A program made the translations under genes and the position numbers. Under the pieces are notes generated by a model that saw only the letters and a list, made by a program, of their open reading frames with translations, was not told where the DNA came from and searched no databases. A stretch of 64,000 bases of DNA from Shinella granuli. GTDB lineage: Bacteria > Pseudomonadota > Alphaproteobacteria > Rhizobiales > Rhizobiaceae. The DNA is taken from contig NZ_SLVX01000017.1 of NCBI RefSeq assembly GCF_004341885.1, forward strand, positions 1 through 64,000. The letters run 5' to 3'. Positions 1 to 64,000 of this stretch are shown in pieces. The first letter of the stretch is position 1. Every line of letters starts with the position of its first letter.

Positions 1-1
1 C

Positions 2-97
2 GGCATCGAGAACCCGCTCTTCTACAAGGACAACACCCGCATGTTCTATGGAGATGCAAAGAAGAGCATCGATCAGTTGTTGCCGGCACTGGCGTGA
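2..97 (+). CDS. C-terminal end of an amidohydrolase-like protein (partial)
   Basis: The last 31 codons of a plus-strand gene enter from the left edge and end at a TGA. The peptide contains [18 protein letters not shown], which resembles the end of amidohydrolase-2 (ACMSD-like TIM barrel) proteins, where a closing stretch such as N-A-R-R-L-Y precedes a short helix. The catalytic part lies outside the window, so the assignment is weak. It runs convergent to the serine hydrolase gene next to it and may belong to the same catabolic locus. Confidence 0.4.
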
Positions 98-142
98 ATC
101 GGTGAATGGGGCGATGTGGACGGGCGCGGTCTGGCTTCGTTG

Positions 143-1330
143 CTAGCCTCGGTAGGCCGCATCCCGTATCGCGCCGGGAAATCGACCGCTGGTGCCTTCG
201 AAGGCGGTGTTGGTCAGCGCGACGACGGTCAGTCGTTCCGTCGGATCCAGGAAGAAGCTGTGGCCGTAGGCCCCGCCCCATTGAACGGTGCCCGGTCGTT
301 GCGGTGTGTCGGCAAGCGGGTCGGAGAGCACTGCCCAGCCGTAACCGAAGCCCCAGCCCGGCCCTTGCGTCCCGACCCCGGGCCCGACATGGTCGCGCAT
401 CATCATCCGGATCGTCTCGTCCCGCAGGATCGGTTTTCCACCCGTGCGGATCGCCTCCATGAACCGGAGAATGTCATGGGCCGTGCCGATCATGCCCGCG
501 CCGCCGGAGGGGAAGGCTTTGGCAGAAAAGGCGCGCGAGGGAGAGAAACGGACGACCCCGTCGATCTTTCCCGGATGTCCCGTGGCACGAATGGCAGGTC
601 CACCCAAAACGGCAATCTGCTCTTGCGTGAGGGCAAGCGCGATGCCGTCATGCATGCGGACCGGTCCGGCAGGACCGCCTGCATAGGGCGTGACGAGCCT
701 CTGGCCGGCCGCGGCGGTGAAGCGGGTCTGAAGCATTCCGAGCGGCTGCGTCACCAGTTCGGCGACGATATCGGGCAAGCTGTCGCCCGTTACCCGGCAG
801 AGCACGGCACCAAGGACATCGATGCCCAGCGAGTATCGCCACGATGTGCCGGGCTTGAAGGCAAGCGGCAGTTGCGCCAGCCGGTCGACGTTCTCCGCAA
901 GGGTCAGCTCCAGCCCGTCGAGACCATCCGAAACACCGGCCGTGTGCCAGGGACTGCCCGTCGGCTCCAGATAGGAATGCGACAGGCCGCTCGTATGGGT
1001 CAGAAGCTGATGGATGGAGATGTCCGGCCGGCTGCCGTCAGGGCAGGGCGGACGGAATTCCGGCAGCCAGCGGCTTACGGCGTCATGAAGGCCGAGCGCG
1101 CCTTTTTCGACGAGGCGCAGGGCCGCCGCCGTGACGATGGACTTGGAGACGGACGCAAGGCGGAAGACGGCATCGTCCCGCATGGGTATGCGGGCTTCGC
1201 GGTCGGCGAAACCCGCGGCGCGCGCGTAGACGGGCTGTCCGGCGCGGCTGACGAGAACGACCGCGCCGACGATCCGGCCGGCCGCGAGCGCGCCTTCAAG
1301 GGCGCTATCGAGGGCGGTGAGCGATGCCAT
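143..1330 (-). CDS. Serine hydrolase, beta-lactamase/esterase EstB family
   Basis: This 395-residue protein has the class C beta-lactamase fold signatures. The S-V-S-K nucleophile motif is at residues 60-63, and a Tyr-Ser (W-R-Y-S) near 166 takes the place of the Y-x-N motif. A G-G-A-Y-G-H stretch near the C terminus corresponds to the third box. QLLTHTSGL near residue 108 is typical of the EstB/6-aminohexanoate-dimer hydrolase group. No signal peptide is evident, so a cytoplasmic esterase or amidase role is more likely than antibiotic resistance. It lies 54 bases downstream of the double-SnoaL gene on the same strand and probably shares its LacI-controlled promoter. The substrate is unknown. 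Confidence 0.85.
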   Translation of the reverse strand: MASLTALDSALEGALAAGRIVGAVVLVSRAGQPVYARAAGFADREARIPMRDDAVFRLASVSKSIVTAAALRLVEKGALGLHDAVSRWLPEFRPPCPDGSRPDISIHQLLTHTSGLSHSYLEPTGSPWHTAGVSDGLDGLELTLAENVDRLAQLPLAFKPGTSWRYSLGIDVLGAVLCRVTGDSLPDIVAELVTQPLGMLQTRFTAAAGQRLVTPYAGGPAGPVRMHDGIALALTQEQIAVLGGPAIRATGHPGKIDGVVRFSPSRAFSAKAFPSGGAGMIGTAHDILRFMEAIRTGGKPILRDETIRMMMRDHVGPGVGTQGPGWGFGYGWAVLSDPLADTPQRPGTVQWGGAYGHSFFLDPTERLTVVALTNTAFEGTSGRFPGAIRDAAYRG

Positions 1331-1384
1331 GGCACTATCCGACAGGGATGCCGGCCCGCTTTGCAGCGAGCCGGACCGTTGGTT

Positions 1385-2590
1385 TCAGGAAAAGAGCTGG
1401 GTCAGGACGCCGAACTCGTTGAAGACGGTCCATTCCTTCTGGATCCTGCCCTTGTCGATCGCCCATTGGCTGATGCCCCAGAGGTTCACCTGCTTGCCGG
1501 TCGGCTCGCCATAGGGGCCGAAACCGCGATGGGTGCCGACGGCGCTCCAGCGGATCGAGACGACGTAGCCTTCCCGGGCATTGCCCATCCAGTAGACGTC
1601 GTCGACATTCATGGCGAGATCGGGGAACATGGCGACGATCGACAGCAGGAAGGACCGGATCTGGCCCGCGCCGCGATAGACGCGCCCGGTCGAGCCCTGC
1701 ATGACGACGTTCGGCCCGTAGATATTGTCGATGGCGCCGAAGTTGCGCCGGTTCCAGACCGTATGGAAGGCAGCCCTGACGAAGCCTTCCAGGTCGTCCT
1801 CGACCGAGGGGAGCGTCATCTCGGCCGGTTTGCCCTGGCCGGGAAGCCGCTTCGGTTCGCCCGCCAGGAAATTCGACGGCAATGCGGCGCCTGCCCTTGC
1901 GGCGGCAAAACGCCTGGCGGTCTCGACGACATCGATGCCGAGCTGCTGCAGCAGACCCGCGGTGTCGTAGATGACATGCTCGTGAAAGATCTCGTTCGCC
2001 CGCGCCACGCAATTGGCCATGCACCAGAGCTGCACGCGCCTGCCCGTCGGCGCGCCGAAGCGGCTGTAGCCGGTGTTCGTGCCGAGGATCTTCGTGCGGT
2101 GCGACGTATGGAAACCAACATCCTCGTTGCCCGCCCAGACGACCTCGTCGGCCACGAGGCGGATATCGGGGAAGGCGTTGTTGGTATGCACCGTATCGGC
2201 CACGATCTTGTCGCGGCCGTATTGCAGCCCGATGTCGTCCCACACGGTGCAGTCGTGGCTGTAGGTGTCGTAGATGTAGCCGATGTCCTTCTCTTCCCAG
2301 ATGCGGTGGGTGATCCGCACGATGTAGTCGACGATGTTGACATAGGTGGGATCGAAGCCCCGCATCGGATGGGAAGCGAGCCCCTGCGGGGCCTTGCCGA
2401 TGAAGTTGTCCGTCCCGCCCCGGCGATAGGCATCGAGCGAGATCGAGAAGTCTTTCGGCATGTGCTCCCTGGCGAGCGCTTCGAACTGGACGCGCGATGA
2501 TTCCTGCGCGCGGTCCGGTGCGGGATTCGATTTCGGCTTGTTGCCCGCGGTCGCTTCGGCAGGCAGGCGGTCTTGGGTTGTTGCTGTCAT
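1385..2590 (-). CDS. Double SnoaL-like (NTF2-fold) protein, paralog 1
   Basis: The protein has 401 residues from an ATG at 2590, preceded by GGAGGT. A longer reading to 2710 would run through the operator and is rejected. It has two NTF2/SnoaL halves: the first carries D-Y-I-V-R-I-T-H-R-I-W and C-T-V-W, and the second (after about residue 250) ends with W-A-I-D-K-G-R-I-Q-K-E-W, the typical closing strand of the SnoaL fold. SnoaL relatives include polyketide cyclases and small-ring isomerases or hydrolases, so the reaction is open. A paralog at 7114-8208 sits inside the ABC transporter operon. A LacI-type palindrome lies 14 bases upstream of the start. Confidence 0.8.
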   Translation of the reverse strand: MTATTQDRLPAEATAGNKPKSNPAPDRAQESSRVQFEALAREHMPKDFSISLDAYRRGGTDNFIGKAPQGLASHPMRGFDPTYVNIVDYIVRITHRIWEEKDIGYIYDTYSHDCTVWDDIGLQYGRDKIVADTVHTNNAFPDIRLVADEVVWAGNEDVGFHTSHRTKILGTNTGYSRFGAPTGRRVQLWCMANCVARANEIFHEHVIYDTAGLLQQLGIDVVETARRFAAARAGAALPSNFLAGEPKRLPGQGKPAEMTLPSVEDDLEGFVRAAFHTVWNRRNFGAIDNIYGPNVVMQGSTGRVYRGAGQIRSFLLSIVAMFPDLAMNVDDVYWMGNAREGYVVSIRWSAVGTHRGFGPYGEPTGKQVNLWGISQWAIDKGRIQKEWTVFNEFGVLTQLFS

Positions 2591-2604
2591 GTGAACCTCC
2601 ATTC

Positions 2605-2616
2605 GCATACGTATGC
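2605..2616. promoter_or_regulatory. LacI-type operator, perfect palindrome
   Basis: GCATACGTATGC is a perfect 12-bp palindrome with the central CG typical of LacI-family operators. It is immediately upstream of the ribosome-binding site of the minus-strand double-SnoaL gene and faces the divergent lacI gene. A second half-site (CGAATGC, 2622-2628) follows 12 bases away centre to centre. The same word recurs at 3848, 3874 and 10611. Confidence 0.75.
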
Positions 2617-2791
2617 TAGCACGAATGCGAATGTTGGCAATGGCGGGGTCGCGAATTCTTTTTCCGCCGTGAGCCCTGGCCTGGAGCTTTTTGCCGGGGC
2701 GGGCGGGCACGGCCGATCAGATCCGCTTGCCTAAAGGGGACCGCGGGTCCTATGTCTTCCCGCAGGGAAATGCCGCGAAGGGTTGATCGAT

Positions 2792-3826
2792 ATGAAGAAA
2801 AGGCGTGTGACATCCACCGATGTGGCCCGGAAGGCGGGTGTGTCGCAGTCGGCCGTCAGTCGCACGTTTTCGCCTTGGCCGACGCAGTCCGGCGTGTCTG
2901 CAGAGATCAGGGAAAAAGTTCTGCGGGCCGCAAAGGAGCTTGGCTACCAGCCGAATGCGATTGCGAGGTCGCTTATAACCCAAAGGTCCAGGATCGTCGG
3001 CGTGCTGTTCAGTTATCTCGACAATCCGTTCTACGCGCGGGCCCTGGAGCTGCTGTGCCACGGCCTGCAGGCAAGGGGCTACCACGCTCTCGTCTTCATG
3101 ATGTCGGACACGCTACAGGATATCGATTCCACCGTATCCGATATCCTGCAATATCAGGTCGATGGGCTTCTGACCGCTTCCGTCGAGCTTTCTTCCAAGC
3201 TGTGCATCGAGTGTACCGAGCGGGGAATCCCCGTCGTGATGTTCAACCGAACCCAGGACGACCCGGGCTTGTCGGCCGTGACCACCGACAATATCGGTGG
3301 CGGACGACTGGCTGCGAAGGCTCTTCTCGATGCCGGCTGCGAGCGGCTCGCGGTGCTGGCGGGATGGGAGGGCGCCTCGACAAGCCGCGATCGGGAGTTC
3401 GGCTTCCGGGCGGAGCTGCACGCGCGGGGTGCGGAGCTTTTCGAGCGGGCAAACGGCAACTTCAATCTTGAAGACACCGCGCAGGCGACGCGAGCCTTTT
3501 TCAAGGATCGGAACCCGGCGGAGCGACCCGACGCCCTGTTCGTGATCAACGACTATATGGCGATCCGGGCGATGGACGTGATCCGCAATGAGCTGGGCCT
3601 GCGCATTCCCGAGGATGTCAGCGTCGTCGGCTTCGACGATATCTCGACGGCGGCGCAGCCGACCTATGGGTTGACCACCGTGCGCCAGCCGATCAACCGG
3701 ATGGTCGAGGCCAGCCTGCGCCTGCTTTTCGAGCAGATCGAGGATTCCGCTGCTCAGCCCGAGCATGTGATGCTTGGCGCCCAACTGGTAGAGCGCCATT
3801 CGGTTCGCCGCAAATCCTCCCCTTGA
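2792..3826 (+). CDS. LacI-family transcriptional regulator, paralog 1
   Basis: This 344-residue repressor starts at the ATG at 2792, with GAAGGG upstream; an in-frame TTG at 2783 is less likely. The N-terminal helix-turn-helix reads T-S-T-D-V-A-R-K-A-G-V-S-Q-S-A-V-S-R, followed by the hinge-helix region (L-G-Y-Q-P-N-A-I-A-R-S-L) and a periplasmic-binding-protein-like effector domain ending with the VPEDVSVVGFDD-like motif. The recognition helix is identical to that of the second LacI protein (9534-10562), but this copy has about three extra residues (SPWPTQSG) just after it. It is divergent from the SnoaL operon and upstream of the ABC transporter, whose promoters carry matching palindromes. 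Confidence 0.93.
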   Translation: MKKRRVTSTDVARKAGVSQSAVSRTFSPWPTQSGVSAEIREKVLRAAKELGYQPNAIARSLITQRSRIVGVLFSYLDNPFYARALELLCHGLQARGYHALVFMMSDTLQDIDSTVSDILQYQVDGLLTASVELSSKLCIECTERGIPVVMFNRTQDDPGLSAVTTDNIGGGRLAAKALLDAGCERLAVLAGWEGASTSRDREFGFRAELHARGAELFERANGNFNLEDTAQATRAFFKDRNPAERPDALFVINDYMAIRAMDVIRNELGLRIPEDVSVVGFDDISTAAQPTYGLTTVRQPINRMVEASLRLLFEQIEDSAAQPEHVMLGAQLVERHSVRRKSSP

Positions 3827-3847
3827 ATTTTTCTTCGAACGGATATT

Positions 3848-3859
3848 GCATTCGTATGC
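3848..3859. promoter_or_regulatory. LacI-type operator, copy A upstream of the ABC operon
   Basis: GCATTCGTATGC differs by one base from the perfect palindrome GCATACGTATGC. It is centred at 3853/3854, about 67 bases before the start codon of the solute-binding protein gene. A second copy is centred 26 bases downstream. Confidence 0.75.
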
Positions 3860-3873
3860 AAAAAAGGTATCTT

Positions 3874-3885
3874 GCATACGAATGC
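3874..3885. promoter_or_regulatory. LacI-type operator, copy B upstream of the ABC operon
   Basis: GCATACGAATGC is the exact reverse complement of copy A at 3848-3859. The two sites flank TATGCAAAAAAGGTAT, where the promoter core probably lies. Paired sites suggest cooperative binding of one or both LacI paralogs. Confidence 0.75.
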
Positions 3886-3920
3886 GAGGAGCATTCCAAT
3901 TCTTCAGAGGGAGTTTGAGC

Positions 3921-5249
3921 ATGATCACGAGAAGGCAGATGCTGCAGGGTGGCGTTGGTGCTGCTGCCGCCATGACATTTGGAATACCTCGCGGAGTGTC
4001 CGCACAAATCCTCCCCGGCAAGCCGTTTGCGGGCTCCGTCGTCAATATTCTCCTGCCCCATGCCTCTCAGTTCCGCGCCCATGAAAAGCGCTTTGCCGAA
4101 TTCGAGGAGCTGACCGGTATCAAGGCCGTCTACAATTATGTTCCTTACGCGCAGGTGCGCGACAAGATCGCCGCGGAAGCCGTGGCCGGCAGCTCCAACT
4201 ATGATGTCGTCTGTTACCAGGATAGCTGGGGGCCGTCGCTTTCGCTCTATCTGGAGCCGATCGACGCCTGGCTGGCGCGCGACGGCGTCGACATGAACAG
4301 CTATCCGCAGGCCTACAAGCTCGGCAGCGAGATCGGCGGCAAGGTCTTCGGCCTGCCGATCCGCGGCCATCCGCAGATGCTTTTCTACCGCAAGGACCTG
4401 CTCGCCGAAGCCGGCGTCGAGCCGCCGGCGACCTGGGAAGACCTCGTAACGGCCGCTAAGGCGGTTCAGGACAAGTCCGGTGTCTCCGGCCTCGCCATGT
4501 ACTACGGCAAGGGCAACGGACAGCAGAACCTCTTCCTCTGGCTGAACTATCTCTGGGGCAAGGGCGGCGATCTCTTCACGCCGGACTTCACGGAGACGCG
4601 CTTCACCGAGCCGGTCGCGATCGAGGCGACGCAGATGTATCTCGATCTTCTGCTGAAGCACAAGGTCGCGGCGCCCGGCTCGGTGCAGTTCGCCGAGGAC
4701 GATGCGGTCAATTCCGTCGCCCAGGGCAAGTCCGCGATGGTCATGGTCTGGTGGTGGGTCTATTCGGTGCTTACCAGCGACAAGTCGACGTTGAAGGCCG
4801 ACCAGATCGGCTTTGCGCCCATGCCGAAATTTGCCGGCGGCAGCCCGGTTTCCTATGCGCTTTCCCTGCCGTTTGCCGTCAGCGCGCTGTCGAAGCAGAA
4901 GGATGCGGCCTGGGAGTTCATGAAGTGGGTTTCCCGGCCGGAGCTGGAGCAGGCCTGCGTCATCGACAAGTCCAATCCCGATACGTCGGATATCGTCGTC
5001 ACGCATACGGCCAGCTTCCTGGATCCGAAGGTCAACGACGCCAATTTCGGCCTGCACCGGGTCGCGGCACAGAGCCTCGAAGGCTCCCGCATCATGCCGC
5101 AGCTGAAGGAATGGCCGCAGATCGGCACGACGCTCGAAAACACCATCTCGGATCTGGCGACGGGGGCGAAACCCGTCAAGGACGGGCTCGATGAAGCCGC
5201 GCGCGACATCGACCGCATCCTGCGCCGCGCCGGTTACCGCAAGGGCTGA
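3921..5249 (+). CDS. ABC transporter solute-binding protein, carbohydrate family (family 1)
   Basis: This 442-residue periplasmic binding protein starts at the ATG at 3921, behind an AGAGGGAG ribosome-binding site. A longer reading from 3846 would translate both operators and is rejected. The N terminus has a Tat-like twin-arginine signal (T-R-R-Q-M-L-Q) followed by an Ala/Gly-rich segment and a V-S-A-Q cleavage region. The body resembles UgpB/MalE-type proteins (L-P-I-R-G-H-P-Q-M-L-F-Y-R-K-D-L and W-E-F-M-K-W). It is first in an operon with two permeases, a SnoaL protein and an ATPase. The ligand is unknown; family 1 proteins mostly bind sugars or polyols. Confidence 0.92.
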   Translation: MITRRQMLQGGVGAAAAMTFGIPRGVSAQILPGKPFAGSVVNILLPHASQFRAHEKRFAEFEELTGIKAVYNYVPYAQVRDKIAAEAVAGSSNYDVVCYQDSWGPSLSLYLEPIDAWLARDGVDMNSYPQAYKLGSEIGGKVFGLPIRGHPQMLFYRKDLLAEAGVEPPATWEDLVTAAKAVQDKSGVSGLAMYYGKGNGQQNLFLWLNYLWGKGGDLFTPDFTETRFTEPVAIEATQMYLDLLLKHKVAAPGSVQFAEDDAVNSVAQGKSAMVMVWWWVYSVLTSDKSTLKADQIGFAPMPKFAGGSPVSYALSLPFAVSALSKQKDAAWEFMKWVSRPELEQACVIDKSNPDTSDIVVTHTASFLDPKVNDANFGLHRVAAQSLEGSRIMPQLKEWPQIGTTLENTISDLATGAKPVKDGLDEAARDIDRILRRAGYRKG

Positions 5250-5267
5250 GGCCCGTTGCGCTCTCTT

Positions 5268-5302
5268 CCTGCGGCGGGCCGGGAACCTGTCGCCGCCGCA
5301 GG
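5268..5302 (+). repeat. Stem-loop between binding-protein and permease genes
   Basis: CCTGCGGCGG (5268-5277) and CCGCCGCAGG (5293-5302) form a perfect 10-bp inverted repeat around a 15-base loop, with no U tract. Similar hairpins after binding-protein genes often protect the upstream mRNA and lower expression of the downstream permeases. That role is inferred here. Confidence 0.6.
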
Positions 5303-5397
5303 TCGATAATGTCGCGGAAGGCCCGACTGGAGGCGTCGATTGCTTTGCAACCGGTGGCGACGGGCCGACGATGGAACCGCAAAGAGGAGCTGTTCAC

Positions 5398-6276
5398 TTG
5401 GTGGACAAACATCTGAAATATTGGCTTGTGGCGCCCGCCCTGATCATCATGGCGATGACGCTGCTTTACCCGCTCGTTGCCGGGTTCTGGTTCTCGCTGC
5501 ACAACTGGAACATCGCCCAGGAAGCGACGCTCGGTCCCTTTGTCGGGCTGGACAATTATCGGCTCATTCTCACCGATGACCCCGACTTCTGGGGCAGCGT
5601 TCGGGTGACCGGCATCTTCACCGTCTTTTCCGTGGTGATCACCCTGGTGCTGGCGATGGCGCTGGCGCTGGCGCTGCTGCTGGTGGGCAATGACGGTCTT
5701 ACCGTCAATGTCCGCACACTGCTGGTGCTGCCGTTCTCCATGTCGCCGGCGCTGCTCGGCATATCCTGGCGCTTTCTGCTCAATCCGGAATTCGGCGCCA
5801 TTTCCGCCGGGCTCGGGGCTATCATCCCTGCGTTGAAAGGTGTTCCCATCCTTGCCGATCCGACCCTGGCGATGGCGGCGCTCATCGCCTCGGACGTCTG
5901 GCACTGGTCGCCCTATTTCATGCTGCTGTTCGTGGGCGCTCTTGCCGCCCTGCCGCAGGAGACGATCGAAGCGGCCCAGGTCGATGGCGCCTCGCGGTTC
6001 CGCGTGTTCTGGGAAATCATGCTGCCGCAGTTGCGGCCGGTGCTGACGATCGCGATCCTGCTCAAGGCGATCTTCTCGCTCAAGGTGCTCGATCAGGTGG
6101 TCACGCTCACGGCGGGCGGCCCCGGCACGGCGACCGAAACGCTTGCGCATCTCGTCTACCTCACGGCTTTCCGGTTCTACGACCTCGGCTATTCCGCCGC
6201 GATCGCCTACCTGCTGGCCGCGGTCATGGGGGTCCTGGCCCTTCTCTACACCCGGTTCGTTATGGAGCGCGCGTGA
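5398..6276 (+). CDS. ABC transporter permease, sugar type (MalF-like)
   Basis: This is an inner-membrane permease of 292 residues from a TTG at 5398, which has AGGAG eight bases upstream; a GTG at 5401 and an ATG at 5371 are alternatives. It has about six hydrophobic segments. The cytoplasmic EAA loop that docks the ATPase is E-A-A-Q-V-D-G-A-S-R-F-R-V-F-W. The TAGGPG-like motif near the end is typical of MalF/UgpA proteins. It is followed two bases later by the second permease. Confidence 0.92.
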   Translation: MVDKHLKYWLVAPALIIMAMTLLYPLVAGFWFSLHNWNIAQEATLGPFVGLDNYRLILTDDPDFWGSVRVTGIFTVFSVVITLVLAMALALALLLVGNDGLTVNVRTLLVLPFSMSPALLGISWRFLLNPEFGAISAGLGAIIPALKGVPILADPTLAMAALIASDVWHWSPYFMLLFVGALAALPQETIEAAQVDGASRFRVFWEIMLPQLRPVLTIAILLKAIFSLKVLDQVVTLTAGGPGTATETLAHLVYLTAFRFYDLGYSAAIAYLLAAVMGVLALLYTRFVMERA

Positions 6277-6277
6277 T

Positions 6278-7105
6278 ATGAACGTTCGGTCAAAACACAG
6301 GCTTGCCAAGGCTGCGCGCTACGTCGCCCTTGCAGTCGTCGTGCTGATTTTCTTCGGGCCGATCGCCTGGATCCTCGCGACGGCGTTCAAGAGTGCGCCG
6401 GACGTGTACTCGCTGAAGATCTTCTTCACGCCGACCCTCCAGAACATCCGCGATTCCTTCGCCACCCCGTTCCTCGTCGGCGAAAGAACATGGAACAGCA
6501 TCGTCGTGACGTTCTGCACGCTCGTCTTCTCGCTGCCGATCGCGACGGCTGCGGCCTATGCCTTTTCCCGCTTCCGCTTTCCGGGCGGCAGCATCTGGCC
6601 GATCGGCGTGCTGGCAACGCAGTTCATCCCGCCGGTCGTCGTCATCATCCCGCTCTTCATCGTCTTCCGGCAGGTCAACCTGCTGGACACCAGGACGGCG
6701 CTGGTCATCGCCAACATGTCCTTCGTCGTGCCCTATGCGATCTGGATGATCAAAGGCTTCATCGACAGCATACCGATGGACATGGAGGAAGCCGCCCAGA
6801 TCGACGGCGCGTCCCGCCTCAGGGCGATCTGGGACGTCGTCGTTCCCGTCGCCCTCCCGGGCATCGCGACGGCGGCGATCTTCTGTTTCGTCGTCTCCTG
6901 GAACGAGTTCTTCTATGCGCTCGTGCTGACGCAGCAGGATGCGACCACGATGCAGGTCGGTCTGATGAGCGCCCGCACGGAACGCGGCGACGTCTGGGAG
7001 ATCATGGCTGCGATGGGCCTTGTCATCATCCTGCCGATGCTGGTCCTCTCCCGCTTCGTTCAGAAATATTTCACCAAGGGCCTGATGTCAGGCTCGGTCA
7101 GATAG
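6278..7105 (+). CDS. ABC transporter permease, sugar type (MalG-like)
   Basis: The second permease has 275 residues and starts at an ATG one base after the TGA of the first. Its EAA loop reads E-E-A-A-Q-I-D-G-A-S-R-L-R-A-I-W. The C terminus (Q-K-Y-F-T-K-G-L-M-S-G-S-V-R) is the closing signature of MalG/UgpE-type permeases. It should form the heterodimeric channel with the upstream permease and be energised by the ATPase encoded at 8212-9294. Confidence 0.93.
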   Translation: MNVRSKHRLAKAARYVALAVVVLIFFGPIAWILATAFKSAPDVYSLKIFFTPTLQNIRDSFATPFLVGERTWNSIVVTFCTLVFSLPIATAAAYAFSRFRFPGGSIWPIGVLATQFIPPVVVIIPLFIVFRQVNLLDTRTALVIANMSFVVPYAIWMIKGFIDSIPMDMEEAAQIDGASRLRAIWDVVVPVALPGIATAAIFCFVVSWNEFFYALVLTQQDATTMQVGLMSARTERGDVWEIMAAMGLVIILPMLVLSRFVQKYFTKGLMSGSVR

Positions 7106-7113
7106 GACGCAAT

Positions 7114-8208
7114 ATGCCTACGCCCGTATCACCAAGGATAAGCCAGGTTCGGCACGTCCCCATCGAGAAGCTGCTGAAGCCGGTCGAGCGCGGTTCGTTC
7201 CCGATGGACGGTTTCGACGACGACTTCGGCGATATCGTCGACTACATCTTCAAGATCACCCACTGGATCTGGGCCGACCGAGCCGTTGGGCAGATCTATG
7301 ACTATTATGCCGAGAACTGCACGGTCTATACCGGCTTCGACGTCACCCGTTCCGTGGAGGATGTCGTCACCGGCACGCTCTCCATGCTGCAGTCGTTCCC
7401 CGATCGCGAGATGGATTTCATCAACGTCGCATGGAGCGGTGATCCGAAGGAGGGATATTACACCAGCCATCTCGGCTTCTCGCGCATGACCAATCTCGGT
7501 CCTTCGTCCTATGGTCCGACGACCGGAAGAGCCTCGCGTTTCTTCACGATCGCGGACTGTGTCTCGCGCGACAACCAGATTTTCCTGGAATGGCTGATCC
7601 GCGACAACGGCGCGGTCGCAAAGCAGCTCGGTGTCGATATCCACGAATTGGCAAGAAGGCTTGCGCAGGACGATGCCCGGCAGGGCAGGAAACCCTGGTT
7701 TGCCGACACGCTGGAGAGCTTGCCGGCCGTGCGCAGCCCGCGCCAGCCGGCCCCGCTGGACCGTCCGAAAAAGAGCCTGGAAGACCGTCTGCGGCACACG
7801 TTGCACGATGCCTGGAACCGGCGTCTCCTGAACGTGCTGCATGATTTCTACGATCCTGATGTCGTCGGGCATCTTGCCGGCGGGCGTGAAATCGCCGGCA
7901 AGGACGGGCTGATCTACCACTATGTGCAACTGCTCGCCGCCATTCCGGATGCGGAATTCTCGTTCGACCATTACTGCGATGTCGTCGAAACGGATGGCGT
8001 GCTTGCGGCGGTCCGCTGGTCGATCACGGGGCATCACAGGGGCGACGGCCTGTTCGGCGCGCCGAGCGGCAAGCCGGTCTATGTGCTGGGAATGTCCCAT
8101 TTCCGGTTCGAGGGAGAGAACGTGGTCGAGGAGTGGACGCTCTATGACGAGCTTTCGATCCTGCGACAGATTTATGCCGAGCCGGCAACGGCCGACGGGG
8201 AGGAATAA
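7114..8208 (+). CDS. Double SnoaL-like (NTF2-fold) protein, paralog 2
   Basis: This 364-residue protein is a clear paralog of the one at 1385-2590. The shared core is D-I-V-D-Y-I-F-K-I-T-H-W-I-W in the first half, and the second half ends with E-N-V-V-E-E-W-T-L-Y-D-E-L. Both halves look like NTF2/SnoaL domains, joined by a linker rich in Pro and charged residues around residues 205-235. The gene is inserted between the second permease (8-base gap) and the ATPase (3-base gap) of the ABC operon, which implies expression with import and action on the imported compound. The reaction is unknown. Confidence 0.8.
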   Translation: MPTPVSPRISQVRHVPIEKLLKPVERGSFPMDGFDDDFGDIVDYIFKITHWIWADRAVGQIYDYYAENCTVYTGFDVTRSVEDVVTGTLSMLQSFPDREMDFINVAWSGDPKEGYYTSHLGFSRMTNLGPSSYGPTTGRASRFFTIADCVSRDNQIFLEWLIRDNGAVAKQLGVDIHELARRLAQDDARQGRKPWFADTLESLPAVRSPRQPAPLDRPKKSLEDRLRHTLHDAWNRRLLNVLHDFYDPDVVGHLAGGREIAGKDGLIYHYVQLLAAIPDAEFSFDHYCDVVETDGVLAAVRWSITGHHRGDGLFGAPSGKPVYVLGMSHFRFEGENVVEEWTLYDELSILRQIYAEPATADGEE

Positions 8209-8211
8209 CCT

Positions 8212-9294
8212 TTGGCATCTGTAACACTGAAAAACGTGGCCAAGCGCTTTGGTCATTTCACGGCGCTCGAGCAACTGGACCTTTCCATCGGCGATGGCGA
8301 GTTCCTCGTCCTGCTTGGCCCCTCCGGCTGCGGCAAGACGACCACGATGCGCATGGTCGCGGGCCTGGAATACCCGTCGAGCGGCGAGATCCGGATCGGG
8401 GATCGCCTCGTCAACGAGGTGCAGCCGAAAGAGCGCGACGTCGCGATGGTCTTCCAGAACTACGGCCTCTATCCGCATATGAGTGTCGAGCAGAACATCG
8501 CCTATCCGCTGAAGGTCCGGGGCATCGGGAAGACCGATCGCGCGGCAAGGGTAAGGGCGGCGGCCGACAAGGTGGAGCTCGGGCCGTTGCTGGCCCGCAA
8601 GCCGCGGGAGCTTTCGGGCGGCCAGCGCCAGCGCGTTGCCCTGGCGCGTGCCATCGTGCGCACGCCGCAGGTGTTCCTGATGGACGAGCCGCTGTCCAAC
8701 CTCGACGCCAAGCTGCGCGTGACCATGCGGGCCGAGATCAAGCACCTGCAGCATGAGCTGGGCGTGACCACGATCTACGTGACGCACGACCAGATCGAGG
8801 CGATGACGCTTGCCGATCGGGTTGCGGTGATGAACGAGGGCCGCATCCAGCAATTGGGCACGCCCGCGGAAATCTACGACACGCCGGCCAATCTTTTCGT
8901 TGCCGGCTTCATCGGCTCCCCGCCGATGAACCTGATCCCCGGTGCGGTTTCCGGCGGTACGTTCAAGGCGACGGATGTCTCCGTCACCCATCCGGATTTC
9001 GGTGCCGACGGCGCCGGCATTCTGGGGATACGGCCCGAGGATATCGAGGTCGTCGATCCGCAGGTGGCAGGCATCGTCGGCAGCGTCTATGCGGTCGAAC
9101 TCACCGGCGAAGCCAATCTCGTCACGGTCCTGACCGGCACGAGCCGCGTGATCGCCCGCGCGTCCAGGGCCTGGGACGGCAAGATCGGCGACAAGGTCGG
9201 TCTGCGGCCCGATCCGGCGCGGATACATCTCTTTGATCAGCAAACCGGCTTGCGTATCGAACCCCGGCGTGTGCCGGGCGCCGGTAATCACTGA
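8212..9294 (+). CDS. ABC transporter ATP-binding protein (UgpC/MalK type)
   Basis: This 360-residue ATPase starts at a TTG at 8212, placed by GGGGAGGA upstream. It shows Walker A (G-P-S-G-C-G-K-T-T), the signature L-S-G-G-Q-R-Q-R, Walker B with D-E-P-L-S-N-L-D, and the H-loop T-H-D-Q. A C-terminal MalK-like TOBE/regulatory region of about 120 residues follows. It completes the importer, which has one binding protein, two permeases and one ATPase. Confidence 0.94.
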   Translation: MASVTLKNVAKRFGHFTALEQLDLSIGDGEFLVLLGPSGCGKTTTMRMVAGLEYPSSGEIRIGDRLVNEVQPKERDVAMVFQNYGLYPHMSVEQNIAYPLKVRGIGKTDRAARVRAAADKVELGPLLARKPRELSGGQRQRVALARAIVRTPQVFLMDEPLSNLDAKLRVTMRAEIKHLQHELGVTTIYVTHDQIEAMTLADRVAVMNEGRIQQLGTPAEIYDTPANLFVAGFIGSPPMNLIPGAVSGGTFKATDVSVTHPDFGADGAGILGIRPEDIEVVDPQVAGIVGSVYAVELTGEANLVTVLTGTSRVIARASRAWDGKIGDKVGLRPDPARIHLFDQQTGLRIEPRRVPGAGNH

Positions 9295-9309
9295 CAAGGA
9301 AACACGGCC

Positions 9310-9534
9310 ATGGCTCTTACCTATCCCGAACGCGCGAAGACCGGGGCCTGCCGGCTGCCGGAGGCGACATGCGCCAGCCTGGTCTTCAGCGTTTCGGGGA
9401 AGGTGAAAAAGAAGCTTGGGCATCCGTCACGAGGAGGGGACATTGCGGTTTTCGTCCCCTATCGTGCGCGGGATGTCTTTGTGATCGCGGGGAAATCCCG
9501 GCAGATGACGGATGTGAGCGGGGCGGGGAACTGA
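9310..9534 (+). CDS. Small hypothetical protein, translationally coupled to lacI
   Basis: This 74-codon reading frame begins with ATG at 9310 behind an AAGGAAAC sequence, 15 bases after the ATPase stop. Its TGA overlaps the ATG of the second lacI gene (TGATG at 9532-9536). I do not recognise the protein. It is basic, with no clear transmembrane segment. It could be a real small protein, a translated leader for lacI, or chance. The start site and exact coupling are the main support. Confidence 0.35.
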   Translation: MALTYPERAKTGACRLPEATCASLVFSVSGKVKKKLGHPSRGGDIAVFVPYRARDVFVIAGKSRQMTDVSGAGN

Positions 9535-10562
9535 TGGCAAACGAGAAGGTCACGTCGAACGATGTTGCGCGGCTTGCGGGCGTAAGCCAGTCGGCGGTGT
9601 CGCGATACTTCACGCCGGGAACCTCGGTCTCGAAGAAAACGGCTGACAAGATCAAGGCGGCGGCCGAAGAGCTCGGTTATCGTCCGAACGTGCTGGCCCG
9701 CTCGCTGATCACCGGCCGCAGCCGCATTATCGGCCTCGTCGTCGCCTATCTCGAAAACTATTTCTATCCGGAAGTGGTCGAGCGCCTGTCGAAGGCGCTG
9801 CAGGACCAGGGCTATCATGTGCTGGTCTTCATCTCCTCCATCGCCTCGGAAGGGGTCGATCAGATCACGCAGGAGATTCTCGACTATCAGGTCGACGGCA
9901 TCGTGCTCGCCTCCGCAACCATGTCCTCCGAGCTTGCGGCCCGCTGCCATGCGTCCGGCGTGCCGATCGTGCTCTTTAACCGTCTTCAAGACGATGTCAG
10001 GCTTTCGGCCGTCACCTCCGACAATCGTGGCGGGGGCCGGCAGCTCGCCGATCTGCTCGTGTCGCTCGGCCACACCCGTTGCGGCTATATTGCCGGCTTC
10101 GAGGGCGCCTCGACGCAGCGCGACCGGGAACAGGGTTTTCGCGACGGGCTGGAGGCTGCGGGGCTGTCGCTCTTCGCCCGCGAGGTCGGAAACTTCCGTT
10201 ATGAAGAAGCCCAGGCGGCGGCACGGCGCATGTTCGCCGGCGCGGAACGGCCGGATGCCGTCTTCGTCTGCAACGATCATATGGCTTTTGCCGTGATGGA
10301 TGTCCTGCGTTTCGAACTCGGCCTGCGCATTCCCGAGGATGTCTCCGTCGTCGGTTTCGACGACGTGCCGCCGGCGCGCTGGCCGGCCTACAACCTGACG
10401 ACGATCCGCCAGAGCGTCGATGACATGGTCGCCGAGACGGTGGCGATGCTCATGCAAAGCATCAAGCAGGGCGACGGGACTGCGCGCCGCGTCACCCTCG
10501 ACGGCACTCTCGTGGTGCGCGGTTCGACGCGCACAAAAGCTCCAACAGAAGAGACACGCTAA
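9534..10562 (+). CDS. LacI-family transcriptional regulator, paralog 2
   Basis: This 342-residue repressor starts with an ATG that overlaps the preceding stop codon. The helix-turn-helix reads T-S-N-D-V-A-R-L-A-G-V-S-Q-S-A-V-S-R, followed by the L-G-Y-R-P-N hinge and an effector domain. It is similar along its whole length to the LacI protein at 2792-3826 and has the same recognition-helix sequence, so both probably read the same 12-bp palindrome. It sits at the end of the ABC operon and is followed by the operator that controls the cupin gene. Two repressors with one operator word may sense different ligands or form mixed dimers. Confidence 0.93.
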   Translation: MANEKVTSNDVARLAGVSQSAVSRYFTPGTSVSKKTADKIKAAAEELGYRPNVLARSLITGRSRIIGLVVAYLENYFYPEVVERLSKALQDQGYHVLVFISSIASEGVDQITQEILDYQVDGIVLASATMSSELAARCHASGVPIVLFNRLQDDVRLSAVTSDNRGGGRQLADLLVSLGHTRCGYIAGFEGASTQRDREQGFRDGLEAAGLSLFAREVGNFRYEEAQAAARRMFAGAERPDAVFVCNDHMAFAVMDVLRFELGLRIPEDVSVVGFDDVPPARWPAYNLTTIRQSVDDMVAETVAMLMQSIKQGDGTARRVTLDGTLVVRGSTRTKAPTEETR

Positions 10563-10610
10563 CCAAAACGCCCCGGAGGGGACGGACAAGCCGTGCCTGC
10601 AATCCATTTT

Positions 10611-10622
10611 GCATACGTATGA
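10611..10622. promoter_or_regulatory. LacI-type operator upstream of the cupin gene
   Basis: GCATACGTATGA matches the perfect palindrome GCATACGTATGC at 11 of 12 positions. It directly abuts the AAAGGATGAG ribosome-binding region of the cupin gene (start at 10635), so a bound repressor would block the start of the transcript. Confidence 0.7.
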
Positions 10623-10634
10623 AAGGATGAGAGA

Positions 10635-11606
10635 ATGCAAATTTCCCAGACGGAAATGGAAAAACGCATCGTTCGCTATGGTGAACTGAGGCCCTGCCGC
10701 ACCGCGTTCATCGACGCCCATACGCCGGGTTCGAACCAGAAGGAAAACTTCACGATCATCGGCGGCGGCGTTTCGGAAAGCGCCGACCAGCATGTCCATA
10801 TCAAGGACACGCCCGGCTTCAACATCGGCGCGGCGGGCCAGCCGCCGAAATGCCGCAACTCACTGCATTCGCACCGCACGGCCGAAGTGTTCTTCGTGCT
10901 CAAGGGCCGGTGGCGCTTCTTCTGGGGCCGCTGGGGCAATGCCGGCGAGGTCGTGCTGGAAGAGGGTGACATCTTCAACATCCCGACCGGCATCTTCCGT
11001 GGCTTCGAGAACATCGGCACCGACTATGGAATGATCATGGCGATCCTCGGCGGCGACGATGCCGGCGGCGGCGTGATCTGGGCGCCGCAGGTGATCGAGG
11101 ACGCCAAGGATCACGGCCTCGTGCTCGGCGAGAACGGCAAGCTCTATGACAGCAAGAAGGGGCAGACGCTGCCGGATGGCATCAAGCCGATGCCGCTTCT
11201 GACGGAAGAGGAGCTGAAGGCCTTCCCGGAAACGCCGGTGACCGAGGTGGTGCGCGATTACGTCGCCCGCTACTGGGACCTGATGGCGCTGGCGCAGAAG
11301 GCTCCGGCCAAGGTGATCGGCGAAAACGCGCTGCTGCGCGACAAGCCGGGCTTCGAGGTCGAGCTTCTGACCCGCGGCTCCATTCCGGAAACGGCTTATG
11401 TGAACGCGCGTCACGAGGTGCTGATGGTCATGCGCGGCCATTGGAAGCTTACCTGGGACGGCGGCGAATCCGTCCTCGCCCCCGGCGACACCTGCGCCGT
11501 ACCGCCGGGCCTGAAGCACGGCTTGACACCCTCGATGACCGGTGAGGCGAGCCTCTACCGCGTCGTCGCGACCGGCGACGAGGCCGGCTTCACCTGGCGT
11601 GGCTGA
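10635..11606 (+). CDS. Double-cupin domain protein
   Basis: The protein has 323 residues and two cupin barrels. The first (around residues 70-130) has H-S-H-R-T-A-E and a G-D-I-F-N-I-P-x-G motif. The second (around 255-310) has R-H-E-V-L-M-V-M-R-G-H-W and P-P-G-L-K-H-G. Bicupins of this layout include oxygenases, isomerases and decarboxylases, so the reaction cannot be named. The first barrel keeps a His-x-His...Glu metal set; the second has an incomplete one. An 11/12 LacI operator precedes it, and the RraA-like gene follows, which suggests enzymes acting in sequence. Confidence 0.82.
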   Translation: MQISQTEMEKRIVRYGELRPCRTAFIDAHTPGSNQKENFTIIGGGVSESADQHVHIKDTPGFNIGAAGQPPKCRNSLHSHRTAEVFFVLKGRWRFFWGRWGNAGEVVLEEGDIFNIPTGIFRGFENIGTDYGMIMAILGGDDAGGGVIWAPQVIEDAKDHGLVLGENGKLYDSKKGQTLPDGIKPMPLLTEEELKAFPETPVTEVVRDYVARYWDLMALAQKAPAKVIGENALLRDKPGFEVELLTRGSIPETAYVNARHEVLMVMRGHWKLTWDGGESVLAPGDTCAVPPGLKHGLTPSMTGEASLYRVVATGDEAGFTWRG

Positions 11607-11702
11607 AGCGTCCAATGCGGCGGCGAACATGCCGCCGCGTTTTCAATCATTCAACAGGCTCCAGCCCTCCGGCGGGAGCCTGACACATCGGAGGACAGAA
11701 TT

Positions 11703-12398
11703 TTGGACGACGCTCTTCTCACCCTGCTGCGCAAGGTCGACACGCCCACCGTCTGCAACGCGATCGAGGTGGCGCAGGGCAGGCGCGGCTTCAATGCCTT
11801 CACCCGCGGCACGGTGATCTCCTCGGCCCCGACGGCGCCATCGGTTGTCGGCTATGCCCGCACGGCGAAGATCGCCGCCGCCGTTCCTTCAAACGAGGAC
11901 GCGGCTGCCATCAAGACGCGCCGCCGCGATTATTACCGGCACATGGCGGATGGCAGCTCGCCATCGATCGCCGTGATCGAGGATCTGGATTTCCCCCATT
12001 GCGTCGGCGCCTTCTGGGGCGAGATCAACGCCACCGTCCATCGCGGCCTCGGCCTTTCGGGTGTCCTGACCAATGGCGTGATGCGTGATCTCGGCGACGT
12101 GCCCGATGATTTCCCGATGATTGCCGGCTCGATCGGACCGAGCCATGCCTTCGTGCATGTGGAAGCGATCGGTGTGCCGGTCACGGTCTTCGGCATGACG
12201 GTCGCGCCGGGCGATCTCGTTCATGCGGATCGTCACGGCGCCGTCGTGGTCCCGCCCGAGGTCATTCCCGTGCTTGCCGCATCGATCGAGAAACTGCAGG
12301 CGACCGAGCGGCTGATCCTGGAACCTGCTCGACAGGAAGGTTTCGATCTCGCAAAGTTCGAGGAGGCCTGGGCAAATTTCGAGGCAGCCCGAACCTGA
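11703..12398 (+). CDS. RraA-like/HMG aldolase family protein
   Basis: This 231-residue protein starts at TTG 11703, placed by GGAGGA eight bases upstream. It has the RraA-like fold markers, including G-V-L-T-N-G-V-M-R-D, where the Arg and Asp correspond to the active site of 4-hydroxy-4-methyl-2-oxoglutarate aldolase/oxaloacetate decarboxylase. Family members either cleave such oxo-acids or, in the RraA branch, bind RNase E. The catabolic neighbours favour an aldolase or decarboxylase role, yielding pyruvate-level products. Confidence 0.85.
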   Translation: MDDALLTLLRKVDTPTVCNAIEVAQGRRGFNAFTRGTVISSAPTAPSVVGYARTAKIAAAVPSNEDAAAIKTRRRDYYRHMADGSSPSIAVIEDLDFPHCVGAFWGEINATVHRGLGLSGVLTNGVMRDLGDVPDDFPMIAGSIGPSHAFVHVEAIGVPVTVFGMTVAPGDLVHADRHGAVVVPPEVIPVLAASIEKLQATERLILEPARQEGFDLAKFEEAWANFEAART

Positions 12399-12424
12399 CT
12401 CCCTTTGCGCGGCCCGTTTTGGTA

Positions 12425-13180
12425 ATGGAAAAGGCATTCGACACGATGGATGATACCCCGACGACCGGTGACCTGCGGCCGCCGCTCCTGCTGCTGCCGG
12501 GCACGGCCTGCGACCGACGGGTCTTCGCGCCCTTGATCGAAAGGCTCGGCGATTATCCGATCCTGATCGGCGACATGGCTGGCGCGCGGACGATGCCGGA
12601 CCTGGCCGAGATCATTCTTGCGAATGCGCCGCCATATTTCCTGCTCGCGGGCTTCTCGCTGGGCGGAATCTGCGCGCTTGAGATGGTCGCCCGACAACCG
12701 CAGCGGATCGGAGGGCTCGCTCTGATTGACACGACGGCGCGCCCCGATCCGCCGGCCAATGCGGCAGTCCGGCGCAAGGCCGTGGCGGATGCGTACGAGA
12801 AAGGTATGGACGGCTTCATCCTCGATGCCTGGCCTCGGCTGGTGTCTGCGGCCAATGTCGGGGACGAAGCCTTGCGCGACACGATCGTCGCCATGGCGCG
12901 CGATTGTGGCCCCGGCCGGCTCGAAGAGCAGGCGGAAGTCGCAATCCATCGCGCCGACAGCCGCCCGCGGCTCTCCGCCATCACGCAGCCGACACTTGTC
13001 GTTGCCGGCATGCATGAGGCGGTGTGCCCGCCCGATGTCCAAAAAGAGATGGCGGAGGCTATCGCCGCCGCCGAACTTCATTTCATCGCGGATGCCGGCC
13101 ATTTCGCCCCGCTCGAGCAGCCCGACGCGATGGCGCTTCATGTGCAGCGCTGGCTGGCGAGCATCGTGTCGCCCAACTGA
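12425..13180 (+). CDS. Alpha/beta hydrolase
   Basis: This 251-residue protein is read from the ATG at 12425; an ATG at 12446, with GGAAAAGG upstream, is an alternative. The nucleophile elbow is G-F-S-L-G-G, the acid is probably in the A-G-M-H-E-A region, and the catalytic His is in D-A-G-H-F-A-P-L-E-Q-P. This pattern is common in 3-oxoadipate enol-lactonase and MhpC-like enzymes. It is the last gene of the cupin-RraA group and ends convergent to the LysR gene, so it is assigned to the same unidentified pathway. Confidence 0.87.
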   Translation: MEKAFDTMDDTPTTGDLRPPLLLLPGTACDRRVFAPLIERLGDYPILIGDMAGARTMPDLAEIILANAPPYFLLAGFSLGGICALEMVARQPQRIGGLALIDTTARPDPPANAAVRRKAVADAYEKGMDGFILDAWPRLVSAANVGDEALRDTIVAMARDCGPGRLEEQAEVAIHRADSRPRLSAITQPTLVVAGMHEAVCPPDVQKEMAEAIAAAELHFIADAGHFAPLEQPDAMALHVQRWLASIVSPN

Positions 13181-13211
13181 ACTGGGTCGTGCCGCGACCG
13201 CGGTCTTCCCA

Positions 13212-14087
13212 TCATGCCGGAGAAGGCACGAGCTGGCGAGCAACGTCGAAGAAGGCATTCACGAGCTTGCCGTTGCTGCGCTCGCGCAGGCAGATGAGAG
13301 CCTCGTCCATCAGCATTTCCGGGGCGTCGATGCGGATGGGGACGAGGCGGCTGTCCTGGCCGAATTCGGCTGAGGAGACGAAACCGACACCGCCGCCCGC
13401 CGCGACGATCTCGCGAACGGCCTCGCGGCCTTCCGCCTCGATGAGCGGCGTCAGCGGCACGCCGCACTGTTCCGACATGGCCTCCAGTTTCTGGCGGGTC
13501 TTGGAGCCGCGCTCGCGCATGACGAGGGGGTGGTTTGCCAATTCCCGGAAGGTCACCGTCTCCTGGCCCGCGAGGGGATAGTCGCGGCTTGCAAAGGCGA
13601 TGATCGGCGTCGAATTCAGCTTGAGAATTTCGAAGTCGCTGGACTGCGGGATCTCGCCCAGCACGCCGATGTCGGCCTCGTAGGCATGAAGGCTGGTGAT
13701 GACCGTCTCCGTGTTGCCCGCGTCGATCGAGACCTGCACCGAGGGATAGGCGCGGCGAAAGGCGGCGAGGATGTGGAGGAGATGGTGGGCGGCGTCGGCG
13801 ACGATGCGCAGCTTTCCCGCCCGCAGCGCCCGCGATTCCGACAGGAGGTCGAGTGCCTGCTGCTCGACGTCGAACATGCGGCGGGTGATTTCGAGGAGCT
13901 GCTGGCCGGCCTGGGTCAGCGTCACCTGCTTCTTGTTGCGGTTGAAGAGCAGGACGTCGTATTCCTCTTCCAGCTTGCGCACCTGGTCCGACACGGCCGG
14001 CTGGGTGAGGAACAGGGCCTCGGCGGCGCGCGAAAAGCCGCCGTGGATGGCCACGTTGTGAAAGGCGCGGAGTTGCACATAGCGCAT
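13212..14087 (-). CDS. LysR-family regulator of phosphonate genes
   Basis: This 291-residue activator starts at the ATG at 14087; a longer reading to 14243 would run into the divergent nptA-like gene. The winged helix-turn-helix is at the N terminus (F-S-R-A-A-E-A-L-F-L-T-Q-P-A-V-S-D-Q-V) and is followed by a substrate-binding domain. It is transcribed away from the Na/Pi cotransporter and phnWAY genes. This is the arrangement expected for a LysR activator responding to 2-aminoethylphosphonate or phosphonoacetate, as known for phnA systems. A shared TCGATAGMTTGA box at both promoters is the likely binding site. Confidence 0.92.
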   Translation of the reverse strand: MRYVQLRAFHNVAIHGGFSRAAEALFLTQPAVSDQVRKLEEEYDVLLFNRNKKQVTLTQAGQQLLEITRRMFDVEQQALDLLSESRALRAGKLRIVADAAHHLLHILAAFRRAYPSVQVSIDAGNTETVITSLHAYEADIGVLGEIPQSSDFEILKLNSTPIIAFASRDYPLAGQETVTFRELANHPLVMRERGSKTRQKLEAMSEQCGVPLTPLIEAEGREAVREIVAAGGGVGFVSSAEFGQDSRLVPIRIDAPEMLMDEALICLRERSNGKLVNAFFDVARQLVPSPA

Positions 14088-14099
14088 GACGGTCGGCCT

Positions 14100-14111
14100 T
14101 CGATAGCTTGA
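14100..14111. promoter_or_regulatory. Candidate LysR box, lysR/nptA intergenic
   Basis: TCGATAGCTTGA sits within TTC-N8-GAA, which fits the T-N11-A LysR pattern. It lies 13 bases beyond the lysR start, between the divergent genes. An 11/12 copy occurs at 15870-15881, upstream of phnW. A further shared word, GAACGATTT, is at 14132-14140. Confidence 0.55.
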
Positions 14112-14202
14112 ATCTATGCATTTATTAAAACGAACGATTTGATTTATGTAAAGCGGGAAAGGATAGTTCGGGGATTTCCACTCTCTTTGCGGAGCGCGCC
14201 TC

Positions 14203-15855
14203 ATGAACCTTCCGGCCGTCGTCCTCGAGCTTGCCGCCGCCACCGTCCTCCTGCTCTACGCTGTCAGCCTGGTGAAGAAGGGCGTCGAAGCGGCCTCGGG
14301 CGATATGGTGGCGCGCACGGTCGGCGGCGGGGGCGGAAGGCTTCGGGCCGCGCTCTACGGCTGTCTCGTGGCGATCGCCCTGCAGAGTTCGACGGCGGTC
14401 GCCATGCTGGCGGCCGGTTTTGCCATCAGCGGCGCGCTGGCGCTCGATGCGGGGCTGGCGGTGCTGCTCGGCGCCGATCTCGGCTCGGCGCTGGTGGTCA
14501 AGATCCTCTCCTTCGACCTGCACTGGCTGGCGCCCCTGCTGATCGCCGGCGGCGGCCTGCTCCACCTGAAGGCGCGCTCGCGCAAGGCGGTGGAAGCGGG
14601 GCGCGCAGTGCTCGGCATCGGCCTCCTGCTGCTGTCGCTGCAGATGATCGGCCATGCGACGCTGCCGCTGGCGCAGAGCCCGCTTCTGCCTTCCGCCATC
14701 GCCTTTCTCGGCAAGGATGCGCTGACGGTGATGATCCTCGCGGGCATCTTTACCTGGGCGCTGCATTCCAGCGTGGCGGCGATCCTGCTCATCGTGACCT
14801 TCGCGGCGAAGGGGATCGTGCCGCTCGATGTCGGTATTCCCCTGGTTCTCGGCGTCAATCTCGGCGGGGGACTGATCGCCCTCTGGCTGACCCGCGGCCT
14901 GCCGGTCGAGGGACGGCGCCTGCCGCTGGGCAACCTCCTGTTCCGCGCGCTGTTCAGCGCCGCGCTCTTCGCGCTGTTTGCGCTGCATGCGCCGTTCGAC
15001 TGGCTGCCCGGCGCGGCGGTGGCCGCCAAGCTCGTCAACCTGCATGTGCTCTTCAATGCCGCGCTGGTTCTGCTCGGGCTCGTCGGCTGCGGCCTGATGG
15101 GACGTCTCGTCCGGCTTCTCATGCCGGAGGCGGCCGGCGAGGGCGACCTGACGGCCCATGTCAGCGCGCTCGACCGGTCGTTGATCGAAAAGCCGGCGCA
15201 GGCGCTTGCCGCCGCGGCGCGGGAGGTGCTGCACATGGGCAACCTGATTACCCGGATGCTGGAGCCGGTCATGACGGTCATCCAGTCGCCGACACCGGAA
15301 ACGGTCGCGGCGTTGCGCCGGATAGACGGCGACATCCACAGGGCCCACAGCGAGATCAAGCTCTATATCGCGGCCGTCAATCGCGGGGTGCTTACCGAGG
15401 AGCAGTCGCGACGGGGCATCGAACTCACCGAGGCGGCGATCCACCTCGAATATGCCGGCGACGTCGTCGCGAAGAGCCTGCTGCAGATGGCGCAGGAGCG
15501 TCTCGACGGTGCGGGCGCCTTTTCGCAGGAAGGCTGGCGGGAACTGATGCTGCTGCATGGCGCGGTGTTTTCCAATGTCCGGCTCGCGGCCAACCTCCTC
15601 GTTTCGCCCGATCCCCTCATTGCCCGTGAAATGGTGCGGCAAAAGGAGCATGTCCGCAGCCTGGTGGAAACGAGCAGCAAGAACCATCTGGAGCGCCTGC
15701 GGCAGGGTGTGGCCGCCAGCATCCAGTCCAGCGACATGCATCTGGAGATCGTACGTGCGCTGAAGGAGGTCAATTCGCTGGTCACCACCATGGCCTATCC
15801 GCGCCTGCGGGAAACCGGCGACCTGCTGGAAAGCCGTCTCGTGCCCGCCGCGTGA
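14203..15855 (+). CDS. Na+/phosphate cotransporter (NptA/PNaS family) with PhoU-like tail
   Basis: This 550-residue membrane protein has the inverted-repeat PNaS signatures: Q-S-S-T-A-V-A-M-L in the first half and H-S-S-V-A-A-I-L in the second, with G-A-D-L-G-S and G-V-N-L-G-G after them. After the last membrane segment (about residue 310) comes a soluble PhoU-like helical region of about 200 residues. Bacterial members move phosphate, often outwards. Being first in the phosphonate group, it may vent excess phosphate released by PhnA. That function is inferred from context. Confidence 0.88.
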   Translation: MNLPAVVLELAAATVLLLYAVSLVKKGVEAASGDMVARTVGGGGGRLRAALYGCLVAIALQSSTAVAMLAAGFAISGALALDAGLAVLLGADLGSALVVKILSFDLHWLAPLLIAGGGLLHLKARSRKAVEAGRAVLGIGLLLLSLQMIGHATLPLAQSPLLPSAIAFLGKDALTVMILAGIFTWALHSSVAAILLIVTFAAKGIVPLDVGIPLVLGVNLGGGLIALWLTRGLPVEGRRLPLGNLLFRALFSAALFALFALHAPFDWLPGAAVAAKLVNLHVLFNAALVLLGLVGCGLMGRLVRLLMPEAAGEGDLTAHVSALDRSLIEKPAQALAAAAREVLHMGNLITRMLEPVMTVIQSPTPETVAALRRIDGDIHRAHSEIKLYIAAVNRGVLTEEQSRRGIELTEAAIHLEYAGDVVAKSLLQMAQERLDGAGAFSQEGWRELMLLHGAVFSNVRLAANLLVSPDPLIAREMVRQKEHVRSLVETSSKNHLERLRQGVAASIQSSDMHLEIVRALKEVNSLVTTMAYPRLRETGDLLESRLVPAA

Positions 15856-15869
15856 ATTCATAATTTTTA

Positions 15870-15881
15870 TCGATAGATTGA
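15870..15881. promoter_or_regulatory. Candidate LysR box upstream of phnW
   Basis: TCGATAGATTGA lies within TATC-N8-GATA and matches the box at 14100-14111 at 11 of 12 positions. GAACGATTT follows at 15889-15897, also shared with the other promoter. The phnW start codon is 77 bases downstream. Confidence 0.55.
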
Positions 15882-15957
15882 TACAAAAGAACGATTTTAC
15901 AGATATGTCTTTCCGCCGCATTGTCGTTTCCGGATAAGCCAAACGTGAGGACGGACC

Positions 15958-17148
15958 ATGCCAAACACCGCTTCTGCCCCGCTTGAAACGCCAAGGCTCG
16001 GCGAGCCCTATCTCCTGACGCCGGGCCCGTTGACGACGGCCTACGAGGTCAAGGAGGCCATGCTGCGGGACTGGGGGTCCTGGGACGCCGACTTCCGCGC
16101 CATGACGGCGGAACTGCGCCGCGAGCTCCTCGACATCGCCGGCGACACGGCGGGCGATTTCGACTGCGTGCCCATGCAGGGCAGCGGGTCCTTCTCGGTG
16201 GAGGCCATGCTCGGCAGCTTCGTGCCGAAGGACGGCAAGGTGCTGGTGCTGAGCAATGGCGCCTACGGCAAGCGCATCGCCCAGACGCTGTCCTATCTCG
16301 GCCGCGACCACGTGGTCATCGACAAGGGCGACTACATGCCGCCGCGCGGGGCCGAAGTCGCCGCCGCGCTTGATGCCGATCCCGATATCAGCCACGTCGT
16401 CGTCGTCCATTGCGAGACCAGCTCCGGCATCCTCAACCCGCTGAAGGAAATCTCCGAGACCGTCTATTCGCGCGGCCGCAAGCTGCTGGTCGATTCCATG
16501 AGCGCCTTCGGCGCGGTGCCGGCCGGCGTCAATGACTTCCGCTACGAGGCGATCGTCTCCTCGGCCAATAAGTGCATCGAGGGCGTGCCGGGCTTCGGCT
16601 TTGTCATCGCCCGCAAGAGCGAGCTGGAGGCCGCCAGGGGCCGCAGCCATTCGCTCAGCCTCGATATCCACGCCCAGTGGGATTACATGAACAAGACCGG
16701 CCAGTGGCGCTTCACGCCGCCGACCCATGTCGTCGCCGCCTTCCTGGAGGCGCTGCGCATCCATCGCGAAGAAGGCGGCGTCGCCGCCCGCGGTGCGCGC
16801 TATGCCCGCAACCGCGACGTCATGGTGGCGGGCATGCGCGAGGCCGGCTTCGAGACGCTGCTCGCCGACCAGTGGCTCTCGCCGATCATCGTCACCTTCT
16901 TCAGCCCGGCCCATCCGGCCTTCGCCTTCGACCGTTTCTACGATCTCATGAAGGACAAGGGCTTCATCATCTATCCCGGCAAGCTGACGGTGGTGGACAG
17001 TTTCCGCGTCGGCTGCATCGGTCGCATGGACGAGCATGTCATGCGCCGCGTGGTGGACGCCGCCCGCTCCTCCCTTGCCGAAATGGGCGTCGACAGCGCC
17101 GCCCCGCCGGCCATCGCCCTTGAAGAACGCAGCCGTCTCGCGGCTTAA
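15958..17148 (+). CDS. phnW: 2-aminoethylphosphonate-pyruvate transaminase
   Basis: This 396-residue PLP enzyme of fold type I converts 2-aminoethylphosphonate plus pyruvate into phosphonoacetaldehyde plus alanine. The PLP lysine is Lys205 in S-S-A-N-K-C-I-E-G-V-P-G, and Asp179 (L-L-V-D-S-M-S-A-F-G) is the residue expected to pair with the pyridine nitrogen. The N terminus L-L-T-P-G-P-L-T-T matches the class V aminotransferase start. GTGAGGACGG precedes the ATG. It is followed 20 bases later by phnA. Gene order and motifs agree with the S. meliloti phnWAY pathway. Confidence 0.96.
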   Translation: MPNTASAPLETPRLGEPYLLTPGPLTTAYEVKEAMLRDWGSWDADFRAMTAELRRELLDIAGDTAGDFDCVPMQGSGSFSVEAMLGSFVPKDGKVLVLSNGAYGKRIAQTLSYLGRDHVVIDKGDYMPPRGAEVAAALDADPDISHVVVVHCETSSGILNPLKEISETVYSRGRKLLVDSMSAFGAVPAGVNDFRYEAIVSSANKCIEGVPGFGFVIARKSELEAARGRSHSLSLDIHAQWDYMNKTGQWRFTPPTHVVAAFLEALRIHREEGGVAARGARYARNRDVMVAGMREAGFETLLADQWLSPIIVTFFSPAHPAFAFDRFYDLMKDKGFIIYPGKLTVVDSFRVGCIGRMDEHVMRRVVDAARSSLAEMGVDSAAPPAIALEERSRLAA

Positions 17149-17168
17149 CGAAGAGAATGGAACCTTCG

Positions 17169-18431
17169 ATGAACCAGATGTCCAAGATCACCGTCACCGC
17201 CAACCGGCGCACCTATCCCTGGCCGAATGTCCCGGCCATCGCCATCTGCCTCGACGGCTGCGAGCCGGCCTATCTCGACGAGGCCATCAAGGCCGGCCTG
17301 ATGCCGACCCTGGAGCGCATCCGCAGGACCGGCACGGAGCGCACCGCGCTCAGCGTCATCCCGAGCTTCACCAACCCGAACAACCTCTCCATCGCCACCG
17401 GCCGCCCGCCGGCGATCCACGGCATCTGCGGCAACTATCTCTACGAGCCCGCGACCGGCAAGGAAGTGATGATGAACGACCCGCGGTTCCTGCGCGCGCC
17501 GACCGTCTTCAAGGCTTTCTACGATGCCGGCGCCAAGGTCGCCGTGGTGACGGCGAAGGACAAGCTGCGCGCGCTGCTCGGCCACGGCCTGGCATTCGAC
17601 GATGGCCGTGCGGTCTGCTTCTCCTCGGAAAAATCCGACACGTCGACCAAGGTGGAGCACGGCATCGACAATGCCTCGGCCTGGCTCGGCCGGCCGGTGC
17701 CGGAAGTCTATTCCGCCGACCTCTCGGAATTCGTCTTCGCCGCCGGCGTGAAGCTGCTCAGGGAATTCCGCCCCGACGTCATGTATCTGACCACCACCGA
17801 CTACGTGCAGCACAAATATGCGCCGGGCGTGCCGGAGGCCAATTCCTTCTACGAGATGTTCGACAAGTACCTGACGGAACTCGACGCGCTCGGCGCGGCG
17901 ATCATCGTCACGGCCGACCACGGCATGAAGCCGAAGCACAAGGCGGATGGCACGCCGGACGTCATCTACGTGCAGGACCTGCTCGACGAATGGCTCGGCA
18001 AGGACGCCGCCCGCGTCATCCTGCCGATCACCGACCCCTACGTCGTGCATCACGGCGCGCTCGGCTCCTTCGCCACCGCCTACCTGCCGGAAGGGGCCGA
18101 CAAGGAGGAGATCATCGAGCGGCTGAAGGCGATCGACGGCATCGACGTCGTGCTGTCGCGCCCGGAGGCCTGCGTGCGCTTCGAGCTACCGGACGACCGC
18201 ATCGGCGACATCGTGCTCGTGTCCTCGGAAAACAAGACGCTCGGCACCAGCGAGCACCGGCACGACCTTGCCGCGCTGAACGAGCCGCTGCGCTCCCATG
18301 GCGGCCTTACCGAGCAGGAGGTGCCCTTCATTGCCAACCGCGTCCTTCCGGAACTCTCTTCGGCCGGCACGCTGCGCAATTTCGACGCCTTCTTCTACGC
18401 GCTCGTCGCGGCCGCCCAGCCGGCGCATTAG
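17169..18431 (+). CDS. phnA: Phosphonoacetate hydrolase
   Basis: This 420-residue two-zinc enzyme of the alkaline phosphatase superfamily cleaves the C-P bond of phosphonoacetate to give acetate and phosphate. From the ATG at 17169 the metal and nucleophile residues fall at Asp29, Thr68, Asp211, His215, Asp250, His251 and His377. These are the positions I recall for S. meliloti PhnA, so this start is preferred over the ATG at 17157. The motifs are C-L-D-G-C-E-P, S-F-T-N-P-N-N and T-A-D-H-G-M-K-P. It lies between phnW and phnY. Confidence 0.96.
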   Translation: MNQMSKITVTANRRTYPWPNVPAIAICLDGCEPAYLDEAIKAGLMPTLERIRRTGTERTALSVIPSFTNPNNLSIATGRPPAIHGICGNYLYEPATGKEVMMNDPRFLRAPTVFKAFYDAGAKVAVVTAKDKLRALLGHGLAFDDGRAVCFSSEKSDTSTKVEHGIDNASAWLGRPVPEVYSADLSEFVFAAGVKLLREFRPDVMYLTTTDYVQHKYAPGVPEANSFYEMFDKYLTELDALGAAIIVTADHGMKPKHKADGTPDVIYVQDLLDEWLGKDAARVILPITDPYVVHHGALGSFATAYLPEGADKEEIIERLKAIDGIDVVLSRPEACVRFELPDDRIGDIVLVSSENKTLGTSEHRHDLAALNEPLRSHGGLTEQEVPFIANRVLPELSSAGTLRNFDAFFYALVAAAQPAH

Positions 18432-18440
18432 GAGGGAGCG

Positions 18441-19895
18441 ATGACCAAGGTTGAAACGACATTCGCGATCCGCCACGAGCCCATGCGGATCGCCGGCAAG
18501 GCGGTCGATACCGAAGGGCGGATCGAGGTGCACTATCCCTGGAACGATGCCGTCATCGGCACCGTTCCGGCCGGCAATGCCGAGCACGCCCGCAAGGCCT
18601 TCGAGATCGCGGCAAGCTACCAGCCGAAGCTGACGCGCTACGAGCGCCAGCGCATCCTCCTCAAGGCGGCCGAGCTGCTGGTCGCCCGCAAGGAGGAGGT
18701 CTCCGACCTCATCACGCTGGAACTCGGCATTTCCAAGCAGGACTCGCTCTACGAGGTGGGCCGCGCCTTCGACGTGCTGACGCTGTCCGGCCAGATGTGC
18801 ATCCATGACGACGGCGAGATCTTCTCCTGCGACCTCACGCCCCATGGCAAGGCGCGCAAGATCTTCACCACCCGCGAGCCGCTGACCGCCATCTCGGCGA
18901 TCACGCCCTTCAACCACCCGCTCAACATGGTGGCGCACAAGGTCGCCCCGGCGATCGCGACGAACAACTGCGTCGTCTTGAAGCCGACGGAGCTGACGCC
19001 GATGACGGCGCTCGTCTTCGCCGACATCCTCTACGAGGCCGGCCTGCCGCCGGAAATGCTCTCCGTCGTCACCGGCTGGCCGGGCGATATCGGCATGGAG
19101 ATGATCACCAATCCGAACTTCGACCTCATCACCTTCACCGGCTCCGTGCCGGTCGGAAAGCTGATCGCCGCCCATGCCCAGTACAAGCGCCAGGTGCTGG
19201 AACTCGGCGGCAACGACCCGCTGATCATCCTCAACGACCTCTCCGACGACGATCTCGCGAGAGCGGCTGATTTGGCGGTTGCCGGCGCGACCAAGAATTC
19301 CGGCCAGCGCTGCACGGCGGTCAAGCGCATCCTCTGCCAGGAGCGCGTCGCCGACCGCTTCGTGCCCCTGGTGCTGGAGCGGGCGAAGAAGCTGAAGTTC
19401 GGCGATCCCATGGACCGCGCGACGGAACTCGGCACGGTCGTCCATGCCAAGGCTGCCGAGGTCTTCGAGCGCCGCGTGCACAAGGCGGCGGAAGAGGGGG
19501 CGGAGGTGCTCTACGATCCCGGCCGCAGGGGCGCCCTCCTGCCGCCGATCGTCGTCGACCGGGTTTCCCATGCAAGCGAACTGGTCATGGAGGAAACCTT
19601 CGCGCCGATCATCCCAATCGTGCGCGCGCCCGACGACGACGACGCGCTGATCGCGCTCTCCAACTCTACCGCCTTCGGCCTTTCCTCCGGTGTGTGCACC
19701 AACGACTTCCGCCGCATGCAGAAGTATATCGCGGGTCTCAAGGTCGGGACGGTGAACATCTGGGAAGTGCCGGGATACCGCATCGAGATGAGCCCCTTCG
19801 GCGGCATCAAGGATTCGGGCAACGGCTACAAGGAAGGCGTCATCGAGGCGATGAAGAGCTTTACCAACGTCAAGACCTTCTCCCTGCCATGGTGA
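18441..19895 (+). CDS. phnY: Phosphonoacetaldehyde dehydrogenase
   Basis: This 484-residue aldehyde dehydrogenase oxidises phosphonoacetaldehyde to phosphonoacetate with NAD+. The catalytic Cys291 is in N-S-G-Q-R-C-T-A, the general base Glu254 in L-E-L-G-G-N-D-P, Asn158-His159 in F-N-H-P, and Lys181 in V-L-K-P-T-E. Arg108, Arg290 and His159 are at positions I recall as phosphonate-binding in S. meliloti PhnY. AGGAGGGAGCG precedes the ATG, nine bases after phnA. It ends the catabolic operon and is followed by a strong terminator. Confidence 0.95.
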
Positions 19896-19927
19896 TCTGA
19901 GCAAACCCCTGCAGGATCGCCTTTCCT

Positions 19928-19956
19928 GGGAGCCGTTTCGCACGGCTCCCTTTTTT
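19928..19956 (+). terminator. Rho-independent terminator after phnY
   Basis: GGGAGCCGT (19928-19936) and ACGGCTCCC (19942-19950) form a perfect 9-bp stem with a TTCGC loop and a run of six T. It separates the phnWAY genes from the transporter operon. Confidence 0.92.
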
Positions 19957-20156
19957 GTCGCCTGCCCTATGGGCAAGTGCCTGCAAATGAAGCAGATTTA
20001 CTATCGTTTTTTCTTTCTGAATGATAAGAATAATAAATTTTACTTACTGAAAACCCCTGCCAGAATGCCTCTTGAAGCCGACCATACAAGGGCGACGACG
20101 AGATCGTCCACCGTGCTTCCCGGATTTTTCCAGGCCTTCAGAGGAGAATTTCAATC

Positions 20157-21179
20157 ATGAACAAACGCATGCTTTTTTTGCTTGCCGGCGCCATGTCCGC
20201 CGTGATCCCCGCCATTGCTTTCGCTGAAACCCAGCTCACGGTCTACACCGCCGTGGAAGCCGTCGACCTCGACCGCTACAAGGCGACCTTCGAGAAGGCG
20301 CACCCCGACATCAAGATCAACTGGGTGCGCGATTCCACCGGCGTCATGACCGCAAAACTGCTCGCCGAGAAGGACAACCCGCAGGCCGACGTCGTCTGGG
20401 GCCTTGCCGCGACCTCGCTGCTCCTGCTCAAGACCGAGGGCATGCTGGAACCTTACCAGCCGAAGGGCGTCGAGGCGCTCGACACGAAGTTCGTCGACAA
20501 GGACAACCCGCCGAGCTGGGTGGGCATGGACGCCTATGTCGCCGCGCTCTGCTACAACACCGTGGAGGGCGAAAAGCTCGGCCTGACGCCGCCCACGAGC
20601 TGGGAAGACCTCACCAAGCCGGAATACAAGGGCCATATCGTGATGCCGAACCCGGCCTCGTCGGGCACGGGCTTCCTCGATGTCTCCGGCTGGATGCAGA
20701 TGTGGGGCGAGGAGGAGGCCTGGGGCTTCATGGACAAGCTCCACGAGAACATCTCCGCCTATACCCATTCCGGCTCGAAGCCCTGCAAGATGGCAGGCGC
20801 AGGCGAGGCGGTGATCGGGGTCTCCTTCGAATTCCCCGGCGCCAAGGCCAAGAGCGCCGGCGCGCCGATCGACATCATCTTCCCCTCGGAAGGCTCGGGC
20901 TGGGAAGCCGAGGCGACGGCGATCATCGCCGGCACGGCGAACCTGGAGGCAGCCAAGACGCTGGTCGACTGGTCTATCACCAGGGAGGCCAACGAGATGT
21001 ACAATGCCGGTTATGCCGTGGTCGCCTATCCGGGCGTCGCCAAGCAGGTCGAGCACCTGCCGACGGACATCGCCTCCAAGATGATCGACAACGACTTCGA
21101 ATGGGCCGCCAACAATCGCACCGCGATCCTGAAGGAATGGCAGAAGCGCTACGACGCCAAGTCGGAGCCGAAGAGCTGA
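20157..21179 (+). CDS. phnS: 2-aminoethylphosphonate ABC transporter, substrate-binding protein
   Basis: This 340-residue periplasmic protein has a signal peptide of about 23 residues (M-N-K-R-M-L-F...A-I-A-F-A). It resembles the Fbp/AfuA-type family that includes 2-AEP binders: the mature start is L-T-V-Y-T-A-V-E-A-V-D, followed by S-T-G-V-M-T-A-K-L-L-A-E and D-V-V-W-G-L-A. The AGAGGAGAATTTCAATC leader gives a strong start. It follows the phnWAY terminator and leads its own operon with an ATPase and a fused permease. 2-AEP as ligand is inferred from family and position. Confidence 0.87.
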   Translation: MNKRMLFLLAGAMSAVIPAIAFAETQLTVYTAVEAVDLDRYKATFEKAHPDIKINWVRDSTGVMTAKLLAEKDNPQADVVWGLAATSLLLLKTEGMLEPYQPKGVEALDTKFVDKDNPPSWVGMDAYVAALCYNTVEGEKLGLTPPTSWEDLTKPEYKGHIVMPNPASSGTGFLDVSGWMQMWGEEEAWGFMDKLHENISAYTHSGSKPCKMAGAGEAVIGVSFEFPGAKAKSAGAPIDIIFPSEGSGWEAEATAIIAGTANLEAAKTLVDWSITREANEMYNAGYAVVAYPGVAKQVEHLPTDIASKMIDNDFEWAANNRTAILKEWQKRYDAKSEPKS

Positions 21180-21256
21180 TATTGATCGGCCGGGCGGGGT
21201 GCCTTTGCGCTCCGCCCATCGCATTCCCCTGAAATCCCTGCCAGCGGAGCTTGCCG

Positions 21257-22432
21257 ATGAGACATGCCCTGTCGATCGAACCGACGCCAACGACCCTTTC
21301 CAGGGCTGCCGCACCCGCCGGTGCCGAGCCGGCTCCCTATCTGAAGATCACCGACCTGTGGAAAGCCTACGGAGATTTCGTCGCGCTGCGCGATATCTCG
21401 CTGAGCATCGCCAGAGGGGAGTTCATCTGTTTCCTCGGCCCTTCCGGCTGCGGAAAAACGACGCTGCTTCGTGCCATCGCCGGCCTCGACCTCCAGACGC
21501 AGGGCACCATCCTACAGGACGGGCGGAACATTTCCACTCTGCCGGCGTCGAGCCGCGATTACGGCATCGTCTTCCAGTCCTACGCGCTCTTCCCGAACCT
21601 CACCATCGAGCAGAACATCGCCTTCGGCCTTGAAAATACCGGCCGCTCGAAAGAGGGCGTGAAGGCGCGCGTCGACGAGCTTCTGGCAATGGTCGGTCTT
21701 TCTGCGCACGGGAAGAAGTATCCCGCCCAGCTTTCCGGCGGCCAGCAGCAGCGCATCGCGCTCGCCCGCGCCATCGCCATATCGCCGGGCCTGCTCCTGC
21801 TCGACGAGCCGCTTTCCGCGCTCGACGCCAAGGTGCGCGTGCATCTTCGCCACGAGATCAAGGCGCTGCAACGCCAGCTCGGCGTCACCACCATCATGGT
21901 GACGCACGACCAGGAGGAAGCGCTCGCCATGGCAGACCGCATCGTGGTGATGAACCACGGCGTCATCGAGCAGGTCGGCTCACCCACGGAAATCTACCGG
22001 CATCCCGAAACCCTCTTCGTCGCCGACTTCATCGGCGAGACCAACCAGTTCCCGGCGAAGGTCATCGCCGACGGCGAGGTCGAGATCGGCCATTCCGCCT
22101 TCCGCTGCTCGACGGAGGACTTTTCCGCCGGCCATGCCGCCACCGCCGTCGTACGCCCCGTCGATATCATTCCGCACGGTGCCGATGCCCACGCGGTCAA
22201 CGCCGTCGATCGGCCCGCCACGCCGCAGAACCTGATCGACGCCGAGGTCCGGGAGATGGAATTCCTCGGCATGTTCTGGCGCACGCGGCTGGCTGCGCCG
22301 CGTCTCGGCGAGCGCACGCTCGTCGCCGACTTCTCGGTCAATGCCGTGCGTCGCCTCAGCATCCAGACGGGAGGCGTCATCCAGGTCGAGATCCCGCGCG
22401 AGCGCCTGCTGCTCTATCCGAGGAGCGCGTGA
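21257..22432 (+). CDS. phnT: 2-aminoethylphosphonate ABC transporter, ATP-binding protein
   Basis: This 391-residue ATPase has Walker A (G-P-S-G-C-G-K-T-T), the signature L-S-G-G-Q-Q-Q-R, Walker B ending D-E-P-L-S-A-L-D, and a C-terminal TOBE region. The ATG at 21257, with CGGAG seven bases upstream, is chosen. The extended N terminus of about 30 residues before the first strand is slightly unusual for this family. It overlaps no gene but ends three bases before the permease start. Confidence 0.9.
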   Translation: MRHALSIEPTPTTLSRAAAPAGAEPAPYLKITDLWKAYGDFVALRDISLSIARGEFICFLGPSGCGKTTLLRAIAGLDLQTQGTILQDGRNISTLPASSRDYGIVFQSYALFPNLTIEQNIAFGLENTGRSKEGVKARVDELLAMVGLSAHGKKYPAQLSGGQQQRIALARAIAISPGLLLLDEPLSALDAKVRVHLRHEIKALQRQLGVTTIMVTHDQEEALAMADRIVVMNHGVIEQVGSPTEIYRHPETLFVADFIGETNQFPAKVIADGEVEIGHSAFRCSTEDFSAGHAATAVVRPVDIIPHGADAHAVNAVDRPATPQNLIDAEVREMEFLGMFWRTRLAAPRLGERTLVADFSVNAVRRLSIQTGGVIQVEIPRERLLLYPRSA

Positions 22433-22434
22433 CG

Positions 22435-24450
22435 ATGAACATGGTCCTCGAAGCGCCCCATCTTCCCCTCACCGGCAAGCGGCTGCGGCAGGAATCCTCC
22501 CGCGACGACCGCATCAAGCTCGGCTTCATGGCCGTCATCGGCCTCTACCTGATTATCGCGCTCGGTGCGCCGCTCTTCGTCATGTTGTCGAAGTCGCTGT
22601 CGACCTACCGGTTCGACCTTGCCGCCTTCGAGTTCCAGGTCAGCGACGAGACGGGCGCGAACTGGGGGCCGGTCCTCAGCGCAGAAGCCCTGAACCGGGA
22701 ACTTCGCGCCGTGACGGACGGGGAGCTGTCGACCAATTCCGACGGGCGGCTTGCGGCGACGAAGTTCTTCCCGGAATTCAGCTTCCGCAGTCCCGTGCAC
22801 TATCGCATCCGCGGCACGACGGACGACGCGGCCTTCCTCGTCGGCTCGACGCTGGAAAAAGGAACGGAATGGCGCGACTACGATTCCGGCACCTTCCGGC
22901 GTGTCGTGCTGCGCCCGGCGCGCAGCCTCGGCGTCGAGAATTTCGCGACCTACTTCTCCACGCCGGCGCTCGCCCAGTCGATCTACAATTCGGTGCTGAT
23001 GGCGTCGATCAGCACGATCTTCACCGTCGCCATCGCCTTCGCGCTCGCCTATGGGCTGACGCGTAGCTGCATGCCGCTGAAGGGGCTCTTCCGCGGTATC
23101 CTGACGATCCCCATCCTCGTGCCCTCGCTGCTGCCCGGCATCGCGCTCGTCTATCTCTTCGGCAACCAGGGCGTCTTCAAGGACTGGCTGATGGGCTATT
23201 CCATCTATGGTCCGATCGGTATCGTCATCGGCTCGATCTTCTTCACCCTGCCGCATGCCTTCCTGATCATCCTGACGGCGCTTTCCGTCGCGGATGCGCG
23301 GCATTACGAGGCCGCCGCCTCGCTGAAGGCCAGCAAGTGGCGCACCTTCAAGACCGTCACGGTGCCTGGCGCCCGTTTCGGTCTCGTCTCAGCCGCCTTC
23401 GTTGTCTTCACGCTGGTCATCACCGATTTCGGCCTGCCGAAGGTGATCGGCGGGCAATACGGCATGCTCGCCGTCGACATCTACAAGCAGGTGATCGGCC
23501 AGCAGAACTTCGAGATGGGCGCGGTCGTTTCCGTCATCCTGCTCGTGCCGGCCATTCTCGCCTTCGTCGTCGACCGGCGCATGCAGAAGCGGCAGGTGGC
23601 GCTGCTTTCTGCCCGCGCCGTGCCCTATGCGCCGAAGCCGAACGCCCGCATGGATGCGATCTGCTTTTCCTTCGCCTGCCTCGTCAGCCTGTTCATCCTC
23701 GGCATGATCGCCATGTGCCAGATCGCGGCCGTGGTGAAGTTCTGGCCCTATGACCTGACGCTGACGACGAAGAACTTCGCCTTCGACCTGATGGACGGCG
23801 GCGGCTGGGCGGCCTATGGCAATTCGATCCGGCTGGCCCTCCTGACGGCACTGTTCGGCTCGCTCGTCGTCTTCGCCGGCGCCTACATGGTGGAGAAGGC
23901 GGATGGCTTCCGCGTCGGCCGCGGCATCTTCCATTTTCTCGCGATGATGCCCATGGCGGTGCCCGGCATGGTGCTCGGCCTTGCCTATATCTTCTTCTTC
24001 AACAACCCGGCCAATCCGCTCAACGCCATCTACGGCACGATGACGATCCTCGTCGTCTCCACGGTGACGCATTTCTACACGGTCGCGCATCTGACGGCGC
24101 TGACCGCCCTCAAGCAGATGGATCCGGAATTCGAATCCGTCGCCGCCTCGCTGAAGCAGCCCTTCCACCGGCTGTTCTTCCGGGTCACGGTGCCGGTCTG
24201 CCTGCCGGCGATCCTCAACATCGCGATCTATCTGTTCGTCAATGCGATGACGACGGTCTCGGCTGTGGTCTTCCTCTACTCCACCGATACAAAGCTCGCC
24301 TCTGTCGCGGTGCTCAACATGGACGATGCGGGCGACATCGCGCCAGCCGCGGCCATGGGCATGATGATCTTCTACACGAATGTCGCCGCCAAGCTCATCC
24401 ACGCGGCGATCGCCCGCAGCCTGCTCGCGCGGACCCAGGCCTGGCGCTGA
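22435..24450 (+). CDS. phnU: 2-aminoethylphosphonate ABC transporter, fused permease
   Basis: This 671-residue protein carries two permease units in one chain. EAA-like loops are near residues 290 (Y-E-A-A-A-S-L-K-A-S-K-W) and 565 (F-E-S-V-A-A-S-L-K-Q-P-F). The ATG at 22435 is spaced nine bases from AGGAG; a GTG at 22429 overlaps the previous stop but is too close to it. A soluble insert of about 110 residues between the first and second membrane segments is predicted to be periplasmic. It ends just before a strong bidirectional terminator. Confidence 0.9.
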   Translation: MNMVLEAPHLPLTGKRLRQESSRDDRIKLGFMAVIGLYLIIALGAPLFVMLSKSLSTYRFDLAAFEFQVSDETGANWGPVLSAEALNRELRAVTDGELSTNSDGRLAATKFFPEFSFRSPVHYRIRGTTDDAAFLVGSTLEKGTEWRDYDSGTFRRVVLRPARSLGVENFATYFSTPALAQSIYNSVLMASISTIFTVAIAFALAYGLTRSCMPLKGLFRGILTIPILVPSLLPGIALVYLFGNQGVFKDWLMGYSIYGPIGIVIGSIFFTLPHAFLIILTALSVADARHYEAAASLKASKWRTFKTVTVPGARFGLVSAAFVVFTLVITDFGLPKVIGGQYGMLAVDIYKQVIGQQNFEMGAVVSVILLVPAILAFVVDRRMQKRQVALLSARAVPYAPKPNARMDAICFSFACLVSLFILGMIAMCQIAAVVKFWPYDLTLTTKNFAFDLMDGGGWAAYGNSIRLALLTALFGSLVVFAGAYMVEKADGFRVGRGIFHFLAMMPMAVPGMVLGLAYIFFFNNPANPLNAIYGTMTILVVSTVTHFYTVAHLTALTALKQMDPEFESVAASLKQPFHRLFFRVTVPVCLPAILNIAIYLFVNAMTTVSAVVFLYSTDTKLASVAVLNMDDAGDIAPAAAMGMMIFYTNVAAKLIHAAIARSLLARTQAWR

Positions 24451-24471
24451 CGCGCGTTCTCGACAAGGCAG

Positions 24472-24506
24472 AAAGGCCCCTTCTCCGCCGCGGAGAAGGG
24501 GCCTTT
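24472..24506. terminator. Bidirectional terminator between phnU and glxA-like gene
   Basis: AAAGGCCCCTTCTCCG and CGGAGAAGGGGCCTTT form a perfect 16-bp stem with a 3-base loop. A/T-rich stem ends allow use on both strands by the convergent genes. Confidence 0.88.
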
Positions 24507-24525
24507 CCCTTGGGAACGAGACGTC

Positions 24526-25575
24526 TCATGCGACGTGCCGCGCGTCCGTTGCAAGCGGTTCGCCGTCATGGCGGCGATGGGAAAGGGACCGCCGCTCCGC
24601 TTCGGCCAGGCGCGTGCGTTGCGGCGTGCAGCCATAGCGCTCGCGGTAGGTGCGGGAAAAGTGCGAGGCGGTCGAAAAGCCGCAGGCCATGGCGATTTCG
24701 ATGACGGGAAGGGACGAGGTAACGAGCAGCAGGTGCGCCCGCTCCAGCCTCAGGTCGAGATAGTAGCGCGCGGGCGTGCGCCCCATCTCCCGGCGGAACA
24801 GGCGCTCCATCTGGCGGCGGGAGAGCCCGCTTGCCGGCGACATGTCGGCGAGCCGGAGCGGTTCGGAGAGATTGGCTTCCATCTGCTGCACGATGCGGAT
24901 CAGCGTGGCATTGTCGATGCCGAGACGGGCCTGAAGCGGCAGGCGCTGGCGTTCACCGGCCTCCCGGCGACGCTCGCAGAGCGTGATCTCGCAGATGCGG
25001 TTGGCGATATCCCTGCCCAGCTCCCTTTCAACGATATGCAGGATCATGTCGAAGGACGCGTTGCCGCCGGCGCAGGTATGAAGGCCCGCGTCGATCTCGA
25101 ATGCCGTCTGATTGGCCTTCGCCGCGAAGAAGCGTTCGGAAAAATCCGGGAAATGTTCCCAGTGCACGGCGCAGCGCCTGCCGTCGAGGAGCCCCGCCCG
25201 GGCGAGCGGATAGAGGCCGCCGGCAAGGCCGGCCAAGGCGATCCGGCTGCGCTGGCACAGCCGCAGCCAGGCCTCCAGCGCCCGGTCCGGCGCGGGTATG
25301 CCACTTCCGCCGCAGATGGCGACGAAGCGCCGCGTTCCCGACCGGTACAGCCGGTCCCGTTCCTCGGCAAGCGCGTGGTCGGCGGCAAGGCGCATTCCGC
25401 ACGAGGACCGCGCCGCCCGGCCGTCGCCCGTCACGATGTACCAGTCGTAGACCGTGCGGCCGGCAACCTGATTGGCCACGCGCAGGGCTTCGAGCGCCGC
25501 GGAGAAGGCGTGCAGCGCGAAGCCGTCGAGCAGATAGAAGGTGAAACGGCTGCCGTCCGTGTACGCCTGTTGCAT
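24526..25575 (-). CDS. GlxA/AraC-family regulator with DJ-1/PfpI domain
   Basis: This 349-residue regulator has an N-terminal glutamine-amidotransferase-like (DJ-1/PfpI) domain (F-T-F-Y-L-L-D-G-F-A-L-H-A-F, then A-L-A-G-L-A-G-G) and a C-terminal AraC helix-turn-helix pair (A-S-G-L-S-R-R-Q-M-E-R-L-F-R and I-A-M-A-C-G-F-S-T-A-S-H-F-S-R). AGGAGGAG precedes the ATG. GbdR, CdhR and SouR, which control glycine betaine, carnitine and sarcosine use, share this layout. The dimethylglycine dehydrogenase-like gene nearby makes a methylamine-type signal plausible. Confidence 0.9.
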   Translation of the reverse strand: MQQAYTDGSRFTFYLLDGFALHAFSAALEALRVANQVAGRTVYDWYIVTGDGRAARSSCGMRLAADHALAEERDRLYRSGTRRFVAICGGSGIPAPDRALEAWLRLCQRSRIALAGLAGGLYPLARAGLLDGRRCAVHWEHFPDFSERFFAAKANQTAFEIDAGLHTCAGGNASFDMILHIVERELGRDIANRICEITLCERRREAGERQRLPLQARLGIDNATLIRIVQQMEANLSEPLRLADMSPASGLSRRQMERLFRREMGRTPARYYLDLRLERAHLLLVTSSLPVIEIAMACGFSTASHFSRTYRERYGCTPQRTRLAEAERRSLSHRRHDGEPLATDARHVA

Positions 25576-25758
25576 TGTCTCCTCCTGATCTTGAAAAGCC
25601 GTCTTTGGGCAGAATGGAAAAAATAATTACATAATGCAACATTAAAGGACATTGTGCGGCACACTTTGTGGAACTTGATCTTCAAAATCCCATGACATGC
25701 CTCGGCATCAGCCGCGCTGAGTAGCGAATTTCACGCCCAGCTTGTCAAAGCGACAAAA

Positions 25759-26559
25759 ATGATCGCAGATATCGCCATGTCAGACTCTCAGAACGCCCGC
25801 GCCCTTGCTCCCCGCCGCCATGCTGAAATCCTGCGCCGTCTCGCTGCGGACGGCACGGTCGGCATTACCGAACTCGCCGATTTTTTCGACGTGTCGCGGC
25901 AGACGATCCGGCGCGACCTGAAGCTCCTCGCCGAGCGCGGCCAGCTCGATCTCGTGCATGGCGGGGCAACACTCTTCGAACCCATCGAGGCCGCCTTCAC
26001 CGAGCGGCGCGAAGAAAATGCGGGGGCGAAGGCGGCGATCGGCCGCGCGGCCGCGGGGCTCGTGCGCGACGGCATGGTGGTCTTTCTCGATTCCGGCACC
26101 ACGACTCTCGCGGTGGCGCAGGCCCTGTCCGAACGGAAAAACCTCACGATTTGCACCACTTCCCTTTCCATTGCGCTTCTCATGTGCCGGCAGCCCCAGG
26201 TGCGGGTGCATATGCTGGGCGGCGAGATCGACCCGGATGAAGAGGCGGCCGTCGGCATCGATGCGCTGGAGGCGATCCGTCATTTCCGGGTCGATGTCGC
26301 CTTTCTCGGCGGCGGCGGGCTCTCGCCGGACGGGGAGGTGACGGACTTCACGCGCAGCGGCGCGGAACAGCGCTCCCGCATGGCGGGCACGGCCGCGAAG
26401 GCCTATTTCGTGCTCGACAGCTCGAAGTTCGGCCGGCTGACGCCCCTTCGCATCCCGCGCTTCGAACAGGCTGCCGGCGTGATCGTCGACCGGCGTCCAC
26501 CGGAGGCGATCTGCGAGGCGCTGGAACGGAGAGGACCGGTCGTGATCGTCGCGACGTGA
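25759..26559 (+). CDS. DeoR-family transcriptional regulator
   Basis: This 266-residue protein is read from the ATG at 25759; an ATG at 25777 (M-S-D-S-Q-N) is equally possible because neither has a clear ribosome-binding site. The DeoR helix-turn-helix is F-F-D-V-S-R-Q-T-I-R-R-D-L, followed by the DeoRC sensor domain with D-S-G-T-T-T-L-A. DeoR sensors usually bind phosphorylated sugars. It is divergent from the GlxA-like gene and lies 88 bases upstream of the dimethylglycine dehydrogenase-like gene, which it may control. Confidence 0.92.
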   Translation: MIADIAMSDSQNARALAPRRHAEILRRLAADGTVGITELADFFDVSRQTIRRDLKLLAERGQLDLVHGGATLFEPIEAAFTERREENAGAKAAIGRAAAGLVRDGMVVFLDSGTTTLAVAQALSERKNLTICTTSLSIALLMCRQPQVRVHMLGGEIDPDEEAAVGIDALEAIRHFRVDVAFLGGGGLSPDGEVTDFTRSGAEQRSRMAGTAAKAYFVLDSSKFGRLTPLRIPRFEQAAGVIVDRRPPEAICEALERRGPVVIVAT

Positions 26560-26564
26560 TGAAA

Positions 26565-26594
26565 TGTAATTTTTTGTAACTTTTTGTCTTGTTC
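26565..26594 (+). promoter_or_regulatory. Three tandem 10-bp direct repeats upstream of the flavoprotein gene
   Basis: TGTAATTTTT, TGTAACTTTT and TGTCTTGTTC follow each other at a period of 10, about one helical turn. They sit just after the deoR-like stop and 54 bases before the flavoprotein start. This is a possible DeoR-type operator; a related GACAAAAA word lies at the deoR-like start (25752-25759). Confidence 0.4.
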
Positions 26595-26647
26595 TTTGGT
26601 GGCGTTTTGTTACCGTGCGGCCTTCCATGGTTTCGGGAGGTCGTTTC

Positions 26648-29098
26648 ATGGCGCAGGAATTTCCAACACAGGCACAGGTCGTCATCGTCGGCGGCGGCAT
26701 CATCGGCTGCTCGGTGGCCTATCATCTGACGAAGCTCGGCTGGCAGGACGTGGTCCTCTTGGAGCAGGGGCAGCTCAGCGGCGGAACCACCTGGCATGCC
26801 GCCGGTCTCGTCGGCCAGCTTCGCAGCCATGCCAACATGACCAGCCTCATCAAATACTCGACCCAACTCTACAGCGAGCTGGAGGCCGAGACGGGTCTTG
26901 CCACCGGTTGGAAGAATTGCGGCTCGCTTTCCGTCGCGCGCACGGCCGAGCGTATGACGGTGCTGAAGCGCACGGCCGCTTCCGCGCGCGCCCAGGGCGT
27001 CGCGATCGAGGTGATATCGCCGAAGGAGGCGCAGGACCTCTGGCCGGTCATGGCGATCGACGATCTCGTCGGCGCCGTGTGGCTGCCCGGAGACGGCAAG
27101 GCCAACCCCACGGACCTCACGCAGTCGCTCGCCAAGGGCGCACGCAGCCGGGGGGCGCGCATCTTCGAACGTGTGCGGGTCACCGGCATTTCCGTCGCCA
27201 ACGGCACGGTCACGGGCGTGGAGACGGACCGCGGCGCGATTTCCGCCCAGGTCGTGGTCAATTGCGCCGGGCAATGGGCGCGCAAGGTGGGCCAGATGTG
27301 CGGCGTCTCGGTGCCGCTTCACTCGGCCGAGCATATGTATATCGTCACCGGGCGTATCGAGGGCGTGCATCCGGACCTGCCGGTGATGCGCGACCCCGAC
27401 GGCTATATCTATTTCAAGGAAGAGGTCGGCGGTCTCGTCATGGGCGGCTTCGAGCCGGAGGCCAAGCCGTGGGGTATGACGGGCATTCCCGATGATTTCG
27501 AGTTCGCCCTTCTGCCCGACGACTGGGACCAATTCGAGATCCTCATGCAGAGCGCGCTTCAGCGCGTCCCGCAGCTTGCCACCTCGGAGGTCAAGAAGTT
27601 CTACAACGGTCCGGAGAGTTTCACGCCGGACAACAACTTCATCCTCGGCGAGGCGCCGGAGCTGAAGAACTTCTATGTCGGCGCCGGCTTCAACTCCATG
27701 GGGATTGCAAGTGCCGGCGGTGCCGGGCGGGCGCTTGCGGAATGGATCGTCAACGGCGCGCCGACCATGGACCTCTGGCCCGTCGACATCCGGCGCTTTG
27801 CAGGCTTCAACAACAATCCGCGCTGGCTGCACGACCGCGTCAAGGAAACGCTCGGCTTGCACTATGTGATGCCCTGGCCGAACCGCGAGCTGGATACGGC
27901 GCGGCCCTTCCGTCGGTCTCCGCTTTATGACCGGCTGGCTGCCAAACGCGCCTGCTTCGGTTCGAAAATGGGCTGGGAGCGCGCCAACTGGTTTGCCGCG
28001 GAGGGCGAGCGGCCGGTGACCGAGTACGCCTTCGGCCGACAGAACTGGCACGAAGCGGTGAAACGCGAAATGAAGGCGACACGCGAGGCGGCAGGCCTCT
28101 TCGACCAGACCTCCTTTGCCAAGCTGCTCGTGCAGGGCCGCGATGCCGCGATGGCGTTGGACCGTATCTGCGCCGCAAGGATCGATGTGGAGGTCGGTCG
28201 CTCCATCTATACCGGCATGCTGAACGAGCGCGGCGGTTATGAAAGCGACCTGACGTTGATGCGGCTTGCCACCGAGCGTTTCCTCATCATCACCGGCTCG
28301 GCGCAGGCCGTCCACGATGCGGACTGGATTCGCAAGAACATCCCTGCCGATGCCCATGTCACGCTGACCGACGTCACGTCTTCCTATGCCGTGCTGGCGC
28401 TGATGGGGCCGAGATCGCGTGATATCCTCGGTCGGCTTACCTCTGTCGATCTTTCCAGCGAAAGCTTTCCCTTCGCCACCAACCGCGAGATCGACATCGG
28501 TTATGCCACCGCCTATGCCAACCGCATGACCTATGTGGGCGAACTTGGCTGGGAGCTGATCGTGCCGACGGAATTCGCGGTCGGCGTCTATGAGGCGCTG
28601 CATGCGGCGGGGGCCGATCTCGGGCTTGTCGATTGCGGCTACTATGCGCTGGAAGCGCTGCGCCTGGAGAAAGGCTATCGGGCCTGGAGCCGCGAGCTGA
28701 CGCCGGACATAACGCCTTACGAGGCGGGCCTTGCCTTCGCGGTCGCCCTCGACAAGCCCGGCGGCTTCATCGGCCGCGACGCCCTCGTCGCCGCGAAGGC
28801 GAAAGGTGTGCTCAACCGGCGCATCGTGCAGTTCACCGTGGAGGATTCCGGGCCCATGCTCTGGGGCGGCGAGCTGATCCTGCGCGATGGGCAGCCGGTC
28901 GGCGAGATCCGCTCGGCGGCCTATGGCCACACGCTGGGCTGCTCCGTCGCCCTCGCGCTTCTCGAAAGTCCGGCCGGAGTGGACCGCGCCTTTCTGGAAA
29001 CTGGCCGCTTCGAGGTCGAGCTTGCTGGCGAGCGCTTCCCTGTCGCGGCGCATCTTTCGCCGGCCTACGATCCCGGAAGCCTGAGAGTGAAGGCATAA
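26648..29098 (+). CDS. FAD-dependent dimethylglycine/sarcosine dehydrogenase-like protein
   Basis: The protein has 816 residues from the ATG at 26648, placed by GGGAGG seven bases upstream. The N-terminal D-amino acid oxidase domain has the dinucleotide motif V-G-G-G-I-I-G-C-S and the T-T-W-H-A-A-G motif, whose His links FAD covalently in relatives. The C-terminal half is a GcvT/aminomethyltransferase folate domain (Y-V-G-E-L-G-W-E-L and E-K-G-Y-R-A-W). Relatives demethylate dimethylglycine or sarcosine and pass the one-carbon unit to folate. The exact substrate is uncertain. Confidence 0.88.
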   Translation: MAQEFPTQAQVVIVGGGIIGCSVAYHLTKLGWQDVVLLEQGQLSGGTTWHAAGLVGQLRSHANMTSLIKYSTQLYSELEAETGLATGWKNCGSLSVARTAERMTVLKRTAASARAQGVAIEVISPKEAQDLWPVMAIDDLVGAVWLPGDGKANPTDLTQSLAKGARSRGARIFERVRVTGISVANGTVTGVETDRGAISAQVVVNCAGQWARKVGQMCGVSVPLHSAEHMYIVTGRIEGVHPDLPVMRDPDGYIYFKEEVGGLVMGGFEPEAKPWGMTGIPDDFEFALLPDDWDQFEILMQSALQRVPQLATSEVKKFYNGPESFTPDNNFILGEAPELKNFYVGAGFNSMGIASAGGAGRALAEWIVNGAPTMDLWPVDIRRFAGFNNNPRWLHDRVKETLGLHYVMPWPNRELDTARPFRRSPLYDRLAAKRACFGSKMGWERANWFAAEGERPVTEYAFGRQNWHEAVKREMKATREAAGLFDQTSFAKLLVQGRDAAMALDRICAARIDVEVGRSIYTGMLNERGGYESDLTLMRLATERFLIITGSAQAVHDADWIRKNIPADAHVTLTDVTSSYAVLALMGPRSRDILGRLTSVDLSSESFPFATNREIDIGYATAYANRMTYVGELGWELIVPTEFAVGVYEALHAAGADLGLVDCGYYALEALRLEKGYRAWSRELTPDITPYEAGLAFAVALDKPGGFIGRDALVAAKAKGVLNRRIVQFTVEDSGPMLWGGELILRDGQPVGEIRSAAYGHTLGCSVALALLESPAGVDRAFLETGRFEVELAGERFPVAAHLSPAYDPGSLRVKA

Positions 29099-29118
29099 CG
29101 GGCGTGAAATTGCCGTCA

Positions 29119-29151
29119 GGCCGCATCCCTCGATGGAGGAGGGATGCGGCC
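29119..29151 (+). terminator. Strong hairpin after the flavoprotein gene
   Basis: GGCCGCATCCCTC and GAGGGATGCGGCC form a perfect 13-bp stem with a 7-base loop, 20 bases after the stop codon. No U tract follows, so it may protect the mRNA end or act with Rho. The rest of the gap up to 29345 shows no feature I can support. Confidence 0.5.
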
Positions 29152-29345
29152 CTCATCGCCATGAAGGATGGCATCGACGATCCTGTCTTCTTCTGCCGCA
29201 GGCCTTGGCGACTGCCGTAGGCCATCTTGGTGATGCGCGCCGTTCGTGGCCGCTGAAAATCATCCCGCGCCCGTTCGCTGGGAATGACCGCAGGAGAGCC
29301 CTTCTCGTGGATATCTCTTGCGACGATATGGGTGTAGGATGGGGC

Positions 29346-30755
29346 ATGAGTGAAGCTCGGACTTTATTCGAAGTTCTGCGCCAGTCGGTGACGCCTGGGG
29401 TTGTCGATGCGTTCGAACGGCTTGTTCGGGATGCACCGGATCGCAAGCTTTGCCGCATAAACGCGCTCGCCTTTGCCGCGGCCGAGGGGCTTGGCGAGGA
29501 AGAGGTGATCGCGGGCTTCATGCAGGCCACCCGGCTCGGCATTTTCGACCTGTTCTGGAACGTGCTGTGCCCGGGATGCGGCGGGGTGCTCGATGCCGGC
29601 ACGTCGCTGAAGAGCGTGCAGAGCACGGAATATACCTGCGCGCTCTGTGCCGCCGGGTATGAGCCGACGCTCGACGAGATGGTCGAGGTGACGTTCACGA
29701 TCAGCCCGCGCGTGCGCCATATCGCGGCCCACAATCCGCACGAATTGCCGCCGAGCGAATATTTCCGACAGGTCTATTGGGGCTCCGGCCTCGACCTGCC
29801 GGAGGAGGGCTATGACGAGAAGGTCGACGAGTTCGTGCTCGAAGCGCTGGAGCTGCCGCCCGGCGAGAAGGCGGTCATCGCGCTGCAACTGCCGGCGGAA
29901 TTCGTCATCGTCTTCGAGCCCGTGACGCATGCGGCGCAATTTCTCGACGTCCGCGGGGAGCCGACGAAGGAGCGGCGCAACCTGACCCTGGTCTTCGACC
30001 GCACGCATCGCCACAACGAGACGCTGGTGCTGCAACCGGGGCCTCTGCGCATCCAGATGGAGAACCATGTCGATGTGCGCACGCTGCCGTCGGTCTGTGT
30101 CGCCAACGAGGCGCTGCATGCCCTGCTCGGCCGCCGCCGTCCTTTCCTCACGGCCAAGCGCCTGCTCTCCAACCAGACGTTTCGCGATCTCTATCGTACC
30201 GACACGCTCGACATCGACCAGCGGCTGAAGATCACCAGCCTCACCTTCCTGTTCACCGACCTGCGCGGCTCGACGGAACTCTACGAGCGGGTCGGTGATC
30301 TCGCGGCCTTCGATCTGGTCAGGACGCATTTCAAGGTTCTCAGCGAGATCGTCGCCGCCGAGGCCGGTGCGGTCGTCAAGACCATCGGCGATGCGGTCAT
30401 GGCGACCTTTCCCACGCCGGACCGGGCAGTGGCGGCGGCCATGCGCATCCGCGATGCCATGCGCGCCTTGAACGATACGCGCGGCAGCGAGGACCTGCTG
30501 CTGAAGATCGGCATTCACGAGGGCCCCTGCATCGCGGTCAATCTCAACGAGCGGCAGGATTATTTCGGCCAGACGGTCAACATCGCCTCCCGTGTCCAGC
30601 ATCTCGCGACCTCGCTGGAGATCTTCGCCACCGGCTCGGTGCTGCAGGACCCCCGCGCCTCCGACCTGCTGTCGCACCGGGGCGTGAGCCCCGTCGCGCA
30701 CAATGTCACCCTTCGCGGCATTGCCAGCGAGATCAGCATTTTTGCCATTCCCTGA
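29346..30755 (+). CDS. Class III adenylate/guanylate cyclase with zinc-ribbon-containing N-terminal domain
   Basis: This 469-residue protein is read from the ATG at 29346; an ATG at 29328 is an alternative. The C-terminal class III cyclase domain has the metal-binding aspartates in L-F-T-D-L-R-G-S and K-T-I-G-D-A-V-M-A, and the Asn/Arg pair in Q-T-V-N-I-A-S-R-V. The N-terminal 270 residues resemble the DUF5939 region and include a C-x2-C...C-x2-C zinc-ribbon-like segment (near residues 76-110). The active site looks complete. No membrane segment is present, so it is a cytosolic cyclase with an unknown signal. Confidence 0.88.
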   Translation: MSEARTLFEVLRQSVTPGVVDAFERLVRDAPDRKLCRINALAFAAAEGLGEEEVIAGFMQATRLGIFDLFWNVLCPGCGGVLDAGTSLKSVQSTEYTCALCAAGYEPTLDEMVEVTFTISPRVRHIAAHNPHELPPSEYFRQVYWGSGLDLPEEGYDEKVDEFVLEALELPPGEKAVIALQLPAEFVIVFEPVTHAAQFLDVRGEPTKERRNLTLVFDRTHRHNETLVLQPGPLRIQMENHVDVRTLPSVCVANEALHALLGRRRPFLTAKRLLSNQTFRDLYRTDTLDIDQRLKITSLTFLFTDLRGSTELYERVGDLAAFDLVRTHFKVLSEIVAAEAGAVVKTIGDAVMATFPTPDRAVAAAMRIRDAMRALNDTRGSEDLLLKIGIHEGPCIAVNLNERQDYFGQTVNIASRVQHLATSLEIFATGSVLQDPRASDLLSHRGVSPVAHNVTLRGIASEISIFAIP

Positions 30756-30904
30756 CGCCAACGGATTGTCGCTACTCGTTTTTCTCCGGCTTTCCCGGAT
30801 CCGGATCGGTGAACGCCGCCCCCATGCCGAAAGGCGTTGGTCGAGGCGATCTGGTAACCATATCTTCAAGAGATCGTCGCACTGTCTCGCGCAGGAGACA
30901 GGTG

Positions 30905-31546
30905 ATGGCGAAGACGGCGGGCAGGCGGAAGAAACGGGCAGGATCCAAGCGGGCGGCGCCGGCGCGGCGCGGCGGCATGGCGCATTGGTATGTGCTGGGC
31001 GCGGCGGTGGTCGGCGGCATTCTCTATCTGGACAATCGCCTGCCGGGACCGGAAACGCCGGCGACGGCGATCAGGACCGCCTCGATCGAACGCAAGGAAA
31101 AGACGGTCGAGCGCGAGGCCGTGCTGGCGCGGCCGAAGCAGCGGCCAGCCGAAAAGGCCGTGGAGCAGGCCCTGCCGATGCCGGAAAAGCTGCCGGCATT
31201 TTCGGGAAAATGGTTCATCTGCACGACGCAGACCGACTACTGCGTGCTCGACGGCAGCACCATCCTCTATGCCGGCCGCAAGGTGCGGCTCGCCGATGTC
31301 GACACGCCGGCGATCGCGGAGGCGCGCTGCGATGCGGAGCGCCTGCGCGGGGGGGATGCGAAGCTCCGGCTGCGCGAGATTCTCAACGAGGGCGACGTCA
31401 CGCTGGTGGCGAAAGGCGGAGTGTCCGGAAAGGCCGGGGCGGCGCCGTATCTCGTGCTGCGCGGCGGCCAGTCGGTCGGCCAGCAACTGGTCAAGGAAGG
31501 GCTTGCGAGGCCCTGGACGGGCAAGCACCAATCCTGGTGCGGTTGA
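30905..31546 (+). CDS. Membrane-anchored staphylococcal nuclease-fold protein, degenerate
   Basis: This 213-residue protein starts at the ATG at 30905 with AGGAGACAGG upstream. The first 24 residues are strongly basic and precede a single membrane segment (W-Y-V-L-G-A-A-V-V-G-G-I-L-Y). An SNase-like fold follows (V-R-L-A-D-V-D-T-P-A and V-K-E-G-L-A-R-P). The Glu normally after D-T-P in active nucleases is Ala here, and the Arg set looks incomplete, so activity is doubtful. The C terminus has the Cys and Trp often seen in rhizobial copies. Confidence 0.7.
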   Translation: MAKTAGRRKKRAGSKRAAPARRGGMAHWYVLGAAVVGGILYLDNRLPGPETPATAIRTASIERKEKTVEREAVLARPKQRPAEKAVEQALPMPEKLPAFSGKWFICTTQTDYCVLDGSTILYAGRKVRLADVDTPAIAEARCDAERLRGGDAKLRLREILNEGDVTLVAKGGVSGKAGAAPYLVLRGGQSVGQQLVKEGLARPWTGKHQSWCG

Positions 31547-31655
31547 CGGATTCGTCCTTGCGCAACCTGTGCCTTTCCGGCACAAGCCAGACGCAAGCCT
31601 GCGTTCCTATGCTTTCCGTTAACCGGGATGGTGCCGGCTGGAAAGGGACAATGAC

Positions 31656-31817
31656 ATGTCGAACGACCTCGAGCGTTACAGCGATCCGGACAATGCAACG
31701 GTCGCGCTCTTCCTCCTTGAAAACGACATGGACGAGCTGACGGATATCCTCGTGGCCGCGCTGGACGAAGCCTTCCGCATTCTCGGCGACGAAGCCCCGC
31801 CCGCGACGGTGCACTGA
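31656..31817 (+). CDS. Small acidic hypothetical protein
   Basis: This 53-residue protein is encoded from ATG 31656 behind GAAAGGGAC. It is strongly acidic and helical in character (L-L-E-N-D-M-D-E-L-T-D-I-L-V-A-A-L-D-E-A-F). I do not recognise a family. A terminator follows 13 bases after the stop, which supports a real transcription unit. Confidence 0.55.
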   Translation: MSNDLERYSDPDNATVALFLLENDMDELTDILVAALDEAFRILGDEAPPATVH

Positions 31818-31830
31818 TCGCCGACACGAA

Positions 31831-31860
31831 AGAGGGGCCCTTGAGGCCCCTCTCGCTTTT
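31831..31860. terminator. Bidirectional terminator
   Basis: AGAGGGGCC (31831-31839) and GGCCCCTCT (31845-31853) form a 9-bp stem with a CTTGA loop, followed by CGCTTTT. It lies between the small acidic gene and the convergent FAH-family gene. Confidence 0.8.
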
Positions 31861-31880
31861 CAGGCTCTCCGGAAAATGAC

Positions 31881-32720
31881 TTACCCTGCGGCGACGACCT
31901 GGCGCTGCACGCCGAGGCCTGCGATGGAGACTTCCATGCGGTCGCCGGGTTTCAGGTAGCGCGGCGGCTTCATGCCCATGCCGACGCCGGGGGGCGTGCC
32001 CGTGGTAATGACGTCGCCGGGCTCCAGCGCCATGAACTGCGAGATGTAGTGCACGAGGAAGGGCACCTTGAAGACCATGGTGCTTGACGAGCCGTTCTGC
32101 ACCAGTTCGCCGTTGACGCTGAGCGTCATGGCGAGATCGGCGGTATCCACCTCGTCGGTCGTCACCAGCCAGGGGCCGATCGGGCCGAAGGTCGGGCATC
32201 CCTTGCCCTTGGTCCACTGGCCGCCGCGCTCGATCTGGTAGGCGCGTTCGGAAATGTCGTTGCAGACGCAATAGCCGGCGACATAGTTGAGGGCATCGGC
32301 CTCCGAGACGTAGGAGGCGTGCTCGCCGATGACGACGGCAAGCTCCACTTCCCAGTCGGTCTTTTCCGAGCCGCGCGGGATGAGGATCGTGTCGTCGGGG
32401 CCGACGATGCAGGAGGGGGCCTTGTTGAAGAGCACCGGCTCGCTCGGCACGGCCATGCCGCTTTCGGCCGCATGGTCCGCATAGTTGAGGCCGACGGCGA
32501 TGAAATTGCCGACGCGGCCGACGCAGGCGCCGAAGCGGCTGCCTTCCGGCGCGAGCGGCAGGCTCTTCGGATCGATGGCGGCAAGGCGCTTCAGGCCCTC
32601 GCGGCCGAGAACGTCGCCGGCAATATCCGGCACCACGCCGGAAAGGTCGCGGACCTTGCCGTCCGCGTCGATCAGTCCGGGCTTTTCCGCGCCCGCCGCG
32701 CCAAAGCGCACCAGCTTCAT
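31881..32720 (-). CDS. Fumarylacetoacetate hydrolase family protein
   Basis: This 279-residue protein has the FAH catalytic fold. The metal ligands are in D-W-E-V-E-L-A-V-V-I-G and in the D-I-S-E-R-A-Y-Q region, with T-G-T-P-P-G-V-G-M-G near the end. The N terminus (M-K-L-V-R-F-G-A-A-G-A-E-K-P-G-L) matches the subgroup annotated as ureidoglycolate lyase or 2,4-diketo-3-deoxy-L-fuconate hydrolase; I cannot decide between them. GGAGGTTCTC precedes the ATG. The divergent GntR gene and a shared palindrome point to local control. Confidence 0.88.
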   Translation of the reverse strand: MKLVRFGAAGAEKPGLIDADGKVRDLSGVVPDIAGDVLGREGLKRLAAIDPKSLPLAPEGSRFGACVGRVGNFIAVGLNYADHAAESGMAVPSEPVLFNKAPSCIVGPDDTILIPRGSEKTDWEVELAVVIGEHASYVSEADALNYVAGYCVCNDISERAYQIERGGQWTKGKGCPTFGPIGPWLVTTDEVDTADLAMTLSVNGELVQNGSSSTMVFKVPFLVHYISQFMALEPGDVITTGTPPGVGMGMKPPRYLKPGDRMEVSIAGLGVQRQVVAAG

Positions 32721-32790
32721 GAGAACCTCCGTTGGGTGTCACCGATTTCGGTTGCGCGCACCATTCCCTTGGTTTTACATCAAGTCAACG

Positions 32791-32804
32791 ATTTTCGAAA
32801 ATCC
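32791..32804. promoter_or_regulatory. Perfect palindrome between FAH-family and GntR genes
   Basis: GATTTTCGAAAATC is a perfect 14-bp palindrome in the 112-base divergent gap. It is the best candidate operator for the GntR regulator encoded next to it, 29 bases from that gene's start. Confidence 0.5.
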
Positions 32805-32832
32805 TCCAATTTTATAAATTCGGCGGGGCGTG

Positions 32833-33507
32833 ATGGAGCAGAAGAAGGCAGGCGGGCGCACCCTGGCGGGCGATGCCTATGAGGCGATCCGGCAGGCGAT
32901 CCGCACGGGCGCGGTCAAGCCCGGCGACCGGCTGCGCTTTGCCGATCTCCAGGCGCTGTGCGGCATGAGCGTGACGCCGGTGCGCGAGGCGCTGGCCCGG
33001 CTGACGGCGGAGGGGTTCACGGTGCTGGACGATCACCGCGGCTACAGCGTCGCAAGCCTCTCGCTCGCGGAACTGCGCGACATCACGGCAACGCGGCAGC
33101 TCTGCGAGGGCGAGGCGCTGCGGCTTTCGGTGTTGCGGGGGGACGCCGACTGGGAGGGAAGGGTGATCGCCGCCCATCACCTGATGGCGCGCATCCCGCA
33201 GGCGCGCGAGGATATTCCCTCGGCGATGCGCGAGGACTGGGAGGCCCGCCATTCGGTTTTTCACGCCGCGCTCATCTCGGCCTGCGGCTCGCCGAGCCTC
33301 CTGGAGATCTGCGGCAAGCTGTTTTCGCGTGCCGACCGGTACAGACGCCTCTCCGTCAGCCTCGTCGGTGCCACGCGGGATGTGACCGGAGAGCATCGGC
33401 GGCTGATGGAGCTTGCCCTCGCGCGGGACGCCGAGGGCGCCGCCGCGGCGCTGCGCGACCACTATGGCAGGACGGCGGCGGCGCTTGAAGGTTTTTTCAC
33501 GACCTAG
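32833..33507 (+). CDS. GntR-family regulator, FCD (FadR) subgroup
   Basis: This 224-residue regulator has an N-terminal winged helix (L-R-F-A-D-L-Q-A-L-C-G-M-S-V-T-P-V-R-E-A) and an all-helical FCD effector domain with metal-type His residues (H-H-L-M-A-R and R-H-S-V-F-H). The ATG at 32833 follows GGCGGGGCGTG. FCD regulators usually sense organic acids from sugar-acid or amino-acid breakdown, which fits the divergent FAH-family enzyme. Confidence 0.92.
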   Translation: MEQKKAGGRTLAGDAYEAIRQAIRTGAVKPGDRLRFADLQALCGMSVTPVREALARLTAEGFTVLDDHRGYSVASLSLAELRDITATRQLCEGEALRLSVLRGDADWEGRVIAAHHLMARIPQAREDIPSAMREDWEARHSVFHAALISACGSPSLLEICGKLFSRADRYRRLSVSLVGATRDVTGEHRRLMELALARDAEGAAAALRDHYGRTAAALEGFFTT

Positions 33508-33556
33508 AGCCCATTTCGGCGCCGGCCGGAACGTTCTGCCTTCAAGGCAGCGGAAC

Positions 33557-33595
33557 AAAAAAGGGGGGCGGCAGACCTGTGCCTGCCGCTCCCCC
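33557..33595 (-). terminator. Terminator for the outer-membrane factor gene
   Basis: On the minus strand a GC-rich stem (CGGCAG/CTGCCG extended by a G/C run with a one-base bulge) is followed by six T. It lies 48 bases beyond the stop codon at 33643. Confidence 0.8.
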
Positions 33596-33642
33596 GTGTT
33601 CTGTTCGATACCGGGTGAGCCACCCGGATGACGCGCTTCCGC

Positions 33643-35067
33643 TTACCTGCTTGCGACGGTCGCCGAGCCGATTTCCGCGCCGCCGCCGATCGCCACATTG
33701 AGGGCGACGAAGTCGCGGGCAAGCTGGCGGATCGCGGAAGCGAGCTGCAGGCGGGCCGTTGCGACGTTGCGTTCGGCATCGAGCACGTCGAGGATGGTGC
33801 TGGCGCCGCCGCGATAGCTTTCACGGGCAAGGTTCAGCGTCTGCTCGTAGGAGTTCACGACCCTGCGCTGGGCGGCGACGGTCTGGCCGTCGCGGATCAG
33901 CGCGGCCTGTGCATTCTCGACCTCTTCCACGGCGTTCAGCACGGTGGACTTCCAGGTCAGATACTGCTGCTCGGCTTCCGAGCGGGCGATCTTGACCCGT
34001 GCCTTCAGCGCACCGCCGTTGAAGATCGGCAGCGTCAGCGACGGGCCGAAGGACCAGCTTGTCAGGTTGCCGGTGGCGGCGCTGGTGAAGTTGCGCGTCG
34101 CGCCGATCGAGCCGCCGAGCTCGATGCTCGGATAGAGATCGGCCTCGGCCACGCCGATCTGCGCCGTCGCCGCCTGCAGGCGGCGCTCGGCCGCGCGGAT
34201 GTCCGGACGGTTGCGGATGAGGTCCGCCGGGATGCCCGTGCGCGTCGCATACCGCGGCATCGGCTGCGCGGCGCCCTTGGTCAGGCTGGAGGTGATCGTG
34301 CTGGCCGGCAGGCCGAGCAGGGTCGCGATGTGGTTCGCCGACTGGTGGAAGCCGGTCTCAAGGCCGGGCAGATCGGCCAGCGTCTGGTTGACGAGACCTT
34401 CGGCCTGCAGCACGTCGAGGCTGGAGGCGGCGCCCGCTTCCTTGATCTCGTTGGTCAGCTTCAGTGTCTCGCGGCGCGATTCCAGGTTCTTGCGGCTGAG
34501 CGCCAGCGCTTCCTGATAGTAGCGTGCGTTGACATAGCTCGACACGAGGTCGGAGAGATAGGCAAGGCGCGCGACGTTGACGTCGTCATAGGCGGCGTCG
34601 AGCGAGGCGTTGGCGGCTTCCTTCGAGCGGCGGTACTGGCCGAAGAAGTCGAGCAGCCAGGAGGCGCTCGCGCCCGCGGTCAGCGACTTCGAGGAGGACG
34701 AGTCGCGGCCCGAGGTGCGGCGCAGGTAGTCGCCGTCCTGGCCGCTTGCCGAGGCTTCCGCCGAAGCGCCGATGCTCGGCAGCGCGCCGGCGCCGGCGAC
34801 GATGACATTCGCCTCGGCCGCCGTGATGCGCTCAAGGGCCTGCAGCACGGTGAGATTTTCGGCCATGCCCTGGTGGACGAGATCGTTGAGGCGCTTGTCG
34901 CGGAAGGATTCCCACCACGGATTGAGCGTCACGTTCTCGCCGCTCGTGGCCTTGCTTTCGGAAAACTTTGCGGGAAGGGCGGTCTCGGGCTTCTGGTAGT
35001 CGGGGCCGACGACGCAGCCGGACAGGAGAAGCATGCTCAACGGAAAAAGCGTCCTGGTGAAATTCAT
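33643..35067 (-). CDS. Outer-membrane efflux factor (TolC/OprM-NodT family lipoprotein)
   Basis: This 474-residue protein has a lipoprotein signal peptide with L-L-S-G-C (Cys18) and the NodT/OprM opening C-V-V-G-P-D-Y-Q-K-P. The two repeats of the outer-membrane-efflux fold are visible, with G-I-P-A-D-L-I-R-N-R-P-D-I-R-A-A-E in the middle, a strong family signature. It should form the trimeric exit duct for a tripartite RND pump. No adaptor or pump is adjacent; the nearest RND operon starts at 42514, over 7 kb away, and whether they pair is unknown. Confidence 0.92.
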   Translation of the reverse strand: MNFTRTLFPLSMLLLSGCVVGPDYQKPETALPAKFSESKATSGENVTLNPWWESFRDKRLNDLVHQGMAENLTVLQALERITAAEANVIVAGAGALPSIGASAEASASGQDGDYLRRTSGRDSSSSKSLTAGASASWLLDFFGQYRRSKEAANASLDAAYDDVNVARLAYLSDLVSSYVNARYYQEALALSRKNLESRRETLKLTNEIKEAGAASSLDVLQAEGLVNQTLADLPGLETGFHQSANHIATLLGLPASTITSSLTKGAAQPMPRYATRTGIPADLIRNRPDIRAAERRLQAATAQIGVAEADLYPSIELGGSIGATRNFTSAATGNLTSWSFGPSLTLPIFNGGALKARVKIARSEAEQQYLTWKSTVLNAVEEVENAQAALIRDGQTVAAQRRVVNSYEQTLNLARESYRGGASTILDVLDAERNVATARLQLASAIRQLARDFVALNVAIGGGAEIGSATVASR

Positions 35068-35137
35068 GGGCCTACCCTGCCAGCGGTCGTGGCGTACTTA
35101 TTAACAGAACAAAATCGCGATTCACTCTTTATTCATG

Positions 35138-35167
35138 TTTGGAGGGAAGATCGAGCCTCCCTCCAAA
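35138..35167. repeat. 10-bp inverted repeat upstream of the outer-membrane factor gene
   Basis: TTTGGAGGGA and TCCCTCCAAA are perfect arms around AGATCGAGCC. The repeat lies 71 bases before the efflux gene start and could be an operator. In the remainder of the gap up to 35562 I see nothing else I can support. Confidence 0.4.
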
Positions 35168-35562
35168 AAAAGAATGGTCCCACAGCGTTTTTCCCCCGCT
35201 TCATTCGGAGGGTGTGTCCGCAGGGCAACTGGAGCATTTGCCCACGGCTTCCGGTTTTGCCCGCCCTGCGCAAGCGCGCGATTGCGGCTGCGCGATCTGG
35301 TTGCGTCATGGCTTTTCCCCGGAATGTTCGTCTTCGCGACATATTTTCCTGAAAAATGCTGCAAGCGCGAACATTATTTTGCGATTCGAATTGTCACACA
35401 AATTCGGCAGTAATTTATTCCAAAATTCTGCGGATTCCATTGACAAGAAAAGGAGGGGCGCCTATGTGTTGGAGCATCGCATGAGGGCCGCATGCGTTTT
35501 ATTCCGGTCCGCCTCTGACGCGTCCATTTCAGAGCGTCAGCGCCAACAAGAGGGAGTGTGTC

Positions 35563-35658
35563 ATGTACGATATCAACTGCATCGCCTCCGTGCGTGTGGC
35601 GTGCTCCTGTCGTGAAACGATTACAGGGAAAGCGCATACGGCCCTTTGCCGAATGTGA
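35563..35658 (+). CDS. Possible 31-residue Cys-containing small protein
   Basis: ATG at 35563 has an excellent ribosome-binding site (AGAGGGAGTG). The peptide has four Cys (residues 6, 14, 16 and 29) and is basic. No family is recognised. It may be a genuine small protein or chance. Confidence 0.3.
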   Translation: MYDINCIASVRVACSCRETITGKAHTALCRM

Positions 35659-35727
35659 TCTGACTTCCCTCTTCGATTTTAGCGCAAGATTTGAATGAGC
35701 TGTGCCTTCGGTGCGGCAGGAGTTGTT

Positions 35728-35946
35728 ATGCAAAAGCAGGTTATCGAAATCGGTGGTGAGGCCGTCGGTGTTGTCGTTCCCGATGAGGATCGGCTGAAAT
35801 TCGTGGCCGTCAAATATTCCGTGTGGGATCTGGATTCCCAGCGTTTTTCCTCGGCTGACGAGGTACGCGTGGCGATCCGGCGTCTCCTCAACGATCCGTC
35901 CGCCTCGACGCGGGCGATGTCGCCGGCCCGTATCGCGGCCGCCTGA
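35728..35946 (+). CDS. Small conserved-looking hypothetical protein
   Basis: This 72-residue protein starts at the ATG at 35728 with GCAGGAG six bases upstream; a longer reading from 35697 is less likely. The sequence includes V-V-P-D-E-D-R-L-K-F-V-A-V-K-Y-S-V-W-D-L-D and a helical, Ala-rich C terminus. Its composition is that of a real soluble protein. The function is not known to me. A terminator follows the stop. Confidence 0.65.
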   Translation: MQKQVIEIGGEAVGVVVPDEDRLKFVAVKYSVWDLDSQRFSSADEVRVAIRRLLNDPSASTRAMSPARIAAA

Positions 35947-35987
35947 ACCCAATCCAGACGATCCGGTGTCCCTGGCACCGGGATCCA

Positions 35988-36022
35988 CCGGCCCCGCCCG
36001 TCAGCGGGGCCGGTTCCGTTTT
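35988..36022 (+). terminator. Rho-independent terminator
   Basis: CCGGCCCCG and CGGGGCCGG form a perfect 9-bp stem with an 8-base loop, then TTCCGTTTT. It ends the small hypothetical gene. Confidence 0.75.
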
Positions 36023-36101
36023 GTGGACAGTGCATCTACCGGGCGGTGGCTGGCGCGCGGTGCCGAATGCTGATTGTGTAGCCCGCGAAAGGAGGTGCCC
36101 C

Positions 36102-37658
36102 ATGGTCAGCGGCATCCATCACATCACGGCGATCACCCGGAAGATCCAGGCGAACGTCGATTTCTACGTGGGCTTTCTCGGCCTGCGCCTCGTCAAGCGC
36201 ACGGCGGGTTACGAGGACGCCGACCAGCTTCACCTTCTCTATGGCGATGCGGCGGCCAGCCCCGGCTCGCTGATCACCTTCCTTGCCTGGGAGGATGGGT
36301 CGCCCGGCCGCGTCGGCCTCGGCCAGCCCGCGGAGATCGCCCTTGCCATCAAGCCGGAGGCGATCGGCTTCTGGCTGACGCGCGCGCTGACGCAGAACAT
36401 CGCGACGAGCGGTCCGGCGCAGGAGTTCGGCGAACCCGTGCTTCGGCTGAAGGATCCGGACGGCATCATCGTCAAGCTCGTCGGCGAGGCGGATGTGGAC
36501 GGCCCGGCACCCCATGTCACCAAGGACATCGCGGCAGCCGACGCCATCCAGCGCATCCGCGGCGCGACGATCTTCTCCGAGAAGCCGGCCGAGACGGCGG
36601 CCTTCATCGCCGATCATTTCGGCTATCGGACGGTGGCGGCGGCGAACGGCATCACCCGGCTTGCCGGCGAATCGGCCGACGTGCTCGACATCCGCGATGC
36701 GAGCGGCTTCTGGACGTCTGCGCCCGGCACCGGCACGATCGACCATATCGCTCTGCGCGCACCGGACCGCTCCGCCGTGGAAGCGCTCGCCGCCCGGCTT
36801 TCCACCGAAGGGGCGGGCGAGACCAACATGCACGACCGGAAGTATTTCTATTCGCTCTATGCGCGCGAACCCGGCGGGGCGCTGCTCGAATATGCGACGG
36901 ACGGTCCCGGCATGACGGTCGACGAACCCTTGGAGGCGCTTGGCGAGAAACTGTTCGTGCCCAGGCATTTTCGCGCCGACCCGGAAGATGTCCGGGCGCG
37001 GCTTCCGCAGTTCTCCCTGCCGGGAGAAGAGCGCATGACCGAACGGGACCTGCCCTTCATCCACCGGGTGCACCGGTCGGAAACCCCTGATGGTACTGCT
37101 GTCGTGCTCCTGCACGGCACCGGCGGCAACGAGGCGAGCCTTCTGCCCTTTGGGACGAAGCTCGCGCCCAATGCCGTGCTGCTCAGCCCGCGCGGCCGCA
37201 GTCTCGACGAAGGCTATCCGCGCTTCTTCCGCCGGCTGACCGCCGTCACCTTCGACCAGAAGGACATTGCAGGCGAGGCGGAAGCCTTCGCGGCCTTCAT
37301 GGAAGGGGCGAATGCGGCTTATGGGCTCGATCCGGACAGGACGCTGTTCGTCGGCTATTCGAACGGCGCGAACATGATCGGCGCGATCATGCTGCTGCAT
37401 CCCGGCATCATCCGCAACGCGGTGCTGCTGCGCGGCATGAACGTGCTGGAAACCGTGCCGGAGGCGGACCTTTCGGGGGCGAACGTGCTGATGGTCACCG
37501 GTCAGTCGGATCCCTACAGGGCCTATGCCGGCGAACTTGAGGCGCATCTGAAGGCGGCCGGCGCATCGGTCGAAAACCGGCTGCTTGCCGCCGGTCACGA
37601 CATCGGCCCGGCGGACCTGGAAGTCGCCAGGGCCTATCGGGAACGCATCCTCGGCTGA
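36102..37658 (+). CDS. Fusion of ring-cleaving glyoxalase-type dioxygenase and carboxylesterase
   Basis: This 518-residue protein starts at the ATG at 36102 behind AAAGGAGGTG. Residues 1-310 are an MhqO/LinE-like vicinal-oxygen-chelate dioxygenase: G-I-H-H-I-T-A-I, T-I-D-H-I-A-L and A-L-L-E-Y-A-T-D supply the two His and the Glu for metal binding. Residues from about 330 form a MhqD/phospholipase-carboxylesterase domain with G-Y-S-N-G-A, G-Q-S-D-P and A-G-H-D as the Ser/Asp/His triad. In Bacillus these are separate genes, mhqO and mhqD. The neighbours are a flavin reductase and a second MhqO-like gene. Confidence 0.87.
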   Translation: MVSGIHHITAITRKIQANVDFYVGFLGLRLVKRTAGYEDADQLHLLYGDAAASPGSLITFLAWEDGSPGRVGLGQPAEIALAIKPEAIGFWLTRALTQNIATSGPAQEFGEPVLRLKDPDGIIVKLVGEADVDGPAPHVTKDIAAADAIQRIRGATIFSEKPAETAAFIADHFGYRTVAAANGITRLAGESADVLDIRDASGFWTSAPGTGTIDHIALRAPDRSAVEALAARLSTEGAGETNMHDRKYFYSLYAREPGGALLEYATDGPGMTVDEPLEALGEKLFVPRHFRADPEDVRARLPQFSLPGEERMTERDLPFIHRVHRSETPDGTAVVLLHGTGGNEASLLPFGTKLAPNAVLLSPRGRSLDEGYPRFFRRLTAVTFDQKDIAGEAEAFAAFMEGANAAYGLDPDRTLFVGYSNGANMIGAIMLLHPGIIRNAVLLRGMNVLETVPEADLSGANVLMVTGQSDPYRAYAGELEAHLKAAGASVENRLLAAGHDIGPADLEVARAYRERILG

Positions 37659-37674
37659 GGCCGGGGCAACCGAA

Positions 37675-37702
37675 AAGGGGCGCGTTGCAGGACGCGCCCC
37701 TT
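37675..37702. terminator. Bidirectional terminator
   Basis: AAGGGGCGCGT and ACGCGCCCCTT form an 11-bp stem with a 6-base loop, followed by CTTTCT on the plus strand. It lies between the fusion gene and the convergent reductase gene. Confidence 0.82.
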
Positions 37703-37706
37703 CTTT

Positions 37707-38264
37707 CTATCGCTTGTATTCCGTCACGAAGGCCGAGAAGCCGGCGATGAAATCACTGAGCTTCCTTTCCGTCGCCTCGTCGGCGATCCGGCCGTCCTCG
37801 ATGACGCTGCCGGCGCGCGAGACCAGAAGCTTGGCGCCGAACCAGGGCACGGTGCCGAGCGTGCGCATGACGGGCAGCCAGGCCTCCTGCGACAGAAGCG
37901 TGCCGAAATTGCCGGGCGAGGCGCCGGTGATGGCGAAGGGCTTGCCGCCGAAGACGCGGGCGATGTCGGAGGAGGGACGGCTCATCCAGTCGATGGCGTT
38001 CTTGAAGACGCCGGGAATGCCGTTGTTGTATTCCGGCGTGAAGAGAACGACGCCGTCCGCCGCCGCCACGAGGTCCTTCAGGCGTGTGACCGCTTCGGGA
38101 AGGCCCGCTTCTGCCTCCACGTCGGCGTCATAAAGGGGAATGCCGTGGATCGAGCCTTCGGTGATCGTCACACCTTCGGGCGCCATGGCGAGGGCGGCGC
38201 GCAGCAGCGCCGTGTTGTAGGAACCCTTGCGCAGGCTCCCCGAGATTGCCACCAGTTTCGTCAT
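37707..38264 (-). CDS. NADPH-dependent FMN/quinone reductase
   Basis: This 185-residue flavodoxin-like reductase starts at the ATG at 38264 with AGGAGAG upstream. The FMN phosphate loop is S-G-S-L-R-K-G-S-Y-N, and the second flavin contact is T-P-E-Y-N-N-G-I-P-G. Such enzymes (ChrR, AzoR-like) reduce quinones, azo compounds or metals by two-electron transfer. Lying between two MhqO-like dioxygenases, it probably makes hydroquinones for ring cleavage. Confidence 0.9.
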   Translation of the reverse strand: MTKLVAISGSLRKGSYNTALLRAALAMAPEGVTITEGSIHGIPLYDADVEAEAGLPEAVTRLKDLVAAADGVVLFTPEYNNGIPGVFKNAIDWMSRPSSDIARVFGGKPFAITGASPGNFGTLLSQEAWLPVMRTLGTVPWFGAKLLVSRAGSVIEDGRIADEATERKLSDFIAGFSAFVTEYKR

Positions 38265-38296
38265 CCCGACTCTCCTTTCCAAAACATGGGCATAAA

Positions 38297-38330
38297 AAAC
38301 CCCGGCGGACGGTTTGTCACGCCGGGGTTT
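38297..38330 (-). terminator. Terminator for the MhqO-like gene
   Basis: AAACCCCGGCG and CGCCGGGGTTT form an 11-bp stem, followed on the minus strand by a T run. It lies 9 bases beyond the stop codon at 38339. Confidence 0.85.
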
Positions 38331-38338
38331 CTTCCGTT

Positions 38339-39292
38339 CTAGACGAGGGGCTTCAGCCGGGCCTCGATCTGCGCGCGGCGCGGTTCGAGGAAGGGCGGCA
38401 GCGACAGGCTCTCGCCCAGCGTTTCAAGCGGCTCGTCCACGGCGAAACCGGGGCCGTCCGTGGCGATCTCGAACAGGATGCCGTTCGGCTCGCGGAAATA
38501 GAGCGAGCGGAAGTAGAAGCGCTCGACCTCGCCGCTGGAGGGCAGGCGGAAGCCGCGCAGGCGCTCCGTCCAGGCATGCAGCGCTTCCTCGTCCGGCGCG
38601 CGGAAGGCGACGTGGTGCACGGCGCCGGCTCCCTGGTGGGCGACCGGCAGGTCCGGTTCGACGGCGACATGCAGTTCGGCCGCCGGGCCGCCTTCGCCCA
38701 TCGAGAAGACATGCACGTCGCCCGCGCCGTCCGGATTGGGATAGGTCGCGGTCTCCTGCATGTTCATCACCTGGACCAGCACGGCTTCGGTGTTGCGGAT
38801 ATCCGGCACGCTGAGCGTGATGGGGCCGAGGCCCTTGATCTGGTGCTCGGCCGGAACCGGGCTTCTTGCCCAGGGATTGGCAGGCGTGCCGGCATCGTCG
38901 GCGACAAGGCGGAAACGCTGCCCCTCGCCATCCTCGAAATCGAGGCTGGCGCGGCCGCCGACATCACGAATCTCGCCGGCCTTGACCTTCAGCTCGCCGA
39001 AGCGGGCCTTCCACCATTCGAGCGTCGCAAGGCTGGCGACGCGCAGGCCGGTGCGCGAGACGCTGTGCGTGCCGCGCCGCTCGTGGCCGACCGGCCAGTC
39101 GAAGAAGGTGAGGTCCGTGCCGGGCGAGGCGAGACCGTCGGCATAGAAGAGGTGGTAGGCGCTGGTGTCGTCCTGGTTGACGGTCTTCTTGACGAGGCGA
39201 AGGCCGAGGACCTTCGTGTAGAAGCGCAGGTTCTCCGGCGCGTTCGCGGTGATCGCCGTCAGGTGGTGGATGCCTGTGAGCTGCAGGGTCAT
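38339..39292 (-). CDS. Ring-cleaving dioxygenase, MhqO-like
   Basis: This 317-residue vicinal-oxygen-chelate protein has paired glyoxalase modules. The metal ligands are in [16 protein letters not shown] and I-L-F-E-I-A-T-D. It shares the N-terminal pattern with the fusion protein at 36102-37658 ([10 protein letters not shown] versus L-G-L-R-L-V-K-R-T-A), so the two are paralogs. MhqO-type enzymes open hydroquinone-like rings as part of quinone stress response. Confidence 0.92.
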
Positions 39293-39654
39293 GATGAAGC
39301 TCCTCTCCCCGGACAGTCCGGGATATCTGTGCTGCCCCGTTTCAGGGCCTTGCGTTGAGGTGAATATCGCCCTTCGCAGGTACCGCCGGAAGATCGGCGC
39401 GGACGAACGGATCGTTCACTTATCCTGAACGGCAGATCCTTTCGCCGCACCGGCGGCCTCCGGCAGGAAGAATTTTCCGCCCGTTCTGTTCCATGGCGGG
39501 ATGGCTCAAATTTTATCGTTTCATAAACCAGCATTCGCTTACGCTGCCGGCCTGCGAAATGACTTCGTCTCTGTTTCGCCGCGTCCGCCGGCATGTTCCG
39601 CCATTTGTGATGACTGCCGCTGCGGACTTTCCCGCGCGGATGGGAGGAGACGTC

Positions 39655-41973
39655 ATGCTGCCGAAGACTGCGACTGCCCGAAACATGCTCGCCATCGTGG
39701 CGGCCGGCGTTGCCACGACCGTTGCGACGGCGGGCGTTCTGCTCTTTCTGTCCTATCGTGCCGTGGAGGAGCGCTCCATTTCCGAAATGGTCAACGCGGC
39801 AGAGGCGAGCGCCGGGAAGGTGGAGACCTATTTCGCACAGGTCAAGGCGTTGAGCTGGAACATGCGCTCGGCGCTCTATGCGATGAAGGCGACGGACGCG
39901 CCGAGCCGCGAGACGATGAACGGCATCTTCGACCGCTTGATGGCCGACAATCCCTTCGCGCTCGGCGTCAGCACCGGCTGGGAGCCGGATGCCTTCGACG
40001 GCAAGGATGCGCACTATGTGAACCAGCCGGGACACGACGCCACGGGCCGCTACATTCCCTACTTCGTACGCAACGAGGGCAAGGTCGAGATGGTCGCGCT
40101 CGTCGATTACGACAAGCCCGGCCCCGGCGACTACTACCAGGTGCCGAAGGCCACGGGCAAGGATCTGCTGACGGAGCCCTACAGCTATGTCATCGGCGGC
40201 AAGAACGTGCTGATGACCTCCTTCATGGTGCCGCTCGCCTTCGACGGTGCGTTCAAGGGCGTCACCGGCGTGGATATCGCGCTCGATGCGCTCGCCACCG
40301 ACATGGCGAAGCTGAAGCCGCTCGGCGAGGGCTATGTCGCGCTGCTCAGCCAGGGCGGCAGCATCGTCAGCTATCCGGATGCGGCCGTGCTCGGCAAGAC
40401 GCTCACCGATTCCGGCCTCGACACGGCGGCCTGGCAGGCGCTGATCGCCAATCCGGAAAAGGCCATGGAAATCACCGATGCCAACGGCCTCACCTCCGTG
40501 GCGGTCGCGGTGCCCGTGCCGCTCGTGCCGGGCACCACCTGGTACACGGTGGTCGCGGTGCCGAAATCGGTGCTCTTTGCCAATCTGTCCGCCCTTGCGG
40601 TCACCTCGATCATCGTGATCGCCATTGCGACGGGCCTGATGATCGCCATCGGCTGGCTGCTCGCCGCCCGCTTCCGCAAGCGCCTCGAAACCGTCATCGT
40701 CGCGACGAGCGAGATCGCGCAGGGTCGGACGGATGTCGATCTCAGCGAATCCGAGCGCAAGGACGAGATCGGCGAGATGGCCCGTTCGCTCGCCGTGCTG
40801 CGGGATGCGACGCTCGCCAAGGTGCGGCTCGAGAGCGAGGCGGAGCAGAACCGCGCGCTTTCGGAAGACGAGCGCCGCCAGCGTGCCGAAGAGGCCGCCG
40901 AGCGCGAGCGCCAGACGCGCATTGCCGTCGAGGCGCTTGCCGAAGGCCTCCAGAAGCTGGCCGACGGCGACATGACGCATCGCATCGAGCATGCCTTTGC
41001 CGGCTCGCTCGACCAGGTCCGCCACGATTTCAACGCCTCGGTGGAAAAGCTGCAATCGGCGCTGCGCTCCGTCGGCAGCAACGCCAATGCCATCCAGGCC
41101 GGTTCCGCGGAAATCCGCTCGGCCTCCGACGATCTTGCCAAGCGCACCGAGCAGCAGGCGGCTTCCGTCGAGGAAACCGCGGCGGCGCTGGAGGAGATCA
41201 CGACCTCGCTCAAGGATGCCACGAAACGGGCGGAGGATGCCGGCCAGCTCGTCGAGCGCACCCGCCTCGGCGCCGAAAAATCGGGTGAAGTGGTGCGGCG
41301 CGCCGTGAGCGCGATGAGCGGCATCGAGAATTCCTCGCGGGAAATCTCCAACATCATCGGCGTGATCGACGAGATCGCCTTCCAGACGAACCTTCTGGCG
41401 CTGAATGCCGGCGTCGAGGCGGCCCGGGCGGGCGAGGCGGGCAAGGGCTTTGCCGTCGTCGCGCAGGAAGTGCGCGAACTGGCGCAGCGCTCGGCCAATG
41501 CCGCCAAGGAGATCAAGGCGCTCATCACCAAGTCGGGCGAGCAGGTGCATCTCGGCGTGGCGCTGGTCGGCGAGACGGGCTCGGCGCTGACGGAGATCGT
41601 CGACCAGGTGCAGGAGATCGACCAGAACGTCGCGGCGATCGTGCGTTCGGCGCGTGAACAGTCGACGGGCCTCAACGAGATCAGCGCGGCGGTGAATTCC
41701 ATCGACCAGGGCACGCAGAAGAACGCGGCCATGGTGGAGGAGCAGACGGCGGCAAGCCATGCGCTGGCGACCGAGGCCGCCGCGCTCAACAGCCTGATCG
41801 CGCAGTTCCGCCTCGGCACCGGCACGATCGCCCGCCCGGTGGTCGCCTCGGCTGCCGAGCATCGTCCGGCCGCCTCCGGCGCGCGGGCGCTCGGCAACAC
41901 GCTGGCCCGCGCCTTCGGCGGCGGACAGGCGGCTTCGGCCAATGCGGCGGCGCAGGACTGGCAAGAGTTCTGA
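39655..41973 (+). CDS. Methyl-accepting chemotaxis protein with dCache sensor
   Basis: This 772-residue chemoreceptor starts at the ATG at 39655 behind GGGAGGAGA; upstream in-frame ATGs lack such a site. The first membrane segment is near residues 10-32, followed by a periplasmic dCache_1 domain (G-W-E-P-D-A-F-D-G-K-D and V-T-G-V-D-I-A-L-D), a second membrane segment near 305-330, a HAMP domain and the signalling hairpin (E-I-A-F-Q-T-N-L-L-A-L-N-A-G-V-E-A-A-R-A). The last five residues, D-W-Q-E-F, resemble the pentapeptide that tethers CheR or CheB. dCache domains often bind amino or organic acids. Confidence 0.95.
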   Translation: MLPKTATARNMLAIVAAGVATTVATAGVLLFLSYRAVEERSISEMVNAAEASAGKVETYFAQVKALSWNMRSALYAMKATDAPSRETMNGIFDRLMADNPFALGVSTGWEPDAFDGKDAHYVNQPGHDATGRYIPYFVRNEGKVEMVALVDYDKPGPGDYYQVPKATGKDLLTEPYSYVIGGKNVLMTSFMVPLAFDGAFKGVTGVDIALDALATDMAKLKPLGEGYVALLSQGGSIVSYPDAAVLGKTLTDSGLDTAAWQALIANPEKAMEITDANGLTSVAVAVPVPLVPGTTWYTVVAVPKSVLFANLSALAVTSIIVIAIATGLMIAIGWLLAARFRKRLETVIVATSEIAQGRTDVDLSESERKDEIGEMARSLAVLRDATLAKVRLESEAEQNRALSEDERRQRAEEAAERERQTRIAVEALAEGLQKLADGDMTHRIEHAFAGSLDQVRHDFNASVEKLQSALRSVGSNANAIQAGSAEIRSASDDLAKRTEQQAASVEETAAALEEITTSLKDATKRAEDAGQLVERTRLGAEKSGEVVRRAVSAMSGIENSSREISNIIGVIDEIAFQTNLLALNAGVEAARAGEAGKGFAVVAQEVRELAQRSANAAKEIKALITKSGEQVHLGVALVGETGSALTEIVDQVQEIDQNVAAIVRSAREQSTGLNEISAAVNSIDQGTQKNAAMVEEQTAASHALATEAAALNSLIAQFRLGTGTIARPVVASAAEHRPAASGARALGNTLARAFGGGQAASANAAAQDWQEF

Positions 41974-41995
41974 GCCTTCCCGATGGACCATCCCG

Positions 41996-42026
41996 AAAGG
42001 CGGCCCGGTGAAATGGGCCGCCTTTT
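41996..42026 (+). terminator. Rho-independent terminator after the chemoreceptor gene
   Basis: AAAGGCGGCCC and GGGCCGCCTTTT form a long stem with an 8-base loop and T-rich end, 23 bases after the stop codon. Confidence 0.88.
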
Positions 42027-42041
42027 GCTGGATGAAAAAGG

Positions 42042-42069
42042 CGCACAACGTTTGTGCGTTGCACACAAA
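42042..42069. promoter_or_regulatory. Inverted repeats, possible enhancer for the sigma-54 promoter
   Basis: CGCACAA-CGT-TTGTGCG (42042-42058) is a perfect 7-bp inverted repeat. It overlaps a second one, TTTGTG (42051-42056) with CACAAA (42064-42069). The block lies about 95-120 bases upstream of the -24 element, the distance typical for sites bound by sigma-54 activators. The binding protein is not known. Confidence 0.45.
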
Positions 42070-42161
42070 TTGGCCAGGCCGATGCGGCTGCCTGATCGAG
42101 TTTTTCATTAGGCGTGTCTTTAGTAATATGAAATCATTTTTGTATTTAGCGCGCCTTCAAT

Positions 42162-42178
42162 CTGGCACGCTTTCTGCT
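42162..42178 (+). promoter_or_regulatory. Sigma-54 (RpoN) promoter
   Basis: CTGGCACGCTTTCTGCT fits the consensus YTGGCACG-N4-TTGCW with one change. The GG (42164-42165) and GC (42176-42177) are separated by exactly 10 bases. Transcription would start near 42189. Confidence 0.7.
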
Positions 42179-42188
42179 TCCTCTTCTG

Positions 42189-42300
42189 CAGGTCCAGAGG
42201 GGGCCAGAAGAGAAGCGTCCAACGAATGACGCTCCGATAAAGCCGCCGTGCAGCCCAGTGGGAACCGGAAAGGTTCCGCGGCCGCCGGCGGCTTTCTTGT
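42189..42300 (+). ncRNA. Candidate sigma-54-dependent small RNA
   Basis: From the predicted start near 42189 a transcript of about 112 bases would contain a first hairpin (AGCGTC 42214-42219 with GACGCT 42228-42233, 8-base loop) and end in a strong terminator-like hairpin: AAAGCCGCCG 42239-42248 with CGGCGGCTTT 42286-42295, which encloses GGAACC/GGTTCC, then TCTTGT. No convincing reading frame with a ribosome-binding site lies within. Promoter, structure and terminator together suggest an independent small RNA; the target is unknown. Confidence 0.5.
42239..42300 (+). terminator. Terminator of the candidate small RNA
   Basis: The outer 10-bp perfect stem AAAGCCGCCG/CGGCGGCTTT holds an inner GGAACC/GGTTCC stem-loop and is followed by a short T-rich stretch. 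From here to the efflux operon at 42514 the sequence is AT-richer and probably holds that operon's promoter. Confidence 0.6.
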
Positions 42301-42513
42301 CCGCGCGGCATGCGGCTGCCGTTAGCGCACTGAAAAATATGACTTATTATATTCCTCTATCGAATGATCTTCCCGGTTGGCTTTTCGGGCGGACTCCGCC
42401 ACACTCGCCTGCGGCAAGATCGCGCCTCGCACAGGCCGTGGCTTGCCAGTCAGATCTTCGCGATATAATGAGGACCCACATTAAATGGGTTTTCTGCAAC
42501 GGTGGAGACGGCG

Positions 42514-43599
42514 ATGAGCTCAGCGGGAAACAGGGCGGGCGGGGTGCTGCTGGCGGCGTTGGCAATTTGCGCCGCCGCCTGGCCGGCATGGGCCGATGGG
42601 GCGCCAAGGCCGGTGCACACCGCCGCCGTGCATTTCGAAGAGCGTGAGCAGACCGTCACCGTCACGGGGGAAGTGGTCGCGCGGGTGGAGACGGATCTTT
42701 CCTTCCGCGTCGGGGGGCGCATCACCGGCTGGTTCGTCGATGTCGGCGGCGTGGTCAAGGAAGGTCAAGTGCTGGCGCGGCTCGACCCCGAGGAGCAACG
42801 GGCCGACGTCGAGGCGGCGGAGGCCGGGGTGCGCGCGGCGGAAGCGCAGCTCAAGCTCGCCCGCGCCAATTTCGACCGCCAGAAATCCCTGCTGAGCGAC
42901 GGCATCAGCACCCGCCGCGATTTCGACGACGCCGAAACGGCCCTGCGCACGGCGGAAAGCGCCCGCGAAGCGGCGATCGCCCAGCGCGACACGGCGAAGG
43001 AGGTGCTGTCCTATACCGAACTGCGCGCGCCCGCCGACGGCATCGTCACCGCGCGCCTTGCCGAGACGGGGCAGGTGGCGCAGGCGGCGCAGACCATGTT
43101 CACAATCGCCGATACCGGCCCGCGCGACGCGGTCTTCGATGTCTACGAATCGCTGTTCTTCGCCCAGCCGGCGGAGGACGGCGTGGTCGTCACCCTGCTC
43201 AGCGACGACAGGGTGCGCACGACCGGCAATGTGCGCGAGGTCTCGCCGACGATCGATGCGCAGACCGGCACGGTGCGCGTCAAGATCGCCATGGACCGCA
43301 CGCCGCCGGAAATGACGCTCGGCTCCTCGGTCGTCGGCGTCGGTGCGCTGGCGCCGCGCCGGGTGGCGGTGGTGCCCTGGCAGTCGCTGTCGGCGGGCCT
43401 TGATGGCAAGCCGGCGCTGTGGATCGTCGACAAGGCGAACAGCACGGTGGACCTGCGTCCGGTCGAGGTGCTCTCCTTCGAGACGGGCGCCGCGCTGCTT
43501 TCGGGCGGCATTGAGGAGGGGGAGACCTACGTCGCCGACGGCACGAAGCTGCTCCGGCCCGGCCAGACCGTCAGCGCGATCGAAGGAACCGCCCGATGA
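42514..43599 (+). CDS. RND efflux periplasmic adaptor 1
   Basis: This 361-residue membrane-fusion protein starts at the ATG at 42514 with GGTGGAG upstream. It has a signal peptide (A-A-L-A-I-C-A-A-A-W-P-A-W-A). The biotinyl-lipoyl half-motifs are V-G-G-R-I-T-G-W-F-V-D-V-G and Y-T-E-L-R-A-P-A-D-G-I-V, with an alpha-helical hairpin between them and beta-barrel and membrane-proximal domains after. It overlaps the next gene by four bases (ATGA). Confidence 0.93.
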   Translation: MSSAGNRAGGVLLAALAICAAAWPAWADGAPRPVHTAAVHFEEREQTVTVTGEVVARVETDLSFRVGGRITGWFVDVGGVVKEGQVLARLDPEEQRADVEAAEAGVRAAEAQLKLARANFDRQKSLLSDGISTRRDFDDAETALRTAESAREAAIAQRDTAKEVLSYTELRAPADGIVTARLAETGQVAQAAQTMFTIADTGPRDAVFDVYESLFFAQPAEDGVVVTLLSDDRVRTTGNVREVSPTIDAQTGTVRVKIAMDRTPPEMTLGSSVVGVGALAPRRVAVVPWQSLSAGLDGKPALWIVDKANSTVDLRPVEVLSFETGAALLSGGIEEGETYVADGTKLLRPGQTVSAIEGTAR

Positions 43600-44669
43600 G
43601 GAGATCTGTCCTGTTCGCAACGGTCGCCATCGCCACCGCGGCGCTGGCCGGCTGCAAGAAGGAAGAGGAAGCCGCTGCGCCGCCGCGCCCGGTCCTGTCC
43701 ATGGTGGTTGCCCCGACCGCGCTGCCCGGCACGCGCTTTGCCGGCACGGTTCAGGCGAAGGTGCAGGCCGCGCTCGGTTCGCGCGTTTCCGGCCGCCTCG
43801 TCTCGCGCACCGTCCATGTCGGCGATCTCGTGAAGAAGGGCGACGCGCTCGCCGTGCTCGATGCGACGGCCTATGAGCTGGCCGTGCGCTCGGCGCGGGC
43901 CGAGCTTTCCAGCGCCGAGGCGACGCTTTCGAGCGCGATCGCCACCGAGGAGCGGCAGAAGACGCTGCTCCAGTCGAACGCCGCGGCCCAGGCCGCCGTC
44001 GAGAGCGCCGAACAGTCGCGCGAGGCGGCCGATGCCGGCCTGACGCGGGCGAAGACGGCGCTCGTGAAGGCGGAGGAACAGCTTTCCTATACCCGCATCC
44101 TTGCCGAATTCGACGGTGTCGTCGTGGCCACCGGTGCCGAGGTGGGGCAGACCGTCTCGCCCGGCGAGGCGATCGTCACGGTGGCGCGGCCCGACGAGCG
44201 CGATGCCGTGGTCGACATTCCGGAGACGGCGGAGGCCATCGCGCTCGGCAGCCGCTTCACCGTGTCCCTGCAGATCAACCCCGACGTCACGGTGAAGGGC
44301 GTGGTGCGCGAGGTCGCGCCGTCGGCTGATGCCGTCACGCGCACGCGGCGGGTGAAGATCGCGTTGGAAAACCCGCCGGATACGGTCCGCCTCGGCACGA
44401 CCATCACCGCCGAGCTCGAGGGGCCGGACCTCACCGCCATCATGATCCCGCAGACCGCCGTGCTTCAGAAAGATGGCAAGCCGCATGTCTGGCTGGTCGA
44501 TGGGGAGAAGGGCGAGGTGCATCTGGTACCGATCGAGACCGGTCCCGCTGTTGGGCGCGCCCTTCAGGTCGCGGACGGGCTGAAAGCCGGCGACCGCATT
44601 GCCACCGCCGGGGTGAACAGCCTCGAGGAAGGCCAGAAAATCAAGGTTGAAGACGAGGCAGGCCTATGA
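43596..44669 (+). CDS. RND efflux periplasmic adaptor 2 (lipoprotein)
   Basis: This 357-residue second adaptor has a lipoprotein signal ending L-A-G-C. The lipoyl halves are G-S-R-V-S-G-R-L-V-S-R-T-V-H-V-G-D and Y-T-R-I-L-A-E-F-D-G-V-V. It is homologous to the upstream adaptor but differs in anchor, being lipid-attached rather than soluble. It overlaps both neighbours by four bases, so the three products should be made in fixed ratio. Pumps with two different adaptors are known and often form mixed hexamers. Confidence 0.93.
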   Translation: MRRSVLFATVAIATAALAGCKKEEEAAAPPRPVLSMVVAPTALPGTRFAGTVQAKVQAALGSRVSGRLVSRTVHVGDLVKKGDALAVLDATAYELAVRSARAELSSAEATLSSAIATEERQKTLLQSNAAAQAAVESAEQSREAADAGLTRAKTALVKAEEQLSYTRILAEFDGVVVATGAEVGQTVSPGEAIVTVARPDERDAVVDIPETAEAIALGSRFTVSLQINPDVTVKGVVREVAPSADAVTRTRRVKIALENPPDTVRLGTTITAELEGPDLTAIMIPQTAVLQKDGKPHVWLVDGEKGEVHLVPIETGPAVGRALQVADGLKAGDRIATAGVNSLEEGQKIKVEDEAGL

Positions 44670-47600
44670 AGAAGTTCAACCTTTCGGACTGGGCGCTCGA
44701 TCATGCATCGCTCGTCTGGTACTTCATGATCGTCTTCGCGCTGCTCGGCTTCTTCACCTACCAGAATCTCGGCCGCGAGGAGGATCCCTCCTTCACCATC
44801 AAGACGATGACGATCAGTGCCGCCTGGCCCGGGGCCTCCGTGGAGGAGACGACGCTGCAGGTGACCGAGCGCATCGAGCGCAAGCTGGAGGAGCTGGAAT
44901 CGCTCGATTTCACCCGCAGCATCACGACGCCCGGCCAGACGCTGATCTTCGTCAACCTCAAGCCGACGACCCGCGCGCGCGACGTCGCCCCCACCTGGGT
45001 GACCGTGCGCAACATGATCAACGACATCAGGGGCGAATTCCCCTCCGGCGTCGTCGGCCCGGCCTTCAACGACCGTTTTGGCGACGTCTTCGGCAATATC
45101 TACGCCTTCACCGCCGATGGCCTCTCGCCGCGTCAGTTGCGCGATTATGTCGAGGATGCCCGCCGGCGCATCCTCACCGTGCCCAATATCGGCAAGGTCG
45201 ACCTCGTCGGCGCGCAGGATGAGGTGATCTATCTCGAATTCTCGACGCGCCAGCTTGCCGCGCTCGGCATTTCCACCCAAGAGGTGGTGTCCACGCTGCA
45301 GGCGCAGAATGCCGTTGCGCCCTCCGGCGTGGTGCAGGCCGGCGGCGAGCGCGTCAGCGTGCGTGTCGGCGGGCAGTTCAGCTCGGAGGCGAGCCTTCGC
45401 GACGTCAACCTGCGCGTCAACAACCGCTTCTTCCGCCTCAGCGATATCGCCACGATCACCCGCGGCTACGAGGACCCGCCTTCGGCACTCTTCCGCTTCA
45501 ACGGCGAACAGGCCATCGGCCTTGCCATCGGCATGAAGCAGGGCTCGAACCTTCTCGAATTCGGCGCGGCGGTTGAAAGGGAGATAGAGCTGCTTTCCCA
45601 TGAACTGCCGGTCGGCGTCGACGTGCATCTCGTCTCCGACCAGCCGAAGGTGGTCGAGGAGGCGGTATCGGGCTTCACGCGGGCGCTGTTCGAGGCCGTC
45701 GTCATCGTGCTTGCGGTCAGTTTCGTCAGCCTCGGCATCCGCGCCGGCCTCGTCGTGGCGCTGTCGATCCCGCTGACGCTCGCGATCACCTTCGTCTTCA
45801 TGTACTACGACGGCATATCGCTGCAGCGCATCTCGCTCGGCGCGCTCATCATCGCGCTCGGCCTGCTCGTCGACGATGCGATGATCGCCGTCGAGATGAT
45901 GGTGGCGCGGCTGGAAATGGGGGATTCGCTCAGGAAAGCGGCGACCTATGTCTATACGTCCACCGCCTTCCCCATGCTCACCGGCACGCTGGTGACGGTG
46001 GCGGGTTTCATCCCGATCGGCCTCAACAACAGCGCGGCCGGCGAGTTCACCTTCAGCCTCTTCGTCGTCATCGCCATCTCGCTCGTCGTCTCGTGGGTCG
46101 TCGCGGTCATCTTCGCGCCGCTGCTCGGCGTGACGATCCTGCCGAAGACGATGAAGAAGCATCACGAGGAAAAGGGCTGGTTCGCCCGCAGCTTCGCGCG
46201 CCTGCTCGATGTCTGCATGCACTGGAAATGGACGACCATCGTCGCGACCGTGCTGGTCTTCGGCGTGTCGGTCTTCGCCATGCGCTTCGTGCAGGAACAA
46301 TTCTTCCCGTCTTCCGACCGGCCGGAGCTCATCATCGACTGGTCGCTGCCGCAGAATGCCTCGATCGCCGAGACCAATGCGCAGATCGCCAGGCTGGAGG
46401 AGGAAAAGCTCAAGGGCAACCCGGATATCGAACGCTGGTCCTCCTATGTCGGGCAGGGCGCGGTGCGCTTCCTCCTGTCCTTCGACGTGCAGCCGCCGTC
46501 GCCCGCCTTCGGCCAGACGGTCATCGTCAGCAAGGACCTGGAGGCGCGCGACCGCCTCAGGGCCGATCTCCAGGCCTATCTGCGCGAGACCTTCGTCGGC
46601 ACGGATGCGCTGGTGAAGCTGCTCGACATCGGCCCGCCGGTCGGCCGGCCGATCCAGTACCGCGTCAGCGGTCCGGATATCCAGGAGGTGCGCAAGCAGG
46701 CGCTCGCCTTCGGCGAACTCATCGGCAAGGACACCCGGCTCGGGGATGTCGTCTACGACTGGAACGAGCCGGCCCGCGTGGTGAAGGTCGACGTGCTGCA
46801 GGACAAGGCCCGCCAGCTCGGCGTCACCTCGCAGGACATCGCCTCCGCCCTGAACGGCGTCGTCGGCGGCACGACCGTCACCCAGATCCGCGACGACGTC
46901 TACCTGATCGACGTCATCGGCCGGGCGCGAGCCGCCGAGCGCGAATCCATCGAGACGCTGCGCCAGCTCCAGCTGCCGACGGCCAACGGCACCTCCGTGC
47001 CGCTCGCCGCGGTGGCGAACTTCCGCTACGAGATGGAGCAGCCGGTCGTCTGGCGCCGCTCGCGCCAGCCGACCATCACCGTCAAGGCCAGCATCACCGG
47101 CGGCGTGCAGCCGGCAACGATCGTCTCGCAGATGGAAAAGGACGTTGCCGCCTTCCAGGCGCAGATGCCCTCCGGCTATGAGGTCGCGGTCGGCGGCACG
47201 GTGGAGGAAAGCGCCGACAGCCAGGCGCCGATCGTCGCGGTCGTGCCGCTCATGCTGTTTGCCATGGCGACGATCCTGATGCTCCAGCTCCAGAGTTTCT
47301 CGCGGCTCTTCCTCGTCTTCGCCGTGGCGCCGCTGGCGCTCATCGGGGTGGTCATCGCGCTGCTCGGCAGCGGGGCGCCGCTCGGCTTCGTCGCCATTCT
47401 CGGCGTGCTGGCGCTGATTGGCATCCTCATCCGCAACTCGGTCATCCTCGTCGTGCAGATCGAGGACCTGAGGCGCGAGGGCATGCATGCCTGGAAGGCC
47501 GTGCGCGAAGCGACGGAACACCGCATGCGGCCGATCATGCTGACGGCGGCGGCAGCCAGCCTCGCGCTCATCCCCATTTCCCGCGAGGTGTTCTGGGGGC

Positions 47601-47743
47601 CGATGGCCTATGCCATGATGGGCGGCATCATCGTCGGCACGGTGCTGACGCTGCTCTTCCTGCCGGCGCTCTACGTCGCCTGGTTCCGCATCAAGCCGGA
47701 GGCGGCGGAGGAGCCGGCGCCCGAGCCCATCGAGGCGGCTTAG
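44666..47743 (+). CDS. RND efflux pump inner-membrane transporter
   Basis: This 1025-residue protein of the AcrB/HAE-1 type has the expected first membrane segment (L-V-W-Y-F-M-I-V-F-A-L-L-G), two large periplasmic loops and a second cluster of membrane segments. The proton-relay region in segment 4 reads A-L-G-L-L-V-D-D-A-M-I-A-V-E-M, with the paired Asp. W-P-G-A-S near residue 50 is another family mark. The operon lacks an outer-membrane factor; the orphan at 33643-35067 is one possible partner. Substrates are not predictable. Confidence 0.95.
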   Translation: MKKFNLSDWALDHASLVWYFMIVFALLGFFTYQNLGREEDPSFTIKTMTISAAWPGASVEETTLQVTERIERKLEELESLDFTRSITTPGQTLIFVNLKPTTRARDVAPTWVTVRNMINDIRGEFPSGVVGPAFNDRFGDVFGNIYAFTADGLSPRQLRDYVEDARRRILTVPNIGKVDLVGAQDEVIYLEFSTRQLAALGISTQEVVSTLQAQNAVAPSGVVQAGGERVSVRVGGQFSSEASLRDVNLRVNNRFFRLSDIATITRGYEDPPSALFRFNGEQAIGLAIGMKQGSNLLEFGAAVEREIELLSHELPVGVDVHLVSDQPKVVEEAVSGFTRALFEAVVIVLAVSFVSLGIRAGLVVALSIPLTLAITFVFMYYDGISLQRISLGALIIALGLLVDDAMIAVEMMVARLEMGDSLRKAATYVYTSTAFPMLTGTLVTVAGFIPIGLNNSAAGEFTFSLFVVIAISLVVSWVVAVIFAPLLGVTILPKTMKKHHEEKGWFARSFARLLDVCMHWKWTTIVATVLVFGVSVFAMRFVQEQFFPSSDRPELIIDWSLPQNASIAETNAQIARLEEEKLKGNPDIERWSSYVGQGAVRFLLSFDVQPPSPAFGQTVIVSKDLEARDRLRADLQAYLRETFVGTDALVKLLDIGPPVGRPIQYRVSGPDIQEVRKQALAFGELIGKDTRLGDVVYDWNEPARVVKVDVLQDKARQLGVTSQDIASALNGVVGGTTVTQIRDDVYLIDVIGRARAAERESIETLRQLQLPTANGTSVPLAAVANFRYEMEQPVVWRRSRQPTITVKASITGGVQPATIVSQMEKDVAAFQAQMPSGYEVAVGGTVEESADSQAPIVAVVPLMLFAMATILMLQLQSFSRLFLVFAVAPLALIGVVIALLGSGAPLGFVAILGVLALIGILIRNSVILVVQIEDLRREGMHAWKAVREATEHRMRPIMLTAAAASLALIPISREVFWGPMAYAMMGGIIVGTVLTLLFLPALYVAWFRIKPEAAEEPAPEPIEAA

Positions 47744-48211
47744 GGCGATCCGGTCGGGCCTGCGCGGCGATTGCACCCCTCGCAGGCGTGAAAATCAGGC
47801 CCCCATATTTTTGCCCATCTCCCCCGTCACTGCTTTTGGGCGACAGGCCGCTTCCGGAAGGTCAGAGCCGGGCAAGGCATGGATATAAACTGCGAAATCG
47901 GGGGCGCGTTCATTGTCGGGCGGGCGGAGGAAAAGTTGCGTTCTTTTTGTCGCACCCCCTCTGAAAAAGCTGGTGGAAAAAGTTGATTTCCAACGCCAAA
48001 GCGCCAGCCGACTTTTCAGAACGTAACGAATGTGCAAGGGATTTGCTCCATGGTGTCGGCGGGGGCCGCATGGATTTGTGTGGTGGGACTAAGGTTTGGT
48101 CATGGGACTTGACGAGACATTGGAACTGCATGTCTATGGCACCCTGTCGTGGCAAGCGGCTGGCTCTTGCCCCGTGCCTTGTGAGGTACGGTCGAAGGGA
48201 AATGCTAAGTG
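47744..48211. other. 468-base intergenic region before the capsule genes
   Basis: Just after the pump gene an inverted repeat GCCTGCG (47758-47764) with CGCAGGC (47781-47787) could act as a weak terminator. The remainder is AT-richer than the flanks and probably holds the promoter of the polysaccharide export gene. I see no supported gene here. Confidence 0.4.
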
Positions 48212-49429
48212 ATGATCGCAATTGAAGACGTGGGCACGCCGCGCAGGCTTTTGGGCGCATTTGCGCGGATTCTTGCGGCGGGTGCCCTGTTGACGCTGGC
48301 CGGCTGCGTGGTCCCGAGCGACGGCCCGCTGACCCATGAGGTCCTTTCTGCCGGCGCGGACGGCAAGTCCTACGAGATTCCCCAGACCAAGCTGGTTTTC
48401 GACGTCGTGAACGTCGACCAGCGCGTCGCCAACAGCGTCAGCGCGGCCAAGCGCTATGGCCTGTCCAGCACCTTCGGCTTCGGCGGTGGCGGCGGCACGC
48501 CGGTCATCGGTGTCGGCGATCATCTGGAAGTCACGATCTTCGAAGCGGGTCCGGACGGCCTGTTCTCCACCACCGAGCGCAAGTCGACGACGATCCCGGT
48601 CATCGTGCAGCCGGATGGCCACGGCCAGATCCCCTATGTCGGTTCCGTGCGTTTCGCCGGCATGACGATCGATTCGGCGCGCGCCACGATCGTCGATGCA
48701 CTGAAGGCGAAGGCCGTCGAGCCGGATGTCATCGTTTCCATGGCGGGCAATGCCTCGCGTACCGTTTCCATCCAGGGCGACGTCAACAAGTCGGGCATCG
48801 TGCCGCTCGGCCTCAGCGGCCAGCATCTCAGCGAAGTGATCGCCATGGCCGGCGGTGCCGCCAAGCCGCCCTACGACACCTATGTCAGCCTCAAGCGCGG
48901 CGGCAAGTCGCGCAGCGTGCTGCTCCAGTCGGTCATCGACAATCCGAAGGACGACATCTACGTCAAGCCGGACGACCAGATCTACCTGACCTATGATCCG
49001 CAGACCTTCGCGGCGCTCGGCCAGACGAAGAAGCCCGGCAAGATCCGGTTCGATGCGGCCAAGCTCAGCCTCGTCGAGGCGGCGGCGCTCGCCGGCGGCG
49101 GCAATGTCGCGACGGCCGATCCGAAGGGCTATTTCGTCTTCCGCTACGAGGATGAGAACGTCTATCGCAGCGTCGTCGGCGACGACCGGTTCCGGGACCT
49201 CATCGCGCGCGGCATGGTGGCGGATTCGGAAGGGCGCTATCCGATCGTCTATCGCCTCGATCTCGGCGCGACGCAGAGCTACATCGTCGCGCAGAACTTC
49301 CCCGTGCGGAACAAGGACGTCGTCTATCTGGCGCGCCACGTCGCAACGGATCTTGCGAAGTTCCTGACGATCGTTTCCAGCGGTTCGAGTGCGGCCTACA
49401 ATATCCAGCGGACGGCTGACCTGCTCTGA
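48212..49429 (+). CDS. Polysaccharide export lipoprotein (OPX/Wza-KpsD family)
   Basis: This 405-residue outer-membrane protein starts at the ATG at 48212; an overlapping GTG at 48209 is possible. The lipobox is L-T-L-A-G-C. The polysaccharide-export domain begins at V-I-G-V-G-D-H-L-E-V-T-I-F-E-A-G and continues with two SLBB-like repeats (V-S-I-Q-G-D-V-N-K-S-G and the A-A-L-A-G-G region). It would be the outer-membrane channel for the capsule exporter encoded by the following genes. Confidence 0.93.
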   Translation: MIAIEDVGTPRRLLGAFARILAAGALLTLAGCVVPSDGPLTHEVLSAGADGKSYEIPQTKLVFDVVNVDQRVANSVSAAKRYGLSSTFGFGGGGGTPVIGVGDHLEVTIFEAGPDGLFSTTERKSTTIPVIVQPDGHGQIPYVGSVRFAGMTIDSARATIVDALKAKAVEPDVIVSMAGNASRTVSIQGDVNKSGIVPLGLSGQHLSEVIAMAGGAAKPPYDTYVSLKRGGKSRSVLLQSVIDNPKDDIYVKPDDQIYLTYDPQTFAALGQTKKPGKIRFDAAKLSLVEAAALAGGGNVATADPKGYFVFRYEDENVYRSVVGDDRFRDLIARGMVADSEGRYPIVYRLDLGATQSYIVAQNFPVRNKDVVYLARHVATDLAKFLTIVSSGSSAAYNIQRTADLL

Positions 49430-49432
49430 CAG

Positions 49433-49448
49433 GCGGGCTTCGGCCCGC
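49433..49448 (+). terminator. UUCG hairpin after the OPX gene
   Basis: GCGGGC-TTCG-GCCCGC is a 6-bp stem with a stable TTCG loop, three bases after the stop codon. No T tract follows, so it is more likely an mRNA-protecting or attenuating element than a full terminator. Confidence 0.4.
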
Positions 49449-49586
49449 TGATGCGGCGATGCCTGCGCGGTGGCCGACGGCGCGCAGGCGAAAGCGTTTT
49501 CGCTTTTGTTTCAGCGCAATTGCGGGCACAAAACGGCCTCGCACTTTGCTGGAATTGCTTCAGCCGGAATGGCTTTCGAGGACTGC

Positions 49587-51614
49587 ATGGCCGGCCAGGC
49601 ACGCAAAACCTATGCGCTTCTTTCCTTCGGGCTGTGGCAGCAGCGGGCCGATGTCGCGCGCCTGCTCGATGCCGAGATCGTCGCCTGGCCCTTTGCGCTG
49701 CCCGGCCGCATCGACGGGTTCATCGGCTGGGGACGCCGGTCGTCCGGCCGCCGGGCCGTGCGACTTGCGGCGCGCACCGGCAAGGAGGTCATCAGCCTTG
49801 AGGACGGCTTCCTGCGCGGCTTTGCAGCGGGGCGAGGGGAACCGAGCCATTCCTATGTGATCGACCGGGAAGGTATCTATTTCGATGCGCGCCATCCGAG
49901 CGGCCTCGACCGGCTGCTGTCGCAGCCGGTAACTGACGCCGCCGCGCTCGCACGCGCCGGCGGGTTGATGGCGCGGCTGCGCAACGCGCGCCTGTCGAAA
50001 TACAACAACAGCCCGGTGCTGACGCCGGCGGCCGCCGGCGTACCGCATGGCCGGCCTTTCGTCCTGCTCGTCGATCAGGTGGCCGGCGATGCTTCCATTG
50101 CCGGGGCAGGGGCGAGCGCGGCGAGTTTCCGCACCATGCTGGAGCATGCGGTCGGCCATCATCCGGGAAAGACGCTGGTCGTGCGCACCCATCCCGCGGC
50201 GGGCGACCGCAGCCTCCTGCGGCAGGCGGCGAACGCGCTCGGTGTCGAGATCGTCGTGCCCCCGCGCATGAACCCCTGGCCGCTGCTGGAAGAGGCCGAC
50301 TGCGTCTATACGGTGTCGAGCCAGCTCGGCTTCGAGGCGCTGATGGCTGAGCGGCCCGTCCATTGTTTCGGCACGACCTATTATTCCGGCCGTGGTCTCA
50401 CGGTCGATCACGATCAACTGTCGCCCGCCCGCCCGCCGGCCTCGCTCGAACAGGTTTTCCACGCGGCCTATATCGACTATTCGCACTATCTCGACCTGCA
50501 TACGCGCCAGCCCTGTACGCCGGAGCGGGCGGTCGAACAGGCGATCACGGTGCGCGATCAGCGTGCCCGTATTGCGCGCAAGGTCTTCACCGCCGGCTTT
50601 TCTCCGTGGAAGCGCAGGGCCATGACGCCCTTCCTGAAGGGCATGGCGGGCGATCCGGTCCATGCCCGTTCGCTCGAAGCGGCGGCCGCTGCGGCGAGAG
50701 CGTCCGATGGCGTCGTCGCGCTCTGGGGAAGCGATGCGGCGCTGCCGGCCGACGTGCCGGCCATGCGGCTCGAAGACGGGTTCATCCGGTCCCGCGGGCT
50801 TGGCGTAGACCTCGCCATGCCGTCCTCTATCGCACTCGATGGCGAGCACGTCTATTACGATGCGCGGGGCGAAAGCCGGCTGGAGGCGCTGATCGTGCAT
50901 GGCACGGTCGATGAGGGCCTGCGGCGGCGGGCGGGCGATCTCATACGCCTTCTGGTCCAGCGCGGCGTCTCCAAATACAATCTCGGCACCGCTGCCGACC
51001 TGCCGACGGTTGCCGAAGGGCGTGTGAAAATCCTGGTGCCGGGGCAGGTGGAGAAGGATGCGTCCATCCGCTACGGTTCTCCCGTGGTGCGCTCCAATGC
51101 CGATCTCGTGCGCGCCGTGCGGGCGCTCTTTCCCGATGCCTTCATCGTCTACAAGGCGCATCCGGACGTGGTTTCCGGCGTGCGCGACGGCGGCGCCGAG
51201 CCGCAGGAGGCCGATCTCGTCGTTCGAAGCGGCGATATCCTGCAATGGATCGGCTGGGCGGACCGGATAGAGACGATGACCTCGTTGGCAGGCTTCGAGG
51301 CGCTCTTGCGCGGCAAGGCGGTGGGCGTGCATGGCGCGCCGTTCTATGCCGGCTGGGGCCTGACCGACGACCGCCTGCCCATTCCCCGGCGCGTGCGCCG
51401 CGTCGATCTTGAGGCCCTGGTGGCCGAAAGCCTCATCCGCTACCCGCTTTATATCCATCCTCTCAGTGGCTTGCCGTGCCGTCCGGAGGATTTGGTTGAA
51501 GAAATTTCGGGCGCCGCCATGAAAACGCCCGGAGTCGGGCGGAAGCTCCTTTTGTGTGCGGCGCAACAAATCAACCGCGTGGGGGTGTTGCTTCGCGACT
51601 CGCGGTTGCGGTAA
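49587..51614 (+). CDS. kpsC: Capsule polysaccharide Kdo-linker glycosyltransferase (KpsC family)
   Basis: This 675-residue protein is read from the ATG at 49587 with GAGGA just upstream; an ATG at 49569 is an alternative. It has two homologous halves, each with the L-E-D-G-F motif (residues near 66 and 390), K-Y-N and D-x-S motifs, matching the dual beta-Kdo transferases KpsC that build the poly-Kdo linker on the lipid anchor. The second half carries V-L-V-P-G-Q-V-E-K-D-A-S and Y-K-A-H-P-D. It works with KpsS before export. Confidence 0.9.
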   Translation: MAGQARKTYALLSFGLWQQRADVARLLDAEIVAWPFALPGRIDGFIGWGRRSSGRRAVRLAARTGKEVISLEDGFLRGFAAGRGEPSHSYVIDREGIYFDARHPSGLDRLLSQPVTDAAALARAGGLMARLRNARLSKYNNSPVLTPAAAGVPHGRPFVLLVDQVAGDASIAGAGASAASFRTMLEHAVGHHPGKTLVVRTHPAAGDRSLLRQAANALGVEIVVPPRMNPWPLLEEADCVYTVSSQLGFEALMAERPVHCFGTTYYSGRGLTVDHDQLSPARPPASLEQVFHAAYIDYSHYLDLHTRQPCTPERAVEQAITVRDQRARIARKVFTAGFSPWKRRAMTPFLKGMAGDPVHARSLEAAAAAARASDGVVALWGSDAALPADVPAMRLEDGFIRSRGLGVDLAMPSSIALDGEHVYYDARGESRLEALIVHGTVDEGLRRRAGDLIRLLVQRGVSKYNLGTAADLPTVAEGRVKILVPGQVEKDASIRYGSPVVRSNADLVRAVRALFPDAFIVYKAHPDVVSGVRDGGAEPQEADLVVRSGDILQWIGWADRIETMTSLAGFEALLRGKAVGVHGAPFYAGWGLTDDRLPIPRRVRRVDLEALVAESLIRYPLYIHPLSGLPCRPEDLVEEISGAAMKTPGVGRKLLLCAAQQINRVGVLLRDSRLR

Positions 51615-51790
51615 AAGACGGTCAGAAAAGTGGGAACATATCCGAGTCGCTGTCTTTTGCGCAGCAGGCCCGTTCGGGCCGGGGGATCGGCGACAAAATC
51701 GGGGAGTACGGCAGATATGGTTGCTAAGACGGCGCCTTTATGCGAATACCATTCCACCCAGCAGCATAATCTGAGTTGAGCCGACCTGTC

Positions 51791-53203
51791 ATGAGCGTAC
51801 AGCATGATACCGAATTGAAGGCGGGTCGCTCCGACGCCGAAAGCGTCATTGGCGCGCGTGGATCGCGGCTGATCAATCTGGCGTTGCGCCGCAAGCTTTC
51901 CAAGCGCTTCCCCTCGAAGAGCGCGCCGCGCGTGCTTTTCCTGCAGGGGCCGGTCGGTCCCTTCTTCCGCAAGGCCCAGGCGCTGCTCAACGACAGCGGT
52001 TTCGATGCCTGGCGTATCTGTTTCAACGCCGGCGACCGGCTGTTTGCCCGCGGCGGCAAAATCCTGCATTTTTCCGGCACGGTCGATGTCTGGCGGGACT
52101 GGTTCACCGAGATCGTCGGCGAGCATGGCTTCGACCATGTCGTGCTCTTCGGTTGCGAACGCGAGATCCACAAGATCGCGATCGAGCAATGTGCCACGCT
52201 CAACATTCCCGTTCTCAGCCTTGAGGAAGGGTATATCCGCCCCGGCTTCGTCACGATGGAGACCGGCGGCAACAACTGGCGTTCGCCGATTGCGGGCCTC
52301 CTGCCGTCCGACAAGGATGACGAAAAGCCGCGCGAGCGCATGCGCGGGACGAATTTCCCGTCTTCCTTCGGCGCCATGGCGACCTATGCCTTCACCTATT
52401 TTTCGGTGCGCGGCATCTTCTCGACGCTGAGCGAACGCAAGCTTTTCCACAAGCACAAGCGGTCTCTGGCTCCCGAAGCCTTCTACTGGATCAAGAACTA
52501 TTATCGGAAGTTCCGCAATCTCGGCAGCAACTACCGCACCATGGAGCGGCTGCTCGAGCACCATGATAAGAAATATTACATCGTGCCGCTGCAGGTGCAC
52601 GATGACAGCCAGCTCGGCGCGGCGGCAAGCGGCTGGAACAACCAGAAGCTCATTCTGAAGTCCATCGTCTCCTTTGCGCGAAACGCGCCGCCGACACACC
52701 AGCTGGTGTTCAAGATCCATCCGATGGAGCGCGGGCACAGCCAGGACAAGCAGTTCATCCGCCAGGTTGGCGTGCTCAACAATGTCTCCGAGCGCATCCA
52801 CATCCTCGACAGCGGTTCGCTGGGTCTGATGACGCGGCATGCGGCCGGCATGGTGACGATCAACAGCACGTCCGGCCTCTCGGCGCTCCAGCACGGCATT
52901 CCGCTTGCCGTGCTCGGCCAGGCCTTCTACCGGCATCCTTCGCTCGCCTTCTGCGTCAACAAGGGCATCGAGCTCGACAGTTTCTGGTCGTCCGGCCATG
53001 TGGCGCCGCTGGCGCAGCGGCGCGACTACCTGAACTGGATCGCCCAGGAATGCCTGCATCCCGGCGACTACTATGCCTATGAGGGCATCGAGGTCGCGGC
53101 GAATTCGCTGCTTGCAAAGCTGCGGGCCATGGATGCGGCAGGCCGGGTGATGGCGTTGCCCGAGGCGTCCAACGTCATGCCCCTGCTGGCGCAATCGCAG
53201 TAA
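51791..53203 (+). CDS. kpsS: Capsule polysaccharide Kdo-linker starter enzyme (KpsS family)
   Basis: This 470-residue protein is read from the ATG at 51791; a TTG at 51776 is possible because no strong ribosome-binding site marks either. F-L-Q-G-P-V-G-P-F-F, the L-E-E-G-Y-I-R-P loop and F-K-I-H-P-M-E-R are hallmarks of KpsS/RkpJ-type proteins, which add the first Kdo to the phosphatidylglycerol anchor. It ends the plus-strand half of the capsule locus. Confidence 0.9.
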   Translation: MSVQHDTELKAGRSDAESVIGARGSRLINLALRRKLSKRFPSKSAPRVLFLQGPVGPFFRKAQALLNDSGFDAWRICFNAGDRLFARGGKILHFSGTVDVWRDWFTEIVGEHGFDHVVLFGCEREIHKIAIEQCATLNIPVLSLEEGYIRPGFVTMETGGNNWRSPIAGLLPSDKDDEKPRERMRGTNFPSSFGAMATYAFTYFSVRGIFSTLSERKLFHKHKRSLAPEAFYWIKNYYRKFRNLGSNYRTMERLLEHHDKKYYIVPLQVHDDSQLGAAASGWNNQKLILKSIVSFARNAPPTHQLVFKIHPMERGHSQDKQFIRQVGVLNNVSERIHILDSGSLGLMTRHAAGMVTINSTSGLSALQHGIPLAVLGQAFYRHPSLAFCVNKGIELDSFWSSGHVAPLAQRRDYLNWIAQECLHPGDYYAYEGIEVAANSLLAKLRAMDAAGRVMALPEASNVMPLLAQSQ

Positions 53204-53241
53204 GGGCGGCAAGCCCCTTTTTCGGCTATCAGCACGGCCGA

Positions 53242-53272
53242 GCGTCCCCGACACGGTTGCGGGGCGCTTTTT
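53242..53272 (+). terminator. Rho-independent terminator after kpsS
   Basis: GCG-T-CCCC pairs with GGGG-CGC around a short loop with one bulged base, then CTTTTT. It separates kpsS from the convergent kpsT. Confidence 0.75.
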
Positions 53273-53286
53273 GCATGTTTCGGGAT

Positions 53287-53970
53287 TCAGGCGGAGCGGC
53301 GCTGGCTGGCGGAGGTGCGAAGGATCTCTTCATGCACCTCGATCGCTTCCTCGATGTCGTTGTAGAAGGTGAGCTGGCCGTTGTTCATGACGCCGCCGAT
53401 GTCGCAGAACGAGCGCAACAGGCCAGAGGAGTGCGAGACGAGCAGCAGGGTGGCGTTCTCGCGCCGCTCGTCGAAGACGTCCTTGCACTTCTGCTTGAAG
53501 GTGGAGTCCCCGACGGCGATCACCTCGTCGATCAGGTAATATTCGAAGCCGATCGCCATGCAGATGCCGAAGGAAAGGCGTGCCTTCATGCCCGCCGAAT
53601 AGGTCTTCACCGGCATGTCGAGATAGGGGCCGAGCTCGGAAAAATCGGCGACGAAATCCAGGACCTTGTTGCGGTTCTTGCCGTAGATGTCGGCGATGAA
53701 GCGGGTGTTCTGCGCGCCCGTCAGCTTACTGTGCACGCCGCCGTTGAAGCCGAGCGGCCAGGAGATCTTGCCTTCGCGCAGGATGCGCCCCGAATCGGGC
53801 ATGTCGCCGCCGGAGATGAGGTTCATCAGGGTGGACTTGCCGGCGCCGTTGCGGCCGAGAATGCCGATATTGGTGCCCGGACGAAAAGCGGCCGTGAACC
53901 GGTCGAGGATCACCTTCTTGCCGCCGCCGGGGCGCGGGAACGCCTTGCTGACATTGTCGAAGATGATCAT
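53287..53970 (-). CDS. kpsT: Capsule exporter ATP-binding protein (KpsT)
   Basis: This 227-residue ATPase has Walker A (G-R-N-G-A-G-K-S-T), a degenerate signature Y-S-A-G-M-K-A-R-L, and Walker B leading to I-D-E-V-I-A-V-G-D. This pattern is the mark of polysaccharide-exporting ABC ATPases (KpsT, RfbE). Its start overlaps the end of the permease gene by four bases, so the two are co-translated. It powers translocation of the lipid-linked capsule chain. Confidence 0.94.
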   Translation of the reverse strand: MIIFDNVSKAFPRPGGGKKVILDRFTAAFRPGTNIGILGRNGAGKSTLMNLISGGDMPDSGRILREGKISWPLGFNGGVHSKLTGAQNTRFIADIYGKNRNKVLDFVADFSELGPYLDMPVKTYSAGMKARLSFGICMAIGFEYYLIDEVIAVGDSTFKQKCKDVFDERRENATLLLVSHSSGLLRSFCDIGGVMNNGQLTFYNDIEEAIEVHEEILRTSASQRRSA

Positions 53971-54761
53971 GAGCCAATGATCTTTCGGCGGAACGTGCGT
54001 TCAAGGACAAGTGCCGATGTCAGCAGCGCGGTGGCGATCCCGAGAACGTATGGCTTGCTGAGCAAGGCATTGTAGTCGAGATAGGTCGAGGTGCGGAACC
54101 ATTCGACGCAATGCATGAACGGGTTCCACCACAAAACAGCCTGGAAGCTCGGTGGCATCTGCGCAGGCATGAAGAAGATGCCGGACAACAACATGAGCGG
54201 CATGCTCATCATGCTCAAGAAGGTATCATAGCGCGGCACGAGCGAGCCGACAGTGGCGTTGAAGGCCGCAAAGGAAAACGCGAAATAGAGGATGGCGAAT
54301 ATGGCTTCCGCGAATTCCGCGGGATAGACGATGATGTCGCGATCCAGCGTGAACGCCAGACCCGTCATGAACAAGGCGCAGATGATCAGCCAGATGGTTG
54401 CTTCGAGCAGGAAGGTCGCGATGAGCGTATCCAGCGGACGGACCAGCGGATAGGTCAACATCGGTTGATTGGTGGCGATCGCCTTCTCGGTCTTGCGCGC
54501 GATGCCGCGGGTCATGCGGAAACCGAAGACCCCGGCCAGCATGAACAGGAGGGCATTGTCGCCAAAGGGAATCTGGGCCTTTGCCGCGGTATGGATAAGG
54601 AGGAAGATGCCGATATAGGCGGCAGGCTCGATCAGGATCCAGACGAAGCCCAGCCGGCTTTCCCCGAAACGCGTCACCGCGCTGCGAACGACGAGCGCCG
54701 AGATCACGCGGGCGTTTTCCCCAAGGGCATAACTGAGAGGCCTGTCGGCGAGCAAAGCCAT
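53967..54761 (-). CDS. kpsM: Capsule exporter permease (KpsM)
   Basis: This 264-residue ABC-2 type membrane protein has about six hydrophobic segments. The N-terminal region (V-R-S-A-V-T-R-F-G-E-S-R-L-G-F-V-W) is the typical KpsM amphipathic start, and L-S-G-I-F-F-M-P-A-Q-M-P lies before the last loop. It forms the inner-membrane channel with KpsT. Confidence 0.94.
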   Translation of the reverse strand: MALLADRPLSYALGENARVISALVVRSAVTRFGESRLGFVWILIEPAAYIGIFLLIHTAAKAQIPFGDNALLFMLAGVFGFRMTRGIARKTEKAIATNQPMLTYPLVRPLDTLIATFLLEATIWLIICALFMTGLAFTLDRDIIVYPAEFAEAIFAILYFAFSFAAFNATVGSLVPRYDTFLSMMSMPLMLLSGIFFMPAQMPPSFQAVLWWNPFMHCVEWFRTSTYLDYNALLSKPYVLGIATALLTSALVLERTFRRKIIGS

Positions 54762-54785
54762 TCCGCTACCCTTTCTTCAACGCGA

Positions 54786-56198
54786 TCAGATCGCGTGATC
54801 CTTCACGGACCGGACTGCGAAATAACCAATGAGCCAAAGGCAGCTTGCGGCCGCAAGCACAATGAGCGTGTTGACCATGCCAAGCGGGTAGAGGGCGATT
54901 TCCGGCTCCCGCGGGGGAACGTAGACGGCGAAATAGCGCTCCTGCTTCTGCGCTTCCTGCATGGCCGTTTCCAGCGCGGCAAGCGACGTCGTGTAGGCCT
55001 TGACGGCAAATTCCTGTTCGACGGTGAGTTCGGTGAAGCGGTCGATCATCTCGGGCAGTGCACGGCCGGCTTCCAGGCCGCTGCGCGTTGTCTTGCCGCC
55101 CGTGTCTCCCGTCTTGTCGCCGCTGATGCGATTCTTCTGTTCGACAAGCTGCTCTTCGAGCGCAAGGATCTGCCGCTCGATGACGCGCGCGGAGGGGGCG
55201 TCTCTGCTGACGGAATCAACCAGCGCCTTGTAACGGGTGCGCAGTGTCGCCAGTTCCTGCTCGAGCGAACTGATGATCGCTGCTTCCATGGTCGCGACAG
55301 CCGTCGGATCGACCGCTTGTTCGGTGATGCGAAGATCCGTGATCTGGCTGCGGATGTTGCGCAGACGCTCCTCCGAACGCGCGACCTGCTGGTTGGCGAC
55401 CTCGATGAATTGCCTGCGCGACTTGTCGGAGAGCGTGTTGACCAGGTTTTCCGAGACGGTGAGGACCGCATCGGCGATCTGCTTGGCGTCCGACGGCGAG
55501 AAGGCAAAGACGCGCATGGTCACGTTGCCGGTCGTCGAATTGTAGCTGATCTCCACCATGTCCCGCCAATAGTCGCGGAACTCGTCCAGAGGCCGGCTCT
55601 CATTCTCGCGATAGAGGAAGTCGATCGACGGACGGGAGTAGACGGTCCGGATGTCGAGACCTGTCTGATCCTTGATGTCGGGCAGGATCTGCGCGGAATG
55701 GATATAGTCCGCGACGATGTAGGAGTCACCCGCCTGGACGGACGAGCCGACAAGCCCGGTCAGGCCGAGCGCGTTGAGAGACGCCTGATTGGCTCCCCGG
55801 ACGGAAAACTGGGTTTCGACCACATATTGCGGCGTCGCCACGAACAGATAGTAGAGGCTGGCGAAAATCGTCGGAAGGATGGCCGCCAGGGCAAAGGAGA
55901 TCAGGCCCCAGGGTCGTTCCTTCGTCTGCTTGGGAATGTTGGGTAACGTAAGGACGGTGCTGACGATATCGACGGGCGCCCGCGCCCGTGTTTCCGCCCG
56001 TGAGCCGAGATTGTCCTCGTCCTGAACGTTCGGATCGATTCGGCGCCGAACCGTTCCTGCGTTCTGCTTGATCTTCACGACCTTCTGCTCTGCTGCGCGC
56101 TGGCGGGCGCGGCGTTTGGCGATTTCGAGCAGGCTGCTCGTGTTGTCGGCGACGTGGGTCGGGGTTTCCGCCACGAGGGGCGCTTTCTCATCTTTCAC
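54786..56198 (-). CDS. kpsE: Capsule export inner-membrane co-polymerase-like protein (KpsE)
   Basis: This 470-residue protein starts with a GTG at 56198 behind GGAAAGAGTGAG. It has one membrane segment near residues 95-118, a long periplasmic helical (coiled-coil) region, and a second membrane segment near the C terminus (L-I-V-L-A-A-A-S-C-L-W-L-I-G-Y-F). The layout fits PCP-3 proteins such as KpsE/RkpR, which bridge the ABC exporter to the outer-membrane OPX. The N-terminal 90 residues form a charged cytoplasmic tail, longer than in E. coli KpsE. Confidence 0.92.
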   Translation of the reverse strand: MKDEKAPLVAETPTHVADNTSSLLEIAKRRARQRAAEQKVVKIKQNAGTVRRRIDPNVQDEDNLGSRAETRARAPVDIVSTVLTLPNIPKQTKERPWGLISFALAAILPTIFASLYYLFVATPQYVVETQFSVRGANQASLNALGLTGLVGSSVQAGDSYIVADYIHSAQILPDIKDQTGLDIRTVYSRPSIDFLYRENESRPLDEFRDYWRDMVEISYNSTTGNVTMRVFAFSPSDAKQIADAVLTVSENLVNTLSDKSRRQFIEVANQQVARSEERLRNIRSQITDLRITEQAVDPTAVATMEAAIISSLEQELATLRTRYKALVDSVSRDAPSARVIERQILALEEQLVEQKNRISGDKTGDTGGKTTRSGLEAGRALPEMIDRFTELTVEQEFAVKAYTTSLAALETAMQEAQKQERYFAVYVPPREPEIALYPLGMVNTLIVLAAASCLWLIGYFAVRSVKDHAI

Positions 56199-56389
56199 GT
56201 CGGCTCACTCTTTCCAACAACAAACGGGGCGTTGCCTATATGCTTGTCGCCGCAACTTATTCGAAATTGCCTTTACAGACAATAAAAATGCCGCGGTGGC
56301 CCGGTGCCCGCAAGGCCCGCCCGCAGGGCGGACAGGTAGGGAAAATCCGCCCCTTCCGGCCGGCGCGCATTCCTCGTCGAGCAATCTGG

Positions 56390-57217
56390 TTATTTTGTGG
56401 TCGCCGCCGAAGCGGTGCTCCAGTCGGCGCTCGCGGCGATGAAGTTCGGATTGGCGAAATCCGCGTCGTCCGCCTGGCGGGTCTTGCCGTAGAGGAGGGG
56501 GGCGCCGTCGAGCGTGCGGGTGTCTCCGCCGGCTGCGCGCAGCACCGCGTCGCCCGCGGCCGTGTCCCATTCCATGGTGCGGCCGAAGCGGGGATAGACG
56601 TCGGCAAGCCCCTCGGCGACGAGGCAGAATTTCAGCGAGGAGCCGATCGCCGTGCAGGCGTCGATGCCGTGGTCGTCGAGGAAGCGGGCCGTTTCGGGCG
56701 TGGCATGCGAGCGGCTGGCGACGGCCGTCAGGGCATTGCCACGTCGGCGGCAGCCGATTGTCTGGCGTCTGGCGATGGTGGCCTTACCGGTCACCTCGAA
56801 GCGTTCCGCCCGCGCGTCGTCGGCGATGAAGCCCGTCGAGAGCGCGGGGGCATAGACGATGCCCGCGACCGGTGCCCGGTCCCGGATCAGGGCGATGTTG
56901 ACGGTGAATTCGCTGCGCCCGGCGATGAATTCCTTCGTGCCGTCCAGCGGATCGACCAGGAAGAAGGTGCCGCCGGAAATATCCGGCACGCGGCCAGCGG
57001 CGACGGCCTCCTCGGCGATGACGGGAATGTCTGGGAAATGCTGCGCAAGCGCGGCAAGAATCAGCCGCTCGGCTTCTTCGTCCGCGGCGGTGACCGGCGA
57101 TTGGTCCGCCTTGTAAAGGACATCGGCCCCGGCCTTGTGGATGGCCATGATGGCGCTGCCCGCGGCCAGCGCCGCGCTCTCCAAGACTTGCCTCAGTTCC
57201 ATCCTGTCTGCCTGCAT
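56390..57217 (-). CDS. cysQ: 3'(2'),5'-bisphosphate nucleotidase
   Basis: This 275-residue protein of the inositol-phosphatase superfamily starts at the ATG at 57217; an ATG at 57202 is an alternative. The metal motifs are A-E-E near residue 70, D-P-L-D-G-T-K-E-F near 90, and W-D-T-A-A-G-D-A near the C terminus. CysQ removes the 3' phosphate of PAP formed during sulfate assimilation or sulfotransfer. It lies upstream of the sarcosine oxidase genes but divergent, so co-regulation is not implied. Confidence 0.93.
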   Translation of the reverse strand: MQADRMELRQVLESAALAAGSAIMAIHKAGADVLYKADQSPVTAADEEAERLILAALAQHFPDIPVIAEEAVAAGRVPDISGGTFFLVDPLDGTKEFIAGRSEFTVNIALIRDRAPVAGIVYAPALSTGFIADDARAERFEVTGKATIARRQTIGCRRRGNALTAVASRSHATPETARFLDDHGIDACTAIGSSLKFCLVAEGLADVYPRFGRTMEWDTAAGDAVLRAAGGDTRTLDGAPLLYGKTRQADDADFANPNFIAASADWSTASAATTK

Positions 57218-57399
57218 GTTTCCGGTCCGGCTTTCCTGCTGTTGCCATAACGGCGGGACGGCCTGAAAGCAAATGCCCCGTCTTTCCGGCCCTGATAGCA
57301 GCATGTGGAAAGACCCGGACCTGGGATGCGACAAGATGACGCCGGACTTGCCGTTTGTGCTGCATATGCGAATGTGGGGCGACTGATCCGGGATTTCGC

Positions 57400-58650
57400 A
57401 TGCGCTACTCCGCCCTTTCGATCTTCAAGCAAGCCCTTGCCGGCAACCTCGGCTGGACGCCCGCCTGGCGGGAACCGCAACCGAAACCGCATTATGACGT
57501 GATCATCGTCGGCGGCGGCGGGCATGGCCTTGCGACGGCCTATTATCTCGCCCGGGAATTCGGCATCCGCAACGTCGCCGTGGTGGAGAAGGGCTATCTC
57601 GGCTCCGGCAATGTCGGGCGCAACACGACCATCGTGCGCTCCAATTACATGCTGCCCGGCAACGAGCCGTTCTACGAGTTCTCGCTGAAGCTGTGGGAAG
57701 GGTTGGAGCGGGAGCTGAACTACAATGTCATGCTGTCGCAGCGCGGCATCATCAGCCTCTATCACAATGACGGCCAGCGCGATCACTATGTCCGGCGCGG
57801 CAATGCCATGATGATGGAGGGCGTGGCGGCCGAGCAGCTCGACCGCGAGACGCTGAAGAAGATGCTGCCCTTCCTCAATTTCGACCATGCGCGCTTCCCG
57901 ATCATCGGCGGCCTCCTGCAGCGGCGCGCCGGCACGGCGCGGCACGATGCCGTGGCCTGGGGTTTTGCGCGCGGCGCGGACCGGCTCGGCGTCGATCTCA
58001 TCCAGAACTGCGAGGTCACCGGCATCCGCCGGGAAGACGGCATCGTCACCGGTGTCGAGACGACGAAGGGTTTCATCGGCTGCAACAGGCTGGCGCTCGC
58101 GGCGGCCGGCAACACTTCCCGCGTCGGCGAAATGGCGGGGCTGAAGCTGCCGATCGAGAGCCATGTGCTGCAGGCCTTCGTCACCGAAGGGCTGAAGCCC
58201 TGCATCGACCACGTCATCACCTATGGTGCGGGGCACTTCTACATCTCGCAGTCCGACAAGGGCGGCCTCGTCTTCGGCGCGGAGATCGACGGCTATTCCT
58301 CCTATGCCCAGCGCGGCAACCTTGCGACTGCCGAACATGTCATGGAGGAGGGGGTGACGATGATCCCCGGCCTTTCCCGCGTCAGGGTGCTGCGCGCCTG
58401 GGGCGGCGTCATGGACATGTCGATGGACGGCTCGCCGATCATCGACCGCACGCCGATCGACAACCTCTATCTCAACTGCGGCTGGTGCTACGGCGGCTTC
58501 AAGGCGACGCCCGCCTCCGGCTTCTGTTTCGCGCATCTCATCGCCAAGGGGGAGAGCCACCATGTGGCGCGCGCGCTCAGGCTCGATCGTTTCGAGCGCG
58601 GTTTCCCCATCGACGAGGCGGGTGCCGGCACCCAGCCGAACCTGCATTGA
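57400..58650 (+). CDS. soxB: Sarcosine oxidase beta subunit
   Basis: This 416-residue flavoprotein of heterotetrameric sarcosine oxidase demethylates sarcosine to glycine. The dinucleotide motif is V-G-G-G-G-H-G-L-A-T-A near residue 37. His182 in T-A-R-H-D-A-V-A-W-G corresponds to the His that binds FMN covalently in known enzymes. The start motif Y-S-A-L-S-I matches family members. It is first in a soxBDAG operon with 7-base and overlapping junctions. Confidence 0.95.
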   Translation: MRYSALSIFKQALAGNLGWTPAWREPQPKPHYDVIIVGGGGHGLATAYYLAREFGIRNVAVVEKGYLGSGNVGRNTTIVRSNYMLPGNEPFYEFSLKLWEGLERELNYNVMLSQRGIISLYHNDGQRDHYVRRGNAMMMEGVAAEQLDRETLKKMLPFLNFDHARFPIIGGLLQRRAGTARHDAVAWGFARGADRLGVDLIQNCEVTGIRREDGIVTGVETTKGFIGCNRLALAAAGNTSRVGEMAGLKLPIESHVLQAFVTEGLKPCIDHVITYGAGHFYISQSDKGGLVFGAEIDGYSSYAQRGNLATAEHVMEEGVTMIPGLSRVRVLRAWGGVMDMSMDGSPIIDRTPIDNLYLNCGWCYGGFKATPASGFCFAHLIAKGESHHVARALRLDRFERGFPIDEAGAGTQPNLH

Positions 58651-58657
58651 GGATGCC

Positions 58658-58933
58658 ATGGCGAGCCTGATTTCCTGTCCCCATTGCGGGGTGCGGCCCA
58701 AGGAAGAGTTTTCGATCCGCGGCGATGCGACGCCGGTCCGCCCGGCGCCCATGGCCTCGGATGAGGCTTGGAATGATTATGTCCATGTCCGTGCCAATCC
58801 GCGCGGGCGCATCCGCGAGCACTGGCAGCATGTCGCCGGCTGCCGGCGCTGGCTGGTGGTCGAGCGGGACAACTTTACCCATGACGTGTTTTCCGTGACG
58901 GATGCCGCCGCGGGGCGGGGAGGCGCGCAATGA
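58658..58933 (+). CDS. soxD: Sarcosine oxidase delta subunit
   Basis: This 91-residue subunit has the zinc-binding set Cys7, Cys10 (C-P-H-C), His58 and Cys62 (H-V-A-G-C). It helps assemble the complex. Its TGA overlaps the start codon of soxA (ATGA), implying coupled translation. Confidence 0.94.
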   Translation: MASLISCPHCGVRPKEEFSIRGDATPVRPAPMASDEAWNDYVHVRANPRGRIREHWQHVAGCRRWLVVERDNFTHDVFSVTDAAAGRGGAQ

Positions 58934-61887
58934 CCGCCTATCGCCTCGCCTCCGGCGGCCTCATCGATCGCAGCAACACCATCGGCTTCACCTTCGACGG
59001 GGCGAGCCTTTCCGGCCATGCCGGCGATACGCTTGCCTCGGCCTTGCTTGCCAACGACCGGCTGCTCGTCGGACGCAGCTTCAAGTACCATCGCCCGCGC
59101 GGCATCGTGACGGCCGGGCCGGCGGAGCCCAACGCGCTGGTCACCATCGGCACGGGCGCGCGGCGCGATCCAAACACGAAGGCGACCGTCGCCGAGCTCT
59201 ACGACGGGCTTGCCGCCACCAGCCAGAACCGCTGGCCGAGCCTTGCCTTCGATATCGGCGCGGTGAACGACCGCCTGTCGCGCTTCCTGTCCGCCGGCTT
59301 CTACTACAAGACCTTCATGTGGCCCGCCGCCTTCTGGGAAAAGGTCTATGAGCCGCTGATCCGCCGCGCTGCCGGCCTCGGCCGCACGGACCTTCCGCGC
59401 GATCCCGACGGCTACGAGAAGAGCTGGGCGCATTGCGACCTTCTCGTCGTCGGCTCCGGCCCGGCGGGCCTCGCCGCGGCGCTGGTCGCCGCCCGCTCGG
59501 GCCTGCGCGTCATCCTCGCCGAGCAGGATTTCGTCCTCGGCGGTGCGCTCCTGTCGGAGACAACCAGGCTCGACGGCGAGGCGCCGTTCGTCTTTGCTCG
59601 GCACGCGCTTGACGAACTGCACGGCCATCCCGGCGTGACGCTACTGCCGCGCACCACGGTCTTCGGCTGGTACGACGACAATGTCTTCGGTGCCGTGGAG
59701 CGGGTGCAGAAGCACAGCGCCACGATCGACGCGGCACGGCCGGTCGAGCGCCTGTGGCGCATCGTGGCGAAGCACGCGATCCTTGCCACCGGCGCGGAAG
59801 AGCGGCCGCTGGTCTTCGGCGGCAATGATCGGCCCGGCATAATGATGGCGAGCGCCGCCAGCACCTATGCCAACCGCTTCGGCATCGCCGCCGGCCGGTC
59901 GGTGGCGATCTTCACCAACGGCTCGTCCGGCTATCGCACGGCTGAGGACCTTTCCGCGCAGGGCGTGGAGATCGCCGCGCTGATCGACAGCCGCACGGAT
60001 GCGTCGGACCGCGCGCCCGATGGCGTGCGGGTGGTGCGTGGCGGCGGCATCATCGACACGAAGGGGCGCCGGCGCGTGCGCGCCGTCATTGCCGATCGCG
60101 GCGGCTTCGAGGAGCTGATCGCCTGCGATGCCGTGGCCATGTCCGGCGGCTGGAGCCCGGTCATCCACCTTGCCTGCCAGCGCGGCGGCAAACCGGTCTG
60201 GTCGCAGGCGCTGCAGGCGTTCCTGGCGCCGGAGGCGGGCGACGGCCTCGTCATGGCCGGTGCCGCGGCGGGGCACTACCGGCTTTCCGAATGTCTCGAC
60301 GATGGCGCACGCAAGGCGTCGGCCATCGTGGAAGCGCTCGGCCGGCCCGTCGCCGGTTTCGAGCGTCCCGTCGTCGGCGAGGAGGTCGATCCGTCCTTCA
60401 CGGCGCTCTGGCATGTGCCGGGCGCCAGGTCCAAGGCCTTCGTCGACTTCCAGAACGACGTGCACGGCAAGGATCTCGGCCTTGCCCTTCGCGAGGGCTT
60501 CGGCCATGTCGAGCATGCCAAGCGCTACACGACGAGCGGCATGGCGACGGACCAGGGCAAGCTCGGCAACATCAATGCCATCGGCATCCTCGCCACGATG
60601 CGCGGCGTCAGCCCCGCCGAGGTCGGCACCACCACCTTCCGGCCGTTCTACACGCCCGTCTCCTTCGGCGCGCTCGCCGGCTCCTCGCGCGACGAACACG
60701 CCATGCCCGTCCGCCGCTCGCCGCTGCATGGCTGGGCGGCGCGGCACGGCGCGGTCTTCATCGACGCCGGGCTCTGGTATCGCTCCTCCTGGTTCCCGAA
60801 GGCGGGCGAGAAGACCTGGCGGGAAAGCGTCGACCGCGAGGTCCGGACCGTGCGCGAACATGCCGGCCTCTGCGATGTCTCGACCCTCGGCAAGATTGAG
60901 GTCTTCGGGCCGGATGCCGCCGAGTTCCTGAACCGGCTCTATTGCAATCCCGTGCTGAAGCTTCCCGTCGGCAAGGCCCGCTACGGGCTGATGCTGCGCG
61001 AGGACGGCATGGTCTATGACGACGGCACGGTGAGCCGGTTGGCCGAGGAGCATTTCCTCGTCACGACCACCACGGCCATGGCCGCCGGCGTGCTCTCCCA
61101 TATGGAGTTTGCCGCGCAAGTGCTCTGGCCGGAGCTTCGCGTGCGCTTCCTGTCGGTCTCCGATCAATGGGCGCAGATGTCGATCGCCGGGCCGAAGGCG
61201 CGCACGATCCTGCAGGCCGTCGTCGAGGACGATCTCTCGAATGCGGCCTTCCCGTTCCTTGCCGCCCGCGAGGTGCGGCTGAAGGGCAACCTCAAGGCGC
61301 GGCTCTTCCGCATCTCCTTCTCCGGCGAGCTCGCCTATGAGCTGGCGGTGCCGGCGGGTTATGGCGAGGCGGTGGCCGACGCGCTGATGCGGGCGGGCGA
61401 ACCGCAGGGCCTCTGCGCCTATGGCGTCGAGGCGCTCAACGTGCTGCGCATCGAGAAGGGCCATGTCACCCATGCCGAGCTCGATGGCCGCGTGACGCCC
61501 GACGATGCCGGCCTCGGCCGCATGATGGGCACCGGCAAGCCGGATTTCATCGGCAAGCGGCTCTCCACCCGCTTCGGCCTGACGGCCGCCGACCGCGCCC
61601 AGCTCGTCGGCCTGAAGGCACTGGAGGCGGACAAGGACATGCGCGCCGGCGCGCATCTTCTCAAGGACGGTGCCAAGCCCTCGACGATCAACGACCAGGG
61701 CTGGGTCAGCTCCGTCTGCTTCTCGCCGACGCTCGGGACCCATATCGCTCTTGCCTTCCTGAAATCGGGCCGGGAGCGCTATGGCGAGAAGATCGTCGTC
61801 TGGGACAAGCTGCGGGGCGTGGAGACGTTCGCCGAAGTCTGCGATCCGGTCTTCGTCGATCCGGAAAACCGCAAGCTGATGGCGTGA
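58930..61887 (+). CDS. soxA: Sarcosine oxidase alpha subunit
   Basis: This 985-residue subunit binds NAD and folate. The N-terminal 2Fe-2S-fold-like region (L-S-G-H-A-G-D-T-L-A-S-A-L) leads to a pyridine-nucleotide domain (V-V-G-S-G-P-A-G-L-A-A-A). The C-terminal 380 residues form a GcvT-like folate domain (S-F-S-G-E-L-A-Y-E-L and I-E-K-G-H-V-T). It receives the methyl carbon of sarcosine as methylene-tetrahydrofolate. Confidence 0.95.
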   Translation: MTAYRLASGGLIDRSNTIGFTFDGASLSGHAGDTLASALLANDRLLVGRSFKYHRPRGIVTAGPAEPNALVTIGTGARRDPNTKATVAELYDGLAATSQNRWPSLAFDIGAVNDRLSRFLSAGFYYKTFMWPAAFWEKVYEPLIRRAAGLGRTDLPRDPDGYEKSWAHCDLLVVGSGPAGLAAALVAARSGLRVILAEQDFVLGGALLSETTRLDGEAPFVFARHALDELHGHPGVTLLPRTTVFGWYDDNVFGAVERVQKHSATIDAARPVERLWRIVAKHAILATGAEERPLVFGGNDRPGIMMASAASTYANRFGIAAGRSVAIFTNGSSGYRTAEDLSAQGVEIAALIDSRTDASDRAPDGVRVVRGGGIIDTKGRRRVRAVIADRGGFEELIACDAVAMSGGWSPVIHLACQRGGKPVWSQALQAFLAPEAGDGLVMAGAAAGHYRLSECLDDGARKASAIVEALGRPVAGFERPVVGEEVDPSFTALWHVPGARSKAFVDFQNDVHGKDLGLALREGFGHVEHAKRYTTSGMATDQGKLGNINAIGILATMRGVSPAEVGTTTFRPFYTPVSFGALAGSSRDEHAMPVRRSPLHGWAARHGAVFIDAGLWYRSSWFPKAGEKTWRESVDREVRTVREHAGLCDVSTLGKIEVFGPDAAEFLNRLYCNPVLKLPVGKARYGLMLREDGMVYDDGTVSRLAEEHFLVTTTTAMAAGVLSHMEFAAQVLWPELRVRFLSVSDQWAQMSIAGPKARTILQAVVEDDLSNAAFPFLAAREVRLKGNLKARLFRISFSGELAYELAVPAGYGEAVADALMRAGEPQGLCAYGVEALNVLRIEKGHVTHAELDGRVTPDDAGLGRMMGTGKPDFIGKRLSTRFGLTAADRAQLVGLKALEADKDMRAGAHLLKDGAKPSTINDQGWVSSVCFSPTLGTHIALAFLKSGRERYGEKIVVWDKLRGVETFAEVCDPVFVDPENRKLMA

Positions 61888-61897
61888 GGGGAAGGCT

Positions 61898-62452
61898 ATG
61901 GCTTACGACTACCAGGCAGTACACGCGCTGGACGGCACGATCGGGGCGGTCCCCGGCCAGCGGGCCAACCACCTCGCCGTCCACCGCGCCACGGCCATCG
62001 CCGTCGTGCTGGCGGCACCCGGCCATGGCGCCGAAGCAGCCGGCATTCTCGTCGCGGACGGCGCGTTCGAGGCCCGCTTCTGCGGCCCGGGCGAATGGCT
62101 GGTGCTGTCGGAGGTGCATGCGCCCGAAACGCTCGTCGCCGAGCTTTCCGTCCGGCTCGGCGCCTTCGCCTTCGTGGTCGACCAGAGCCACGGCCGCGTC
62201 GCGCTGACGCTGTCCGGTCCCGATGCCGCGCGCATCCTGGCGAACGGCATCGCCGTCGATCTGCATCCCGGGGCCTTTGCCGTCGGGCGTGCGGCAACCA
62301 TGCTGTGCAATCATCTTTCGGTCAATCTCGCCCGCACCGGCGTCGATCGTTTCGATCTCGTGGTGATGCGCAGCTTTGCCGAGGCGTTTGTCGCCGATCT
62401 CAAGGTCATGGCGCGCAGCCATGATCTCTCCGTCGATTTCGCCACCCGCTGA
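61898..62452 (+). CDS. soxG: Sarcosine oxidase gamma subunit
   Basis: This 184-residue subunit resembles a shortened GcvT fold (D-Q-S-H-G-R-V-A-L-T-L-S-G-P-D-A-A-R-I-L). It contacts the alpha subunit's folate domain. Ten bases separate it from soxA, completing the BDAG order known in rhizobia. Confidence 0.93.
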   Translation: MAYDYQAVHALDGTIGAVPGQRANHLAVHRATAIAVVLAAPGHGAEAAGILVADGAFEARFCGPGEWLVLSEVHAPETLVAELSVRLGAFAFVVDQSHGRVALTLSGPDAARILANGIAVDLHPGAFAVGRAATMLCNHLSVNLARTGVDRFDLVVMRSFAEAFVADLKVMARSHDLSVDFATR

Positions 62453-62574
62453 CAAAAACCTCCGGAGCGACATGGCGCTTCGCACCTCGGGCTTGCCGGG
62501 CATCCGGGGAACCCAATAGGCTGCATTCTGCGCCGCATCGAATTCCCTTCAACCCGTCGAAAGCCGGAGTTTCC

Positions 62575-64000
62575 ATGAAGAGCCATGCAAGGGTCGTCGT
62601 TATCGGGGGCGGCGTCGTCGGCTGCTCCGTCCTCTATCACCTCACGAAATTCGGCTGGACCGATGTCGTGCTCGTCGAGCGCTCGGAGCTCACCTCCGGC
62701 TCGACCTGGCATGCGGCCGGCGGCATGCACACGATCAACGGCGATCCGAACGTCGCCAAGCTGCAGAAATACACGGTCGAGCTCTATAAAGAGATTCAGG
62801 ACTATTCCGGCCAGGACATCGGCCTGCACATGACCTCCGGCATGATGCTGGCATCGACCAGGGATCGCTTCGACTGGATGAAGTCGATCCTCGCCAAGGG
62901 GCGCTATATGGGCCTCGATGCGCATCTCCTCACGCCGAAGGAGGCGCATGAGCTGATGCCGCTGCTCGACCCCGACCAGTTCGTCGGCGCGGTGTTCGAT
63001 CCTGTCGAGGGCCATCTTGACCCCTATGGCACGACGCACGCCTATGCCAAGTCGGCCAAGAAGAACGGCGCGGAGATCTATCTCCACACCAAGGTGGAAG
63101 ACCTCGTGCAGCGCGAGGACGGCAGTTGGCGCGTCATCACCGACAAGGGCGAGATCGTCGCCGAGCATGTCGTCAATTGCGGCGGGCTCTGGGCGCGCGA
63201 GATCGGCCGCATGGTCGGCCTCGAACTGCCCGTTCTTGCCATGGAGCATATGTATCTCATCACCGAGGACATGCCCGAGGTCATCGAGTTCAACCGGACG
63301 CATGGCAAGGAGCTGATGCACTGCGTCGACTTCGACGGCGAGATCTATCTGCGCCAGGAGCGCAACGGCATGCTGATGGGCACCTATGAAAAGGCCTGCC
63401 GGCCCTGGTCGCCGCTCACCACGCCCTGGGATTTCGGCCATGAACTGCTGGAAGAGGACATTGCGCGAATCACCCCGGAGCTGGAGGTCGGCTTCCGGCA
63501 CTTCCCCGCCTTCAACACGGCCGGTATCAGGAAGATCATCAACGGCCCCTTCACCTTCTCGCCGGACGGCAACCCGCTCGTCGGGCCCGTGCGCGGCATG
63601 ACGAACTTCTGGTCCGCCTGCGCCGTCATGGCCGGCTTCAGCCAGGGCGGCGGCGTGGGCCTGGCGCTCGCCAACTGGATGATCAACGGCGATCCCGGCT
63701 TCGACGTCTTCGCCATGGATGTCGCGCGCTACGGCGACTATGCGACGCTCGCCTATACCAATGCCAAGGTACGCGAGAACTACTCGCGCCGCTTCTCCAT
63801 CCGCTATCCCAACGAAGAGCTGCCGGCCGGCCGGCCGCTGCAGACGACGCCGATCTACGACAGGCTGAAGGCGGCCGGTGCCGTCTTCGGGGCGTCCTAC
63901 GGCCTGGAGCAGCCGCTGTGGTTCGCGCCTGAAGGCGTGGAGGACCGGTTCTCCTGGCGCCGCTCGACGGATTTCGAGACCGTCGGCGCGGAAGCCCGCG
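62575..64000 (+). CDS. FAD-dependent dimethylglycine/sarcosine dehydrogenase-like protein (partial)
   Basis: At least 475 residues are visible; the C terminus is outside the window. The N-terminal dinucleotide motif is I-G-G-G-V-V-G-C-S and the FAD-linking motif is S-T-W-H-A-A-G. The body is similar to the flavoprotein at 26648-29098, so the two are paralogs, and a GcvT domain is expected beyond the edge. It follows soxG by 122 bases and likely feeds sarcosine from dimethylglycine into sarcosine oxidase. Confidence 0.87.
   Translation, partial: MKSHARVVVIGGGVVGCSVLYHLTKFGWTDVVLVERSELTSGSTWHAAGGMHTINGDPNVAKLQKYTVELYKEIQDYSGQDIGLHMTSGMMLASTRDRFDWMKSILAKGRYMGLDAHLLTPKEAHELMPLLDPDQFVGAVFDPVEGHLDPYGTTHAYAKSAKKNGAEIYLHTKVEDLVQREDGSWRVITDKGEIVAEHVVNCGGLWAREIGRMVGLELPVLAMEHMYLITEDMPEVIEFNRTHGKELMHCVDFDGEIYLRQERNGMLMGTYEKACRPWSPLTTPWDFGHELLEEDIARITPELEVGFRHFPAFNTAGIRKIINGPFTFSPDGNPLVGPVRGMTNFWSACAVMAGFSQGGGVGLALANWMINGDPGFDVFAMDVARYGDYATLAYTNAKVRENYSRRFSIRYPNEELPAGRPLQTTPIYDRLKAAGAVFGASYGLEQPLWFAPEGVEDRFSWRRSTDFETVGAEAR

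Follow-up and report, generated by a model that had tools for sequence, protein, structure and literature searches.

A locus of sugar-importer type with double-SnoaL proteins

What might be degraded by a locus that combines two SnoaL-like proteins, a sugar-type importer and a further series of enzymes, a set for which full-text literature searches gave no described pathway, just as an earlier note made from the sequence had supposed? The locus lies at the start of the window (the whole 64,000-nucleotide stretch of Shinella granuli DNA that was analysed), which is also a contig edge (C17 base 1). Bases 143-13180 code for a MalEFGK-type importer and two LacI-family regulators, together with a serine hydrolase, a pair of double-NTF2 (SnoaL) proteins, an RraA-type aldolase, an alpha/beta hydrolase and a bicupin, with gene identities drawn from Pfam and NCBIfam profile searches. 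These profiles agree with the earlier note on the two double-SnoaL proteins, the importer, the double cupin, the RraA-like protein, the alpha/beta hydrolase and the serine hydrolase; the two LacI-family regulators (2783-3826 and 9534-10562) were missing from it. The features are:

2..97, + strand: C-terminal tail of PntB (NAD(P) transhydrogenase beta), a 31-residue frame cut by the contig edge
143..1330, - strand: serine hydrolase, EstB-type esterase, class C beta-lactamase fold (PF00144, E 9.3e-69)
1385..2590, - strand: double-SnoaL protein A (SnoaL-A), 401 aa (PF07366, two stretches)
2603..2618, no strand: LacI-type operator TCGCATACGTATGCTA, immediately before the SnoaL-A start
2783..3826, + strand: LacI-family regulator 1 (PF00356, PF13377)
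3846..3861, no strand: LacI-type operator TTGCATTCGTATGCAA
3872..3887, no strand: LacI-type operator TTGCATACGAATGCGA
3921..5249, + strand: CUT1 solute-binding protein (PF01547, E 9.5e-43)
5371..6276, + strand: ABC permease, MalF-type (PF00528)
6278..7105, + strand: ABC permease, MalG-type (PF00528; start read from the sequence)
7114..8208, + strand: double-SnoaL protein B (SnoaL-B), 364 aa, within the transporter operon (PF07366, two stretches)
8212..9294, + strand: ABC ATPase, MalK/UgpC-type (PF00005, OB_MalK, TOBE_2)
9534..10562, + strand: LacI-family regulator 2 (profile match; in relatives, the copy found with the cupin)
10609..10624, no strand: LacI-type operator TTGCATACGTATGAAA, just before the cupin start, with the 11-base core kept and the 12th base differing
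10635..11606, + strand: bicupin (PF07883, two stretches)
11703..12398, + strand: RraA-like aldolase/decarboxylase (PF03737)
12419..13180, + strand: alpha/beta hydrolase, nearest to enol-lactonase/esterase types (PF00561)

The first of these frames, previously read as an amidohydrolase-like end, is the C-terminus of PntB: it aligns over 28 residues (68%, E 1.8e-19) with positions 447-474 of the 479-residue PntB encoded by Rhizobium johnstonii pRL8 and is not clearly part of the catabolic system. PntAB was dropped as a general neighbor, given that other genes lie upstream of the serine hydrolase in the R. lusitanum locus (read by eye). A link to AEP was also rejected: among 56 loci searched by tblastn (E 1e-20), the flanking LysR, PhnW and PhnA genes have no match and NaPi has one. 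The serine hydrolase matches PDB esterases (7atl, E 3.7e-108; 1ci8, E 5.8e-108), but since a close homolog is found in only one of the 56 loci (R. lusitanum) we consider it accessory rather than core. The annotation around the Roseibium and Vibrio loci does list different serine hydrolases. The solute-binding protein has a probable twin-arginine signal (TAT_signal model at 20 bits, under the 22.7 cut-off), and its nearest solved structure is the trehalose/maltose-binding protein 1eu8, with SmoF ranking fourth.

The SnoaL proteins at 1385-2590 and 7114-8208 match PF07366 and PF12680 above cut-off, and the AlphaFold2 model of SnoaL-B displays two similar repeats (mean pLDDT 87.3). They resemble the SnoaL polyketide cyclases and the NTF2 fold at large in the PF07366 match above gathering score and in a fold that matches both SnoaL-like structures and 3rga, an epoxide hydrolase, but differ from them in having two repeats per chain, a catabolic context and several paralogs per locus; no polyketide synthase is encoded among the locus genes or among the 13 recurrent gene clusters of relatives. 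SnoaL-A falls in a clade with the R. lusitanum protein and a copy on contig C3 of the same genome, and SnoaL-B in its own clade with proteins from R. lusitanum, Agrobacterium gsp. 13, G008 and G031.

Conserved gene neighborhoods and the core of the module

The window was compared with 8 loci and 41 stretches of its own and relatives' genomes (50 sources in all). The SnoaL cluster is present in 48 of these by construction, as the loci were chosen via SnoaL-B or a SnoaL family model; among these 48, LacI regulators occur in 38, the cupin in 35, a HisD-like dehydrogenase in 32, the alpha/beta hydrolase in 28, a short-chain dehydrogenase (SDR) in 26 and RraA in 22. Membership of the 13 recurrent clusters ranges from 22 to 59, against 4 for the next largest, and judged by these sequence comparisons the gene arrangement is beyond chance. 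A second sample was centered on the cupin, with 40 loci fetched (all 28 non-own places of one search and 12 of the 31 of another) and one dropped for want of a recognised cupin. The remaining 39 code for the HisD-like protein (28), the alpha/beta hydrolase (27), the SDR (25), RraA (16) and HpcH (10, with both aldolases in one locus); 14 have neither aldolase, which may reflect crude gene calling or be real. Genes in both comparisons were picked by open frames and BLAST, making absences soft, and one locus (L165) matches library proteins at 100% and is the same as or near-identical to L014, which is in the library. A MetE-like protein (21/39) and an amidase (3/39) also recur in the cupin-centered loci, neither with a role in the pathway scheme below; one query found no match to the MetE-like gene in the Shinella genome itself.

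Annotated loci place the gene set in Deinococcus, Bacillota and Gammaproteobacteria as well. Those of Klebsiella, Thioclava, Vibrio and Salinivibrio keep the cupin, the alpha/beta hydrolase and an aldolase, with no SnoaL protein annotated in the stretch viewed. Hence, the view in the earlier note that the locus is built around the SnoaL proteins has to be given up: the module core seems to comprise the cupin, the hydrolase and a pyruvate-type aldolase (RraA or HpcH/HpaI), with the SnoaL proteins, on the gene content of these loci, often but not always part of it. The expectation that these genes are kept together in relatives is borne out, in the cupin-centered sample too. Among plasmid records, cupin homologs of Cupriavidus N-1 and Rhodococcus koreensis lie outside the module (32% over 61% and 53% of the query), a Roseomonas locus has a reduced gene set, and the Sinorhizobium K101 record is without annotation.

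A rare putative operator links the locus to a second operon

The operator sequence TTGCATWCGWATGCAA was taken as the candidate target of both LacI-family regulators, the second of which is 91-93% identical to the Agrobacterium, S. medicae and G257 copies. Four sites in the 6.59-Mb genome match the pattern GCATWCGWATGC, three at the window locus (in two promoter regions) and one just before an operon on contig C3, and none matches its reversed control pattern; the 11-base core occurs at six places, five of them in the two loci, and its control at one. As the motif was derived from the window sites, C3 is the sole independent match in this genome. The C3 operon codes for another SnoaL protein, another importer, a HisD-like dehydrogenase and an SDR. 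The latter two are usual in relatives and absent from the window locus, where no HisD or SDR remnant was found in the gap (best E 0.17). Because the operator is common to the C3 operon, which carries the HisD-like and SDR genes absent here, the window probably holds one half of a single LacI-controlled regulon, with the other half on C3. The earlier picture of one catabolic locus thus stands as regards a catabolic-looking gene set but not as regards a whole system inside the window, given the apparent co-regulon genes on C3.

The other 36 genomes contain 40 operator sites, 30 of which are within pathway loci, against 5 sites for the control pattern across all 37; the exact operator is absent from 16 of the 37. 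Among 24 annotated plasmid loci the 12-base palindrome is present in 8, including those of Deinococcus, Klebsiella, Novosphingobium and Ensifer NER9, and the exact operator is absent from 16, including those of Thioclava, Vibrio, Salinivibrio, Octadecabacter and Paracoccus. Ten operator matches outside the loci, in ten stretches, were rejected as extra regulon members, having no pathway-like operon alongside and weak library matches only. A core match at C4:331842, asymmetric and with no recognised pathway gene nearby, was likewise set aside.

Predicted active sites of the conserved enzymes

The N-terminal barrel of the bicupin has a 2-His-1-Glu-type site (H78, H80, E84), with R122 at the cupin position usually occupied by a third His. 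Of 29 close sequences at least 28 share each of the four residues, as do all 12 in a wider set (the window protein and 11 distant homologs); the structure model is poor (pLDDT 57). The protein is most likely an Fe(II) dioxygenase, although it could alternatively be an isomerase because the His of the second motif is replaced by Arg. The alpha/beta hydrolase matches PcaD-type NCBIfam models under cut-off and has S80 and H228 conserved in at least 23 of 24 sequences. The RraA-like protein combines the PF03737 domain with an Arg-Asp pair (R128-D129, in at least 19 of 20 sequences), the active-site pair of the CHA/HMG aldolases of the RraA superfamily, and thus bears the marks of these enzymes; it scores 38.8 bits against the 304.5 cut-off of the LigK/PcmE equivalog TIGR02798.

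The HisD-like enzyme scores above the generic TIGR00069 cut-off, and its nearest solved structure is HpsN (E 2.4e-119), a sulfopropanediol 3-dehydrogenase with the recognition motif G-R-Y-A/S-H, ending in the sulfonate-recognising His126, as given in its description (PMC11382572). None of the 35 HisD-like proteins, the C3 copy included, has an equivalent of His126 (also when aligned to 8v35 and 8wwe), the motif position reading G-K-F-P-M or variants without the final His. The catalytic residues of HpsN (Glu318, His319, Asp352) and its sulfonate-binding Lys353 all have aligned counterparts in the G008 protein; an equivalent of Lys353 is present in 29 of the 29 sequences in which it could be parsed (the lysine was not parsed in 6/35 and 4/30 HisD-like sequences), and the strict pattern SEH is found in 25 of the 35. 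The marks of histidinol dehydrogenase, namely a G-S-A-P-L-type motif (PMC11382572) and a Tyr after GD as in 4g07, are absent from the HisD-like proteins, which have GKFPM or variants and a Lys at these places. As in the HpsN/HpsO oxidation of dihydroxypropanesulfonate (DHPS), a HisD-fold enzyme with the Lys353 equivalent lies near an SDR, but the window-type system adds the cupin, hydrolase, aldolase and SnoaL proteins and has the recognition motif without its final His.

A proposed pathway and its alternatives

We see roughly even chances that a LacI-controlled regulon, of which the locus forms one half, breaks down a small compound resembling a sugar or cyclitol. The compound would be imported via the MalEFGK-type importers; the SnoaL proteins, which would vary between loci because the substrates vary, would trim or rearrange its ring substituents; the cupin, most likely as an Fe(II) dioxygenase, would open or isomerise the ring; the alpha/beta hydrolase would cleave the resulting ester or lactone; and the RraA aldolase (HpcH/HpaI elsewhere) would cleave a 4-hydroxy-2-oxo acid to release pyruvate plus a keto acid of four carbons. 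Next, the SDR would reduce this C4 keto acid and the HisD-like enzyme oxidise its terminal CH2OH to a carboxylate, for example from 4-hydroxy-3-oxobutanoate via 3,4-dihydroxybutanoate to malate, an order of steps that we infer throughout.

Some other bacteria would instead convert 3-oxo-tetronate, a hydroxylated C4 keto acid, to dihydroxyacetone phosphate (DHAP) via OtnK and OtnC. The OtnI/OtnK/OtnC acid-sugar pathway (3-oxo-tetronate to DHAP) adjoins the same cupin-HpcH-alpha/beta hydrolase module in Thioclava, Vibrio and Salinivibrio, and Ensifer NER9 has OtnK and OtnC with no annotated OtnI; of these named loci three were scanned, with OtnK above the equivalog cut-off in all of them and OtnC in two, those of Salinivibrio resting on annotation only. 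OtnK and OtnC are absent from the window locus, whose version apparently performs the C4 step by the HisD-like enzyme and SDR. In the cupin-centered sample OtnK is found in 2 of 39 loci, never together with a HisD-like gene, an exclusion that rests on only those 2 loci, and 9 of 39 show neither HisD-SDR nor OtnK, again either through crude gene calling or in reality. That a 3-oxo-tetronate kinase and decarboxylase replace the dehydrogenase pair in some bacteria points to a four-carbon keto acid as a product of the aldolase. The late oxo-acid cleavage anticipated for the RraA-like protein is strengthened by these neighbors and by the interchange of RraA with HpcH/HpaI.

As for the substrate, the chemistry would fit the natural sunscreens, i.e., mycosporines, mycosporine-like amino acids and gadusols, an assignment we offer as speculative and rather unlikely. 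SnoaL proteins (and in some loci the amidase) would remove the amino-acid arms to give 4-deoxygadusol; its methoxy-enone ring would be cleaved by the cupin and the methyl ester taken off by the hydrolase, with the tertiary carbinol as the point of aldolase cleavage. 4-Deoxygadusol would thus give pyruvate and 4-hydroxy-3-oxobutanoate (taken by the SDR, then the HisD-like enzyme, to malate), and gadusol, with one more hydroxyl, pyruvate and 3-oxo-tetronate, the named substrate of OtnK, so that the SDR/HisD-like and OtnK/OtnC branches would both follow from one ring chemistry.

Alternatively, the HisD-like enzyme may act before the aldolase, oxidising a CH2OH on a tertiary carbinol to give 4-carboxy-4-hydroxy-2-oxoadipate (CHA), which RraA would cleave to pyruvate and oxaloacetate as in gallate degradation. 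The CHA aldolase of gallate/protocatechuate 4,5-cleavage is a class II pyruvate aldolase of the RraA family, and that pathway likewise has ring opening followed by such an aldolase. Both this kinship (the LigK/PcmE match being under cut-off) and the conserved anion-binding lysine speak for this route. We nevertheless think it unlikely: the SDR, found in 25 of 39 cupin loci against 28 of 39 for the HisD-like gene, would have no role, and the OtnK/OtnC genes standing in for the HisD-SDR pair would go unexplained. The locus also differs from 4,5-cleavage systems in having no LigAB-type dioxygenase among its genes, a CUT1 importer with LacI regulators, and an aldolase below the LigK cut-off.

Ascorbate is common in plants and algae, and a cupin that cleaves such an enediol, with the hydrolase freeing threonate from oxalyl-threonate, would feed a C4 acid to the HisD-like/SDR pair or to OtnI/K/C, which by their model names belong to four-carbon acid-sugar breakdown. 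This reading, with threonate a product of ascorbate according to PMC12540250, appears a shade less probable still, for it leaves the conserved aldolase idle and no threonate dehydrogenase is annotated in the Thioclava, Vibrio and Salinivibrio stretches viewed. An ordinary sugar operon, in which an importer is joined by loosely associated enzymes of no single pathway, is improbable: CUT1 importers and LacI regulators are common and accessory genes differ between loci, but one rare palindrome links promoters on two contigs and the same enzymes recur in the cupin-centered sample, Deinococcus, Bacillota and Gammaproteobacteria. Least credible is degradation of a dihydroxypropanesulfonate-type compound via an HpsN enzyme, for although HpsN and SmoF are among the nearest solved relatives of the HisD-like and solute-binding proteins, and Paracoccus alcaliphilus has tauA and a gene annotated as D-cysteine desulfhydrase (CuyA-type cysteate lyases can go under this name) some 7-10 kb beyond the module, the His126-terminated motif is absent in 35 of 35 proteins and, going by gene names, the other plasmid annotations viewed include no SuyAB-type lyase or Xsc.

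Implications

The occurrence of the module in rhizobia, roseobacters, other marine and soil Proteobacteria, Deinococcus and Bacillota indicates that it probably serves a widespread natural compound. Were the proposed pathway solved, roles could be assigned to the catabolic double-NTF2 proteins, to a third subfamily of HisD-like enzymes and to a bicupin family, with the rare operator as a handle for locating the remaining regulon. If the sunscreen assignment were true, genetics could be used to test what becomes of a major class of UV-absorbing natural products.

Organization of the locus and its putative operator

The Shinella granuli genome measures 6.59 Mb, the window being the first 64 kb of its contig C17, and twelve genes occupy positions 143-13180 of the window, followed by a phosphonate-related set:

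143-13180, first gene: serine hydrolase (minus strand)
143-13180, second gene: SnoaL-A, a double-NTF2 protein (minus strand)
143-13180, next, in this order: LacI1, solute-binding protein, two permeases, SnoaL-B, ATPase
143-13180, then, in this order up to 13180: LacI2, bicupin, RraA-like protein, alpha/beta hydrolase
13212-18431: aminoethylphosphonate locus, with LysR, Na/Pi cotransporter, PhnW-like aminotransferase (class V), and a member of the PhnA-like phosphodiesterase family

The amidohydrolase-like end of the earlier note proves to be the C-terminus of PntB (frame 2-97). A LacI-type palindrome resembling TTGCATWCGWATGCAA is common to three promoter regions of the window, namely those of SnoaL-A/LacI1, the solute-binding protein, and the cupin, the last having the 11-base core without the full 12-base palindrome. 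The core gives seven strand-wise matches in the window, i.e., four sites (shuffle mean 0.20), and six distinct sites in the whole genome: these four, C3:9208, and an asymmetric one at C4:331842, whose surroundings lack a recognised pathway gene; the reversed control of the core gives one site genome-wide. The 12-base palindrome occurs at exactly four sites in the genome, three in the window and one on contig C3, with no match to its reversed control. C3:9208 lies directly before a SnoaL start (9192 of stretch L047, minus strand; C3 starts at a contig edge), and the run behind it includes SnoaL, a solute-binding protein, permeases, an ATPase, a HisD-like (histidinol-dehydrogenase-like) enzyme, and an SDR, with a divergent LacI. 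Judging from these sequence features, the window locus and the C3 operon probably constitute one regulon split over two contigs.

A further 36 genomes contain 40 palindrome sites, of which 30 fall in pathway loci and 10 elsewhere; the control pattern has five sites across 37 genomes. The palindrome is missing from 16 of the 37 genomes, and the exact operator is therefore not universal. Of the 24 annotated plasmid loci examined, 8 carry it, and those of Thioclava, Vibrio, Salinivibrio, Octadecabacter, and Paracoccus are among the loci without it. Close to pathway genes in Priestia and Pantoea there is a variant, TTGAATACGTATTCAA, which suggests a drifted operator.

Adjoining the C3 operon (L047, 9532-14582) are genes that by eye encode a DeoR-type regulator, an FAD glycerol-3-phosphate dehydrogenase-like protein, and an FGGY kinase-like protein, an arrangement similar to one in a relative (G236). 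Contig C10 carries, within the stretch 63500-83499, a second HisD-like gene (65% to the copy of genome G008). Judged by eye, it lies with a separate MalEFGK-type importer, a pair of GMC-type oxidoreductases, and an enzyme of the thiamine-diphosphate type, a set that perhaps represents a related pathway.

Conservation among relatives

Relatives of SnoaL-B turn up in 48 of 297 same-family genomes (own counted; some matches weak or partial) and in none of four other same-genus genomes sampled; hence, the locus looks accessory. Among 50 sources (the window, 41 stretches from the own and family genomes, and eight further loci), we recovered 13 recurrent gene clusters, the largest beyond these having four members. 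The SnoaL cluster is held by 48 sources, its partners therein being the ABC ATPase (40), LacI (38), cupin (35), permeases (32 and 31), HisD-like enzyme (32), solute-binding protein (30), alpha/beta hydrolase (28), MetE-like protein (27), SDR (26), and RraA (22). In the MetE-like protein (e.g., L048, 11946-13082), H243, C245, E277, and C343, the usual zinc ligands, are kept in 18 of 18 sequences. In a tree of 92 double-SnoaL proteins, the sequences cluster mostly according to their place in the locus; SnoaL-A and SnoaL-B fall into separate, well-supported clades and are therefore not the product of a recent duplication.

Agrobacterium genomosp. 13 has a single run of SnoaL-ATPase-HisD-SDR-LacI-cupin-RraA-ABH (alpha/beta hydrolase). 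DNA similarity between it and the window stops inside the ATPase gene and restarts at 9530, at LacI2; no HisD/SDR remnant was found in the intervening gap. The adjoining aminoethylphosphonate locus, whose LysR exceeds the TIGR03339 cut-off, is probably outside the system, since its LysR, PhnW, and PhnA have no match in 56 neighborhood loci. The Ruegeria THAF33 locus is likewise followed by a Na/Pi cotransporter (38% identical).

Variants in other bacteria

The module recurs in annotated plasmids of Deinococcus, Roseibium, Ruegeria, Priestia, Pantoea, Octadecabacter, Paracoccus, Novosphingobium, and Klebsiella, the last with LacI, HisD, SDR, MFS, alpha/beta hydrolase, a citrate-lyase-family aldolase, and cupin, and no SnoaL in view. 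Thioclava combines MalEFGK, cupin, HpcH, and alpha/beta hydrolase with the acid-sugar pathway components OtnK, OtnC, and an OtnI-type protein, and the stretch viewed is without SnoaL, HisD, and SDR; Vibrio and Salinivibrio resemble this set but have TRAP transporters. Ensifer NER9 couples OtnK and OtnC to a double SnoaL protein, a LacI regulator, and three operator sites; no OtnI is annotated in the 56-85 kb interval of its plasmid. In the NCBIfam scan, OtnK passed its cut-off in each of three loci and OtnC in two of them; for OtnI the figure was one of two. Cupin homologs of Cupriavidus and Rhodococcus without module neighbors, and a reduced Roseomonas set (only alpha/beta hydrolase, cupin, and aldolase in view), count against a strict module.

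A cupin-centered sample of 39 loci contains SnoaL (30), HisD (28), alpha/beta hydrolase (27), LacI (27), SDR (25), MetE-like (21), RraA (16), HpcH (10), and OtnK (2). HisD and OtnK never co-occur in it (neither in nine), and RraA and HpcH do so once (neither aldolase in 14). Two genomes (G673, G675) each carry a HisD/RraA locus plus a separate OtnK locus, which would be expected if each version acted on a substrate of its own, related to that of the other. Antarctobacter and Sulfitobacter have small sets comprising LacI, a TAXI-TRAP transporter, a HisD-like enzyme, an SDR, and an aldolase, which look like a stand-alone C4 acid route. In Rhizobium johnstonii pRL8, a HisD-like gene is followed by pntAB, with no cupin or SnoaL annotation in view.

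Predicted chemistry and candidate substrate

Cupin residues H78, H80, E84, and R122 are kept in at least 28 of 29 close sequences and in all 12 of a diverse set (window included), even in its two short members of 207 and 219 residues, and thus the N-terminal barrel is probably the functional portion. Despite their different folds, RraA and HpcH/HpaI both cleave 4-hydroxy-2-oxo acids; their interchange therefore points to such a cleavage. As OtnK, going by its NCBIfam model name, acts on 3-oxo-tetronate, a four-carbon keto acid is a plausible second product of the aldolase.

The nearest relative of solved structure to the HisD-like enzyme is HpsN, the dihydroxypropanesulfonate (DHPS) oxidation enzyme, which recognises the sulfonate via His126 and Lys353 (PMC11382572). 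A sulfonate substrate has one point in its favor, a D-cysteine desulfhydrase-type gene and tauA about 7-10 kb beyond the Paracoccus module (P. alcaliphilus, L106, 21437-24966, where an aminotransferase and a racemase also lie), whereas the His126 equivalent is replaced in all 35 HisD-like sequences. The Lys353 equivalent, for which histidinol dehydrogenase 4g07 carries Tyr, is kept in all 29 that parsed; this combination would suit a substrate that is anionic without being histidinol or a sulfonate. As the potential HisD-like substrate we propose 3,4-dihydroxybutanoate, the carboxylate analog of DHPS; together with the SDR, the enzyme would link 4-hydroxy-3-oxobutanoate to malate.

According to a review, Vibrio harveyi can act on shinorine and porphyra-334, hydrolysing their amino-acid arms to yield mycosporine-glycine and 4-deoxygadusol (PMC3083659). 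The literature searches made here yielded no gene set for breakdown past mycosporine-glycine/4-deoxygadusol. 4-Deoxygadusol and gadusol have rings with a tertiary carbinol carrying CH2OH. Because this skeleton would yield, via the carbinol, pyruvate and either 4-hydroxy-3-oxobutanoate or 3-oxo-tetronate, a sunscreen compound of the 4-deoxygadusol/gadusol type is a conceivable, albeit unlikely, substrate of the regulon.
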